Below are positions 1 through 49,777 of a stretch of DNA of 49,777 bases, piece after piece. The notes beneath the pieces are model-generated. The model was not told the origin of the DNA, did not search any database, and saw nothing but the letters and a program-made list of their open reading frames with translations. Position 1 is the first letter of the stretch. Each line of letters opens with the position of its first letter. The translations under genes and the position numbers were made by a program. The DNA lies in contig NZ_BLZO01000005.1 of the NCBI RefSeq assembly GCF_014132355.1, forward strand, positions 1 to 49,777, given 5' to 3'. This DNA is from Okeania sp. KiyG1. GTDB lineage: Bacteria > Cyanobacteriota > Cyanobacteriia > Cyanobacteriales > Microcoleaceae.

Positions 1-3000
1 CTGCTACTGGTGTATCTCCTATTCCATCATTGTTTGTGTCGTTTAATTTGGTTCCACTAATATTTGCTGGAATATTATTCGCTATATTTGTCAAATCTAC
101 CTGGGTCAAATTGACAATTGTATCTGTGGGATTGATGGTAATGGTTGGTGCTGGTTGTTGTTGAGTAAATCCTGTTGGGGGAATGTCTCTGATACTATAT
201 GTTCCTGGTGCTAGATTAATATTGTTGAATTGGTACAATCCATTAATATCGGTTGTGGTCTGAATTTCGTTATTATCCAGGATGTTGTTGTCGTTGCTAT
301 CTATATATATGGTTATTCCTGCTACTGGTGTATCTCCTATTCCATCATTGTTTGTGTCGTTTAATTTGGTTCCACTAATATTTGCTACTGGTAGTTGTTG
401 CTGCTGGTTACCAAAATTGACATTAAAAGTATCCTCAATACCCAATACTGCTCCATCATCAATTGTAATTAATGGATTTAAAGTAGTTTGCTGAAAACCA
501 TCTGGTGCTACTTCCCTAACAAAATATGTATCACTTGGTATATTGCTGGTGAAAAATCTGTAGTTACCTTGCTCGTCAGTAATAGTAGAAGGATCGCCAT
601 CATCCAAAATTTCGTTATTATTGATATCTATATATATAGTGACACCAGCTAATCCTGGTTCACCCTCATCCAGAATACCATTAGCATTAATATCATTAAA
701 TTTTCGTCCACTAAAACCAAAACTGTTACCAATATTAACCGTAGCATTAGGTTGTTCTGAATTGAGATTAACTGCTACTGCTTCTTGAGTAGTCTGCAAG
801 AAACCCTGTTGTGGTACTTCCCTAACAATATAGTCACCAAATGGCAAATTGTTGAATGAGTAAGACCCATCAGTAAAAGTAAAAGTTTGCAATTCACCAG
901 CATCTAAAACACCATTTCCATTAGTATCTAGATAAATAGTGAATGGTAAACCTATTTCACCAGGTAGCTCTTGAATTCCATTTTGGTTATCGTCTTGGAA
1001 TTTTACCCCACTAATACTGCCAGTTTCTATAACATCATTATCAATAATTGTGCCTATTCCTTGGCCATCTAGAATATTGCCACTAGAAGCACTGGTAAGA
1101 TTTACATTAAATATTTCGTTGCCTTCATTTGCTTCGTTATCATCGATAATCGGAACTGTTATTGTAGTGCTAGGTGTTCCAGGTGCAATAGAAGCAAAAC
1201 CTAATGTAGTCCCAGTATAATCGTTTGGTGCTGTAGCACTTCCATCACTGGTACTATAGTTTAGATTAATAGTTTGGTTACTTTGCGGGTCTACAGTAAC
1301 TGTGAATATAGCATTACCATCACCTTCATTGACTATGACATCATTAATACTAATATTTGGAACAACAGATTCGTCATCATCTATAATTGTACCTAAACCG
1401 ATACCATCGGATATAACTGCGTTAATAGGATTACTCAAATTAACATTAAATATTTCATCTGGTTCGTCAATCTCATCATTTAAAATATCTACTGTAACTG
1501 TGGCAGTGGTTTGAGTTTCTGGAATTGTCACCGTATTATTAACAGCAGCAGTATAATCTTGTCCTGCTAATGCTGTATCATCACTGGTGCTGTAGTTAAC
1601 TGTTACATCATTAAAAGTAGGTTGAGATAAACTGATAGTAAATTCTGCTGTACCCGCATTTTCATTGACTGTAACATCATTAATCGATACAGTTACACTA
1701 TCATTATCAATAATTTCTACACTAGCACTGTCAAGGATAATTGCTGGAATCTCAATAATTTCATTGACTAAGTTAAGAGTCAGATTCTCGATACCTTCGG
1801 GTGCTGCATCATCATTCACAGTTACAGGTACATCAGCAAAAGTTTGACCTGGAGAAAAAGTAACAGTAATTGTTGTGTTATCGAAGTCTTGCGTACCTAA
1901 TGTTGTATCTGTAAAAGGAGTGGGGACACCTGTAGCTGTGCCATTAATTAATTGCACTTCTACCGCAGCACTACCGCTTGTATCTCCGCTACGTTGAACT
2001 TGTATCGAATCACCTGCTAATGTACCATCTTCATTAATACTGTATAAGTTGTTTGTAAAAGTAAAAGAGGGTGGTAGTGAATTAACACTAACCGTAACCG
2101 TGGCCAAATCTGTGCCACCATTACCATCATCAATAGTATAAGTAAATGTATCTGTACCTGTAAACCCATCTGCAGGAGTATAAGTAACTGTGTTATCTGA
2201 GTTAACAGTAATATTGCCATTATTAGCAGAATTACTATCTACAGTAGAAAGAGAAATGTTATCCCCATCAGGGTCGCTATCATTTGCCAAAACATTGATA
2301 ATAACCGAAGTATTAGAAGTAGTAGTAGCAGAGTCTGCTTCAGCATTAGGCGAAGTGTTTCCAGGAGCAGCAGCAGTAACAGAAATACTCACCGTTGCCG
2401 TATCTGTGCCACCATTACCATCAGTCACAGTATAATTAAACGTATCTGTGCCGCTGAAGTTAGTGGGTGGTGTATAAGTAAACGTGCCATCATTATTGAG
2501 AGAAACACTACCTCCATTGGTACTGCTAAGTTCAAAGCTATCAATGAGTACGGTGTCGCCATCAGGGTCAGTATCATTGCTCAGAAATGGAAATGTTACC
2601 GGAGTATTTTCCGCAGTGCTGACATTATCATCCCCTGCTACTGGTGGGTTGTTGTCAGGAGGAGCGACACTAACCGTAACCGTGGCCAAATCTGTGCCAC
2701 CATTACCATCATCAATAGTATAAGTAAATGTATCTGTACCTGTAAACCCATCTGCAGGAGTATAAGTAACTGTGTTATCTGAGTTAACAGTAATATTGCC
2801 ATTATTAGCAGAATTACTATCTACAGTAGAAAGAGAAATGTTATCCCCATCAGGGTCGCTATCATTTGCCAAAACATTGATAATAACCGAAGTATTAGAA
2901 GTAGTAGTAGCAGAGTCTGCTTCAGCATTAGGCGAAGTGTTTCCAGGAGCAGCAGCAGTAACAGAAATACTCACCGTTGCCGTATCTGTGCCACCATTAC

Positions 3001-4432
3001 CATCAGTCACAGTATAATTAAACGTATCTGTGCCGCTGAAGTTAGTGGGTGGTGTATAAGTAAACGTGCCATCATTATTGAGAGAAACACTACCTCCATT
3101 GGTACTGCTAAGTTCAAAGCTATCAATGAGTACGGTGTCGCCATCAGGGTCAGTATCATTGCTCAGAAATGGAAATGTTACCGGAGTATTTTCCGCAGTG
3201 CTGACATTATCATCCCCTGCTACTGGTGGGTTGTTGTCAGGAGGAGCGACACTAACCGTAACCGTGGCGGAATCTGTGCCATTATTACCATCATCAATAG
3301 TATAAGTAAATGTATCTGTACCTGTAAACCCATCTGCGGGATTATAGGTAACTGTGTTATCTGGGTTAACAGTAATATTGCCATTATTAGCAGAATTACT
3401 ATCTACAGTAGAAAGAGAAATGTTATCCCCATCAGGGTCGCTATCATTTGCCAAAACGTTGATAGTGACCGAAGTATTGGAAGTAGTAGTAGCAGAGTCT
3501 GCTTCAGCATTAGGCGAAGTGTTTCCAGGAGCAGCAGTAGTAACAGAAATACTCACCGTTGCCGTATCTGTGCCACCATTACCATCAGTCACAGTATAAT
3601 TAAACGTATCTGTGCCGCTGAAGTTAGTGGGTGGTGTATAAGTAAACGTGCCATCATTATTGAGAGAAACACTACCTCCATTGGTACTGCTAAGTTCAAA
3701 GCTATCAATGAGTACGGTGTCCCCATCAGGGTCAGTATCATTGCTCAGAAATGGAAATGTTACCGGAGTATTTTCCGCAGTGCTGACATTATCATCCCCT
3801 GCTACTGGTGGGTTGTTGAGTTGAGAAGCAAAGAGCAAATCTTCTTGCAAAACTCCCGGATAACTTACCAAAACCTCTTGCTCAAACGCCAAACCATTCC
3901 CAACTTCCCCAACTTTAACCCCAAGTTCCCAACTACCTCCCAACTCTGCGCAACCAACAGGACCAACAGCACTAGCAACACCCACCCCTGTCAACTCATG
4001 GAACTTGCCCACAAAAGCTCTACCAATATCTCCCGCAGCTACCTCGCAACCATACAAAAATATCCCACCAGTTCCAATGACCTCACCCCACCTTTTCAAC
4101 TCTGCTCCATATTCACCTAAGTTGGAGAAGCTGAACTTGATGTTACCCAACTGCAAACTACCAGGAGAACCGTGACAAACAATATGCAGACTATTAACTG
4201 GATAATCCAAAATAGCTCTACTTATTTGCCTGACCTCATCTTCTTCCGAGTTCAGAATCACAACTTTTGCTCCTGGCAAAACCCCCGATGCTAACATTTG
4301 ATAATTTTCTACCGTGGGGTCAATAATTACCAACATTCCCATACCAGGTGGCCAAATACTCACACAATGGCTATTACTTGCCAACTTTTTATCGAGAATT
4401 TCTTGGTTGTGATTTTGGTTTAAAAAGTTCAT
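1..4432 (-). CDS. DUF4347 / cadherin-like / Calx-beta / SdrD-B giant exoprotein (partial, C-terminus outside window)
   Basis: An open minus-strand frame runs from an ATG at 4432 to the window edge without a stop (about 1477 codons). Residues 20-200 match the cyanobacterial DUF4347 region, with 'LHIVCHGSPGSLQLG' near residue 82 and 'YGCEVAAGDIGRAF' near 127. Residues about 205-790 are tandem cadherin-like domains of roughly 97 residues, each with 'NDTDPDGD' or 'NDSDPDGD' and ending in a 'GTDTFTYTI' strand. Residues about 810-1135 look like Calx-beta domains ('VNEGDGNAIFTV', 'NVNLTSAS..IIDND'). From about 1137 to the edge are SdrD B-like domains ('ISGTKLNDTNNDGIGDT'). I infer a calcium-binding secreted or surface protein for adhesion. 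No classical signal peptide is visible; related DUF4347 proteins often carry C-terminal secretion signals, which would lie outside the window. Confidence 0.85.
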   Translation of the reverse strand, partial: MNFLNQNHNQEILDKKLASNSHCVSIWPPGMGMLVIIDPTVENYQMLASGVLPGAKVVILNSEEDEVRQISRAILDYPVNSLHIVCHGSPGSLQLGNIKFSFSNLGEYGAELKRWGEVIGTGGIFLYGCEVAAGDIGRAFVGKFHELTGVGVASAVGPVGCAELGGSWELGVKVGEVGNGLAFEQEVLVSYPGVLQEDLLFASQLNNPPVAGDDNVSTAENTPVTFPFLSNDTDPDGDTVLIDSFELSSTNGGSVSLNNDGTFTYTPPTNFSGTDTFNYTVTDGNGGTDTATVSISVTTAAPGNTSPNAEADSATTTSNTSVTINVLANDSDPDGDNISLSTVDSNSANNGNITVNPDNTVTYNPADGFTGTDTFTYTIDDGNNGTDSATVTVSVAPPDNNPPVAGDDNVSTAENTPVTFPFLSNDTDPDGDTVLIDSFELSSTNGGSVSLNNDGTFTYTPPTNFSGTDTFNYTVTDGNGGTDTATVSISVTAAAPGNTSPNAEADSATTTSNTSVIINVLANDSDPDGDNISLSTVDSNSANNGNITVNSDNTVTYTPADGFTGTDTFTYTIDDGNGGTDLATVTVSVAPPDNNPPVAGDDNVSTAENTPVTFPFLSNDTDPDGDTVLIDSFELSSTNGGSVSLNNDGTFTYTPPTNFSGTDTFNYTVTDGNGGTDTATVSISVTAAAPGNTSPNAEADSATTTSNTSVIINVLANDSDPDGDNISLSTVDSNSANNGNITVNSDNTVTYTPADGFTGTDTFTYTIDDGNGGTDLATVTVSVNSLPPSFTFTNNLYSINEDGTLAGDSIQVQRSGDTSGSAAVEVQLINGTATGVPTPFTDTTLGTQDFDNTTITVTFSPGQTFADVPVTVNDDAAPEGIENLTLNLVNEIIEIPAIILDSASVEIIDNDSVTVSINDVTVNENAGTAEFTISLSQPTFNDVTVNYSTSDDTALAGQDYTAAVNNTVTIPETQTTATVTVDILNDEIDEPDEIFNVNLSNPINAVISDGIGLGTIIDDDESVVPNISINDVIVNEGDGNAIFTVTVDPQSNQTINLNYSTSDGSATAPNDYTGTTLGFASIAPGTPSTTITVPIIDDNEANEGNEIFNVNLTSASSGNILDGQGIGTIIDNDVIETGSISGVKFQDDNQNGIQELPGEIGLPFTIYLDTNGNGVLDAGELQTFTFTDGSYSFNNLPFGDYIVREVPQQGFLQTTQEAVAVNLNSEQPNATVNIGNSFGFSGRKFNDINANGILDEGEPGLAGVTIYIDINNNEILDDGDPSTITDEQGNYRFFTSNIPSDTYFVREVAPDGFQQTTLNPLITIDDGAVLGIEDTFNVNFGNQQQQLPVANISGTKLNDTNNDGIGDTPVAGITIYIDSNDNNILDNNEIQTTTDINGLYQFNNINLAPGTYSIRDIPPTGFTQQQPAPTITINPTDTIVNLTQVDLTNIANNIPANISGTKLNDTNNDGIGDTPVA
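2086..3816 (-). repeat. three near-identical 582-bp tandem units inside the giant exoprotein gene
   Basis: Direct comparison shows a 582-bp period: 'cactaaccgtaaccgtgg' begins at 2086, 2668 and 3250. Each unit encodes two different cadherin-like domains (194 residues in all), so the order is A-B-A-B-A-B. The two leftmost units are almost identical at the nucleotide level, and the third differs at a handful of bases (for example gccaaa versus gcggaa near the unit start). Such identity implies recent duplication or gene conversion. Confidence 0.95.
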
Positions 4433-4916
4433 GGTAAATATTTGTGAATCTGTTTTTTTTTGAGGATTTTTCCTGACCAATTGGATAGTAAATTTTGGAT
4501 AAATTGCGTGCGAAAGACCAGGTTTAAAGCCTTAATCAAATCAATAAATTGGCGATATTCAAGAGTAGAGTAAGAAGCTAATTCGCTACTAATTGTTATA
4601 AGCACAACCTCTTGATACCAGTATTTATACTGTTTAGTTTTTTATTATTTGTGAATTTTATAATATATAAATAACTAACACAACGGCAATAAAAATAATA
4701 TTAAATTTTATTTCTTCCCCACTCCCCTACTCCCCTGCTCAAGATACGGGTTGAAAAGTTTTTGAGAAATGAATAGTATTAGCTAGGGCGAATGCCATTC
4801 GCCCCTACGGTTGCTGAAAGAAGATATTAATGATATAAACGTCTTAAATTATTATGTACTGAAAGCAAAGTACAGCAATTTCAATAAATATACCGATAAT
4901 ATGAGGACAAAATAAA
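4433..4916. other. intergenic region between divergent genes, with two palindromes
   Basis: No gene is seen in these 484 bases between the divergently transcribed exoprotein and porin genes, so both promoters should lie here. It holds a small palindrome 'cagtatttatactg' at 4618-4631, a pyrimidine run of cccctactcc type near 4715-4740, and a perfect 9-bp inverted repeat with a one-base centre, gggcgaatg/cattcgccc, at 4786-4804. The last resembles short interspersed hairpins common in cyanobacterial spacers. No promoter elements could be assigned with confidence. Confidence 0.6.
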
Positions 4917-6668
4917 ATGGGAAATAAACTTTTATTATCTTTAATCTCAATATTTATTTTAGGGCTTCCTTTAACATGGACAAAATCTGCAACTGGATTA
5001 ACACAAATAAATTCTACAAAAGTTAAACCTCAAGATGAGTCTTTTCCCCATTTACTATCACCACCAATATTACAGAGTTCAAATAACTCCCATTCTGTTT
5101 CTTCAACAGTTAGAAAAAAAACCCTACAACTAGCACAAACATCAGATGAATATGACGACCTTTCAGAACTAGACCAAGTAAACTCTGTATCCCAACTTTC
5201 AGATATTCAACCTACTGATTGGGCATTTCAAGCATTACAATCATTAGTAGAACGTTATGGCTGTATTGCAGGATATCCAGACGGCACTTATAAAGGCAAC
5301 CGAGCTATGACCCGATACGAATTTGCTGCTGGGTTAAATGCTTGCTTAGATAGAATGACAGAATTAATTAGCCAGTCTACAGTAGACTTAGCGAGTCGCG
5401 AGGATATGGCTGCCGTTCAACGTTTAGTCGAAGAATTTGCTCCAGAGTTAGCTACCCTCCGTGGTCGAATAGATGTACTTGAAGCTCGCACCACAGAATT
5501 AGAAGCAAACAGGTTTAATGGCACTACAACAATATTTGGTGGAGAAGTAATATTTGGTTTAACCAATGGTTTCGGTGGAGAAGATATAGAAAATGCTTTT
5601 GGCAGACGTGGAGACGGAGACAAAAACACAATTTTTAATTATCTAGTACGACTGCAAACAGCTACAACCTTTACAGGTAAAGACCGCCTACGAATAGAAT
5701 TAGGTGCAGCAAATTTCAGTTCATCAAATTTCAGTATTGGTGGTTTTGCAAGTCCCCAGTCATTTAATACAGATATGGCAATATTATCTTATCAAACAAA
5801 TACAGATGACGAGCTTCAGATATTTAAGTTGGAATATCGTTTTCCCGCTTTTGGCGATCGCGTAGTCTTCACTTTCCGTCCTGTCAACTTCAGCTTAAAT
5901 AGCGTCCTCACAGCTAACTCCCCTTATTTTGATGCAGGTCGTGGGTCTATTTCCCGGTTTACTGACTCTAGTCCCATATTTAAGATAGGTAGATTAGATT
6001 CTGGTTTGGGTTTTGACTGGTTAGTTACTGACAAAGTACGTTTGCAAGTTGCCTACGGTACGCGGGATAGCGAAAACCCTGGCAACGGTCCTACAGGCCA
6101 AGGTGGCATTACTGATGCTGGTCACAGTGCGATGGGAGTCCAATTTTTAACTGTACCCTTTGATAATGTGTTGACTGGTGTGACTTATATTAATGCTTAT
6201 TCAGAAGACGGTTATTTAGATACTTTTACTGGTAGCTTAAATGCTGATACTTCTGGAGGGTTAGGTCTACCTGCTAATATTAATGCTGTGGGTGGTACAG
6301 TGCAGTGGCGAGTTTGGGAAAGAATAACTCTGGGTGCTTGGGGAGGGTGGGTATTTACAAATTATATTAATTCTGATGCTCATGCTACTTCTAATACTTA
6401 TTTATTTTCTGTTGGTATGTCTGACCCTTTTGGTCGTCAAGGAGATTTATTTGCTGTTTTATTTGGTAAACCTTTAAAATTGGTTGATGGAGATAATGGC
6501 ATTCAAGAAGATGAGAATACTTCTTATCATATTGAAACTTTTTATCGGTATAAAGTTAACGATTATATCACAATTACTCCCGGAGTTTTTGTAGTAACTA
6601 ATCCAGAACATAATGAAGATAATGAAACAATTGTAATAGGAGTTTTACGGACAACTTTCCGCTTTTAG
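4917..6668 (+). CDS. SLH-domain OprB-type outer-membrane porin (iron-uptake porin family)
   Basis: 583 residues, the usual size for cyanobacterial SLH porins. A hydrophobic N-terminus (residues 4-20) is followed by 'WTKSATG', consistent with a signal peptide. An SLH domain lies at 93-145 ('LSDIQPTDWAFQALQSLVE', 'GYPDGTY', 'MTRYEFAAGLNACLDRM'). A predicted coiled coil lies at 160-198 ('DMAAVQRLVEEFAPELATLR') and a beta-rich barrel fills 200-583, ending in 'TIVIGVLRTTFRF' with a terminal aromatic residue as outer-membrane barrels have. The SLH domain binds the peptidoglycan layer while the barrel forms the pore for small solutes; some family members have been linked to inorganic iron uptake. 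Substrate specificity cannot be read from sequence. It stands alone, with long spacers on both sides. Confidence 0.9.
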   Translation: MGNKLLLSLISIFILGLPLTWTKSATGLTQINSTKVKPQDESFPHLLSPPILQSSNNSHSVSSTVRKKTLQLAQTSDEYDDLSELDQVNSVSQLSDIQPTDWAFQALQSLVERYGCIAGYPDGTYKGNRAMTRYEFAAGLNACLDRMTELISQSTVDLASREDMAAVQRLVEEFAPELATLRGRIDVLEARTTELEANRFNGTTTIFGGEVIFGLTNGFGGEDIENAFGRRGDGDKNTIFNYLVRLQTATTFTGKDRLRIELGAANFSSSNFSIGGFASPQSFNTDMAILSYQTNTDDELQIFKLEYRFPAFGDRVVFTFRPVNFSLNSVLTANSPYFDAGRGSISRFTDSSPIFKIGRLDSGLGFDWLVTDKVRLQVAYGTRDSENPGNGPTGQGGITDAGHSAMGVQFLTVPFDNVLTGVTYINAYSEDGYLDTFTGSLNADTSGGLGLPANINAVGGTVQWRVWERITLGAWGGWVFTNYINSDAHATSNTYLFSVGMSDPFGRQGDLFAVLFGKPLKLVDGDNGIQEDENTSYHIETFYRYKVNDYITITPGVFVVTNPEHNEDNETIVIGVLRTTFRF

Positions 6669-7214
6669 CCTTGAAAAAGGAAGAAGGAAGAGGGAAGAAG
6701 GGGAGTAGGGGAGTAGGGGAGTAGGGGAGTAGGGGAGTAGGGAGTAGGGGAGTAGGGGAGATTGAAGTAATTATAGAATTATCAACATATACAACATATA
6801 TTATATAACCGGATTCTATATCAATAAACCTAAAAGAAAAAGATAATTCATTAATTGATAATTGATAATGGATAATTGATAATTACCTCTGGTTAAAACC
6901 GCTCTTGATTGAATATAAGGAAATATTATTTCTTCTCTTGGTCGATTGGATATGGCGAGGAAACCTCGCCATCCCTCGACCGCTTTTTCCCCTTAAAAGG
7001 GAGGCTTTAAACCATAATTATTTAATTACTAATTATTAATAATTAATAATTCGGTAAAATTAGTAGGACTTACGCATAACAACGTATTTTCCTCTGAAGC
7101 GACCGACAGGGTTTGCGGAACATTCCGGGATGGAAAGCAATCTCAAGTCCTAGTTTTTCCTATCTCATCCGTAAGTCATGATTAACAAAAAATTTAGAAT
7201 AACTATATTTATCC
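6669..7214. other. intergenic region: G-rich tandem array, hairpin and a possible decayed mobile element
   Basis: No gene in these 546 bases. 6676-6760 is a simple array changing from gaaggaa-type to ggggagta-type units. 6858-6885 holds repeats of gataatt. 6952-6972 is a perfect hairpin, atggcgagg / cctcgccat, with a three-base loop. 7064-7183 is bounded by taggacttacgc on the left and a degenerate inverse copy (ccgtaagtcatga) on the right. That end resembles the intact 114-bp element at 38565-38678, so this is probably a decayed relative. Confidence 0.6.
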
Positions 7215-7787
7215 ATGAATAATAGCTTTTTGATAGCAGTAATAAACAGAAAACAAACAAGAGTAAAGGTGCAACAAAAAAGAGCAAAATATTTGGGAAG
7301 AAACAAAGGCAAAATTCAGAATTCCCTTCTGCCTTCTGCCTCCTGTCCTCTGCCTTTCCCGATAAATTCAATTAATAAATTGATATGTTTCCTTCTTTTT
7401 TCTTCTTTTTCCCTTAGCTTAATATCTGTAGCTTACGCTCAAGAAGAAAATTCTAGAGAACCAGCAAAAAAACGTAGAATCAGTGTACCATTTTTTGAAG
7501 AAGAGAGAAGACTAGATTTCACTGGCTTTTCTAATAGTTTCTTAAATGATGCTCTCGGTGGTACAGGCAACCCCATGAGTGGCAACACTCCACCTGGGTC
7601 TGATTTTACCATGTCTCCAAATGTATCTGACTCCGAATTTTCCGACCCTTCTCGTGGAGTTCCCCCTCGTGGTGGAATGATGAGAGGTCCTCAACCTGCT
7701 GCTGGTAGCTCTGGCGATCGCGTACCATCTCAACCTATAACTGGAGGTGGAGGTAGAGGTATTTTTCAACAGTTACCGCCGAGGTAA
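7215..7787 (+). CDS. small secreted protein of unknown function
   Basis: 190 codons, not recognised as a named family. A hydrophobic stretch 'ICFLLFSSFSLSLISVAYA' followed by 'QEENSREPAKKRR' is a good signal peptide with an AxA cleavage site. The mature part (about 115 residues) is rich in Gly, Pro and Ser, with 'RRLDFTGFSNSFLNDALGG' and a tail 'ITGGGGRGIFQQLPPR'. The start is doubtful: the first 55 codons include 'cttctgccttctgcc' repeat DNA seen in spacers elsewhere, and a TTG at 7380 directly before the hydrophobic segment would give an ordinary signal-peptide length. It probably acts in the periplasm or outside the cell; no catalytic motif is visible. Confidence 0.6.
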   Translation: MNNSFLIAVINRKQTRVKVQQKRAKYLGRNKGKIQNSLLPSASCPLPFPINSINKLICFLLFSSFSLSLISVAYAQEENSREPAKKRRISVPFFEEERRLDFTGFSNSFLNDALGGTGNPMSGNTPPGSDFTMSPNVSDSEFSDPSRGVPPRGGMMRGPQPAAGSSGDRVPSQPITGGGGRGIFQQLPPR

Positions 7788-7796
7788 TATGGAGTG

Positions 7797-8010
7797 TGGG
7801 GAGATGGGGGATGGGGAGATGGGGAGATGGGGGGATGGGGAGATGGGGGGATGGGGAGATGGGGAGATGGGGGGATGGGGAGATGGGGGGATGGGGAGAT
7901 GGGAGGATAAAGAAATATTTGGCAATGTTAGCCTTCCTTCTTCCCTGTTCCTTCTTCCTTCTTCCTTCTTCCTTCTTCCTTCTTCCTTCTTCCTTCTTCC
8001 TTCTTCATAT
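7797..8010. repeat. two adjacent simple arrays: ggggagat-type then ccttctt-type
   Basis: 7797-7910 is a run of 8-bp units (ggggagat / gggggatg variants). 7930-8010 is a run of the heptamer ccttctt. Both arrays leave open frames on both strands that read as repetitive nonsense (GDGEMGRW, or RRKKEEG), so no gene is called. The second array ends only about 15 bases before the next start codon. Confidence 0.9.
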
Positions 8011-8024
8011 AACTTATAACTGAA

Positions 8025-8645
8025 ATGACCCAATTAACTTCAATTACCATCTCACCTAATAATGAACCTACAGGTTTAGTTGTTCTCTTACATGGCTGGG
8101 GAGCTAACTGTAACGATTTAACACCTTTAGCAAAACAGTTGAATTTGCCTGATTATAGGTTTGAATTTCCAGATGCTCCGCTACCTCATCCTCAAGTTCC
8201 AGGGGGAAAAATGTGGTATGACTTAGAGAATTTAGAAGAATTCAAAGGTCTGCCTGAAAGTCGCCAAATATTAATTGATTGGCTAATTTCTCTAGAAAGT
8301 AAAACAGGGATACCTTTATCTAAAACTATTCTATGTGGCTTTTCTCAAGGTGGGGCAATGGCTATGGATGTAGGAGTAACTTTGCCAATAAAAGGTTTAA
8401 TTATTTTAAGTGGGTATCTACATTCTCAACTTCAACCATCAGGAGAAAAATTACCACCTGTTCTAGTTACACATGGTACACAAGACCCAGTTGTACCTAT
8501 TGAACAAGGAAGACGAACGCGCGATACTTTCACAAGTCTGGGGGCAAATATACAATACCAAGAATTTAATATGGGACATGAGATTATTCCAGAAATTGTA
8601 AAGTTAATGCGAAGTTTTGTTATAGATACTATGGCAAAAGTTTAG
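8025..8645 (+). CDS. alpha/beta-hydrolase, phospholipase/carboxylesterase family
   Basis: 206 residues, the normal length for the small lysophospholipase/carboxylesterase family (YpfH/Est-like). 'LLHGWGANCNDL' at 21-32 supplies the oxyanion-hole HGxG segment. 'GFSQGGAMAM' at 105-114 carries the nucleophile Ser107. 'THGTQDPVVP' gives Asp154 and 'NMGHEI' gives His185, completing the triad in the expected order and spacing. The family hydrolyses short acyl esters or lysophospholipids in the cytoplasm; the physiological substrate is unknown. No signal peptide is present. It is followed at once by a hairpin terminator and then the DUF2555-like gene on the same strand. Confidence 0.85.
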   Translation: MTQLTSITISPNNEPTGLVVLLHGWGANCNDLTPLAKQLNLPDYRFEFPDAPLPHPQVPGGKMWYDLENLEEFKGLPESRQILIDWLISLESKTGIPLSKTILCGFSQGGAMAMDVGVTLPIKGLIILSGYLHSQLQPSGEKLPPVLVTHGTQDPVVPIEQGRRTRDTFTSLGANIQYQEFNMGHEIIPEIVKLMRSFVIDTMAKV

Positions 8646-8660
8646 AAAGACTATTATATT

Positions 8661-8689
8661 AAATGGGAGTGTTATTCACACTCCATTTT
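8661..8689 (+). terminator. hairpin terminator after the hydrolase gene
   Basis: 'aaatgggagtgt' pairs with 'acactccattt' across a short loop, with one bulged G, and a T-rich stretch follows. It begins 16 bases after the hydrolase stop codon. Confidence 0.65.
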
Positions 8690-8733
8690 AATTAATGCTT
8701 TCAGCAGATGCCATTTCAGGGAGGTTGGTTTTG

Positions 8734-8946
8734 ATGCAAACTATAGCCCGTTCTTTACACGAGGTTGCTAATGTAACTGCGCAGGATGTAGCTAAGTTAG
8801 CTTTACGTTTGGAGGAAGATGATTATCAAAATCCTTTTGACGGGTTGAGTGATTGGCACCTGCTACGAGCGATCGCCTTTCAACGTCCAGAGTTAATTGA
8901 GCCTTATATCCATTTATTGGATTTAGAGCCTTGTGATGAGGCTTGA
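8734..8946 (+). CDS. DUF2555-like small cyanobacterial protein
   Basis: 70 residues from the chosen start. The conserved core 'DVAKLALRLEEDDYQNPFDG' and then 'LSDWHLLRAIAFQRPELIEP' with C-terminal 'YIHLLDLEPCDEA' match my memory of the cyanobacteria-specific DUF2555 family, for which I know no function. The start at 8734 is preferred because gggagg at 8719-8724 is a strong ribosome-binding site at suitable spacing. An in-frame ATG at 8695 would add 13 residues but lies five bases after the upstream terminator hairpin. The protein is soluble, acidic and probably helical. Confidence 0.7.
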   Translation: MQTIARSLHEVANVTAQDVAKLALRLEEDDYQNPFDGLSDWHLLRAIAFQRPELIEPYIHLLDLEPCDEA

Positions 8947-8997
8947 GGCAAATATGGGGAGCGCATAAGTCAGTAATTTAATTATTTTATCAAATTT

Positions 8998-9064
8998 GAG
9001 AGTGTTGGTTTAGAAAAAAATAACCAAGGTTTTTTCATCTTGGATAGTTTTTACCCAACACTCT
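8998..9064 (+). terminator. two-tier hairpin after the DUF2555-like gene
   Basis: A perfect 10-bp outer stem, agagtgttgg at 8999-9008 with ccaacactct at 9055-9064, encloses an inner ccaag/cttgg hairpin (9024-9043). T-rich sequence follows. It probably ends the upstream transcript, though the long structured interior could instead be a small RNA. Confidence 0.5.
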
Positions 9065-9087
9065 TATTTATTTAGGGAATAGGGAGA

Positions 9088-9128
9088 AATAATTAATAAT
9101 TAATAATTAATAATTAATAATTAATTGT
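9088..9128. repeat. taattaa heptamer array ending in gttgaac
   Basis: About five tandem copies of an AT-only heptamer, ending in 'attgttgaac'. The same array and the same gttgaa(c) edge recur at 39184-39221, 41479-41511, 43899-43937 and 46482-46508. Confidence 0.85.
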
Positions 9129-9260
9129 TGAACAGATGTCTATAGCAACAGAAGTAACAGTCACTATACAAAATTATGCTTAGTAATCATTGGCCGTGAA
9201 AATCTATTCCCTGTTCCCTGTTCCCTGTTCCCTCTCTACTTTTCAAGACAAAAAAATGTT

Positions 9261-10469
9261 ATGACTAGAAGAGTTTTAATCAGTATTTGTGGTGGTATAG
9301 CAGCTTATAAAATTTGTGAGGTAGTTTCTACTCTCGTAAAATCTGGAATTGAGGTGCGAGCAATTTTGACAGATTCTGCTCAACAGTTCATTACACCTCT
9401 AACTTTATCCACTCTCTGTCGTTATCCAGCTTATACAGATCGAGATTTTTGGCAATCTACTCACGGACGTCCATTGCATATTCAGTTGGGTGAATGGGCA
9501 GAAATAATAGTCATTGCTCCTCTCACAGCAAATACTTTGGCAAAATTAGTATACGGTTTAGCAGATAATTTGTTAACTAATACAGTGCTGGCTTCTAGTT
9601 GCCCAATTTTATTATCTCCGGCAATGAATACTGATATGTGGGAACAACAGACAGTACAGCGAAATTGGCAACAAATATTGATGGAAAAAAGATATTATGG
9701 TATCAGTCCAAATATGGGAATATTAGCTTGCGATCGCATTGGTCAAGGCCGAATGGCGGAACCAACAGAGATAGTGACAAATATAAAATCTTTGTTATAT
9801 ACAGCAGGTAAAAGAGATTTAGCAGGTAAGAAAATATTGATTAGCGCGGGTGGAACGCGAGAACATTTGGACCCAGTGAGATATATCGGCAACCCTTCTA
9901 CGGGTAAGATGGGTATAGCTTTAGCTAAGGCAGCATTGCATCGGGGTGCAAGTGTCACTTTGGTGCATAGTATTTCGGGAGAGTTGCTGTTATCAGGGAT
10001 AAAAACTGTGGAGGTGGTGAGTGCTGCTCAGATGCGACAAGCAATGTTATCTCATTTTGGTGAAGCAGATATAGTGGTGATGAGTGCAGCAGTAGCAGAT
10101 GTTAAACCTGCTGAGTATAGTAGTGAGAAGTTGCCGAAGCGATCGCTACCAGATTTATTACCTTTGACACCTGTACCGGATATTGTGGCGGAGCTAGGGC
10201 GGTTAAAGCAGCGCCAGCAATATTTGATTGGGTTTGCGGCACAGACTGGAGATATTGTTGCACCTGCGTTGGAGAAGTTGCAGGAGAAAAATTTAGATGC
10301 TATTGTTGCTAACCCTATTGACCGAGAGGAAGCTGGTTTTGGTAGCGATACAAATCAAGGAATTTTTCTGGATGCTGAAGGTGGTCGGCGAGATATTCCG
10401 TCTTGTAGTAAGTTAGAAATGGCTCATAGTTTGTGGAGTTTTGTCTTGGAGAGCGGAGTGGGGGAGTAG
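9261..10469 (+). CDS. coaBC: bifunctional phosphopantothenoylcysteine decarboxylase / phosphopantothenate-cysteine ligase
   Basis: 402 residues, full length for bacterial CoaBC. The N-terminal flavodoxin-like half (1-180) is the FMN-dependent decarboxylase, with '[12 protein letters not shown]' at 11-22, the active-site His73 in '[11 protein letters not shown]', the substrate-binding 'PAMNTDMW' at 120-127 and Cys157 in the flap '[15 protein letters not shown]'. The C-terminal half (190-402) is the CTP-dependent ligase, with '[20 protein letters not shown]' and '[20 protein letters not shown]'. Together they convert 4'-phosphopantothenate and cysteine to 4'-phosphopantetheine in coenzyme A synthesis. 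The gene stands alone between repeat-filled spacers. Confidence 0.95.
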
Positions 10470-10772
10470 GGGAGGTGTGGGAGGTGTGGGAGGTGCGGGG
10501 AGTGTGGGAGATGTGGGAGGTGTGGGGAGATGGGTAGATCGAGAAAGATTTGGCAATAAAATACTTTTTATTGATTTACAATTTGTCGGATTAGGGCCAT
10601 CACTATAAACGAATTTTGGGCTAAATGTTTTTTTGGGCCTTTAGCTAATTAATAATTCTCCGCAAGCAAGTAATAGAGAAAAAAAGATTGCAGCGATCGC
10701 CTGTCTACTTAACAGCAATAAGGCAAATCGAAGAGACTGTTCTTGCGTAATAGTTAACAGAGTAACTAAACA
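10470..10772. other. spacer with G-rich array; otherwise nothing recognised
   Basis: 10463-10535 is a short array of gtgggaggt / ggggaga units that begins inside the last codons of coaBC. The rest, to the IS end at 10773, is AT-rich with one HIP1 octamer and shows no gene or strong hairpin. Confidence 0.6.
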
Positions 10773-11571
10773 GGCGTTGCACAGTGACGAATGATTATGA
10801 GAATTGAGGAATTTGCCGATGTTTCAAATAATAGATCAGCAGCCGAATTGATCTATACAGCATATCAATGGACTTGGAGTAGCACAAAGTTTTACGATGT
10901 AACCTAGCTAGATAGTGTCTTAGACGGCAGTTTTCTCCTTCTACTCTCGTCATCGCTGCGCGTGCTGACTAGATGATAGTGCTCCGCACCGCTAACGCGA
11001 ACGCAATCATCTATTAAACAGGGATAAACCTTGTATCCATCTGTAATATACAGAAAACACCCAACCGTGAATCATCTGCCATAATATTGTAAAGGTAACG
11101 GCGGAGCGATCGCCTATCACAAACTTAATAATTCCTGGCATTTGGCTATTCACGACTGTCCAGACCTAAATTTTGTTTTTTTTGAGCCGATAAAAGTTTG
11201 CAGTTCATCTATTTGAGCAGTTTCAGGTATTTCATAGTTATCGTCAGAAATCTGTGCTTGGTGCAAGCCGTACCCAGTTAAGCACTGTGTTATGGGAAAT
11301 ACCAGTCACTCTATCAATGGCTCGGAATCCCATGCCAAATCGCGGACATTTTTACACAAAGCTCTTTAACATCAGAACTATAACCCGCAGGAGAGGGACT
11401 TTCTCGAAAGCGTAGCTCCTCCGTTAGGAGGCAATTGACGGCCACAGTCACGGCACAGATAACTCTGTTTTCCCTGACGATGACCATTTTTCACTACTTT
11501 ATGGCTTTGACAATAAGGACAATCCATTTTTCCATGACATTCTAGAATATCATTCTCTATTGTGCAACACC
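10773..11571 (-). mobile_element. decayed IS1-family insertion sequence
   Basis: The ends are imperfect inverted repeats of about 23 bp: ggcgttgcacagtgacgaatgat-like at 10773 and, inverted, ggtgttgcacaatagagaatgat-like ending at 11571. Between them, on the minus strand, lie the broken parts of an IS1-type transposase. About 800 bp is normal for IS1. No target duplication is recognisable at the edges. The left end matches the 144-bp non-autonomous element at 30974-31117. Confidence 0.75.
10960..11527 (-). pseudogene. IS1-family transposase (InsA/InsB) remnant
   Basis: Translation starts well at 11527 with the IS1 zinc-ribbon 'MDCPYCQSHKVVKNGHRQGK' and 'YLCRDCGRQLP'. It is then broken near 11390-11430 by short inserted DNA ('gtagctcctccgttaggagg'). 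Further pieces in other frames read 'YSSDVKELCVKM', 'FRAIDRVTGISHNTVLNWVR' (helix-turn-helix) and 'GSKKNKI', followed by WTVVN-like and GDRSA-like segments of the DDE domain. Several frameshifts and stops make it inactive. Confidence 0.75.
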
Positions 11572-11961
11572 CTGCCCTCTGCCTTCTGCCTTTCATATAT
11601 ATTAGTTTTATAGGGTTGACAAATAATTTTGCTTATGCAAGTATAGCAGTTGCCCTTTTGTGTATAGTCGTTATCACTCCTCTCAAATTTAGTCACAGCA
11701 ATAATTTTGACTTCCTTGGAGCCTTCTACCTTCTGCCATCTGCCCTCTGCCTTATTGCCACTATAGTGTAAGTATTCTACCAACTTGGTATAACCTCTAC
11801 CCTTTGCCTCTCCTACCTTCTGCCCTCTGCCCTCTACCTTCTGCCTTCTCCTCCCTTAAACCCTATATGAAAACAAGCCAAATTGTATAGGGTTTTATAG
11901 GTCAAATCAGTAGCTACCCTTACGTCATTGTTGGTAGCAAGCAATATCCAGGGAGCAGATA
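11572..11961. other. spacer upstream of the sigma factor with ccttctg-type arrays
   Basis: Two blocks of the heptamer ccttctg / ccctctg lie at about 11572-11590 and 11725-11855. Open frames through them are low-complexity and not called. The last 100 bases before 11962, without repeats, presumably hold the promoter and leader of the sigma factor gene; no clear -35/-10 could be chosen. Confidence 0.55.
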
Positions 11962-13182
11962 ATGGAGGGTACTTTAACGGGGCAAGACAACGACCTACTC
12001 AGATCTCAGTTTTGGGAAAAATGGACTGAATATCAGGACCAGCTTTATCGGTGCTGTCTTAAGTTTATGAACTCTAACCCAACAGATGCCGAAGATGCCT
12101 TGTCTCAGGCAATGCTCAAAGCTTGGGAAAAGGTACAGAAATATGCTGGGAAAATCGATAACTTGAAGGCTTGGCTATTCAAGCTGACTAGCAACCTCTG
12201 TATTGATATCATCAGAAAACGTTCTAGAGGAGCAGTAGGTGTTGAAAGTATTGAATGGGTGGGGGATACTGAGGAGATAGGTATAGGTTCAACGGTTGCG
12301 TCGCCAGAGATTTGTCTGGAGAGACAGGAGCAATCTACTGAGATACAACAGGCGATCGCTAATTTACCAGAAACCTTGCGGGAAACTTTTATTTTACATT
12401 TTTATCAAGAGCTGACCCATACAGAAATTGCCCAACGCCAAGGGATATCCTACGATAATGTGTGCAGGCGAATATATCAGGCGAGGAAACTGCTCAAAGA
12501 GAAGTTGAGCGGATATTTTCGAGGTGCGGAGGAGGATGTCATATCTAGTCCGGTTGAGTACTTAGGCATTGGTGGAAAGAAGGCAGAGGGCAGTTCAGCG
12601 AAGCCGTTGCCGCAGGCTGGGCAGAAGGCAGAAGGGAAGGAGGAAAGTTGCAAGTTAGACTCCCATGAACTTTCTTTCACAACGAAGGAAGAAAACTCTG
12701 GTGTCCCCGCGTCTCCCTGTCTCCGCGTCCCCGCGTCCCCGTGTTTCCCTGTCTCCGCGTCAGTCCTAACTAAGGGTATTCAAGAGGACATGATATTAGT
12801 GGGAGACGGAGACAGCAATGGACAGAATAAGATAGGCATTAAAGAAGTAATAGTAGAAACATCGCCTACTGTTCGGGAAACGGGAACGGTATCGGTAGAG
12901 ACGTGCAATCCCAATCGCCTAACAATAAAAGGTGAACCACAGCAACAATCACCTATTTACCCATTTCGCTTATGTGGGATATGCTTGCAATGGGTCAACG
13001 CTTCACTAAGAAATCGCCGTTCTCAACGCCTCCCTACGCCTCAACCGAACTCTTTAAAGATTAATAGAAAAAATCAGAAAAAAAGAGAACTTCCGTCTCT
13101 TAAACAGAATAGTAAAACTAAAACGAAAGGTCTAGGGTTTGGAAATTTTGAAGATTTTCTACTTAGAGTTTTCTTGGCTTGA
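11962..13182 (+). CDS. sigma-70-family (ECF-like) RNA polymerase sigma factor with a long repeat-derived C-terminal tail
   Basis: The first 190 residues are a compact two-domain sigma factor. Region 2 lies at 21-88 ('TDAEDALSQAMLKAWEKVQ', 'AWLFKLTSNLCIDIIRKR') and region 4 at 126-186 ('AIANLPETLRETFILHFYQE', helix-turn-helix 'THTEIAQRQGISYDNVCRRI'). No region 3 or anti-sigma domain is seen. The remaining 215 residues match no domain. Residues about 206-270 translate intergenic-type repeats ('GGKKAEG', 'AGQKAEGKEES', 'GVPASPCLRVPASPC'), so the ORF seems extended by repeat insertion, although it stays open and ends in a basic tail. It lies 51 bases before the papain-like peptidase on the same strand and may control the cluster; that is inference from position only. 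Confidence 0.8.
   Translation: MEGTLTGQDNDLLRSQFWEKWTEYQDQLYRCCLKFMNSNPTDAEDALSQAMLKAWEKVQKYAGKIDNLKAWLFKLTSNLCIDIIRKRSRGAVGVESIEWVGDTEEIGIGSTVASPEICLERQEQSTEIQQAIANLPETLRETFILHFYQELTHTEIAQRQGISYDNVCRRIYQARKLLKEKLSGYFRGAEEDVISSPVEYLGIGGKKAEGSSAKPLPQAGQKAEGKEESCKLDSHELSFTTKEENSGVPASPCLRVPASPCFPVSASVLTKGIQEDMILVGDGDSNGQNKIGIKEVIVETSPTVRETGTVSVETCNPNRLTIKGEPQQQSPIYPFRLCGICLQWVNASLRNRRSQRLPTPQPNSLKINRKNQKKRELPSLKQNSKTKTKGLGFGNFEDFLLRVFLA
12575..12765 (+). repeat. intergenic-type repeats carried in frame inside the sigma factor gene
   Basis: aagaaggcagaggg and cagaaggcagaagg copies of the ccttctg-type heptamer, 'agcgaagccgttgccgcagg', and a gtctccctgtctccgcgtcc array lie within the coding frame after the region 4 domain. 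The first type fills spacers nearby (11572-11855). Confidence 0.75.
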
Positions 13183-13233
13183 CACGTTACGGGTTAGTTT
13201 TGCATAGCAAGTTCAGTAAAACCATAAATTTCT

Positions 13234-14121
13234 ATGTTGATTTTCAATGGTAGAGAATGGATTGGTACAGGTTGGGTACCTGAGTTGCCTGATATCAACG
13301 ACAAGAATTTGGAGACAGAAACAGTCAAAACATTTTTACAGAGAGTTGGATATCAAACACTTCTTAGTAAGGTTGACTTGCGCCGAGGGTTTCCACCAGT
13401 GTATGACCAAGGTCAGATCAATGCTTGTCAATCTAATGCTTGTGTGGCTCTGGCAGAATACTTTCAGCAGCGAACTTTCGGCAAAACTCTAGATGGTTCC
13501 CGAATGTTTATCTATAAAGTAGCCCGACAACTAGTTGGCCAATATGCAGATAAGGGAGCTTATAATCGCAAAGCGATGGAGGCATTAACTTTCTTTGGCG
13601 TACCGCCAGAAAAGTTTTGGCCTTACAATCCAGCCATAGTCAACGCCGAACCTCCGGGTTTCTGCTACGCCTTTGCAGAAAACTTCAAGGCGACACAGAG
13701 TTATCGTTACGATCAGCCTAACGTTAATCCTGAAACACTGCTAGCGATCGTTAAAGACCAACTCGTTAAAAATTTACCAGCGATGTTTGGTTTTCCCTTA
13801 TTCCCATCGATCGCACAAGCTCATATCACAGGTAAGATTCCGACTCCTGACCCCACGGAAAAGCCAGCAGGTCTTCATACCGTGGTAGCAGTGGGTTATG
13901 ACGACAAGATAATCATTGAAAACCGGACTCCAGGTTGCCAGAGAGAAGAAGGAGCACTGTTGATTAGAAACTCCTGGGGCGAAAGATGGGGAGATGCCGG
14001 ATATGGCTGGTTACCTTACCAATACCTATTGTCAGGGTTAACCAGTGACTGGTGGTCTTTGTACGATATGACTTGGTTGGATCAAGAACAATTTAACCAA
14101 CCGGTTGCTGAGCGAGAGTAA
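13234..14121 (+). CDS. papain-like (C1 family) cysteine peptidase, candidate precursor-processing protease
   Basis: 295 residues without signal peptide or propeptide-like extension. The papain catalytic set is in order: Gln59 and Cys65 in 'VYDQGQINACQSNACVALAE', His215 in 'PAGLHTVVAVGYDD', and Asn246 in 'LIRNSWGERWGDAGYGWLPY'. The motifs resemble bacterial C1A peptidases of the 'YDQGQxGSC' type, though Cys65 follows 'INA' rather than 'GS' and a second cysteine (Cys70) follows closely. The lack of a secretion signal suggests a cytoplasmic role. It lies between the sigma factor and the repeat precursor on the same strand, so excising core units from the precursor is a reasonable inference. Alternatives are general proteolysis or a role in immunity. 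Confidence 0.85.
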   Translation: MLIFNGREWIGTGWVPELPDINDKNLETETVKTFLQRVGYQTLLSKVDLRRGFPPVYDQGQINACQSNACVALAEYFQQRTFGKTLDGSRMFIYKVARQLVGQYADKGAYNRKAMEALTFFGVPPEKFWPYNPAIVNAEPPGFCYAFAENFKATQSYRYDQPNVNPETLLAIVKDQLVKNLPAMFGFPLFPSIAQAHITGKIPTPDPTEKPAGLHTVVAVGYDDKIIIENRTPGCQREEGALLIRNSWGERWGDAGYGWLPYQYLLSGLTSDWWSLYDMTWLDQEQFNQPVAERE

Positions 14122-14355
14122 TCAGCAAGTTAGTATTTCCAGAAACTTCAAGCGTTTGCGTTAGAAAGCAGACGCTTTCACAGAGCATTGTCCTCCAGCT
14201 ATGAGTTGGGGGAAGGGATAGAGGGTGGGTAAATCAGGCGATGAGGAATGCGACTGGAGACAAAACTCTGAAAGCAGGAACCGTCTGCTTGAACTCAATG
14301 GAAGCCTCTAAGAGCTTCCTCGACTGAAAAACATTTACAACTGAGGATTTTTAAC
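14122..14355 (+). other. leader region of the repeat-precursor gene, with hairpins
   Basis: No gene. An imperfect 10-bp hairpin, aagcgtttgc at 14150-14159 with gcagacgctt at 14168-14177, follows the peptidase stop and could end or attenuate its transcript. Downstream lie a G-rich stretch (14206-14230) and a ggaagc/gcttcc stem near 14301-14320. The 14250-14330 stretch reminds me loosely of IS200/IS605 right ends or omega-RNA-like sequence, but I cannot confirm this. The ribosome-binding site of the precursor lies at the end. Confidence 0.4.
14343..14347 (+). promoter_or_regulatory. ribosome-binding site supporting the GTG start of the repeat precursor
   Basis: gagga lies eight bases before GTG at 14356. 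No in-frame ATG occurs nearby, so the GTG start is well supported. Confidence 0.65.
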
Positions 14356-15963
14356 GTGTTACCGCAATATCAAATTGATGCTGCTAGGGCTTTAGCAGGC
14401 AAAATTCAGCAAGACTATCTAGGTGGTGCAGCTCCTGGAGGTAGACCACCAATTGTGCCAGTTCCTACTATATACACGGCAATGATTCCAGTATGCCCCC
14501 CTACCTCACCGCCCTATTGCCCAATCATTAATCCAACGGGAGCACAGGGTGCAGCTCCGGGTACTGAAGTTTATACAGCAAGTACTGTGCCACAGTGCCC
14601 ACCTACCTTTTACGCTTGCCCGCCTACTAACCCTGTAATTTGCCCGGGGGCGGCAGCGCCGGGAACTGTAGCTGTTCCTACTATATACACGGCTCAGATT
14701 CCAGTGTGCCCCCCCACCTCACCGCCCTATTGCCCAACCATTAATCCAACGGGGGTACAGGGCGCAGCGCCGGGAACTGTAGCTGTTCCTACTATATACA
14801 CGGCTCAGATTCCAGTGTGCCCCCCCACCTCACCGCCCTATTGCCCAACCATTAATCCAACGGGGGTACAGGGCGCAGCTCCGGGAACTGTAGCTGTTCC
14901 TACTATATACACGGCTCAGATTCCAGTGTGCCCCCCCACCTCACCGCCCTATTGCCCAACCATTAATCCAACGGGGGTACAGGGCGCAGCTCCGGGAACT
15001 GTAGCTGTTCCTACTATATACACGGCTCAGATTCCAGTGTGCCCCCCCACCTCACCGCCCTATTGCCCAACCATTAATCCAACGGGGGTACAGGGCGCAG
15101 CTCCGGGAACTGTAGCTGTTCCTACTATATACACGGCTCAGATTCCAGTGTGCCCACCAACCTCACCGCCCTATTGCCCAACCATTAATCCAACGGGGGT
15201 ACAGGGCGCAGCTCCGGGAACTGTAGCTGTTCCTACTATATACACGGCTCAGATTCCAGTGTGCCCACCAACCTCACCGCCCTATTGCCCAACCATTAAT
15301 CCAACGGGGGTACAGGGCGCAGCTCCGGGAACTGTAGCTGTTCCTACTATATACACGGCTCAGATTCCAGTGTGCCCACCAACCTCACCGCCCTATTGCC
15401 CAACCATTAATCCAACGGGGGTACAGGGCGCAGCTCCGGGAACTGTAGCTGTTCCTACTATATACACGGCTCAGATTCCAGTGTGCCCACCAACCTCACC
15501 GCCCTATTGCCCAACCATTAATCCAACGGGGGTACAGGGCGCAGCGCCGGGAACTGTAGCTGTTCCTACTATATACACGGCTCAGATTCCAGTGTGCCCA
15601 CCAACCTCACCGCCGTATTGCCCAACCATTAATCCAACGGTGGCACAGGGCGCAGCTCCGGGAACTGTAGCTGTTCCTACTATATACACGGCTCAGATTC
15701 CAGTGTGCCCACCCACCTCACCGCCGTATTGCCCAACCATTAATCCAACGGGGGTACAGGGCGCAGCTCCGGGAACTGTAGCTGTTCCTACTATATACAC
15801 GGCTCAGATTCCAGTGTGCCCACCCACCTCACCGCCCTATTGCCCAACCATTAATCCAACGGTGGCACAGGGCGCAGCTCCTGGCACCGTCCCAACCATT
15901 CCCGGAATTTGCCCACCAACCGTACCCCCAGTTTGTTATCCGACTTACTTCCCTGCTTGCTAA
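14356..15963 (+). CDS. multicore RiPP (lanthipeptide-like) precursor candidate: Cys/Thr/Pro 37-residue repeats
   Basis: 535 residues from a GTG start. A short N-terminal segment, 'LPQYQIDAARALAGKIQQDY' then 'LGGAAPGG', looks like a small helical leader. A divergent repeat follows, then a variant with 'VPQCPPTFYACPP', then eleven 37-residue units built on 'TIYTAQIPVCPPTSPPYC' followed by 'PTINPTGVQGAAPGTVA'. Each unit has two Cys and several Thr/Ser but no Lys, Arg, Asp or Glu. Thr six residues before the first Cys, and Thr/Ser four or five before the second, could give two (methyl)lanthionine rings per unit. The C-terminus is 'GICPPTVPPVCYPTYFPAC'. There is no signal peptide. Kinase, HopA1 and LanC genes follow on the same strand, which is why I call it a precursor; a structural repeat protein is the main alternative. 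No homologue is known to me. Confidence 0.7.
   Translation: MLPQYQIDAARALAGKIQQDYLGGAAPGGRPPIVPVPTIYTAMIPVCPPTSPPYCPIINPTGAQGAAPGTEVYTASTVPQCPPTFYACPPTNPVICPGAAAPGTVAVPTIYTAQIPVCPPTSPPYCPTINPTGVQGAAPGTVAVPTIYTAQIPVCPPTSPPYCPTINPTGVQGAAPGTVAVPTIYTAQIPVCPPTSPPYCPTINPTGVQGAAPGTVAVPTIYTAQIPVCPPTSPPYCPTINPTGVQGAAPGTVAVPTIYTAQIPVCPPTSPPYCPTINPTGVQGAAPGTVAVPTIYTAQIPVCPPTSPPYCPTINPTGVQGAAPGTVAVPTIYTAQIPVCPPTSPPYCPTINPTGVQGAAPGTVAVPTIYTAQIPVCPPTSPPYCPTINPTGVQGAAPGTVAVPTIYTAQIPVCPPTSPPYCPTINPTVAQGAAPGTVAVPTIYTAQIPVCPPTSPPYCPTINPTGVQGAAPGTVAVPTIYTAQIPVCPPTSPPYCPTINPTVAQGAAPGTVPTIPGICPPTVPPVCYPTYFPAC
14671..15891 (+). repeat. eleven tandem 111-bp units
   Basis: 'gctgttcctactatatac' begins every 111 bases from 14671 to 15781. 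Synonymous markers sort the copies into blocks: copies 1-4 have tgcccccccacctc, copies 5-9 tgcccaccaacctc, copies 10-11 tgcccacccacctc. Copies 9 and 10 share ccgccgtat, and copies 9 and 11 encode 'TVAQ' in place of 'TGVQ'. This indicates block duplication with purifying pressure on the protein. Confidence 0.97.
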
Positions 15964-16053
15964 TGGACTCTTCCTATAGCAGGGGCATGACAAGGTGCAG
16001 CCCCAGGTAATATCTACACTGATTGGTGTACCATACCTCCAGGATATTGCTAA
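15964..16053 (+). pseudogene. decayed in-frame terminal repeat of the precursor beyond its stop codon
   Basis: Reading on past the TAA at 15961 in the same frame gives 'WTLPIAGA', a TGA at 15988, then 'QGAAPGNIYTDWCTIPPGYC' and a TAA at 16051. 'QGAAPG' plus a Tyr-Thr/Cys-rich segment is clearly related to the units upstream. The gene therefore once extended further and was shortened by nonsense mutations, unless the stops are read through. Confidence 0.7.
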
Positions 16054-16108
16054 GGAATCAGCATATCCAAGATCACTCAAGCTAGTACCGTAGCTTTTGA
16101 TAACGTCT

Positions 16109-16133
16109 CAACGCTGCCATCCTGGTAGCGTTG
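16109..16133 (+). terminator. strong hairpin between the precursor and the modification genes
   Basis: caacgctgcca pairs with tggtagcgttg across a three-base loop (11 bp with one G-T pair), followed by ggggttatta. There is no long T run, so partial termination or RNA stabilisation is more likely than full stop. Such an element between precursor and enzyme genes would give more precursor than enzyme transcript. Confidence 0.6.
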
Positions 16134-16209
16134 GGGTTATTAGACAGCATCAGCTCAAATTTCACCAAAAAACCGGCACAAATTTGCCAACCGCCAGATA
16201 ATTTACTCC

Positions 16210-17307
16210 ATGGCTAACCCTACCAGCTCTATTGTCTATTACCTATTAGACCGGGGCTTTCTCACTTTTGAGTCCGTAGTTGATGGTGACTTGAAAGTGA
16301 TTGAGCGCCCTACACGCTACCGTAACTACTTTATTCACCGCCAAAACCATCCCGGCTACTTCGTTAAAAAGCTTCAAGACACACAACCGGAAAACTTTGT
16401 TGTCTTACAAAAAGAAGCTAATTGTTATCAATTAGCCCAACCCAATGGAGTTCTTGCTTCCCTAGCTTCCCTGATGCCCAAATTCTATGGATTTGACCCG
16501 ATGCGAGGCGTCTTAATTCTCGAACTGGTTTCAGGCTCTGAGGATTTGGGCATCTACCACCGAAGGGTAGGCAAATTTCCCATCGAAATTGGGGAGCAAT
16601 TGGGACGAGCATTAGCTAGTTACCATCGTGCTGGTAGCTTTGCTTTCCGGGTTCCTAATCAACAGACTATCTTTCCCAAACAAATTCCCTGGATTCTCTC
16701 CATTTACGAAAACAACTTACAATATATTCCCCAAGAGGGAGCCTCTACCCAACTTCAGACCATTCTACAGCGCTATCCCGACTTTCCTCAGAAAGTGGAA
16801 GCTTTGCGTAGTCAGTGGCAAACAGATACCCTGATTCATGGAGACATGAAATGGGAAAACTGCCTAGTCTCTCCCGCTAACAACGGCAAGAGTGAATTAG
16901 AACTAACCATAATTGACTGGGAACTGGCTGATATTGGTGATGGCTACTGGGATGTAGCAGGAATTTTTCAGGCATACTTTAACTTCTGGATTTTGTCCAT
17001 GCCAGCCACTGCCGAAATCTCACCAGAGCAGTTGGTTGCTCAGGCTCCTTATCCCTTGGAAAGCCTACAACCGGCAATGCAAGCCTTTTGGCAGGCTTAT
17101 GTGGAGAACTTACCAGTTAACCAAGGGCAAGCAGAAGAGTTGCGGGAACGCTCCATGATGTATGCTGCCGTGCGTACCTTGCAAACGGTATTTGAATACA
17201 CGAGAAGCTCAACCCAACTCACAACTAATGCTATCTATATGCTTCAAGTTAGTTTAAATATCTTGCAAAATCCCAAAGAAATGGTACCGATTTTGTTAGG
17301 AAATTAA
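16210..17307 (+). CDS. aminoglycoside-phosphotransferase-fold kinase, class V lanthipeptide / thioviridamide type
   Basis: 365 residues with the protein-kinase-like APH fold. The N-lobe carries the candidate ATP lysine in 'GYFVKKLQ' (Lys53/54) and Glu69 in 'LQKEANCY'. The catalytic loop 'LIHGDMKWENCLV' has Asp212 and Asn217, and the metal-binding 'IIDWELADIGDGYWD' has Asp236. All key residues are intact. In class V lanthipeptides and thioviridamide-like RiPPs a kinase of this fold phosphorylates Ser/Thr of the precursor, and a HopA1-family partner then helps eliminate phosphate to give dehydro-residues. The HopA1 gene follows after 20 bases, which strongly supports that role; true aminoglycoside resistance is unlikely in this context. 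Confidence 0.85.
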   Translation: MANPTSSIVYYLLDRGFLTFESVVDGDLKVIERPTRYRNYFIHRQNHPGYFVKKLQDTQPENFVVLQKEANCYQLAQPNGVLASLASLMPKFYGFDPMRGVLILELVSGSEDLGIYHRRVGKFPIEIGEQLGRALASYHRAGSFAFRVPNQQTIFPKQIPWILSIYENNLQYIPQEGASTQLQTILQRYPDFPQKVEALRSQWQTDTLIHGDMKWENCLVSPANNGKSELELTIIDWELADIGDGYWDVAGIFQAYFNFWILSMPATAEISPEQLVAQAPYPLESLQPAMQAFWQAYVENLPVNQGQAEELRERSMMYAAVRTLQTVFEYTRSSTQLTTNAIYMLQVSLNILQNPKEMVPILLGN

Positions 17308-17327
17308 CTCCAAGAATAATATCAAAC

Positions 17328-18380
17328 ATGGAAGCACAACTGATTCCAGAACTGACAAAAATCTGCCAAGCAGTTAAGATTGCTTCTCCGACAGAAGCCT
17401 CCTTTGCTGGACGGCGGGTTCCTGAAGTGGGAATACCAGGACAACAACCTATGTCCCAGCAACAAATGCTGGCTTCTGGACAAAACCCCATGATCTGGCG
17501 CTTGCAGTCTCAGTTATATATGTACTGCTATTGTCAACAGTTCACCGGGACAATTCCTGAAGAACCGAAGCCAGACCATCCTTCTCAAGTCCAAGACCCT
17601 AACTTCCTACAAAGCCTTTCCCAAGCTAACACCAGTCGTGAGCGTTGGGAGAGCGGCTGGCAAATCTATCGAGTCGAAGCTTCGAGCCAAGTAATGGCTC
17701 AAAAGTTTGGCACTAACCGTATGTTCTGGCCTGGTCAGTTTTTCTGCCAGGAAGGAGCGGGAATGGCACCAAGGGTAGGAGCTAATATCAGCGTCTTTTT
17801 ACCTAGGGAATCTTTTACCATACAACCGGGCTTTTACTATGTTTTCAGTGAAACCCAGATTGGGTACGAAGATGACTACAATCAAGTACGTTTCTATTGG
17901 CATCTCCAAGAACAAGGAGCAGCTACCTTAATCCGTTGCCTAACTCAGAAACTCAATCAGTTTCAAGTGCCGTTTCGCTTCAAATGCCTGACCTCTTGGA
18001 ATAGTAATTTGCCTCGTTCTGACTCAGCAGTTTTATTTGTTAGCAAACGCTTTACTCAGATTACCGCCAGACTACTTTCAGAAGTCTATCCTAAAATCGA
18101 GAAGTACCTGGAACCTCGAACACCCCTATTTAGCAAACAACTTGCTCCAGGATTAGGACTAGCAGAAGACCCAAGTAATGGGGATAGCTTTGGCTTGAAT
18201 CGTTGCCGTATTCTCGCCGAAGGTATCTGGAATGCCTATAGCAAAGGTCTGCAAACTGAGCGAGACCAATTGGGAGAAGTAATTCAACAATTCAACCAAT
18301 ATGGCATTAGTTTAGAACGTCCTTATTTGTCGGCTGGGTCAATTGAGCAATATCAATTTCCCAATTTATTTGTTGAGTAG
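17328..18380 (+). CDS. HopA1-family protein (RiPP dehydration partner)
   Basis: 350 residues. The HopA1-like part (about 110-335) includes 'ESGWQIYRVEASSQVMAQK', 'PGFYYVFSETQ', 'DSAVLFVSKR', and the characteristic 'TPLFSKQLAPGLGLAEDPSN' with 'SFGLNRCRILAEGIWNAY' near the C-terminus. Proteins of this family, named after a Pseudomonas type III effector, occur beside APH-fold kinases in class V lanthipeptide and thioviridamide-like clusters, where the pair installs dehydroalanine/dehydrobutyrine. No secretion signal is seen. The first 90 residues, Pro/Gln-rich, are not recognised. The gene is tightly packed: 20 bases after the kinase and 2 bases before the cyclase, so one transcript is expected. 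Confidence 0.85.
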   Translation: MEAQLIPELTKICQAVKIASPTEASFAGRRVPEVGIPGQQPMSQQQMLASGQNPMIWRLQSQLYMYCYCQQFTGTIPEEPKPDHPSQVQDPNFLQSLSQANTSRERWESGWQIYRVEASSQVMAQKFGTNRMFWPGQFFCQEGAGMAPRVGANISVFLPRESFTIQPGFYYVFSETQIGYEDDYNQVRFYWHLQEQGAATLIRCLTQKLNQFQVPFRFKCLTSWNSNLPRSDSAVLFVSKRFTQITARLLSEVYPKIEKYLEPRTPLFSKQLAPGLGLAEDPSNGDSFGLNRCRILAEGIWNAYSKGLQTERDQLGEVIQQFNQYGISLERPYLSAGSIEQYQFPNLFVE

Positions 18381-18382
18381 AA

Positions 18383-19657
18383 ATGATGAATACTACAGTA
18401 CAAAATAGTTTTTTAGAAACAGCCAACGCCATTGCCGCTCGCCTCTGCCGAGACGCAATCTGGAATAGTAAGCGCTGCAACTGGTTGGGAGCATCAATGG
18501 ACTATCTCCTCAACAATTGGACAGTGACTGAAAGTTCCTTTGGTCCAGACTTATACACTGGCACGAGTGGTATTGCCCTGTTTTTGGGTAAGATGTACCA
18601 GCTGACTCCTGAGAAACTCTATCGCCAAACTGCCGAAGCGGCGATCGAGCATACCCTATCCCGGTTACCAGAATTACCTCCAGAAGTTCGCAGTGGTTTT
18701 TACAGTGGTTGTACTGGTATTGGTTATATTTTAGTTCGCCTGGGGGAAATCTTTGACCATCAGGATTGGCTGGAAAAAGGACTAAAAATCTTAGCAGAAC
18801 GTAGCCAGGATGACCTAAGTAAGCAACAGCTGGATGTAGTTAGTGGTATTGCTGGTGCGATTCCCGCTTTGCTCTCGGTTTATCAGCAGTATCCACAAGA
18901 TGTCCTCTTAGAAGCAGCCAATCGCTATGGTGAATACTTACTGTCAAAAGCCAACAAAAATGATTATGGTTGGTCTTGGACTACTCTGGAAATGCCTGGT
19001 GAGGTTCAACAGCAAGACCTAACTGGATTTTCTCACGGAGCAGCAGGAATTGCTTGGGCATTACTGGAATTGTATCAACAAACCAAGCAAGAGTCTTTCC
19101 TGGTAGCAGCAGAAGCCGGTTTTCGCTACGAGCAAAATTGGTACAATCCTCAGTACGAAAACTGGCCAGACTTACGCAATTTTCAGCAAGGGACAACTAC
19201 TGGCACTAATCCAACTCCCAGTTACGGAGTTGCCTGGTGTCATGGCGCACCCGGTATTGGTTTCTCGCGGCTGCGTGCTTATGAGATTTTAGGCAAACCA
19301 GATTACCAACACCAAGCGGAAGCTGCTATACGCACCACGATTAAATCCTTGCAGCAACCTGCCACCGGTGCAGAAAGTTATTGCTTGTGTCACGGTTTTA
19401 CCGGCAATACCGAATTACTCCTTTATGCCAGTCGCGTCTTAGGCAATGCCGAATATAAATCCATAGCTGAGCAAGTTGGCTGGCGAGGCATTGAACATTA
19501 TGAAAAGAACCGTATTCCTTGGTCTTGTGGAGTTATGGGGGGAGGAGAAACCCCAGGTTTGATGTTAGGGTTAGCAGGGATTGGTTATTTTTATCTGCGT
19601 CTGTATGACCCCCAGCTAGCGCCATCGATGTTGATTATTTTGCCAGAAACAGATTAA
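18383..19657 (+). CDS. LanC-type lanthionine cyclase
   Basis: 424 residues, a stand-alone LanC (alpha/alpha barrel) of normal length. The repeated GxxG segments are seen: 'LYTGTSGIALFLG' (58), 'GFYSGCTGIGYILV' (105), 'VVSGIAGAIPALL' (152), 'GFSHGAAGIAWALLEL' (215), 'AWCHGAPGIGFSRL' (284), 'CLCHGFTGNTELLL' (334) and 'GLMLGLAGIGYFYLRL' (392). Zinc ligands Cys286, Cys336 and His337 and the catalytic-type His218 are all present. LanC enzymes activate Cys thiols for Michael addition to dehydro-residues, forming (methyl)lanthionine. No dehydratase domain is fused, so dehydration must come from another protein, fitting the adjacent kinase/HopA1 pair. It is the last gene of the operon; the start overlaps an ATGATG two bases after HopA1. 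Confidence 0.92.
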   Translation: MMNTTVQNSFLETANAIAARLCRDAIWNSKRCNWLGASMDYLLNNWTVTESSFGPDLYTGTSGIALFLGKMYQLTPEKLYRQTAEAAIEHTLSRLPELPPEVRSGFYSGCTGIGYILVRLGEIFDHQDWLEKGLKILAERSQDDLSKQQLDVVSGIAGAIPALLSVYQQYPQDVLLEAANRYGEYLLSKANKNDYGWSWTTLEMPGEVQQQDLTGFSHGAAGIAWALLELYQQTKQESFLVAAEAGFRYEQNWYNPQYENWPDLRNFQQGTTTGTNPTPSYGVAWCHGAPGIGFSRLRAYEILGKPDYQHQAEAAIRTTIKSLQQPATGAESYCLCHGFTGNTELLLYASRVLGNAEYKSIAEQVGWRGIEHYEKNRIPWSCGVMGGGETPGLMLGLAGIGYFYLRLYDPQLAPSMLIILPETD

Positions 19658-19730
19658 GCGCAGGTTAACCCTCATACAGGGTAACAAGTGGCTAAGGCGG
19701 CGATTGAGGACTACTCCTAGCTGCTCTTTA

Positions 19731-19768
19731 GCAAAAACGATCGCGCTCCTCAATGCAATCGTTTTTGC
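19731..19768 (+). terminator. hairpin after the LanC gene
   Basis: A perfect 11-bp inverted repeat, gcaaaaacgat / atcgtttttgc, separated by 16 bases, lies 74 bases after the LanC stop. It is a plausible end of the operon transcript, though no extra T run follows the stem. Confidence 0.5.
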
Positions 19769-19956
19769 ATTGTGCTCGTAAAGCAACACCAAATGCGATC
19801 GCTCTTTGTTGTCGTAGTTACGACGGCGAGCATCATACTAAATCCGCGTAATACGAGGTAGAGATGGTGTTGGGTTATGAAGAAAGCTCCACCAACCCTA
19901 CAATATGGTGTAGATCGGTTAACCTAAGCCGGAGAGTCACCTCTCCGACTCGGCTA

Positions 19957-19992
19957 CAAAACCGGACGTGAAAGTTTCCCTTCATCCGGCTC
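19957..19992 (-). ncRNA. group II intron domain V (with domain VI at 19925-19956)
   Basis: Read on the minus strand, gagccggatgaagggaaact followed by ttcacgtccggttttg forms the compact domain V hairpin with the usual GAGCCG...CGGTT pairing and a GAAA-type cap. The next 32 bases form the gccgagtcggagag / ctctccggc domain VI-like stem, giving an intron 3' end near 19922. Confidence 0.7.
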
Positions 19993-20011
19993 CTCAACAA
20001 GACAGTACTTG

Positions 20012-20821
20012 TCACATATACCTCGTCACCAACATTCCATCTATCCATTTCCAATCAGTCACGAATTTAGGAAGTGGTTTTGGTTCGGCACTATTACAGC
20101 CAGATTTGTTACCTTGACTGCCATCATGGCGAGTCTTTTCGTCATGGCAATGTCGATGGAGAAGTTGAAAGTTTTTATACTCATTCAAACCGCCAATAGA
20201 CCGTGGAATGATGTGGTCTTTCTCTATGACATCTCTATCTTGAAAAGTTAATCCACAATAGGGACATTTGCCTTTTTGCTTTTTTAATAGCAAGGCATTT
20301 AACTTGGGTAATTCTGGATGTTTACCCAAACGAGAACTCCAGTAAATTAGGTTTCCATCAAACGGCGAGGCAGTACCTTTAACCTTTGTATGACGGATAA
20401 TGGGTGTTTTAGCGTGTTCAATCAATCTTAACCCATCAGTAGTAGAGAATATCCAGTTGTTATCTCCATGTGTGTGCCAATATTTGTCCGTAATCCAATC
20501 TCCGTTTTTATTAGGATGACGGCGTTTAGCCCATCGTGCTAGTTTCAGGTACAATAGGTGATCTAACTTAGTAAATACCCTCTTGCTACATTGTGATGAA
20601 TAGTAATTCGCCCAACCCCGAATAACCGGGTTGAGGTGTTTGATAACAGCACCTTGACTTTGTGCTTTGTGAGCATCAATAATGTCAGCAAGATGTTGAT
20701 AATGTGCCTGAATTTTAGCCTCACTGGGTTTGACTATCGTCTTGAAGCCTAGCCGTTTTCGATGTCCATTACACCCTGATTTATATTTACCCACTTTGTA
20801 TTGACGAATGATGGTTTCCAT
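20012..20821 (-). pseudogene. C-terminal fragment of group II intron reverse transcriptase/maturase (X and HNH domains)
   Basis: 269 codons remain. Residues 5-37 ('IRQYKVGKYKSG', 'LGFKTIVKPSEAKIQAHY') are the end of the thumb region. 'LNPVIRGWANYYSSQCSK' (63-80) and 'LDHLLYLKLARWAKRRHPNK' (86-105) are the maturase X domain. 'GKCPYCG' (Cys186, Cys189), 'EKDHIIPRSIGG' and 'QLLHRHCHDEKT' form the HNH nuclease. The fingers/palm with the YADD polymerase motif are absent, so reverse transcription is impossible. An ATG happens to lie at the break; expression as a small maturase/HNH protein cannot be excluded. Confidence 0.8.
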
Positions 20822-20858
20822 GCATTGGCATCATGGAGTCCAAATGACGAAGTCATGT

Positions 20859-20996
20859 TTATGTGGATAAAAGATAATTTTTAACTTCCAACAAATCGCT
20901 GGTCGTGACGGTGACAGGCAGCTCGACATTGAGCCGACAAATCTCACTCAGCAAATACGGCATAGATTTACAACCCTTAAAATCGACGAAAAACAT
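20859..20996 (-). other. small unassigned reading frame (45 codons)
   Basis: A minus-strand frame reads 'MFFVDFKGCKSMPYLLSEIC' onward to '...VKNYLLST', with a composition that looks protein-like, but I recognise no family. It lies between two reverse transcriptase remnants and may be another mobile-element fragment. No clear ribosome-binding site is present. Confidence 0.3.
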
Positions 20997-21029
20997 AAAA
21001 CCAAGGGAGATGAACCTTGGGCATAAGGG

Positions 21030-21389
21030 TCATTTGGAGTAAGCGATCGCCCCCTTCAACCCGCTATTCCCGGCTAAGTGAAAACATCGAGGTGAAAGGA
21101 CAGGTTTCAAATGTTCCGTCAAAACAATAGTCATCGCGTTTAACACCAAAGCATCCAAAGACGACCACCATTCTATTGATTTCTCCTCACCTCGAATCAA
21201 GCGCAACTCCCGAAATTGAAAATTCCCCGAAAGAATTTGCGCCTGTAGGATGGGCTTTTTCTCGTGCCACCATCGTCTGACCTGCCAGACATCGGCATTC
21301 GGATGATAATGTAGGCGTTTTTTACACAACCATTCATAAGCAGTATCGATCGCCTCGTCGGAGGCTATTTTTTCTATAAGAGTGGACAT
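21030..21389 (-). pseudogene. N-terminal fragment of a reverse transcriptase distinct from the adjacent intron
   Basis: 119 codons. 'DVWQVRRWWHEKKPILQAQI', 'FRELRLIRGEEKSIEWWSSL' and then 'DALVLNAMTIVLTEHL' with 'CFHLAGNSGLKGAI' resemble the RT0-RT2 part of stand-alone bacterial reverse transcriptases ('DALVLKA' and 'H(L)xGxGGxKGAV' blocks). The frame ends just after that block, before the catalytic palm, so it is a truncated remnant. Assignment is by pattern only. Confidence 0.5.
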
Positions 21390-21566
21390 TGATGTAAAAG
21401 TCGTAAGCTCTGTCGCCCTTTATTTGTCAAGTGTATTCCCGATCATAGGCCGAGTGACAAAAGAAGGCTAAAGACACTACTTTTGCCTACAGGCCAAACG
21501 CAAACTAATTTTACACCGACGAGGGAGATGACTAAATATTCATTACAACCTTCATATTCCGCTCCA

Positions 21567-24500
21567 CTACCAAGGACTACCGACCATTGTAAACCCTGCC
21601 CAGTAATAGGGATGGGAAAAATTTTTCTGATTCATCTGAGCTAACTCTGGAGGTAAAGGCATTTCTCCACGGCTTCCTGAAACTTTTAACATACCATTTT
21701 CGATAACAACTTTACCCTTTAACATTGCTATTTGTGCTGCTCGTAATGCTTCAGCTTTAATACTAACATTACCTAAGTGAGAGTAAAATTCTGTCATTAA
21801 TCCTAATGTTCCTTCATCATTAACTAACCATAAACTTGCTAATACCGATCTAACTCCGGTTGCTATTGCTAACCCGGCAAAACCTAGTTCAGAATTTTTA
21901 TCTCCTACTGCTGTACGACAGGCGGATAATACTAATAGTTCAACTTCGGGATTATTCCATTCTAAATCGCGGATTTGATGTAGGTGTAATTTATCGTTCC
22001 ATAGTTGAATATAAGATTTACTGGCATTCCCCGCTCTAAATTCTGCATGAGTAGCTAGGTGAATAATTGGATAGGGATAATTTTGGCGTTGATTAATTAG
22101 GTTTTTTCGAGTAAATTCTTCGTTGAGAAAAATATTACCTTGTTGTGAATTTTTGGTAATGGCTTTTAATTCTACTGGTACTGCTGGTAAGGGTGGTTTG
22201 TTAGAAAATTTACTGGCTCCCATTGCTAAAAGTTTTGTATTTTTGAGGGAGTTGTAGTTACTATTCATTAAGCTGACGCTGGGTATTAAACTGACGTTAT
22301 ATTTTTCGATTAAAAATTGTTTTCCATCATGTAATGCTGCTAAGGGTAAGAGGCGAAAACCTGCATCCATACTAAATAGTAATGTATCAATATTTGCTGC
22401 TTTTAATTCTGCTGAAATTGGAGATATTAACCAGTTGTATAGTTTTTTTGCTGTTGGTAAATAGTTATGATTGTTGCGTTGTTTCGGGTCGATAATATCT
22501 AGATAAAATTTTATTGCTATTTCCCATAGTTGTTTTCTATTGACTTCAGAAATAGTTTTGAGAATAGATTGACCGTCGGGGGTGAATAATATTAGTTGTA
22601 GTTGGTCTTGATGAACGTTGACGTAGATAACTGCTGATTTTTTTCCGGTCTGATGGTGCATATCTACTAGGATTTCTCTGACGTTTTTTGTGGATAGTAA
22701 TTTTTGGTCGAGATTTTCTCCTAGATAATTTGAATATTCTTCGATTCGGTTTTTTTCTAGGGCTAATATTATTTGGGATGGTGAGGTTTCTATTGTTAAT
22801 GGATTGGTTGGGGTTAGATTTAATTGTGGTAATTGTTGATTGGTTTGGCTTGAGTTTGGTAGAGGGTTATTGGGGTTATTGGTATTGTTAGAGTTAATCG
22901 TATTTTTGGGATTTGTGTTGATGAGAGTTTCACTGTTATTTTGTGGGGATTGAATGGTATTTTGAGTTGTGGTGGTTCTCGAAAAGTTAGTGGTATTTCT
23001 GGTTTGTCTGGCAGATATATTTGCTGGATTTTCTCTAGGATTATTATTGATAGATGAAGTGGGAGTTATGGGATTGGGATGATTATTTATTGTTGATGGA
23101 TTGGTATTAGTTGAAGTTGAGGTTTGATTATTATTGATTATGGGAGAGGGAGAGTGGTTGGTAATTGGTGATGGGTTGGATTTTGGTGTTTTTGATGGTG
23201 GAGTTAGGTTATTGGTTGGTGTTGGGGGTGAATTTTCAGATATTTGTGTAGTTGGATTAATAATTGTTGGTGTTGGGGGTGAATTTTCAGATATTTGTGT
23301 AGTTGGATTAATAATTGTTGGTGTTGGGGGTGAATTTTCAGATATTTGTGTAGTTGGATTAATAATTGTTGGTGTTGGAGTATTGTTAGTAGTTGAAGGT
23401 GTGGATATGGGAGCTATAGAAATGGGATTATTTTCAGTTGGTTGGCTAAGACTATTGTTTGATTGATTAAGATTATTGTTTGGCTGGCTAAGATTATTGT
23501 TTGGTTGATTAAGATTAATTTTTCCTGTCTCTGTAAAGATTTCACCTGTGTTAATTTGACCAACTTCAGTGGTCAGATTAATATTGCCACTTTCTTGAGG
23601 AGCAGTGGAAGTAATATTGCCTGTATTTATATTATTTCTAGCACTAATATCAATGTCCCCAGCAGTACCTGTTTCTGCTTGAGTCGTAATATTTTCGGTA
23701 TTAACAGAACCTGCCTGACTATTAACAGAAATATTCCCACTATTCTCTCCAGCAATAGAACTAATATGACCTGTATTTATATCGTCTCTTGCGACAATAT
23801 TTATATACCCAGAATCTCCAGTTTCGGCAATTGTTTCAATATTATTAGTATTAACAGAACCCTCCTGACTATTAACAGAAATATCTCCACTATTCTCCCC
23901 ACCGATAGAACTAATATTTTCAGTATTAATACCATATATTGCAGCAATATCTATATCGCCAGAATTTCCAGTTTCAGCTTCAGTTTCAATATTATTAGTA
24001 TTAACAGAACCCTCCTGACTATTAACAGAAATATCTCCACTATTATTATTGCCATAGGTACTAATATTTTCTGTATTAATATCCTCTTCCGCACTAACAT
24101 CAATATTACCTGAGTCTCCAGAGTTGCCACTAGATTCAATATTGCCCGTATTTACCTCGCCATTATCGCTACTAACCTCTATATCTCCACTATTTTCTCC
24201 ACCACTAGAATTAATGTCCTCAGTATTAATATCTTCTCCCGCTTCGACAGTAATATCGTCTGAGTTACCAGAGTTGGAGAGAGACTCAATATTTTGAGTA
24301 GTAATAGAACCATCAGCAGCAATAACCTCCACTTCTCCCGATGAGCGATCGCCTATTGACTGAATATCTGCCGTATTAATATCACCTTGAAAATTATAGG
24401 TATTGAGGCGAATATTGCCACTGGTGCCATTTTCGGCAATAGTTTGAATTTTACGAGTGGTAATAGTGCTGTTATTACTTTGGATATTAACATCCCCACT

Positions 24501-27500
24501 TTCTTGAGGCCCAAATGAGGCAATGTTTTTGATGGTGACACTGCCATCAGCATTGAGATTAATATCTCCTCCGGTACCGTTAACAGAATAGGAGGCAATA
24601 TGGTTAAGTTCTATATTACCTTGGTTACTTTGGATAGTAATATTCCCGCTGGTCTCATTGCGACTGGTAGAAAAAATATCGCCAATGTCAATGTCACCTA
24701 TTTCACTACTGACACTAATATTACCGCTAATTTCACCTCCTATTCCACTAATACCACCCACAGTAATATTTTCTTTAGCAGAAAGAGTAATATTACCACC
24801 CGTGCCATTGTTTGCTTTTGTTGCTAAGTTAGCGACAAAACGTTCAAAAAAGGTGGCAACTTCAAGGGAGGTAATGTCTGTGTCGGTGGGAAATTCATTA
24901 ATAATTCCTGCGGTTGTGTCGATAGATCCGTTGCGGGATGTAATAGTAATATCTCCACCACGGTTATCTTCTCCTGCTTCTTCGCCAGAATAGCTGAGAA
25001 TATTAGCGGTATTAATATTATTGTTGGCAGTAATATTCACATTTCCGGCGTCACCTGCTTCGGAGCTAGACCGTAATGTTCCACCAGTGGTATTTATGGT
25101 GCCTCCTGCATCTAGGGTAATGTCTCCTCCTCTACCAATACCGAAGGAGTTAGCATCAATACTGGCAGTGGAAATATTTCCTTCTGCGTTGAGGGTGACA
25201 TTTCCTGCTTGGTTGTTAGACCAAGATAATATTTTGCTGTTGGCAGTATTGATGTCTCCGGTGGAGTTGAGGGTGATATTTCCTGATGTTTCTGAGTCGG
25301 TAACTGTGGATATTGGTTCTGTAGCTTCAATATTTCCTGCTGCGGTAATTTCAATTTCCCCTCCACCGGAGGTTAAAACGCCTCTAATTAAATCTGTGGT
25401 ATTCCCAATACTCAGTCCCTGGGTGGGAGAGTTGAGAAATATTCCAGCACTACCTGCTCTAGCTTCTAAATTATCTACTTCTAAATTAATTGGTTGTGAT
25501 GATAAACCTATTCCACCACTGTTGCGAGTCTGAAAAATAATGTTGTTTGCTCTGACTAGGGAATTTTCTGAAGCAGCGAAAATATTACCTCCTTCGGCGT
25601 TAACTATTACTGTTCCAGTTGTGCGGAGGTTGCTGAGGGTAATATCTCCAATTTCTCTGAGAGTACCTAATTGAATTGTAATATTTCCACTACCTGCATC
25701 TAGGATGGTATCTTCTGCCATGGTTATATTACCTGTACCTGCTTGGCGATAATTAATATCTGCATTATTGTCATTAGCGCTGAGAGTAATATTGCCATTT
25801 CCTCCAGAAGTGTCTATGTCAGCATTGATATTTATATTGCGACCTGCTTTTAGCTCCAAATTGGAAATTTCATCAGAATTAATAGGTTCGTTAATAGTAA
25901 TATCATTGTGTGCTTGTAAACTAACTTCGCCCTTTTGGTCGTTAATTTGGTCTGCATCACTACTAATACTACTGTCGGAGTCTGAGTTAAAAGCATCCTC
26001 TTCCCCTCCATCAGTAATAGTTATATTTTTTGCCGGGTTAATTTCACCAATTTCAATACTGCCGTTGTTAGCATTCATATTGATATTTCCATCCTCGCCA
26101 TTTTCAGCAGTGGTATTTAACTCTCCCGCATTAGTATTAATATCGCTAGAATTACTGGTGAGGTCAATATTACCACCTCTTTCTATTCCCGATGTATTGA
26201 TATTTCCAGTGTAAATTCTCTGTTCAGCATTAAAAGTAATATTTCCACCCCTACCTTCCGAAGATGAGTTGAGTAAACCCAAACTGGTATCTATATTACC
26301 GGAAGCACTCGTAATATTAATATCGCCCCCTTGTTGAACTCCCGCAGTATCGATGTTGCCAGTAATAACTGAATTATTTGCAGTTAGGGAAATATTGCCT
26401 GAGTTGGTGCCAGCAGAACCTGAACTTAATCTCCCACCAGTAGTATCAATAGTACCAACCGCATCTAAAGTTATCTCTCCCCCATTACCCAGAGAAGAAC
26501 CAGAATTTGAGTTTATACTACTTGTGAAAATATTACCTCCACTTGTAAGAGTAATGTCCCCTGCATCTCTTTCTCTAGAACCAGAGTCAAGGCGATCGAT
26601 GCTAGTGTCAATATTTCCTCCTGCTTGAATATCAATATTTCCTCCATTGCCACTTTCGTTAGATGAGGCAAGTATTTTTTCGGTAAAAATATTACCCTCA
26701 GCTGTCAAAGTGATATTCCCCCCATCTCCTTTATCGGAACCAGCTTGTATTTGACTTGCCCTAGCATCAATATTGCCTCCTGCGGTCAAAGTGACATTTC
26801 CACCTTTATTTTCATTGCCATCATCAGGGAAGTTTGGAGTTACTAATGACGAGGCAGAAATAAAGTTTGTCGTAATATCTCCATTAGCTGTCATTTCAAT
26901 ATTTCCCCCATCCCCAGCACTATCAGAACGAATCACATCTGCAGTAGTATCAATGTTACCACCAGCATTGAAAGTAATATTTCCTCCTTTGTTACTGCTA
27001 TAAGTAAAGGAAAGAATGTCACCCGTAGAAATATTTCCATCTGCTGTAAAAATTATATTTCCAGAGTTACCTTTTATAGAAACAGAGTTAACAGTTTCAC
27101 CTGTGGTATCAATATTACCACCAGCTTCCAGAATAATATTACCTCCGTCGCCAATACCTCCTGTAATTACGGCAGGGTTTAAATTTTCACTAACTATTGA
27201 GTCTGAGGAAACAGAAAATAGACCGCTGGTTGTAATGTCGCCTTTTGCTCTAATTTCAATATCTCCGCCGTTACCATAACTTGATGCCGAAATAACTTTA
27301 CCTTCTGTAGTAACTATTGAACCAGAGCGACTCTCTATTTTTATCTGACCACCTGCTCCATTTCCACTAGCAGAAGTATCCACATTTGCTGTCTGAATAT
27401 CTCCTTCTCCTATAAGGGTAATATTACCTCCACTTCCTAACTCCGAAGAGGCATTAATTTTACTTTCCGTTGTATCAATTCCACCACTATTACTTTCAAT

Positions 27501-30500
27501 AATTATATTCCCTGCATCTACCTCGCTTGTCGCTGTGGAAATTTTTTCTGTCACTGTAATTTTACCTTCCGCCGAAAGTTGAATATCTCCTCCTTCAGTA
27601 GTTGAAATTCCTATTACATTTTCCCTCACGCCACCAATATTTATTTCTCCCAAAACTTCAAAAAATGCTCCATTACTACCAGCAACTGCCTCTAATTTTT
27701 CTGCGTTTAAACGTAAGGGTGCTTCAGATAAACCAATTCCACCATTCCCAGAAGTTAGGAATAAAATACTACCTGCATTTATCAAAGAATTTTCCGAAAT
27801 ACTTTCAATATTTCCCCCATTTCCATTAACCAAAACTCGACCTGTTGTAGTTAAATTTGCCAATTTTATATCTCCTACATCCCCCAAATTTCCTAACTCA
27901 ATTCTAATAGTGCCACTTCCGGCCTCTAAATTTGTTTCTTCTCCTTGAATAATACTTCTTACATTTTCTATTACTGGTATAAAATTTCCTATTTCATCTG
28001 TAGTTGGTTCACTATCTGCTCCTAAATTTGTTTCGTCTCCTGGAATTATATTTGCTATTTCTATCTCTCCATTACCTTGAATAAAAATATTTCCATTCCC
28101 ATCCGCCGTCTTAATATCTGCATTAATATTTACACTTTCACTAGCAGTCAACCTCACATTATTCGCTGCTTCTATTTTTTCTTCAATATTTAGATTTCCA
28201 TCCACATTTAACCGAATTTTTCCAGCTCTCCCACCTGTAGAAATTCCTGTTAATTCTCCATTTACTCCACCAATTGTTAGAGATGAAATAGCATCTATTA
28301 ATGCTCCGCCCTTGCCTGTAATTGCTTCTAAATTATTTACATCTAATCGCAATGGATTTTCTGATAATCCGATTCCTCCTTGTCTACGGGTTCTTAAAAG
28401 TATTGTGTTTGCTCTGATTAAACTATTGGGTGAAACTTGGGTAATATTACCACTATTAGCATTAAGTATTACTCGTCCTTCTGTGGTTAAATTAGCTAGA
28501 TTTATATCTCCTATTTCTCCTAAACCACCTAATCTAATAGCGATTCTTCCATTTCCAGCATTTAATGTTGTTCCTTCTCTTTGATTAATTGATGCTGCTC
28601 CATCACTACGATTTTCTATATTGGCATTATTATCATTACCAAATAAAGTAATATTTCCATTACCTGTAGATGTGTCAATATCGGCATTTATATTAATACT
28701 TCTACCAGCCTTTATTTCTACTGATGAGTCAGTTTCAATTTTTTCATTTACTGTTATATCGTTGTCAGCTTGGAGAATTATTTCTCCTGATAAGTCTTCT
28801 AGATTTTCAGCAGAAATTGTGACGTTATAATTTTCATCTTGAGCAAAGGGGTCTGTTGGTGTTTCTGTTTCAGTTATTTCAGAATTGTCAATATTTTCAG
28901 TAGATTCAATTTCAGAATTATCCCCTGTTATTTCAGAATTAGAATCATAATTTTCAGTTATTTCAGAATTGTCAGAATTTTCATTAGATTCAACTTCAGA
29001 ATTATCCCCTGTTGTTTCTGAATCAGAATCATAATTTTCAGTTATTTCAGAATTGTTAGAATTTTCAGTAGATTCAACTTCAGAATTATCCTCTGTTATT
29101 TCAGAATCAGAATCAGAATTTTCATTTATTTCTGAATTGTTAGAATTTTCAGTAGATTCAACTTCAGAATTATCCTCTGTTATTTCAGAATCAGAATCAG
29201 AATTTTCATTTATTTCTGAATTGTCAGAATTATCCTCTGTTATTTCAGTGTCTTCTGACTCTCCAACCTCAATATTTTCCGGGTCTAATAAAATCGTTCC
29301 AGAATTTCCAGATGCAGCACTAACATTAACACTTCCATCAAAAATCAACCGTTGTTTTCCCGAAACTTCAACAAACCCCCCATCCCCAGAAAACTCTCCA
29401 CCTTTAGCACTAATATTCCCCCCAAAATTAGTAATGCCATCCGACCAAACTATTACCCTTCCTCCATCACCATAACTAATAGCATCAGCCGAAATAAACG
29501 AACTTCCATCAACAAAAGTTTGCCGAGAATTACTCACTATTCCATTGCCTTGAAAATCACCTCCTATTAATATTGTTCCCCCTCCATTAAAACCATTAGC
29601 ATTAATATTCGCATCTATCACTGCCACGCGATCGCCCAAAATATTAATCTGTCCACCAATATTATCTCCCCCCTGACCCCCCTTTGAAAGGGGGGGAGTT
29701 GTTGATACATCTATATTTCCTGAAGCGACAGCATCTCCCGATACATCAGCAACTATTGTATTTGTATCTATCAAAACCACATCACCATCAGCATTAACAG
29801 TCATCGATGTGGCGTGACTTGTTTCTCCCCCTGTTAATAACTCTGGTAAAGATAGGGGAGTAAAATTAGAAATATCTGCCTCATTTTCCACTGATGAAGA
29901 TATTTCCAAACTTAATAAATGTCCTGGTTGAGATATTCTCAGAGTACTACCACCTTCCACTGCAGCGATCGTAATATTACCCCCTGCTGTAGAGAGTTCC
30001 CCAGTATTAACGACGACGCCACCAAGTAAAGTCAGATTTTCACCAGGAGTTAAACTTAAGTTTCCTTCATTAACTATAACGCCTGGGTTTGATACGTTAA
30101 AACGATAACCACTAGGGTTTCCGACTAAATTTGCATAATCATTTGTTCCCATGGCCTGAAACCAGAAATTATTACCGTTAAACCCAATACCAGTCGCCGT
30201 CGTAACGCTGAAAGAGGCGGGTACATTAAGACTAGCATTCTGGCCGAAAATAATTCCCGCAGGGTTCATGAGAAAGAGGTTAGAGTTACCACCAATGACT
30301 TGAATTAAACCATTAATAATAGAGGCATTTCCCCCTGTGACTCTGCCTAAAATATTTCGGGTATCTGGGGCAGTGAGAAAGTTAGCTGTTTGGCCGGAGT
30401 TGAGGTTGAATTGGTCAAAACTGTGGAAGAGGTTTGCCCCACTCTTGGTTCCCCCTTGAATATTAAATTGGTTGCCCTGTGGTGTGACAGTTGTTCCTGT

Positions 30501-30608
30501 ACCGTCATTTGCGGGGGTAATGGGTTGTGCTTTGGCGGGGGTTGCAACTACTATTGCTAGTAATGGCATTAGTAGAGATAAAGGATAGTTTAATCTAACA
30601 GTTTTCAT
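21567..30608 (-). CDS. giant filamentous-haemagglutinin (TPS-type) exoprotein with C-terminal CHAT protease-like domain
   Basis: 3013 residues. A signal peptide (1-28, 'LLMPLLAIVVATPAKAQ') precedes the two-partner-secretion/FHA domain (about 30-160) with 'NLFHSFDQFNLNSGQTANF' and 'LFLMNPAGIIFGQNASLNV'. An acidic Asp/Glu/Ser/Asn-repeat linker lies near 446-590. From about 600 to 2360 are short 'GGNIDT', 'SGNITL' and 'GDINT' repeats expected to form a long beta-helix. A Thr/Pro/Asn linker (about 2365-2585) leads to a CHAT domain (about 2600-3013) with the His of 'IIHLATHAEF' (about 2849) and Cys of 'LLVLSACRTAVG' (about 2894), the caspase-like dyad. Export through a TpsB partner is expected, but none is in the window. 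It may be a secreted or surface-held protease; the target is unknown. Confidence 0.9.
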   Translation of the reverse strand: MKTVRLNYPLSLLMPLLAIVVATPAKAQPITPANDGTGTTVTPQGNQFNIQGGTKSGANLFHSFDQFNLNSGQTANFLTAPDTRNILGRVTGGNASIINGLIQVIGGNSNLFLMNPAGIIFGQNASLNVPASFSVTTATGIGFNGNNFWFQAMGTNDYANLVGNPSGYRFNVSNPGVIVNEGNLSLTPGENLTLLGGVVVNTGELSTAGGNITIAAVEGGSTLRISQPGHLLSLEISSSVENEADISNFTPLSLPELLTGGETSHATSMTVNADGDVVLIDTNTIVADVSGDAVASGNIDVSTTPPLSKGGQGGDNIGGQINILGDRVAVIDANINANGFNGGGTILIGGDFQGNGIVSNSRQTFVDGSSFISADAISYGDGGRVIVWSDGITNFGGNISAKGGEFSGDGGFVEVSGKQRLIFDGSVNVSAASGNSGTILLDPENIEVGESEDTEITEDNSDNSEINENSDSDSEITEDNSEVESTENSNNSEINENSDSDSEITEDNSEVESTENSNNSEITENYDSDSETTGDNSEVESNENSDNSEITENYDSNSEITGDNSEIESTENIDNSEITETETPTDPFAQDENYNVTISAENLEDLSGEIILQADNDITVNEKIETDSSVEIKAGRSININADIDTSTGNGNITLFGNDNNANIENRSDGAASINQREGTTLNAGNGRIAIRLGGLGEIGDINLANLTTEGRVILNANSGNITQVSPNSLIRANTILLRTRRQGGIGLSENPLRLDVNNLEAITGKGGALIDAISSLTIGGVNGELTGISTGGRAGKIRLNVDGNLNIEEKIEAANNVRLTASESVNINADIKTADGNGNIFIQGNGEIEIANIIPGDETNLGADSEPTTDEIGNFIPVIENVRSIIQGEETNLEAGSGTIRIELGNLGDVGDIKLANLTTTGRVLVNGNGGNIESISENSLINAGSILFLTSGNGGIGLSEAPLRLNAEKLEAVAGSNGAFFEVLGEINIGGVRENVIGISTTEGGDIQLSAEGKITVTEKISTATSEVDAGNIIIESNSGGIDTTESKINASSELGSGGNITLIGEGDIQTANVDTSASGNGAGGQIKIESRSGSIVTTEGKVISASSYGNGGDIEIRAKGDITTSGLFSVSSDSIVSENLNPAVITGGIGDGGNIILEAGGNIDTTGETVNSVSIKGNSGNIIFTADGNISTGDILSFTYSSNKGGNITFNAGGNIDTTADVIRSDSAGDGGNIEMTANGDITTNFISASSLVTPNFPDDGNENKGGNVTLTAGGNIDARASQIQAGSDKGDGGNITLTAEGNIFTEKILASSNESGNGGNIDIQAGGNIDTSIDRLDSGSRERDAGDITLTSGGNIFTSSINSNSGSSLGNGGEITLDAVGTIDTTGGRLSSGSAGTNSGNISLTANNSVITGNIDTAGVQQGGDINITSASGNIDTSLGLLNSSSEGRGGNITFNAEQRIYTGNINTSGIERGGNIDLTSNSSDINTNAGELNTTAENGEDGNINMNANNGSIEIGEINPAKNITITDGGEEDAFNSDSDSSISSDADQINDQKGEVSLQAHNDITINEPINSDEISNLELKAGRNININADIDTSGGNGNITLSANDNNADINYRQAGTGNITMAEDTILDAGSGNITIQLGTLREIGDITLSNLRTTGTVIVNAEGGNIFAASENSLVRANNIIFQTRNSGGIGLSSQPINLEVDNLEARAGSAGIFLNSPTQGLSIGNTTDLIRGVLTSGGGEIEITAAGNIEATEPISTVTDSETSGNITLNSTGDINTANSKILSWSNNQAGNVTLNAEGNISTASIDANSFGIGRGGDITLDAGGTINTTGGTLRSSSEAGDAGNVNITANNNINTANILSYSGEEAGEDNRGGDITITSRNGSIDTTAGIINEFPTDTDITSLEVATFFERFVANLATKANNGTGGNITLSAKENITVGGISGIGGEISGNISVSSEIGDIDIGDIFSTSRNETSGNITIQSNQGNIELNHIASYSVNGTGGDINLNADGSVTIKNIASFGPQESGDVNIQSNNSTITTRKIQTIAENGTSGNIRLNTYNFQGDINTADIQSIGDRSSGEVEVIAADGSITTQNIESLSNSGNSDDITVEAGEDINTEDINSSGGENSGDIEVSSDNGEVNTGNIESSGNSGDSGNIDVSAEEDINTENISTYGNNNSGDISVNSQEGSVNTNNIETEAETGNSGDIDIAAIYGINTENISSIGGENSGDISVNSQEGSVNTNNIETIAETGDSGYINIVARDDINTGHISSIAGENSGNISVNSQAGSVNTENITTQAETGTAGDIDISARNNINTGNITSTAPQESGNINLTTEVGQINTGEIFTETGKINLNQPNNNLSQPNNNLNQSNNSLSQPTENNPISIAPISTPSTTNNTPTPTIINPTTQISENSPPTPTIINPTTQISENSPPTPTIINPTTQISENSPPTPTNNLTPPSKTPKSNPSPITNHSPSPIINNNQTSTSTNTNPSTINNHPNPITPTSSINNNPRENPANISARQTRNTTNFSRTTTTQNTIQSPQNNSETLINTNPKNTINSNNTNNPNNPLPNSSQTNQQLPQLNLTPTNPLTIETSPSQIILALEKNRIEEYSNYLGENLDQKLLSTKNVREILVDMHHQTGKKSAVIYVNVHQDQLQLILFTPDGQSILKTISEVNRKQLWEIAIKFYLDIIDPKQRNNHNYLPTAKKLYNWLISPISAELKAANIDTLLFSMDAGFRLLPLAALHDGKQFLIEKYNVSLIPSVSLMNSNYNSLKNTKLLAMGASKFSNKPPLPAVPVELKAITKNSQQGNIFLNEEFTRKNLINQRQNYPYPIIHLATHAEFRAGNASKSYIQLWNDKLHLHQIRDLEWNNPEVELLVLSACRTAVGDKNSELGFAGLAIATGVRSVLASLWLVNDEGTLGLMTEFYSHLGNVSIKAEALRAAQIAMLKGKVVIENGMLKVSGSRGEMPLPPELAQMNQKNFSHPYYWAGFTMVGSPW
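23221..23370 (-). repeat. three tandem 51-bp units in the FHA/CHAT gene
   Basis: gttgggggtgaattttcag recurs at 23221, 23272 and 23323. Each unit encodes the 17-residue 'SPPTPTIINPTTQISEN' in the flexible linker just before the CHAT domain. Confidence 0.9.
28857..29265 (-). repeat. acidic-linker repeats in the FHA/CHAT gene
   Basis: Near-identical short units such as ttcagaattatcctctgtta and gaatcagaatcagaattttc recur, encoding Asp/Glu/Ser/Asn-rich peptide ('NSDSDSEITEDNSEVEST'). Such linkers often expand and contract and may bind divalent cations. Confidence 0.85.
29660..29700 (-). repeat. intergenic-type palindrome carried in frame in the FHA/CHAT gene
   Basis: ctgaccccccctttgaaagg-type sequence, a common cyanobacterial interspersed palindrome, is translated as 'TTPPLSKGGQGGDN' between two beta-helix-like segments. 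Its composition is unlike the flanking protein. Confidence 0.65.
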
Positions 30609-31332
30609 AGCTTATAGAAACACACTAATTTAATTTAACTGTCCAGTCAAAATACTATTTATTATATTTTAGTTAATTTATTAGGCGTTGCTAATTTGAG
30701 GTATGATATATAATCCGGTTATACAGTATATGTTTATGATTCTATCCACACTTCAATCTCCCCATCTCCCCATCTCCCCATCTCCCCATCTCAAATGGGT
30801 TCTATAGGGTTTTAGCGGTTGCTTGCCGGACCATTAGTATTTTGCAATTGCGCACAACAAATTGATACTGCAATAAACGTCCCATCAAAGAGAATGATTT
30901 GTAAAGAATGGTTAATAAATCGCCCTTTTTTGTGCCAACTTTTCGAGGTTAACGACATTTTACGTAGGATTTCGGCGTTGCACAGTGACGAATGATTTGA
31001 AATTTTTGATGAAAAGGATTTTGGATTTGAGAATTACTAGAATTATTAATTAATGGTTTTTTTTAGTCAAAATCGAACACCTATTTTTTGCAGTATCATT
31101 CGATAATGTGCAACCCCAGGATTTCAATTCTCCGCGTCTGCTTGTTATTTCCCCCACACCTTTTTTCACTCACCCTTTTTCTCGTTATGACCCGATTTAG
31201 AAAAAAAGCGCTCCCAACCCAATAAATTTTGTCAGAAATAGCCCTATGTGATCGTTTTATATATAGAGTTATATATAGAGCACGGAAGACAGAACATCAA
31301 ATTTTGTCCAAAGTCCAAAAACTATCAACTCA
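30609..31332. other. spacer with ctccccat array and a non-autonomous element
   Basis: No gene is called. 30752-30791 holds about five copies of the octamer ctccccat. 30974-31117 is a 144-bp element described separately. The frame from 31248 overlaps the next gene in another frame and is not considered real. Confidence 0.6.
30974..31117. mobile_element. 144-bp IS1-related MITE with 8-bp target duplication
   Basis: The left end, ggcgttgcacagtgacgaat, is the same as the left end of the IS1 remnant at 10773. The right end is an imperfect inverse copy (atcattcgataatgtgcaac then ccc). Both sides are flanked by aggatttc (30966-30973 and 31118-31125), an 8-bp duplication of the size IS1-family elements make. 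It encodes nothing. Confidence 0.85.
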
Positions 31333-31340
31333 ATGTCCAT

Positions 31341-31345
31341 AAGGG
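31341..31345 (+). promoter_or_regulatory. ribosome-binding site favouring the ATG at 31351
   Basis: aaggg lies 5-6 bases upstream of the ATG at 31351. The earlier in-frame ATG at 31333 has no such sequence before it. Confidence 0.55.
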
Positions 31346-31350
31346 TAAAA

Positions 31351-31998
31351 ATGATCAAGCAAAAGATTTCAAAGTATTTTCAAGCACTTCTGATGGTTGT
31401 AGTGTTGACAGCCTTGACAGTTCTTCCATTAACAATGGCTCCAGATGTGGCAGTAGCCAGCCCAGACTGGGATAATCTGGTTCAACTGAAAAACGTCGAG
31501 ACAAATCGTTACTTGTTCTCTGCAGGGAATGTTTTCCCTGGTGAGCCAGGAGATGAAGGAGGTTGGCTCTCCAGTCCTCCTGTTTTGGGGAGCGATGCTA
31601 ACTACTACAATCGTGGACAGTGGTATTTAGAGAAGCGAGGTGATGCCTACACGCTGAAAAACGTCGAAACTAATCGTTATGCCTTCTCAACAGGGGATAT
31701 CTTCACTGGTGAGCCAGGAGATGAAGGAGGTTGGCTCAATATTCATCCTATTGTAGGGGCAGATGCTAACTACTATAATCGCGCACAGTGGTACATCGTT
31801 AAGCAAGGAGATGCATATCGGTTGGAAAACAAAGAAACTAATCGTCAACTATTCTCAACAGGTAGTATCTTCACTGGTGAGCCAGGAGATGAAGGTGGTT
31901 GGTTGGATAGTCCTGTCATGACAGGGTCGGATGCTAACTACTACAATCGGTCATTGTGGGAAATCTCTGGTCCAGGAGCAAGTCTATTAGAGGACTAG
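31351..31998 (+). CDS. secreted three-repeat protein, probable beta-trefoil (ricin-B-like)
   Basis: 215 residues from the preferred start (an ATG at 31333 would add six). A basic N-terminus 'MIKQKISKYFQ' and hydrophobic 'ALLMVVVLTALTVLPLTMA' ending 'DVAVASPD' form a signal peptide. The mature part is three repeats of about 53 residues, each with 'LKNVETNRYLFS', 'GEPGDEGGWL' and 'DANYYNRGQWYL'. Three such units are what a beta-trefoil needs, and 'QWYL/QWYI' echoes the QxW motif of ricin-B lectins. I infer a secreted carbohydrate-binding protein; no catalytic domain is attached. It is followed by a strong terminator and is monocistronic. Confidence 0.75.
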   Translation: MIKQKISKYFQALLMVVVLTALTVLPLTMAPDVAVASPDWDNLVQLKNVETNRYLFSAGNVFPGEPGDEGGWLSSPPVLGSDANYYNRGQWYLEKRGDAYTLKNVETNRYAFSTGDIFTGEPGDEGGWLNIHPIVGADANYYNRAQWYIVKQGDAYRLENKETNRQLFSTGSIFTGEPGDEGGWLDSPVMTGSDANYYNRSLWEISGPGASLLED

Positions 31999-32018
31999 CA
32001 TCGCTAAAGTGAAATGAC

Positions 32019-32044
32019 CTCAGCGTAACCCAGCTTACGCTGAG
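32019..32044 (+). terminator. intrinsic terminator of the beta-trefoil gene
   Basis: A perfect 10-bp stem, ctcagcgtaa / ttacgctgag, with a six-base loop and tttg after it, 21 bases past the stop codon. Confidence 0.8.
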
Positions 32045-32065
32045 TTTGCATACTGTAGATGATAA

Positions 32066-32246
32066 TAGAGTTGTTGGGAAATAAGGTAAAATGATTTTAA
32101 CAGAAATTGGCCAGAAAAATGCTAAATATTGAACGAGCCTTAAAACAAGACAAAAACTTAACAGGTTACTCAGAAGATTACTAACCAAAATTGATCGGGC
32201 TGAGTTTTCATTTTTCGCTAACCTCAGTTATTTCCCAACAACTCTA
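32066..32246. mobile_element. 181-bp element with 19-bp perfect inverted repeats
   Basis: tagagttgttgggaaataa at 32066-32084 is the exact inverse of 32228-32246. The interior reads 'MLNIERALKQDKNLTGYSED' on the plus strand (from about 32119), which resembles the N-terminus of IS5/IS4-like transposases. It is therefore an internally deleted insertion sequence, possibly inserted at a TA. Confidence 0.75.
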
Positions 32247-32325
32247 ATGGTGAGCGCTTGCCAAAAACCAGCTTTAACATGGCTACGGAGTGCGATCGCA
32301 CCTTCAAAAACTAACTTCCTTTCCT

Positions 32326-32494
32326 AAAGTGCCTGCTTTTTAGTCTAAAACGCTCAAAAAGCTAGTATTTTGGGACGATTATGGGAGAAAAATCATTCTT
32401 ACAATTCTTACCCCTACCTCTTCGCTCATTCCCATTTCTCCTGTCTCCTGTCTCCTCTCTCCTAGTCCTACTAAAAGACTTTTTCAGCAAACCC
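32326..32494. mobile_element. partial copy of the gggcttgctga element family
   Basis: gctagtattttgggacgatt and the end gactttttcagcaaacccta are shared (inverted) with the element at 38740-39178. Only one terminal repeat is present, so this is a fragment. Confidence 0.65.
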
Positions 32495-32782
32495 TAATTA
32501 TTTGGTAATATTTTTTCTAATAGTTAATCTGAGTTGAAAACATTGAAAACTATGACTCCTGACTCCTGATTCCTGATATCATGTCCGCTGGTATCGTTTG
32601 TGTAAACCCAAGGGTGAATATCTACAAAAAATTTCAGATTTTTTGGACTTTTGAGTCTTCTATTCTAGATAACTAAAGCCTTCTTCCCTCTTCACTTCTT
32701 CCCTCTTCCTTCTTCCTTACCTTTACAATAACGATGCTACCGAACTTGATATGACTCCTAGCTGCCAGGAAAATATTACAAC

Positions 32783-33925
32783 TTAAATAGGATTTATATA
32801 TTCTCTATTTCCTTGTTCAATCCCTAAATTTTGACTAGACTGCCAACTTTTATAAGTTTCTGTATCACTAATAATATTAATATTAAATAAATCTATTCTC
32901 TCTTGCTCCAATAAAGCCAAAATTGCCAAATTTAATTTGTCATAAGAGCTATAATACTTATCTAAATTGTTAGTATATCCAATTACTCTAATCACGCGAG
33001 CATTTCTGTCCAATCCATCAAATCTCACCAGACAAGAATCATCTAAAATGTCAATTGATTTAGGAATTTGTCGAATTTTCTCATTAATATCGGCTATTTT
33101 CTGAGCTGAAATTCCGTCAATTTTAATGAATAAATCAATAGCTGCTTTCCGATTTTCAATTGGCTGTTGGCAGAAATTTTTGATGTTGCCATCAATCATT
33201 TTAGAGTTAGGAACTTTCTGAATAGCTCCCTTAAACTTTAAATAAATTGTTGTACTTCTAATACCAATTTTCGTAACCTGCCCCAAAACACCACTTGGTA
33301 GTAAAATCAAATCATTTTCACGATACAAGCTGTCACTGTAAATTACAATTGTAGCTAACCAATCACTAATAACATCCTTAAATAATAAACCTAACGTTAA
33401 ACCAGCGCCACCGACTAAACCAAAGATTGCAGTAACAGAAGTTCCTAGTAATAATTCTCCTGCTTTTAAGCCAAAAATCAGGATAGCAGTTAACCTAAAT
33501 AATATCGGAAGATAAGGGCTAATAATATCATCTAATTCAGTCTCAGTTTGAGCTGAGAACTTACTAAAAAAGTCTCCTAATATCGGAGAGATACGGTAGA
33601 CAATTAGTGAAAAATTACCTACTATTGCTAAGTTAATAATTCCTGTAACTATTTGATTTAATTGGGGAGAAATAGAATCTGTTAAGATTAATTGTAGAAT
33701 CCACAATCCAAGTATATAGATAAACCACCCTATCGGCTGTTTAACAGATGCAATTAATTGATCGTCAAGGGTAGTTTTTGTATTACGAGTTAAAGCCTCA
33801 ACTTGCTTAATTAATATTATGCTGAATAGTTCTTTTAATCCTAATATTCCTATTAAAGCCAGAGCAATAAAAAATATTTTTATTGCTGGTATATCTAAAT
33901 TGTAATATTTATGAGACTTTGCCAA
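32783..33925 (-). CDS. MscS-family mechanosensitive ion channel
   Basis: 380 residues. Hydrophobic segments at about 13-40, 62-82, 92-112 and 138-158 precede the MscS pore helix and beta domain: 'LGTSVTAIFGLVGGAGLTLG' (160-179), then 'LLFKDVISDWLATIVIYSD', 'ENDLILLPSGVLGQVTKIGI' and 'GAIQKVPNSKMIDGNIKN'. The Gly/Ala packing of the pore helix and the 'V(P)NS' segment are family hallmarks. A C-terminal alpha/beta part (255-360) follows. These channels open under membrane tension and release solutes on osmotic downshock, in the inner membrane. The gene stands alone on its strand. Confidence 0.88.
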   Translation of the reverse strand: MAKSHKYYNLDIPAIKIFFIALALIGILGLKELFSIILIKQVEALTRNTKTTLDDQLIASVKQPIGWFIYILGLWILQLILTDSISPQLNQIVTGIINLAIVGNFSLIVYRISPILGDFFSKFSAQTETELDDIISPYLPILFRLTAILIFGLKAGELLLGTSVTAIFGLVGGAGLTLGLLFKDVISDWLATIVIYSDSLYRENDLILLPSGVLGQVTKIGIRSTTIYLKFKGAIQKVPNSKMIDGNIKNFCQQPIENRKAAIDLFIKIDGISAQKIADINEKIRQIPKSIDILDDSCLVRFDGLDRNARVIRVIGYTNNLDKYYSSYDKLNLAILALLEQERIDLFNINIISDTETYKSWQSSQNLGIEQGNREYINPI

Positions 33926-34245
33926 ATTTTTTCCATGATTAATAAAGTCAGATCCCTTGAATAATTTAGTAGTTTTTAAGTTAATAGATAAGTATTTAGT
34001 ATTCAGTTATTTTTTAGTTTTAGACAAACGGTTGGCGATCGCTCCTATCTAAATAAAAAAATTTATCTCAAAGTTAAGTAGGATTCAAAAGACACTCAGA
34101 GATCGCTCCCCATATAATACAACGGTGGGCGATCGCCATTTCCAGCAAAACTTATTGCTTAATAATTTCCCAGGATAATTCCCCTTTGTTATCATCATTT
34201 AATGTGCTTTAGATAGACTCAATACTACACAAATATAAATTATCT
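33926..34245. other. spacer between divergent MscS and amidohydrolase genes
   Basis: Nothing but AT-rich sequence and three HIP1-type gcgatcgc-related sites (about 34037, 34101, 34130). Both promoters should lie here. Confidence 0.5.
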
Positions 34246-35433
34246 ATGTTAACCAAAATTAAAGATTTAGCAGCTACCCTCGCCCCCCGTATGATTGAAA
34301 TTCGTCGTCATATTCACTCTCACCCAGAATTAAGTGGCCAAGAATACCAAACGGCTGCTTATGTTGCAGGTGTGTTATCTTCCTGTGGTCTCCATGTACG
34401 AGAGTCTATAGGTAAAACTGGCGTTCTGGGAGAACTCAAAGTTAATAATAATAATCAATGGTTGGCTATTCGTACCGATATGGATGCTTTACCAATTAAA
34501 GAATGTACTAATTTAGATTTTGCCTCCCGTAATGCTGGCATTATGCACGCCTGCGGTCATGATGTCCATACAACTGTAGGACTAGGAGCGGCAATGGTAT
34601 TATCTGAATTGGGAGAACCCTTACCAGGTAACGTTCGGTTTCTGTTTCAACCAGCAGAGGAAATTGCCCAAGGTGCAAGTTGGATGATTGAAGATGGGGC
34701 ACTTGAGGATGTACAGGGAATTTTAGGAGTCCATGTCTACCCAACTATTCCAGCAGGTTCTGTGGGTATTCGTCACGGGGTACTCACTGCTGCTGCTGAT
34801 GATTTAGAATTGACAATTATTGGGGAGTCTGGTCATGGTGCCCGTCCCCATGAAGCTATAGATGCAATTTGGATCGCTTCCCAGGTAATTACTAATTTAC
34901 AGCAGGCCATTAGTAGGACTCATAATCCTTTAAGACCTGTAGTGTTAACAATTGGTAAGATTAGTGGCGGACGAGCGCCAAATGTGATATCCGACCAAGT
35001 AAAAATGTGGGGAACTGTACGATCGCTTCATCCAGATACCCATAAAGTTTTATCTGCATGGATTGAAAATATTGTGGCTAATATTTGTCATACTTATGGC
35101 GCTAAGTATGAACTAAATTATCGTCAGGGAGTACCATCTGTGCAAAATGACCCAGCATTGACTCAGTTGGTTGAGTCAGTTTCTTTGGAAGCTTGGGGCA
35201 GCGATCGGGTTCGTATTTTATCTGAGCCTTCCCTCGGTGCGGAAGACTTTTCTATGTATTTGAAGAAAGTTCCAGGTATGATGTTTCGTTTAGGAGTGGG
35301 ACACAAAGACAAACCTAATTATCCTCTACATCATCCTCAGTTTGAGGTTGATGAATCTGCGATTGTTACTTGTGTGGTTACTTTGGCTTATGCTGCCTAT
35401 AAATATTGGCATAATCGTCATTTAGGCCATTAA
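34246..35433 (+). CDS. M20-family amidohydrolase (N-acyl amino acid / IAA-amide hydrolase type)
   Basis: 395 residues, normal for the M20D amidohydrolases. Metal-binding residues are in place: Cys103 and His105 in 'GIMHACGHDVHTT', Glu138/139 in 'FQPAEEIAQGA', His163 in 'GVHVYPTIPAG' and His361/362 near the C-terminus in 'YPLHHPQFEVDE'. The lid/dimerisation domain begins near 186 ('LELTIIGESGHGARPHEAID'). 'GAEDFSMY' (330-337) is also typical. The family removes acyl groups from amino acids or hydrolyses hippurate and auxin conjugates; the substrate here is unknown. Cytoplasmic, no signal peptide. Confidence 0.9.
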   Translation: MLTKIKDLAATLAPRMIEIRRHIHSHPELSGQEYQTAAYVAGVLSSCGLHVRESIGKTGVLGELKVNNNNQWLAIRTDMDALPIKECTNLDFASRNAGIMHACGHDVHTTVGLGAAMVLSELGEPLPGNVRFLFQPAEEIAQGASWMIEDGALEDVQGILGVHVYPTIPAGSVGIRHGVLTAAADDLELTIIGESGHGARPHEAIDAIWIASQVITNLQQAISRTHNPLRPVVLTIGKISGGRAPNVISDQVKMWGTVRSLHPDTHKVLSAWIENIVANICHTYGAKYELNYRQGVPSVQNDPALTQLVESVSLEAWGSDRVRILSEPSLGAEDFSMYLKKVPGMMFRLGVGHKDKPNYPLHHPQFEVDESAIVTCVVTLAYAAYKYWHNRHLGH

Positions 35434-35439
35434 GGTTCA

Positions 35440-35825
35440 GAAGGAAGAAGGAAGAAGGAAGAAATTACAAAGTCAAAAGTCAAAAGTTAAAAGTTAAAAG
35501 TTAAAAGGAAGAAGGAAGAAGGAAGAGGGAAGAAATTACAAAGTCAAAAGTCAAAAGTTAAAAGTTAAAAGTTAAAAGGAAGAAGGAAGAAGGAAGAGGG
35601 AAGAAATTACAAAGTCAAAAGTCAAAAGTTAAAAGTTAAAAGTTAAAAGTCAAAAGGAAGAAGGAAGAGGGAAGAAATTACAAAGTCAAAAGTCAAAAGT
35701 TAAAAGTTAAAAGTTAAAAGTCAAAAGGAAGAAGGAAGAGGGAAGAAATTACAAAGTCAAAAGTCAAAAGTTAAAAGTTAAAAGTCAAAAGGAAGAAGGA
35801 AGAGGGAAGAAGGAAGAAGGAAAAA
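35440..35825. repeat. tandem array with 71-bp period after the amidohydrolase
   Basis: gaaattacaaagtcaaaag begins at 35461, 35532, 35603, 35674 and 35745, exactly 71 bases apart. Each unit itself is built of the heptamers ggaagaa, gtcaaaa and gttaaaa, so it is a higher-order repeat made of simpler ones. Confidence 0.95.
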
Positions 35826-36377
35826 TGTTGTGTTGTCTGAGTTTTAAGCCTTTGATCTGTACTAATACCATTTCGGAAGAGTAATGCTATATTTTACCAT
35901 CTCTCCTACTCCCCTACTCCCCTACTCCCCTACTCCTCATTTCCTCATGACAAAGATTTGACGTAATGTAGGGCACAAAAATCAAAGGGGTTTCCTGACG
36001 GAATGCTCCGCAAATGGAAATTTGTGCAGTCAGCATTGCCTCAAAGGAATGCTGCGCAAACAGGGAAAGTTTGATAGCTCAAACCGAGAGAAATGCAGTT
36101 GAAAAGGGAATTTTAAATCTTCTTAAATTATCCTACCTGTAAAAGCCAGGGATTTCAACCCAAGCTTATAACTGACAGCTAGTTAACATTAAATTATCTC
36201 CTAACTCTCAGTCAAAAAAGGATTAAAATATATATCGTTAATTACTTTAATATACTTTTATAGATCCAGTTATTAATGCTAAAATAGAAGTAGTAACTTC
36301 AAGTAAATGGAGTTTTCTACTAAACTCCTTTTTTCTTACTTAATTAGTTAATAATTGTAATTTTTAGGAGAAATATT
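35826..36377. other. spacer before the Hpt gene
   Basis: No gene. A cccctact array lies at 35905-35935. Two related copies of a 'ggaatgctccgcaaa' / 'ggaatgctgcgcaaa' motif lie at about 36000 and 36046. The last 150 bases are AT-rich and should hold the promoter. Confidence 0.5.
36366..36370 (+). promoter_or_regulatory. ribosome-binding site of the Hpt gene
   Basis: aggag seven bases before the ATG at 36378. Confidence 0.65.
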
Positions 36378-37289
36378 ATGTCATCAGAACAAGACGATCG
36401 GATTAAACAATTATTTATATTAGAAGCAGAAGAACATTTAGTTACCCTAGAAAATGGGTTGGTAGATTTGAAGTCTACAATGTCAGATTCTGAAGCTATT
36501 AATGATATGTTTAGAGCAGCTCATTCTGTAAAAGGTGGGGCTGCTATGTTAGGAATGCACAGCGTACAAAAGGTAGCTCACCGTTTAGAAGATTGTTTCA
36601 AAATCATACGCGAAAATCCTGTTGATATTGACCAAACAGTAGAGTCTCAATTTTTAAAAGGGTATGATACTCTCAAAGAGTTAGTAGAACGTCTACAAAG
36701 TCCCTATGGTTTGAGGGAAGAAGAGGGACAAGAAATTGTTGATAGTGCTTTGCCTATATTTTCAGAATTAGAAACTAATTTGAATACTTTAGCAAGTGGT
36801 GGTACTGTTTCTCAATCTACTAATGGGAAGACAATATCTAAATCTAATTTTGCTCAACAAGTTAAAAGTAAGTTAAAAGAGATGTTAGAGGTGTTTAAAC
36901 AGGCTGACTCTCCTGAATCTAGAAAACAGCTTACAGAGATTTGTAATGGTTTGTTGAAGTTGGATGAAAATACAGAAATTTGGAAGAGTTTAGTTACATA
37001 TTCTCGACAGGCGATCGCTAGTTCTAAGTTGTCTTATCAAATTCTAGCTCCTGTAATTATTAAAGAACTTAATCAAGCAGGTGAGTTGATCCAAGCAGGA
37101 AAAGTACAGGAAATAGTGGCGAGTCAAGACCTTAAGGAAATAGCAAAAGCTTCTGAACAGAAAAAAGTAACTTTGCCAAAAGAACCTAAAGAGTTAGTGA
37201 AATTAATTATTAAAAGTTTTAATCATAAGCAACTCGAAGCGATCGCTCGATTATTAGTTAAGCACGTTAAGTCGTCAAGAAATAATTGA
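36378..37289 (+). CDS. Hpt-domain phosphotransfer protein
   Basis: 303 residues. The N-terminal 110 residues are an Hpt four-helix domain like that of CheA: 'LFILEAEEHLVTLENGLVDL', the phosphorylatable His49 in 'FRAAHSVKGGAAMLG', and 'VAHRLEDCFKIIRENPVDID'. The rest (about 155-303) has no kinase, CheW or receiver domain and is not recognised. It is helical and ends in 'LEAIARLLVKHVKSSRNN'. It probably relays phosphate between a hybrid kinase and a response regulator encoded elsewhere; no partner is adjacent, so the pathway (for example motility or surface sensing) is unknown. Confidence 0.85.
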   Translation: MSSEQDDRIKQLFILEAEEHLVTLENGLVDLKSTMSDSEAINDMFRAAHSVKGGAAMLGMHSVQKVAHRLEDCFKIIRENPVDIDQTVESQFLKGYDTLKELVERLQSPYGLREEEGQEIVDSALPIFSELETNLNTLASGGTVSQSTNGKTISKSNFAQQVKSKLKEMLEVFKQADSPESRKQLTEICNGLLKLDENTEIWKSLVTYSRQAIASSKLSYQILAPVIIKELNQAGELIQAGKVQEIVASQDLKEIAKASEQKKVTLPKEPKELVKLIIKSFNHKQLEAIARLLVKHVKSSRNN

Positions 37290-37305
37290 AAGAGGGAACA
37301 GGGGT

Positions 37306-37341
37306 AATAATTAATAATTAATAATTAATAATTAATAATTA
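37306..37341. repeat. aattaat heptamer array abutting a mobile-element end
   Basis: About five AT-only heptamers run directly into the tagggtttgctgattaa end that follows. Confidence 0.8.
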
Positions 37342-37460
37342 GGGTTTGCTGATTAAATATCAAAGCATTGACTGATATTTATTTTAGCATTTTTTTGTCT
37401 AAAAAAGTGGCAGCTTTTCAGATCAAAGAGCTGCATAAAGCTAGTATTTTGGATTGTTGA
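37342..37460. mobile_element. left-end fragment of the gggcttgctga element family
   Basis: gggtttgctgattaaatatc, then caaagcattgactgatattt and ttttttgtctaaaaaagtgg, match the inverse of the right part of the element at 38740-39178. The other end is missing. Confidence 0.7.
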
Positions 37461-37522
37461 AAAGATGTCTAATTTAGATTCAATCTGGTCTTTCATATTA
37501 CAATTGGTTGTAGTTTGAGTTC

Positions 37523-38173
37523 TCATCCACCTCTTCCTTCTTCCTTCTTCCTTCTTCCTTCTTCCTTCTTCCTTCTTCTTTCTGCAATACTTTCCTCAAG
37601 TTTATGCAAAGCATGATTAACTTTTTCTTCTAACTTTTGAAACTGATGTTGTCGTAGGTCGCTCCACTCTGGCAATTTATTAATAAACTGCTGTAAATCA
37701 ATAATCACACTTGTTAAATCATTAATTTGCTGTAATTCCGGTCGCTGTTTAAACTGCTGAGAAATCATTTCTAGCTCTTTTTGTAACAGTTTAATAGTTT
37801 GCTCCTGAATATCAAATCGATTAGACAAACTTTTCATAGTTTCCAGCAAAGGCTTAATATCGATATTCTCCTGATTATCCTCTAAGTTTTTAGCAGTAGA
37901 TTCAAAAAAAGCTATACTATTTTGTAACTGGGAAATAATTTGGGAAATTGACTCTTGATATTGCTCTAGTTTTCCAGCAGTATCAAATTTAATTACTTTA
38001 ATTTGTGCTGCCAATTTATGTCGATTAACTAAATTAATTAACAGAGAAATCAAAACACATCCTACTGCATAAATAATTGGTTTATCGAATATATAATTTG
38101 CCAAAAATCCGACAACAGAAGCAGTAATAAAAATATATTCAGCAATTTCTAAAAGACTACGACGATAGAACAT
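37523..38173 (-). CDS. membrane-anchored coiled-coil protein of unknown function
   Basis: 216 codons, family not recognised. Two hydrophobic segments (about 10-27 and 33-48: 'AEYIFITASVVGFLANYIF', 'IIYAVGCVLISLLINLV') anchor a long helical region (60-195) rich in Gln, Leu and Glu ('ISQIISQLQNSIAFFES', 'LLQKELEMISQQFKQ'), probably coiled coil. The last 19 residues, 'ERRRKKEEGRRKKEEGRGG', are the translation of a ccttctt heptamer array that fills the spacer, so the original stop codon has been lost or overrun. Size and charge suggest a scaffold or regulator facing the cytoplasm. Confidence 0.65.
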   Translation of the reverse strand: MFYRRSLLEIAEYIFITASVVGFLANYIFDKPIIYAVGCVLISLLINLVNRHKLAAQIKVIKFDTAGKLEQYQESISQIISQLQNSIAFFESTAKNLEDNQENIDIKPLLETMKSLSNRFDIQEQTIKLLQKELEMISQQFKQRPELQQINDLTSVIIDLQQFINKLPEWSDLRQHQFQKLEEKVNHALHKLEESIAERRRKKEEGRRKKEEGRGG

Positions 38174-38564
38174 ATTTATATATTTTTTAGTTTACTTCTC
38201 ACAATTATTATATAGCAGAAGGAAGAAGGAAGAAGGAAGAAGGAAGAAGGAAGAAGGAAGAAGGAAAAGTATTACTTTGTCTGAGTTTTAAACCTTTGAA
38301 CTGTCCGCGTCCTTTGCTTCGACTGCTATAACTCTTGCTAAATACTTTTGCTAAATACTTTTAATTTTTGACTGCTTTGATATCAATTTCATAAAATATT
38401 GCTACATTCATCGAAGAACGAGCAGGGAGTAGGGAATAGCTAATACCATGAATGAAAAAAGAATGTTACGAATAATACAGCGGATTCCACTTTAGTGAGG
38501 TATGTCCCTCGCGGGCAAGATGCCCGCACTTGCATTCATTTAATTATTAATATCTGTACTTCAT
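38174..38564. other. spacer with aggaaga array and hairpin
   Basis: 38218-38268 is an aggaaga heptamer array. 38511-38527 is a perfect hairpin, gcgggca / tgcccgc, with a three-base loop, a common cyanobacterial interspersed element. No gene is seen. Confidence 0.6.
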
Positions 38565-38678
38565 CAGGACTTACGCAAAATATTAAATTATACACCATTT
38601 GTAGGGGCAAACTGCTGTTTGCTTCGCATAACTATCGTTAACGCCCCTACTAGATATAGTGGCTGTGCGTAAGTCCTG
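38565..38678. mobile_element. 114-bp MITE with 13-bp terminal repeats and 5-bp target duplication
   Basis: caggacttacgca (38565-38577) and its exact inverse tgcgtaagtcctg (38666-38678) bound the element. ttcat flanks it on both sides (38560-38564 and 38679-38683). Inside, gtaggggc...gcccctac (38601-38650) forms a second inverted repeat whose interior 'gcttcgcataactatcgtta' recurs at 49558-49577. Confidence 0.85.
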
Positions 38679-38739
38679 TTCATATACTTGGAATATTTAG
38701 TCCATCCTCTTCTTTTCAAGGAGAGGTAATTGTTAATTC

Positions 38740-39178
38740 GGGTTTGCTGAAAAAGTCTTTTAGTAGGGGAAGGAGACAGGAGACAGGAGACAACCCACCC
38801 CTCGCCCCTCCCCTCCCAGGAGGGGAAGACAGGAGAAATGGGAATTATAGAGGAGGTAGTCGGAAAAATTATAAGACTGATTTTTCTGCCATAATCGTCC
38901 CAAAATACTAGCTTTATGCAGCTCAAAAAGCTGAAAAGCTGGCACTTTTTTAGACAAAAAAATGCGGCGTTGGTGAAGCGCGTGTATGATATTAATCCTA
39001 ATTATTTAGGAGTCAGTCCTCAGGAGTCAGGAGGTTTGAAAGAAGAAGAAACAGTAGTAGAAGAAGAAAGTTTTTTGTTTATGCTCTTATCCAGACAAGA
39101 TATCATACCTCTTTTCACCAACGCCAAAAATGCTAAAACCAATATCATTCAATGCTTTGATATTTAATCAGCAAGCCC
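38740..39178. mobile_element. gggcttgctga-family element, interrupted by another element
   Basis: The ends are gggtttgctga (38740) and tcagcaagccc (ending 39178, followed by ta). The interior shares blocks with 32326-32494 and 37342-37460. It is split at 38966-39125 by a second element. It has no transposase and includes a cccctcccctcccaggaggg-type G/C palindrome near 38810. Confidence 0.75.
38966..39125. mobile_element. 160-bp nested MITE with 8-bp target duplication
   Basis: ggcgttggtgaa (38966-38977) and its inverse ttcaccaacgcc (39114-39125) are the ends. aaaaatgc flanks it on both sides (38958-38965 and 39126-39133). Removing it and one duplication restores the outer element as seen in the 37342 copy. 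The 8-bp duplication fits an IS1-type transposase. Confidence 0.88.
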
Positions 39179-39183
39179 TAATT

Positions 39184-39221
39184 ATTAATTGTTAATTATT
39201 AATTATTAATTGTTGAACTTA
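39184..39221. repeat. taattat heptamer array ending in gttgaac
   Basis: Same array type and same edge as at 9088-9128. It runs to within 20 bases of the hydrolase stop codon. Confidence 0.75.
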
Positions 39222-40836
39222 CCTTAGATAAAGAAATTCGTGAAGGATTATTTTTTCCTGAGCTAACAGTTATAGTAATAATTTTTGCGTCAATTAATCG
39301 TACTTCTTTTGGTAGCTTATCTATGCCAGGATTAATTAAATACGCAGGAAAACAAGCTGCACTTAAACTCAATCGAATAGTATTACCTTTCTCAATTTTT
39401 ATACAAGTTGGCTGTAAAGATATTTTCACTGGTAAGTCATTAGAAACAACCTTAATATAACCTTGGGTAAAATTATAAACATTGCCGTTTGATTTAACTT
39501 CAGATAACACCGCCGAAAGGTCAAAACTACTGGTATCTGCTGTGCAATAAACTTCTACATAAACATCTCCAGCTATGTGTAAATCTTCTGTTAAAAATTC
39601 AGAAGTATAAGTCAAAATATCAGTACGACAATCTAATTCTGAACGTTCAAAAGAACCGGCCGGAAATGTGGCATGACCGCCCAATGCTGGAACGGGTCGC
39701 CAAGAGTCATGTACAAATATATCATCAGTAGAAATATCAGGACAATTATCCTTGAGTTTCCCTGAATCTTCTCTCATATTCGCAAGTCCTGTACTAGCTA
39801 AATAATAAAACTGATAATTATTACTCGGCCAGGAATCAAAATTACGCCATTCGTTACTTCCCATCTCAAATAAAGAAACAGGCGATCGCTCTAATATTCC
39901 TGTATTTATTCCTTTGAGAAATTGGTCAAACCATAATATTTGTAAATCATCTATGGGGTTAGAAGCTACTAAACCATAATTTATAGCTCCTAGTTTTCTT
40001 CCCCAAGGAATATGAGACCAAGGACCTACTATTAATTTTTGCAAGAACTTACTACGAGAAAATATTTTTTTATACAAATTAATTGTGCCTCGTAAATAAG
40101 TATCAAACCAACCACCAATATGTAACATTGGTAGGTCTATATTTTCTAAATTTGGTGATAGACTTTGCCAATATTCGCCTGGTTGATAATTTTCTAACCA
40201 TTGATGATAAAAAGAGTCTGGTGCATACTTATTCATCACTTTTGATACAGCCGGACTTGGAGTCGAAAAAGACAAATTTTTAGCAGCTTGATAAAGTTCT
40301 TGATAAGCTTCTTCATCTCCTTGTAAACGAGCAGTTTCTGTGGCTAATTGAATTGCCCAACCTAAGTTTGTTTGTAAACAAAATGCTCCTCCTTCATAAG
40401 CCCATTCTGAATATAAATTATCAGCAATCATAGCAGGACAAATTGTTTTTAAAGCAGGAAGTTTAGCACTAGCAGCATATAGTTGAGTCATGCCTTGATA
40501 AGAAAATCCATACATCCCTATTTTGCCAGTGCTACCTGGTAAATTTGCTGCCCAATTAATAGTATCAATTCCATCTTCAATTTCATGGGCAAATAGTTGA
40601 AATTCCCCCTCAGATGTACCTCTACCTCGCACATCTTGAATAATCACAATATAACCATGAGAAGCATACCATTTTGGATGAGCATAGACTACTGTAGAAG
40701 CGATCGCTCTGCCATAAGGTTGTCGCATTAATAGGACTGGAAATTTACCCTCTGCATCAGGGCGATAAATATCAGCATCTAGACGTATTCCATCTCTGGT
40801 AAATATTGAAGCTGTTTCTTTTGGTAAAACTTTCAT
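39199..40836 (-). CDS. CocE/NonD-family hydrolase (X-Pro dipeptidyl-peptidase-like)
   Basis: 545 residues. The alpha/beta-hydrolase part has Ser112 in 'IGMYGFSYQGMTQLYAAS', Asp245 in 'LHIGGWFDTYLRG' and His275 in 'VGPWSHIPWGR', the CocE triad order. 'IIQDVRGRGTSEGEF' (65-79) is also typical. A C-terminal jelly-roll X-Pro domain starts near 385 ('LTYTSEFLTEDLHIAGDVYV' and following) and the protein ends 'RISLSKVSSTINN'. Family members cleave esters, amides or acyl groups, and the substrate cannot be told. The gene is followed on the same strand (upstream in reading order) by cupin and isochorismatase-like genes. The stop codon lies inside repeat-type DNA, so the last few residues may be recent. 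Confidence 0.88.
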   Translation of the reverse strand: MKVLPKETASIFTRDGIRLDADIYRPDAEGKFPVLLMRQPYGRAIASTVVYAHPKWYASHGYIVIIQDVRGRGTSEGEFQLFAHEIEDGIDTINWAANLPGSTGKIGMYGFSYQGMTQLYAASAKLPALKTICPAMIADNLYSEWAYEGGAFCLQTNLGWAIQLATETARLQGDEEAYQELYQAAKNLSFSTPSPAVSKVMNKYAPDSFYHQWLENYQPGEYWQSLSPNLENIDLPMLHIGGWFDTYLRGTINLYKKIFSRSKFLQKLIVGPWSHIPWGRKLGAINYGLVASNPIDDLQILWFDQFLKGINTGILERSPVSLFEMGSNEWRNFDSWPSNNYQFYYLASTGLANMREDSGKLKDNCPDISTDDIFVHDSWRPVPALGGHATFPAGSFERSELDCRTDILTYTSEFLTEDLHIAGDVYVEVYCTADTSSFDLSAVLSEVKSNGNVYNFTQGYIKVVSNDLPVKISLQPTCIKIEKGNTIRLSLSAACFPAYLINPGIDKLPKEVRLIDAKIITITVSSGKNNPSRISLSKVSSTINN

Positions 40837-41568
40837 TTTTAGGGAATAGGGAGTAGTTCAATTCAGTTATCAGTTATCAGTTATCAGTTATCAGTAGTGG
40901 AGTGGCACACCCAAAATGGTGCAATAGTAGGGGCGGGTTCCGCGTTAAGTTAATGGTGTTACCCACGACTGAGTAAACCCGCCCCCGCCCCAGTAATCTA
41001 ATGCATAAAATTAGCTGTGTCAGTCCAGTAGGGTGCGTTAATGAAATGTAACGCACCATCTAAATTTTAATTTTCTTAGTAATTAACAATTAATAATTGC
41101 CTCTCTTGAAAAATAAGAGAATTTAAAAACAATATTTTTATTCCTTTTTATCTTTTATTCCGTAAAGTTTACTGTAGATAAATATAGACAATTAGTAAGT
41201 TTCATAATTCTGTGTATCTTCACACACAATTGATATAACGGAGGATAGAAATCAAAATATTTTTGAGTGCTAATTAAGCAGATATAATATAAATTTTTCA
41301 TTTTAATTTTTGGCAAAAAGGAACAGAAAAAAGAGAATTGGAGAACTGGAATTTTGGGTAATATTTTTCTTCTTTCGTCTTCCTGTTTTATAGTAGAAGG
41401 AAAAAGGCGTTTAGTTATCTAGGAGAAAAAAGAAAAAATTTTCACGCTCCGCGTCAATCCTCTTCTTTTCAAGGAGAGGTAATTATTAATTATTAATTAT
41501 TAATTGTTGAAGTCCCCATCCACTTCTTCCTTCTTCCTTCTTCCTTCTTCCTTCTTCCTTCTTCCTTC
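40837..41568. other. spacer with cagttat array, two hairpins and a ccttctt array
   Basis: 40862-40894 is a cagttat heptamer array. 40930-40939/40976-40985 is a ggggcgggtt/aacccgcccc inverted repeat. 41032-41057 is a strong hairpin, ggtgcgtta / taacgcacc. 41461-41511 holds ttcttttcaaggagaggtaa plus a taattat array ending in gttgaa. 41522-41568 is a ccttctt array reaching the cupin stop. No gene is seen. Confidence 0.65.
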
Positions 41569-42012
41569 TTAAATACAACTTGAGCGAGAAAGAACTTGCA
41601 TATCTTCTTCATCTAAATCTACTGGTATTCCACTACGAATTAGTTCGGCAAAATCTTCATTGGGCACCATAATACATAAAGCATAAAGACGAGTTAAACC
41701 AGTATTTTCTATGACATGAATCCCTGTTGGTGGTACTAAAATACTATCACCAGCACGAATATTAACAGATTTTCCGTCACATATTGCCCTTCCTTCTCCT
41801 TTAATAATAAAGAACATTTCTACCGCTAAATTATGTCGATTTGGAGGAGTTTTTCCCCCCACATCAAAAATTTCTAAACATACAGTTAAAGAAGCATTTG
41901 CAATGACGGGGTCGAAAATAATTGCTAATCGATTACTATCATGGGGACTAATACGATATGCTTGATAATCTTGAGGAGACTTAAGGACTGGAATCATGCA
42001 TTGAGTAATCAT
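41569..42012 (-). CDS. small cupin-domain protein
   Basis: 147 residues, a single cupin barrel. Motif 1 is 'PPNRHNLAVEMFFIIKGEG' with His60 and Glu65 as possible metal ligands; the usual second His of HxH is Leu62 here. Motif 2 is 'AGDSILVPPTGIHVIENTG' with His99. Loss of one ligand leaves metal binding uncertain. It may be a sensor or an enzyme subunit acting on a small molecule. It lies between the CocE-like and isochorismatase-like genes in the same direction, but with spacers of 600-730 bases, so co-transcription is uncertain. The C-terminus lies against a ccttctt array. Confidence 0.75.
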   Translation of the reverse strand: MITQCMIPVLKSPQDYQAYRISPHDSNRLAIIFDPVIANASLTVCLEIFDVGGKTPPNRHNLAVEMFFIIKGEGRAICDGKSVNIRAGDSILVPPTGIHVIENTGLTRLYALCIMVPNEDFAELIRSGIPVDLDEEDMQVLSRSSCI

Positions 42013-42609
42013 TTTTTTATAGGTAATAGTGTTAACTTCTTCAGGAAAATATTGATTATTTAGTTTTAGTTTTGCTTAGACACCAGTGATATCATAACTA
42101 CTCATGTTGGCATGAAAAATTATGGTTTTTATCGGGCAATAAATAAAAGATTTTTGGCAATTTTACTTTTTATTTGAACTAAAAATTTTTTCCTTCTTAG
42201 CTTAATATAAATTGTTGAGTTTCGTATCTTTTTAACTCCAGCTATAAAGTGCTATTTTTTGTAACTAATATTTAACTGAACATGAGACTTTTCAGAAAAA
42301 TATTTATTATCTTTTCTTTTGCGAGTTTAATACCCCACCGTCATTTCAGTTATCAGTTATCAGTTATCAGTTATCAGTACCTCTGCCTAAAGTCAGAGGC
42401 TTGAAATATTGAAGTTGATTTTTTTTTCATCCCCTTGTAGAGCGGTAGCTCGCGGCACAGCCAAGGGGAGGCTTGAGACCTGATTTTTTGGTCTACGGCG
42501 GTGCTTAAAATTGTTTGGGGTTATAAGACAGGAAGTGGCCGAACGTTGACTATCCATAAGCAATTTTTCCTTCTTCCTTCTTCCTTCTTTCTTCTTCCTT
42601 CTTCCTTCT
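42013..42609. other. spacer with interspersed repeat
   Basis: 42345-42480 carries the repeat shared with 46068-46150: a cagttat array, 'cagtacctctgc', a gaggcttga segment and a cccctt...aagggg stem. In this copy the stem loop holds extra 'gtagagcggtagctcgcggc'. 42565-42611 is a ccttctt array. No gene is seen. Confidence 0.6.
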
Positions 42610-43380
42610 TCAATTAATAGCCTCTAAAATAGCATGAGAATTTGTGACAAACCCAAAACATTGTTTCACATTATAAATAGTAGCTTGCCAACAATATTCA
42701 GGAGAAGTAGTAGCAGCGCAGTCCGAAACTAAAATGCAGTCATAACCAAGGAAATTTGCATCTTGTAATGTTGCCATTACACATTGGTCTGCATTCACTC
42801 CTGCAAATAACAGAGTTGTTTTGCCAATATTTCGCAGGATGCTATCAAGAGGAGTATCCCAAAACCCACTCATCCTATATTTACTTACACGAATATCTTC
42901 TGGTTGTTGCTCTAACTCATCAACAACTGCTGCTGCCCAACTTCCTTCTATAAGTACGGGGGCATTATTTTTTGGCAGTGGGTCTCCTAAACCTATACCT
43001 TTACCAGTGGGGTTATACACATGGCGTAACCCGGCACTAATATTCAGTAAGTCGGGACGGTTTCCCCAGTTTAACCAAATTATTGGAACCTTTTGCGATC
43101 GCAGTTGTGGTAAAAAATTTATTAGTGGTTGAATGGGAGACCTTGCAGGTGTTACATCTACACCAATATGAGCTAACCAACCATCAGGGTGACAGAAGTC
43201 ATTTTGCATATCTATAATTAGAATTGCTGTTTTAGCTAAATCTAACTTAATGCTTTTGGTTTCAGTTTTAATGACAATAGGTTGAGCAGGAAGAGGAGGA
43301 CGAGTAATATCTGCAGTTGTCTCATCAACTGCCCACGCATTGGGTGGTATACCCAGAGTTTCAAGGGAGGAATTCTGCAT
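42610..43380 (-). CDS. isochorismatase-like cysteine hydrolase
   Basis: 256 residues. The catalytic triad is complete: Asp57 in 'AILIIDMQNDFCHPDGW', Lys167 in 'VSKYRMSGFWDTPLD' and Cys200 in 'FAGVNADQCVMATLQDA'. The cis-peptide 'GVNAD' before Cys is typical of the cysteine amidohydrolases of this superfamily (ureidoacrylate, biuret and related amidases) rather than true isochorismatase. A 45-residue N-terminal extension precedes the domain. The expected reaction is hydrolysis of an amide in a small nitrogen compound; the exact substrate is unknown. Neighbouring cupin and CocE-like genes could belong to the same catabolic route (inference). Confidence 0.85.
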   Translation of the reverse strand: MQNSSLETLGIPPNAWAVDETTADITRPPLPAQPIVIKTETKSIKLDLAKTAILIIDMQNDFCHPDGWLAHIGVDVTPARSPIQPLINFLPQLRSQKVPIIWLNWGNRPDLLNISAGLRHVYNPTGKGIGLGDPLPKNNAPVLIEGSWAAAVVDELEQQPEDIRVSKYRMSGFWDTPLDSILRNIGKTTLLFAGVNADQCVMATLQDANFLGYDCILVSDCAATTSPEYCWQATIYNVKQCFGFVTNSHAILEAIN

Positions 43381-44042
43381 AACAGCTTACTGGGTGAATT
43401 CGTCAATAAAATCACGAACAGCATAGAAAAATTCTCTATACTCTCCCTTATTTTCGTCGATCGTAATATTATTGCTTGTTTTATTTAATAAAATTTTAAT
43501 TTTCCTATTAATTGTTCGGGTAATTTTTATTTTTAAATGTTTGTATGTTAGATTGAAGGGTTAAAAGCTTTAAACAATAATAATATTTTTGTCACTGCTT
43601 ATTATTGGGGAAGTCTAAAAATTTAATTTTATACTATAAAATTTATTTAGGGCTTGCTGATTAAATCTCAAAGTATTTATAGATAAAGATTTTAGCCTTT
43701 TTAAGTATCAAAAAGTTCGAGGTTTTAAGTGGTAATTGTTCAATTAGGAGCGGATTTTGGTCAAGATTGTTCTGCCATAGTCAGTCCAAAATACTAGCTT
43801 TTTGAGCGTTTTCAACTGAAACAGGCGCACTGCAATTCGACCCTAAAAATGCTCAAACCTTTATATATCAATACTTTTATCATTAATCAGCAAGCCCTAA
43901 TTATTAATTATTAATTATTAATTATTAATTGTTGAACTACTCCCTTGTTGATTATAAAAAGTTTAAAACTCCTGAGTTAAAACCCAGGAGAATAAAAACG
44001 ACATATTTCCAAAGCTCCCAATATATTTTGTGGAGAATTAAA
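43381..44042. other. spacer occupied largely by an element
   Basis: Apart from the element at 43649-43899 and a taattat array ending gttgaac at 43899-43937, only AT-rich sequence is seen. Near 43965-43992 a ctcctgagtt/aacccaggag inverted repeat close to the downstream minus-strand stop could be a terminator. Confidence 0.5.
43649..43899. mobile_element. intact gggcttgctgattaa element flanked by TA
   Basis: ttagggcttgctgattaa (43647-43664) is the exact inverse of ttaatcagcaagccctaa (43883-43900). With TA taken as the target duplication, the terminal repeat is gggcttgctgattaa. The interior (agtccaaaatactagctttt) matches the fragments at 32326, 37342 and 38740. A TA target suggests IS630/Tc1-type mobilisation. 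No coding capacity. Confidence 0.8.
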
Positions 44043-45740
44043 CTATTTAGCAGCATTACTTATTAGTTGTATAGGTGCATTTCTCCAGAGCTGGTCTAGT
44101 CTATTAGCTGGCATCGTTAAGTACAAAACATCACCAGAATTCAAGGTCGCATTTAACAATTCCCAACCATGAATTTCTTGACCGTTGCTTTCTATATACA
44201 AAGGTACAAAATCAGCACTACTAGCTGCTTGTTGAATAATTTTTCCACAAAAAGGATGCCCCGGTGTAATTAAGGTAGCTAACGCTACCCACAAACTATC
44301 TGCCGTAATTCCATTACCAAGAATTCTACCCCCAATAGCTGCTGCTGCAAAAGCAGGGGAAGCTAATTCTGTGGGACTAAGTACAGACTCAAACTCAAAA
44401 ACTTGTTGTACCATTAGAGCTAAGTGTGGGTCTTGACTTCTCACCACAACTGGCATTTTAGGAACAAGTCCTTTCGCACTCAAAGCAATCTCTAAATTAA
44501 CAATATCATTACCCGTTACAGCTAAAAGTGCTTCAGCTTTTTCAATATTGGCAACCTCTAGAGTCGTAGATAAACTTGCATCTCCCTCAATCACAGGAAT
44601 TTTCATAGACCTGGCAGTATTGAGAAATCTACAGCTAGGGTTACGCTCTACCACTACTACTTCATAGCCACTATTAATCAGTTGCTCGGCAATATGTAAA
44701 CCAATGCCACCAAACCCACAGATAATATAATGCTGTTTTAGTGGTATGCGGGCAGCATCCCAATACTCTTGGAAGCGAGTCCCTAATACAAAATCATTCA
44801 GCAGCGCATAACAAATACCAACGATCGCCGTTCCTACAAGCATCATAATCGAAGTAAATACTTTGATACTACCTGGTGCTTGTTCGGCTATTTTTTCATT
44901 TCCCCCTGCTCCCGTAATCATCCCAACTGTAAAATATAGAGAATCAACAAAGCTGTTATTCAGATTGATACTAATATAAGTAATAGTGCAGAATAACACA
45001 GTTACTAAAAGAGCCAAGTTGAGAACTACTGCTGATTTACTGTGTCGTTGAAATTGCCTGAGTCTGCTAAATACTTTGAATAAGTAATAAACTAAATTTT
45101 GTCTGCGAGTTCGCACTTTTGGTTTACTAGAAATAATCAGACGATCTCCTACCCGTAACTCTCGCTCTTCTACTACTGCAGAGACTAAATCTATTGGATT
45201 TGCCACTGGTATATAGTAGATCAACATTAGAGAGCGATCATCCCACAAAGAACTCAGTTTACGACCTTTCCAAGGATGATTGTGGCCGATTAATTCTTCT
45301 CGCATTGGCCAGGTCTGATTATATATGTGTAGCTGGCCAATAGCATGATTTCCTAAAGCTGCAAAAGCAAATACCGGAGCTGCTAAAGCTGACACACTCA
45401 TTGTCGTATGGTCGGTTAGAGTGTGGTCTAGGCGATCGCCTAAACTTGTATTAAATAGACGATTAATAATCCGAATTTTCGGATTGAGAATTCTTGCTAA
45501 CATTAAGACGGCCAAATTAACAGACTCATCTTTCCCTGCTAAAACCAGAGTATGAGCGCTTTGAATGCCTGCTGCTAATAATGTAGATGCTGAACGAAAG
45601 TTGCCGACAATAATCTCTGTACCCTCTCCACGGAGTGGGCGATCGCTTATACCTACAACTGTTGCACCCTGCTGTCTTAATAAACGAAATATTTTGTAGC
45701 CGGTACGACCCAAGCCACAGACTATTATTCTAGGTTTCAT
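44043..45740 (-). CDS. potassium-channel-like membrane protein with two NAD-binding (TrkA-N) domains
   Basis: 565 residues. The first Rossmann domain (1-140) starts 'PRIIVCGLGRTGYKIFRLL' (GxGxxG). A TrkA-C-like segment follows (about 165-210, 'LRVGDRLIISS'). Two hydrophobic helices with a pore loop lie at about 240-320 ('VVLNLALLVTVLFCTITYI', 'DSLYFTVGMITGAGGNE', 'SIMMLVGTAIVGICYALL'). A second Rossmann domain (about 338-460) starts 'HYIICGFGGIGLHIAEQLI', then a TrkA-C-like end (485-560). The arrangement fits RCK-gated channels of cyanobacteria. The filter is unusual: 'TVGMITGAGG' replaces TVGYGD, so potassium selectivity is doubtful. Confidence 0.8.
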   Translation of the reverse strand: MKPRIIVCGLGRTGYKIFRLLRQQGATVVGISDRPLRGEGTEIIVGNFRSASTLLAAGIQSAHTLVLAGKDESVNLAVLMLARILNPKIRIINRLFNTSLGDRLDHTLTDHTTMSVSALAAPVFAFAALGNHAIGQLHIYNQTWPMREELIGHNHPWKGRKLSSLWDDRSLMLIYYIPVANPIDLVSAVVEERELRVGDRLIISSKPKVRTRRQNLVYYLFKVFSRLRQFQRHSKSAVVLNLALLVTVLFCTITYISINLNNSFVDSLYFTVGMITGAGGNEKIAEQAPGSIKVFTSIMMLVGTAIVGICYALLNDFVLGTRFQEYWDAARIPLKQHYIICGFGGIGLHIAEQLINSGYEVVVVERNPSCRFLNTARSMKIPVIEGDASLSTTLEVANIEKAEALLAVTGNDIVNLEIALSAKGLVPKMPVVVRSQDPHLALMVQQVFEFESVLSPTELASPAFAAAAIGGRILGNGITADSLWVALATLITPGHPFCGKIIQQAASSADFVPLYIESNGQEIHGWELLNATLNSGDVLYLTMPANRLDQLWRNAPIQLISNAAK

Positions 45741-46618
45741 TAGACCGGGAAAGTTATTAAAGTAATATTAAGAAGTCATCTTTTAGTTTTTCCTATAAAC
45801 TATCATTTATTATTTATGCTAAAAAAATGTAACTTACAACACTGTTTCTTTGCTAATATTGATCTTTAGTTTTTATCAATAGTCATTCTCTTTATTGATT
45901 TTTCTTAATTATTTGATACAAAAATTAATGTTTTGAAATTTTGATAAATAATTCAATTTTGACTATATTTTTAGTTAGTTACACAAATCATTCGCTCATC
46001 CTAAATCCTAAATATCTAAAGATATTGATTAGTAAATCCTTTTAATGGTCAGGAGGTCATTTCAGTTATCAGTTATCAGTACCTCTGCAATAAGGAGGCT
46101 TGACATCAGGAATATTCTTTTTTTATCCCCTTAAAAGGGGAGGCGCATACCCACAATTTCTTGGTAAGTGGTGAAAATTATGACTAATTTACCAATAAAA
46201 ATTACTGATGATTTAAAGAGTAAGATCGTAGATAATTAGTGAATACATATTCTCCATGTAGCTAAAAAAAGTATTTTTCGAGCAGTAATTATCTAAATAT
46301 GATCTAAAAACAAATATACATCTCCAAAAATCAAAAATAAAATCAATTCTTATCTATAAATATTTTAATATTTCCCCCTGTTCCCTGTTACTGAATAATT
46401 AAAGTTTAAAGCCTCTCCTTTAAAGGAGAAACAAGAAAAATTTTTCATTATTAGTCAATCAATTCCGTTTTCAAAGAGAGGTAATTATTAATTATTAATT
46501 GTTGAACTATTCCCTATTTTATGGAAATATCTAATAATTAATAAATTTGAGACTTTCAAAAGTAATTACAGATGTCAGTTTGAGTCAGAAATATAACTTT
46601 TGTATAGTATAAATTGCC
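45741..46618. other. spacer between divergent genes, with interspersed repeats
   Basis: 46068-46150 carries the cagttat / cctctgc / aggcttga repeat with a ccccttaaaagggg palindrome, related to 42345-42480. 46405-46510 holds two gcctctcctttaaaggagaa- and tttcaaagagaggtaa-type palindromic pieces and a taattat array ending gttgaac. The remainder is AT-rich with no gene seen. Confidence 0.6.
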
Positions 46619-47643
46619 ATGACCGCAGTTAAAGATATTAGCGAACAAGGACTTTTAAAAGTATTACACCGTTTTTGCCCCACAGAAGTTGTTGGAGATG
46701 ATGCTGCTATTGTGCCAATTAAACCCAACAAATCATTAGTAGTCACAACTGATACACTTGTTGATGGAGTACATTTTAGCGATCGCACCACTTCCCCTGA
46801 AGATGTCGGTTGGCGTAGCGCTGCTGCCAATTTATCCGACATCGCAGCAATGGGTGCATTCCCTATTGGTATTACGATCGCTCTTGGTCTGACTGGCGAT
46901 ACTCCCGTTGCTTGGATCGAACAACTTTACCAAGGAATTTCTGAATGTCTACAACCGTACAATACTCCTATAGTCGGTGGAGACATTGTGCGATCGCCTA
47001 TCCGTACTATCTCAATTACTGCTTTCGGACAAATTGAACCTTCACAAACTATTCTTCGTTCAAATTGTCAACCCCAAAACGCGATCGTTGCTACTGGAGT
47101 ACATGGAGCATCAAAAGCGGGATTAGAATTATTACTACATCCAGAACTAGGTAAATTTCTCACAGAAGCAGAACGTTCTTCCTTAATTTTAGCTCACCAA
47201 CGTCCTCGACCAAGGCTCGATATTTTAACAAATTTATGGAATTGCTTATCTTTAAATAGTTCTAATAGTATAGAGAAGAACCAGAACTCGGTCTTAGTAG
47301 GAGGAATGGACAGTAGTGATGGGCTAGCAGATGCGATCGTTCAGATGTGTCAAGCATCTCAGGTCGGAGCTAGGATCGATCGCCATCAAATTCCCATTCC
47401 TTCTTATTTAACTAAACTCGTCTCACCCGAACAAGCATTAAAGTGGGCACTCTATGGAGGAGAAGATTTCGAGCTAGTTCTGTGTTTGCCTCCAATTTAT
47501 GGCCAAGAATTAGTAAAAAAATTGGAGTCGGTGCAGCCATCGTGGGTACAACCACAGACGACACCGACATCTTATTAATAGATAGCCAAGAAATTTACCC
47601 AAACGAGCAACTTACACTTAACCAAGCATTTCAACATTTTTGA
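46619..47643 (+). CDS. thiL: thiamine-monophosphate kinase, reading frame broken near the 3' end
   Basis: The first 300 residues match ThiL of the PurM/AIR-synthase superfamily: 'DDAAIVPIKPNKSLVVTTDT' with the Gly-Asp-Asp metal motif, 'LVDGVHFSDRTTSPEDVGWR', 'NLSDIAAMGAFP', 'IVGGDIVRS', 'GMDSSDGLADA' and 'WALYGGEDFELVLCLP'. The enzyme phosphorylates thiamine phosphate to thiamine diphosphate. The zero frame ends at 47578 with foreign-looking 'QPSWVQPQTTPTSY', whereas the next frame continues properly as 'IGVGAAIVGTTT' to a natural end '...LTLNQAFQHF' at 47643. One extra A in the A7 run at 47515-47521 would join them. It may be a sequence error, a slippage-expressed gene or a recent mutation. 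Confidence 0.85.
47515..47521 (+). other. A7 run at the thiL frame break
   Basis: The sequence reads TTA GTA AAA AAA TTG. An eighth A (or a -1 slip) gives LVKKIGVGAAIVGTTT, the conserved ThiL end. Confidence 0.75.
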
Positions 47644-47700
47644 AAAAGTTATTTATCTGGGATTTTAACTCAATTGTCAGACAATCAAAACTCAAACAAA

Positions 47701-48720
47701 CTAAGCAGGCCACTTCTGTGCCACAGTTTCAGCCAAGTCTACAACACGCTGACTATAACCCCATTCATTATCATACCAAGCAATAACCTTCACCATATCA
47801 CCATCCATAACCATTGTCAGACTAGCATCTACAATAGAAGATGAATCATGACCACGAAAATCACTAGAAACCAAAGGTAGATCGCAGTATTCAATGATAC
47901 CCTTCATTGGTCCATTAGCAGCTTCTTGTATAACTTCGTTAACTTGTTCAGTAAAAGTATTTTTCTCAACTTGAGCTACAAGGTCTACAACAGAAACATT
48001 AGGAGTAGGTACCCGCATAGCAATACCATTTAACTTACCTTTCATTTCTGGAATTACCAGAGCCACTGCTTTAGCTGCACCTGTGGAAGTTGGTACAATA
48101 TTTACAGCCGCTGCTCTGGCCCGCCGTACATCTCTGTGACTAGCATCCAAAATACGTTGGTCGCCAGTGTAACTATGAGTTGTAGTCATTGTACCTTTAA
48201 TAATGCCAAAGTTGTCATTTATCACTTTGACCACTGGAGCTAGACAGTTGGTTGTACAACTAGCATTACTGACAATATCGTAATCATCATGCTCATAATC
48301 TTGATGGTTAACACCTACCACGAAAGTACCAACTTTTCCACCTTTACCAGGAGCAGTAATTAAAACCTTTTTTGCTCCAGCTTGTAAATGCTTTGAGGCT
48401 CCTTCCTCAGTCACAAATACACCTGTAGCCTCAATAATTAGATCGACATTCCAGTCTGCCCATGGTAAATTTAAAGGATTACGGTCAGATACACACTTAA
48501 TTGTTTTACCATTAACTGTGATGGAATTTTCATCCGTACTAATATCTACACCCTTTAATGTACCCAACATTGAATCGTACCTTAGTAGGTGAGCATTGGT
48601 TTTAGGGTCAGAAGTATCATTGATAGCAACAACATCAAGTTGGCTATCTGTACGAGTTAGCCAGCAACGTAAAAAATTTCGTCCAATTCGTCCAAAACCA
48701 TTTATACCAACTCTAATCAC
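47701..48720 (-). CDS. gap2: glyceraldehyde-3-phosphate dehydrogenase, Calvin-cycle (Gap2) type
   Basis: 339 residues from a GTG start. NAD(P)-binding '[17 protein letters not shown]' (4-20), catalytic Cys155 in '[13 protein letters not shown]', His182 in '[15 protein letters not shown]', and '[15 protein letters not shown]' near the end. '[20 protein letters not shown]', '[12 protein letters not shown]' and '[20 protein letters not shown]' are the plant-plastid/cyanobacterial Gap2 pattern rather than glycolytic Gap1. It reduces 1,3-bisphosphoglycerate using NADPH (and NADH) in carbon fixation. The GTG start is supported by a strong aggaggt five bases upstream. It converges on thiL with a 57-base gap. 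Confidence 0.95.
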
Positions 48721-48725
48721 TTTTT

Positions 48726-48732
48726 ACCTCCT
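48726..48732 (-). promoter_or_regulatory. ribosome-binding site of gap2
   Basis: aggaggt on the minus strand, five bases before the GTG at 48720; a near-perfect anti-16S match that fixes the start. Confidence 0.8.
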
Positions 48733-49777
48733 AACAACAGCAATAATTATGTATAATTAAAGTTTTTGACAGTTTTACAAACTGAATTAATCCAGTTTTA
48801 GTGTTAACTAGCTATCAACTATCAGCATTTCAACTATCAGCTTTTTGACCTTGGGTTTATGCCCCGGCAACTAATGCGCCGGATGGTTGAGTCGGGGTTT
48901 AAATCCACGACTAGGGCGTAAAAAAAGTCCTAATGCTGACCGCTGACCTCTGAGTGCTGACTGCTATTTAATTTAGCCAGTCCTGTGCTGCCCCACTGGG
49001 TCCTTTTGGTAGTTCAGATATTGATTTCAGCCTTAAACTCTGCCGTACCTTCATCTCAAATCCTAACTTTTTCAGCAGCGATCTGAATTTTAGAAAGGAG
49101 AGCTTAAAAGAAAATTAATCTTGACCATCATCATACAGCAAAATGGTAATTTGATAATTTTTTTGTAGGTTCATTACGATCCCTGCCATTGATCGAGTCA
49201 GCCATGGCATTAAATTTAAGTTTTTGTTCACAGCTTGTTGTATAAAGGAACCTATATGGATGAAGGTATAGAACTTGTTACTATTTTTGTCAAAAGTCAA
49301 AAAAATAAAAGTCAAAAGTCAAAAGTCAAAAGTCAAAATAGAAGGAGAAATTTTTTCTGCTCCACTAATTATCAAAATCATAAGGGTCGCGCAACCCCGC
49401 CTTTTAAGGCAATATTTTGGAGAGAAGCTCAAATCCCCTACTTCCCCTCCTGGCTCCCCTCCTGGGAGGGGCGGGAGTGGGTTGGGGAGGGGGCGAGGGA
49501 TGGGTTAACTTCTGTACGGGCGCCATTCGGCAGCTTGCGTCAGCAAATGGCCATTTGCTTCGCATAACTATCGTTAACGCCCTACTGAATTCTGACTTCT
49601 GACTTCGTTAACCAGGGACAGTTTACAGCGGTTTCATTTGGGCAGACCACAGTAGGGACGTTCCATGGAACTTCCTACAAGGTTTGAAATGTGAAGATGT
49701 AATTCATCAATGAGCAAAAGCGCAAGTAGTAAAGAAATATAGAAGCTAATAAAAAACTTTTGTTGAATAGTTTTATA
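48733..49777. other. long spacer at the right edge with several interspersed repeats
   Basis: No gene can be supported. 49292-49336 is a gtcaaaa heptamer array. 49440-49500 holds a cccctcctgggaggggcggg palindrome and gtgggttggggagggggcga, related (inverted) to 38788-38828. 49513-49585 carries a gcttcgcataactatcgtta element shared with 38631-38650. The first 150 bases should include the gap2 promoter. A 66-codon minus-strand frame at 49115-49315 overlaps repeat DNA at its start and is left uncalled. Confidence 0.55.

Follow-up and report, generated by a model that had tools for sequence, protein, structure and literature searches.

We describe a locus in Okeania sp. KiyG1 that probably encodes a lanthipeptide pathway of class V ('Vb'), with tandem cores in the precursor that would be released by cleavage; judging from sequence, we place the probability of this reading at roughly 0.7. 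The window, that is, the whole stretch of DNA that was analysed, covers positions 1–49,777 of contig NZ_BLZO01000005.1, and the locus occupies its positions 13234–19657. Here five ORFs run in the same direction on the forward strand: the gene for a C1 peptidase is followed by one for a repeat protein of 535 aa and then by those for an APH-type kinase, a HopA1 lyase and LanC (Table 1). The first-pass annotation of this DNA had described five genes in one direction with gaps of 20 and 2 bases, and all of them are indeed found at that place and on that strand, with 20 bp between kinase and HopA1 and 2 bp between HopA1 and LanC. The enzymes are not new, because the set LanK, LanY and LanC has been published as class Vb. 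As far as we have seen, the novelty lies in the long tandem-core precursor and in its spread.

Table 1. Features of the locus, in window coordinates
Feature	Position	Strand	Remarks
C1 (papain-like) peptidase, 295 aa	13234-14121	+	PF00112 35.6 bits, above cut-off
Putative tandem-core precursor	14356-15963	+	535 aa, GTG start, 30 Cys, 92 Ser/Thr
Leader, 24 aa, motif ALAGKIQQDYL	14356-14427	+	dN/dS 0.05-0.10 versus SBLK
14 core modules with QGAAPGT-type linkers	14428-15960	+	module/linker structure
Decayed core module in the precursor frame, after the stop	15991-16053	+	reads QGAAPGNIYTDWCTIPPGYC then stop
Strong RNA hairpin, approximate bounds, no T-run	16096-16144	+	gap folding z -3.44
LanK, APH-fold Ser/Thr kinase, 365 aa	16210-17307	+	PF01636 41.2 bits, cut-off 23.2
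LanY, HopA1-family phospho-Ser/Thr lyase, 350 aa	17328-18380	+	PF17914 121.3 bits, above cut-off
LanC, stand-alone thioether cyclase, 424 aa	18383-19657	+	PF05147 246.2 bits, above cut-off

Judged by profile and catalytic residues, the genes at 16210–19657 match LanK, LanY and LanC. The kinase keeps the motifs HGDxK..N and DWE in 2/2 rows, with H210, D212, N217 and D236 also present in L092, and its profile hits the 9dk1 kinase chain in PDB (7e-4); against the LxmK equivalog model NF038156 it scores 78.9 bits, below the curated cut-off of 315. The HopA1 profile matches the lyase chain 9dk1_B at 1.5e-18. Residues R188, K219 and R230 of the lyase are invariant (7/7 rows) and were equated by spacing, without alignment to CaoY, with R187, K219 and R229 of CaoY, the residues tested when dehydration by CaoK and CaoY was reconstituted (PMC9486802). 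HopA1 proteins linked to LanC group together with four LanC-less ones (100/100), apart from nine cyanobacterial LanC-less rows. In PDB the cyclase matches LicM2 (88.6 bits) and NisC (49.5 bits). Its residues C286, C336 and H337, invariant in 7/7 rows, are presumably the zinc ligands, as in NisC, and its dN/dS of 0.12 indicates purifying selection. The catalytic and zinc residues are thus kept in all three enzymes, and those of the C1 peptidase align with PDB 3ois, as the first-pass annotation had held. An ordinary LanM was considered and rejected: the window LanC does score 323.8 against the LanM model TIGR03897 (cut-off 304), over model positions 546–932 only, but the 424-aa protein has no LanM dehydratase domain and clusters separately from 24 cyanobacterial LanM cyclase domains. 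In one genome, G222, a complete LanM gene adjoins a gene for HopA1.

The repeat protein has no match in a Pfam or NCBIfam scan. A tandem-repeat finder reports a 111-bp unit in 11.1 copies with 98% matches at 14648–15881, and the protein contains 14 AAPG motifs, one at the end of the leader and 13 between modules, which gives 14 modules; the 37-aa unit accounts for 11 of these, so that the earlier estimate of about a dozen cores was fair. Compared with their consensus, the 11 units show 20 codon differences (16 silent, 4 replacing), which are not independent events because the copies are related. The four replacing differences are confined to two positions beside the linker, and the units are otherwise identical in protein. 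The ORF therefore behaves as a real gene, since its leader is conserved with that of SBLK and codon changes are mostly silent. It has the leader and the core with Ser/Thr and Cys expected of class V lanthipeptides. A query with leader and core found no second copy in the genome of the strain.

The 246-nt gap between precursor and kinase holds a further, decayed module, whose DNA matches a module inside the SBLK precursor L100b at 79% over 72 bp. The gap as a whole folds strongly (z −3.44), none of 200 shuffles being as low, and part of it is 75.7% identical over 74 bp to the gap preceding the SBLK kinase. The first-pass annotation had mentioned neither the decayed module nor the hairpin. We rejected the idea that a promoter or a T-run terminator separates the precursor from the enzymes: the scan did no better than with shuffled sequences, and the hairpin has no T-run.

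Repeat precursors beside these enzymes recur in several distant bacterial groups. The cyanobacterium SBLK (locus L100) has the whole cluster, including C1 and two diversified repeat precursors of 401 and 534 aa with the same leader; identity to the window is 86% for the kinase, 83% for HopA1 and 85% for LanC. Genome G618 (locus L130), from the phylum of a Solibacteraceae genome, likewise has C1, repeat precursors, kinase, HopA1 and LanC, with 41–45% identity to the window genes, C1 included. Its precursors were found by position because the leader and core query matched nothing in G618; both carry FLRGQIQQD[YF]L, compared with ALAGKIQQDYL in the window. The more general leader form [FYLAVW][LFM]xGx[ILMV]xxx[YF], which was composed post hoc with the sequences already in view, occurs in 10/18 precursor-type ORFs versus 3/453 other ORFs.

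Classed by eye, a Cys/Thr repeat protein adjoins the kinase at 11/16 HopA1/LanC loci versus 0/31 LanC-less HopA1 loci (Fisher 2.5e-7, uncorrected for kinship and for classing by eye). With the raw automatic repeat score of at least 0.25 the counts are 12/16 and 2/31; the classing by eye set aside ORFs at L105 (8344–9231), L127 (235–2709), L095 (4034–6835) and L143 (1661–5809), judged to be unrelated (long or shadow ORFs), and scored L105 on the 94-aa ORF of that locus instead, which yields 11/16 and 0/31. The weakest of the 11 is L137 (the same as L101), where the contig end cuts the precursor and 71 aa are visible; without it the Fisher value is 1.5e-6. At L135, L137 and the control L144 a repeat gene farther off would not be visible because the upstream sequence is short (0.6, 0.3 and 2.4 kb, respectively). 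The locus counts overstate independence because loci are related by descent, and L101 and L135 come from one genome (G488). The first-pass annotation had named the absence of repeat proteins from all other HopA1/LanC loci as a refutation, and the opposite was found: 10/15 other loci carry one. Among the LanC-less loci, L132 and L136 have repeat precursors that are devoid of Cys. Viral contigs yielded no relative (36 pattern matches, none confirmed), and 6 of the 14 matching plasmid records were examined.

These comparisons bear on whether the repeat gene is a mere bystander and a short peptide encoded elsewhere is the substrate. Non-repetitive candidate precursors are found at 5/16 loci, namely L135 and the HopA1-LanC fusions L102, L124, L126 and L127; such fused loci on plasmids lend this idea some weight, as does L102, where a related enzyme set stands with a short GG-leader candidate. 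We nevertheless consider it very improbable in view of the repeat precursors at 11/16 loci, of SBLK and L130, where both synteny and leader are kept, and of the finding of no convincing short precursor among ORFs of 20–150 aa with GG or GA and Cys at 10.4–22 kb of the window. The proposal of the first-pass annotation that the repeat protein is the substrate of these enzymes is well supported by leader conservation, synteny and recurrence, and it is very likely on this protein that a thioether pathway of kinase, HopA1 and LanC acts.

The spacing of residues in the precursors points to ring chemistry. When distinct Cys contexts are considered, Ser/Thr is found at −3 to −6 of Cys in 29/29 contexts of L100a, 28/28 of L100b, 35/35 of L130a and 14/14 of L130b (106/106 in total), as well as in 9/9 of the window and 28/28 of L133a. 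The Ser/Thr share peaks at −5, with 0.56 versus 0.17 overall in L100 and the window and 0.51 versus 0.15 in L130, and no excess is seen at +3 to +6 in L100 and L130. This upstream spacing in the SBLK and G618 precursors is what thioether rings would need. The rule is broken in L131 (10/18), L134 (11/23) and L104 (1/9), where in L104 Ser/Thr is instead C-terminal to Cys (6/6); L103, L105 and L125 are not informative. The version of the test with all Cys residues (window sample 11/12, L131 12/20, L134 20/32, L104 1/18) agrees in direction. Part of the spacing may be accounted for by a C-P-(P)-T word, because Ser/Thr is also common at +2 of Cys in L130 (0.57) and at +3 in L100 (0.35).

Proline-rich repeats with Thr and Cys resemble structural proteins, and a general point against our preferred reading is that the repeats could belong to a surface or structural protein. 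One form of this idea is a Cys/Pro-rich metal-binding or disulfide protein in which the enzymes only dehydrate Thr while LanC is inactive or acts elsewhere; the structural look of the repeats and a ring spacing that is not universal among precursors would fit it. The conservation of the LanC Cys/Cys/His triad under purifying selection and the strong N-side Ser/Thr–Cys spacing in two unlike precursor sets speak against it, and we regard it as highly unlikely.

Whether the modified chain is cut is a separate question, on which the C1 peptidase bears most directly. It matches PDB 3ois with 96 bits, with Gln, Cys, His and Asn aligned, and its counterparts are 82% identical at the same place in SBLK and 45% identical in L130, so that synteny with the precursor extends to three genomes. 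C1 relatives were found at 3/16 HopA1/LanC loci; two of the other 13, L135 and L137, offer less than 0.7 kb upstream. The peptidase would, we infer, cleave the repeat protein at the leader and the linkers. In a second, rather unlikely scenario these enzymes do act on the repeat protein, but the full-length thioether-stapled chain stays uncut as a cell-surface or protective polymer, with C1 at most removing the leader. The scarcity of C1 relatives, the finding of no peptide exporter among the window ORFs scanned, the near identity in protein of the 11 modules and the existence of a large repeat graspetide, corallotide (PMC13097080), are compatible with such a polymer, but in two phyla there are genomes with a protease gene next to the precursor, the linkers carry the motif that also ends the leader, the modules of SBLK show the kind of diversification expected of a peptide library, and in L104 GG or DG precedes each of 9 cores. 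If that doubtful scenario were true, a lanthionine-stapled repeat protein would be an encoded cross-linked polymer with up to dozens of rings per chain, its length and sequence tuned by module shuffling, and such proteins would occur in Cyanobacteriota, Acidobacteriota, Myxococcota and Pseudomonadota.

Under the preferred reading of a tandem-core precursor cut into peptides, we infer the substrate relation, the chemistry and pattern of the rings and the cleavage as follows. The leader ([F/A]LxGxIQQDYL) would dock the enzymes, LanK would phosphorylate Thr and Ser in every module, and LanY would eliminate the phosphate to give dehydrobutyrine and dehydroalanine. LanC would then add zinc-activated Cys thiols to form (methyl)lanthionine rings, the partner being mostly a Thr or Ser 3–6 residues upstream of Cys, most often five. 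Finally C1 would cut the Gly/Ala-Ala-Pro-Gly linkers, giving many core peptides per chain. The 11 near-identical modules of the window suggest output of one product, and the diversified SBLK modules suggest a library of products.

The first-pass annotation had regarded the arrangement as unlike the described clusters it knew. For the enzymes this does not stand: the share of HopA1 proteins that lie close to LanC or are fused to it was put at 20% in 2021 (PMC8153245), and LanK, LanY and LanC were named class Vb in 2025, with mSmoA as example (PMC12291118). A tandem-core precursor of this length, and the spread of such precursors, do appear new against the accessible parts of these papers, and a May 2026 preprint (PMC13060208) describes multi-core lanthipeptide precursors as unreported. 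The locus resembles class Vb in its stand-alone APH kinase, HopA1 lyase and LanC, with no LanX or second APH gene in the operon and only (Me)Lan predicted; it differs from the single short core of described class Vb members by its 535-aa, 14-module precursor and from class Vb by the C1 peptidase gene as well, the mSmoA precursor being outside this comparison. Class Va (cacaoidin, lexapeptide, rosins; PMC9486802, PMC12291118) shares dehydration by LanK and LanY with catalytic residues kept, but uses LanX and LanD and ends in AviMeCys where the window has LanC. Ten further window ORFs were scanned and none fits a class Va LanD or LanX role; the flavoprotein-family gene at 9261–10469, considered as LanD, is CoaBC (TIGR00521 440.8 bits, cut-off 219.7), and the ECF sigma factor at 11962–13182 was rejected as a cluster member, being without a match in L100. 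Like the window, thioamitide clusters (TsaC/TsaD/TsaK, PMC8153245) pair a kinase with HopA1 and have a conserved gene for a C1A protease; the same source notes C1A proteases in thioamitide and polytheonamide clusters. Unlike the thioamitide clusters, the window has LanC, a long repeat precursor and no YcaO/TfuA among the ORFs scanned, which covered small ORFs in part and extended to the contig end. Cyanobactins and plesiocin-type graspetides (PMC13060208, PMC13097080) likewise have several cores or motifs per precursor, with different chemistry.

Short-ORF mining (below about 110 residues) misses these precursors because they are long; the class V precursor collection of PMC9486802 took only ORFs shorter than 110 residues, and the Family 11/20 and 22 peptides of PMC8153245 may include pieces of such precursors. 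A Cys/Thr repeat ORF directly upstream of kinase, HopA1 and LanC can serve as a search mark for further loci. If our main reading is true, enzyme processivity and leader control could be studied on one substrate, and a single trio of enzymes acting on 14 modules per chain here and on many different ones in SBLK would constitute a platform for ring-peptide libraries. It would also mean that lanthipeptides do use multi-core precursors, and in several phyla.

The cluster lies on a single contig of 49,777 bases from an 11-Mb cyanobacterial genome and consists of five ORFs, all on the plus strand, whose common direction and spacing agree with the first-pass annotation. Four of them match Peptidase_C1, APH, HopA1 and LANC_like above the respective Pfam cut-offs, and the 535-aa repeat protein received no name in the same scan. 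We read the cluster, with a probability of roughly 70%, as a lanthipeptide pathway of class Vb whose precursor carries tandem cores; its substrate, chemistry and cleavage are predicted from sequence. According to PMC12291118, class Vb, for example mSmoA, combines LanK, LanY and LanC, the same three enzymes as in the window; the earlier remark that the arrangement was not known from described clusters thus fails for kinase, HopA1 and LanC but, as far as we could see, holds for the long tandem-core precursor. PMC8153245 states that 20% of HopA1 proteins are close to or fused with LanC-like cyclases and that thioamitide and polytheonamide clusters contain C1A proteases. A search of the open-access literature by title and abstract found no multi-core lanthipeptide precursors. 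In two surveys, class V precursors were gathered at <110 residues (PMC9486802) and short peptides were the search target (PMC8153245); mining of either kind would therefore miss a 535-aa precursor.

The catalytic and zinc residues, previously described as intact, are indeed in place. The kinase retains HGDxK..N and DWE, and R188, K219 and R230 of the HopA1 protein, invariant in 7/7 aligned rows, pair by spacing with CaoY R187, K219 and R229; substitutions at these CaoY positions eliminated or weakened the phosphate-elimination step (PMC9486802). Searched as profiles, the aligned HopA1 rows hit the lyase chain of PDB 9dk1 at 1.5e-18 and the aligned kinase rows hit its kinase chain at 7e-4, and the C1 peptidase aligned with PDB 3ois has Gln, Cys, His and Asn all in place. 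LanC has LicM2 as its top PDB match (88.6 bits; next NisC, 49.5) and is separate from 24 cyanobacterial LanM cyclase domains in a quick tree (SH-aLRT 83). Its C286, C336 and H337, which by analogy with NisC we take to be the zinc ligands, are present in 7/7 rows. Elsewhere in the same genome, contigs C64 and C82 hold two more LanC-type matches with 34% identity to the LanC of the cluster; the C82 match sits in a ~1095-aa frame of LanM size, for which reason the organism may also produce class II lanthipeptides.

The repeat protein begins with MLPQYQIDAARALAGKIQQDYLGGAAPGG and contains 14 AAPG motifs, of which 13 separate modules and the remaining one marks the leader end. Eleven of the modules are the 37-residue unit VAVPTIYTAQIPVCPPTSPPYCPTINPTGVQGAAPGT, and their codons differ from the consensus at 20 places, 16 silent and 4 replacing, the latter confined to two linker-adjacent positions. 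A scan of genome contigs with the kinase pair yielded eight loci, including L100 of cyanobacterium SBLK, whose proteins are 82% (C1), 86% (kinase), 83% (HopA1) and 85% (LanC) identical to those of the window and whose two precursors (L100a and L100b; 401 and 534 aa) share the window's leader. Purifying selection acts on the enzymes and the leader, with dN/dS of 0.05–0.12 between the two loci, and the modules are reshuffled, with the window module VYTASTVPQCPPTFYACPPTNPVICP reappearing in L100b among many others. A decayed module, its DNA 79% identical to an internal SBLK module, points to an array or second precursor that was formerly longer. A stretch homologous to the window's hairpin region precedes the SBLK kinase, and the hairpin may set the precursor-to-enzyme ratio.

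Kinase, HopA1 and LanC also occur together in L101 (Solibacteraceae, Acidobacteriota), L102 (genome G403, a Thermosynechococcaceae cyanobacterium), L103 (Undibacterium), L104 (Myxococcota, per the tree tool) and L105 (Loktanella); L106 and L107 gave no LanC match. Further searches added L135 from the genome of L101, L130 (C1, two repeat precursors, kinase, HopA1, LanC) and L131 from that genome's phylum, L133 and L134 from the phylum of Undibacterium, and the plasmid loci L124–L127. PF17914 (HopA1) matches 32 of 149 genomes in the relatives set, and the window HopA1 protein at 1e-6 matches 55 of 386 genomes of the phylum, the own genome counted in both; when positions were compared in the same 386 genomes (LanC search at 1e-15), a LanC stood beside or fused to HopA1 in the own genome and G403. 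At 1e-15 the HopA1 profile matched 4/247 genomes in the phylum of G488 (the genome of L101) and 3/299 in that of genome G489, the central genome counted in each. The comparison across the 386 genomes also showed locus L168 of genome G222, where LanM directly follows kinase and HopA1, so that a class V dehydratase pair stands next to a class II synthetase; no repeat precursor was seen there, and a short GG-leader peptide with four Cys lies downstream.

The first-pass annotation had tied its proposal to repeat proteins at other HopA1/LanC loci, and these recur: a Cys/Thr repeat ORF adjoins the kinase at 11 of 16 LanC loci (the window, L100, L103, L104, L105, L125, L130, L131, L133, L134 and L137, the last identical with L101 and interrupted by a contig end) and at 0 of 31 LanC-less HopA1 loci, two flagged long ORFs having been discarded by eye (Fisher 2.5e-7, kinship ignored; raw repeat score 12/16 versus 2/31). 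The remaining five have non-repetitive candidates (L135 and the HopA1-LanC fusions L102, L124, L126 and L127). In the HopA1 tree a clade with 100/100 support unites the LanC-linked proteins with four LanC-less ones and leaves nine cyanobacterial LanC-less rows outside; two switches between "multi" and "single" are required inside this clade. Precursors have 9 (L104), 13 (L134) or 15 (L103) units, and because their sequences are dissimilar across phyla (e.g., TCVGLFSCISHTG, PTTTQTCCP, DCKHVMWTAGCTF), it is the architecture that recurs rather than one sequence. The L125 and L105 precursors, with three Cys...TAxC-type units each, are a miniature tandem-core design. The leader motif [FYLAVW][LFM]xGx[ILMV]xxx[YF] occurs in 10/18 precursor-type ORFs versus 3/453 others, which is a lead and not a test because it was composed after the sequences were seen and some rows are kin. 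By eye, L130a/b, L131, L133b, L124 and L128 resemble one another along more of the N-terminal region; a scan of four of these ORFs gave no match to a Pfam or NCBIfam model. The precursors of L136 and L132 consist of TTTxxGEE-type repeats (10 and 21 units counted), which may be plesiocin-like graspetide repeats that also undergo dehydration; the ATP-grasp-like protein of L136, the one tested, scores 62.5 bits with TIGR04187, below the 350 cut-off.

If each Cys formed a ring with a dehydrated Thr/Ser on its N-terminal side, the spacing described here would be expected; it serves no evident need in disulfide or metal-binding repeats. Counting distinct Cys contexts only, Ser/Thr lies 3–6 residues N-terminal of Cys in 9/9 cases in the window (expected fraction 0.57), 29/29 in L100a (0.59), 28/28 in L100b (0.53), 35/35 in L130a (0.51), 14/14 in L130b (0.50) and 28/28 in L133a (0.81), with the maximum at -5 in the cyanobacterial and L130 sets alike. 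L100 and L130 have no Ser/Thr excess at +3 to +6; Ser/Thr is frequent at +2 for L130 (0.57) and +3 for L100 (0.35), reflecting a C-P-(P)-T word. The rule is broken in L131 (10/18), L134 (11/23; the pooled L134/L125/L105 set peaks at -3) and L104 (1/9, with C-side Ser/Thr in 6/6), and L103, L105 and L125 are uninformative for it.

Coordinates of the cluster and of further features in the window and in HopA1 loci of other genomes
Locus	Position	Strand	Feature
Window	13234-19657	+	five-ORF cluster
Window	15991-16053		decayed core module, in frame with the precursor but past two stops
Window	about 16096-16144		strong hairpin in the precursor-kinase gap, no T-run
Window	20012-21389	-	group II intron maturase-type ORF (GIIM + HNH), directly downstream of LanC
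Window	20012-21389	-	further fragment resembling a reverse transcriptase by eye, without a Pfam match
Window	21567-30608	-	3013-aa protein, N-terminal TPS secretion domain, C-terminal CHAT domain, many internal repeats
Window	7797-7903, 35439-35822		examples of the numerous intergenic 7-8-bp tandem arrays
L168 (genome G222)	5768-12893 (oriented)		consecutive genes for kinase, HopA1 and a whole LanM of 1084 aa
L125	5473-5715		80-aa precursor, Roseobacter-type locus, upstream of kinase-HopA1-LanC
L105	9635-9919		94-aa precursor, Roseobacter-type locus, upstream of kinase-HopA1-LanC
L136 (SBLK genome)	5117-9004		HopA1 cluster with ATP-grasp-like protein
L132 (genome G731)	4488-8547 (oriented)		HopA1 cluster with ATP-grasp-like protein

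The enzymes are already known; what is new, as far as we could see, is the architecture of the precursor and its association with LanC. The best reading is that the window pathway belongs to a branch that extends across phyla.
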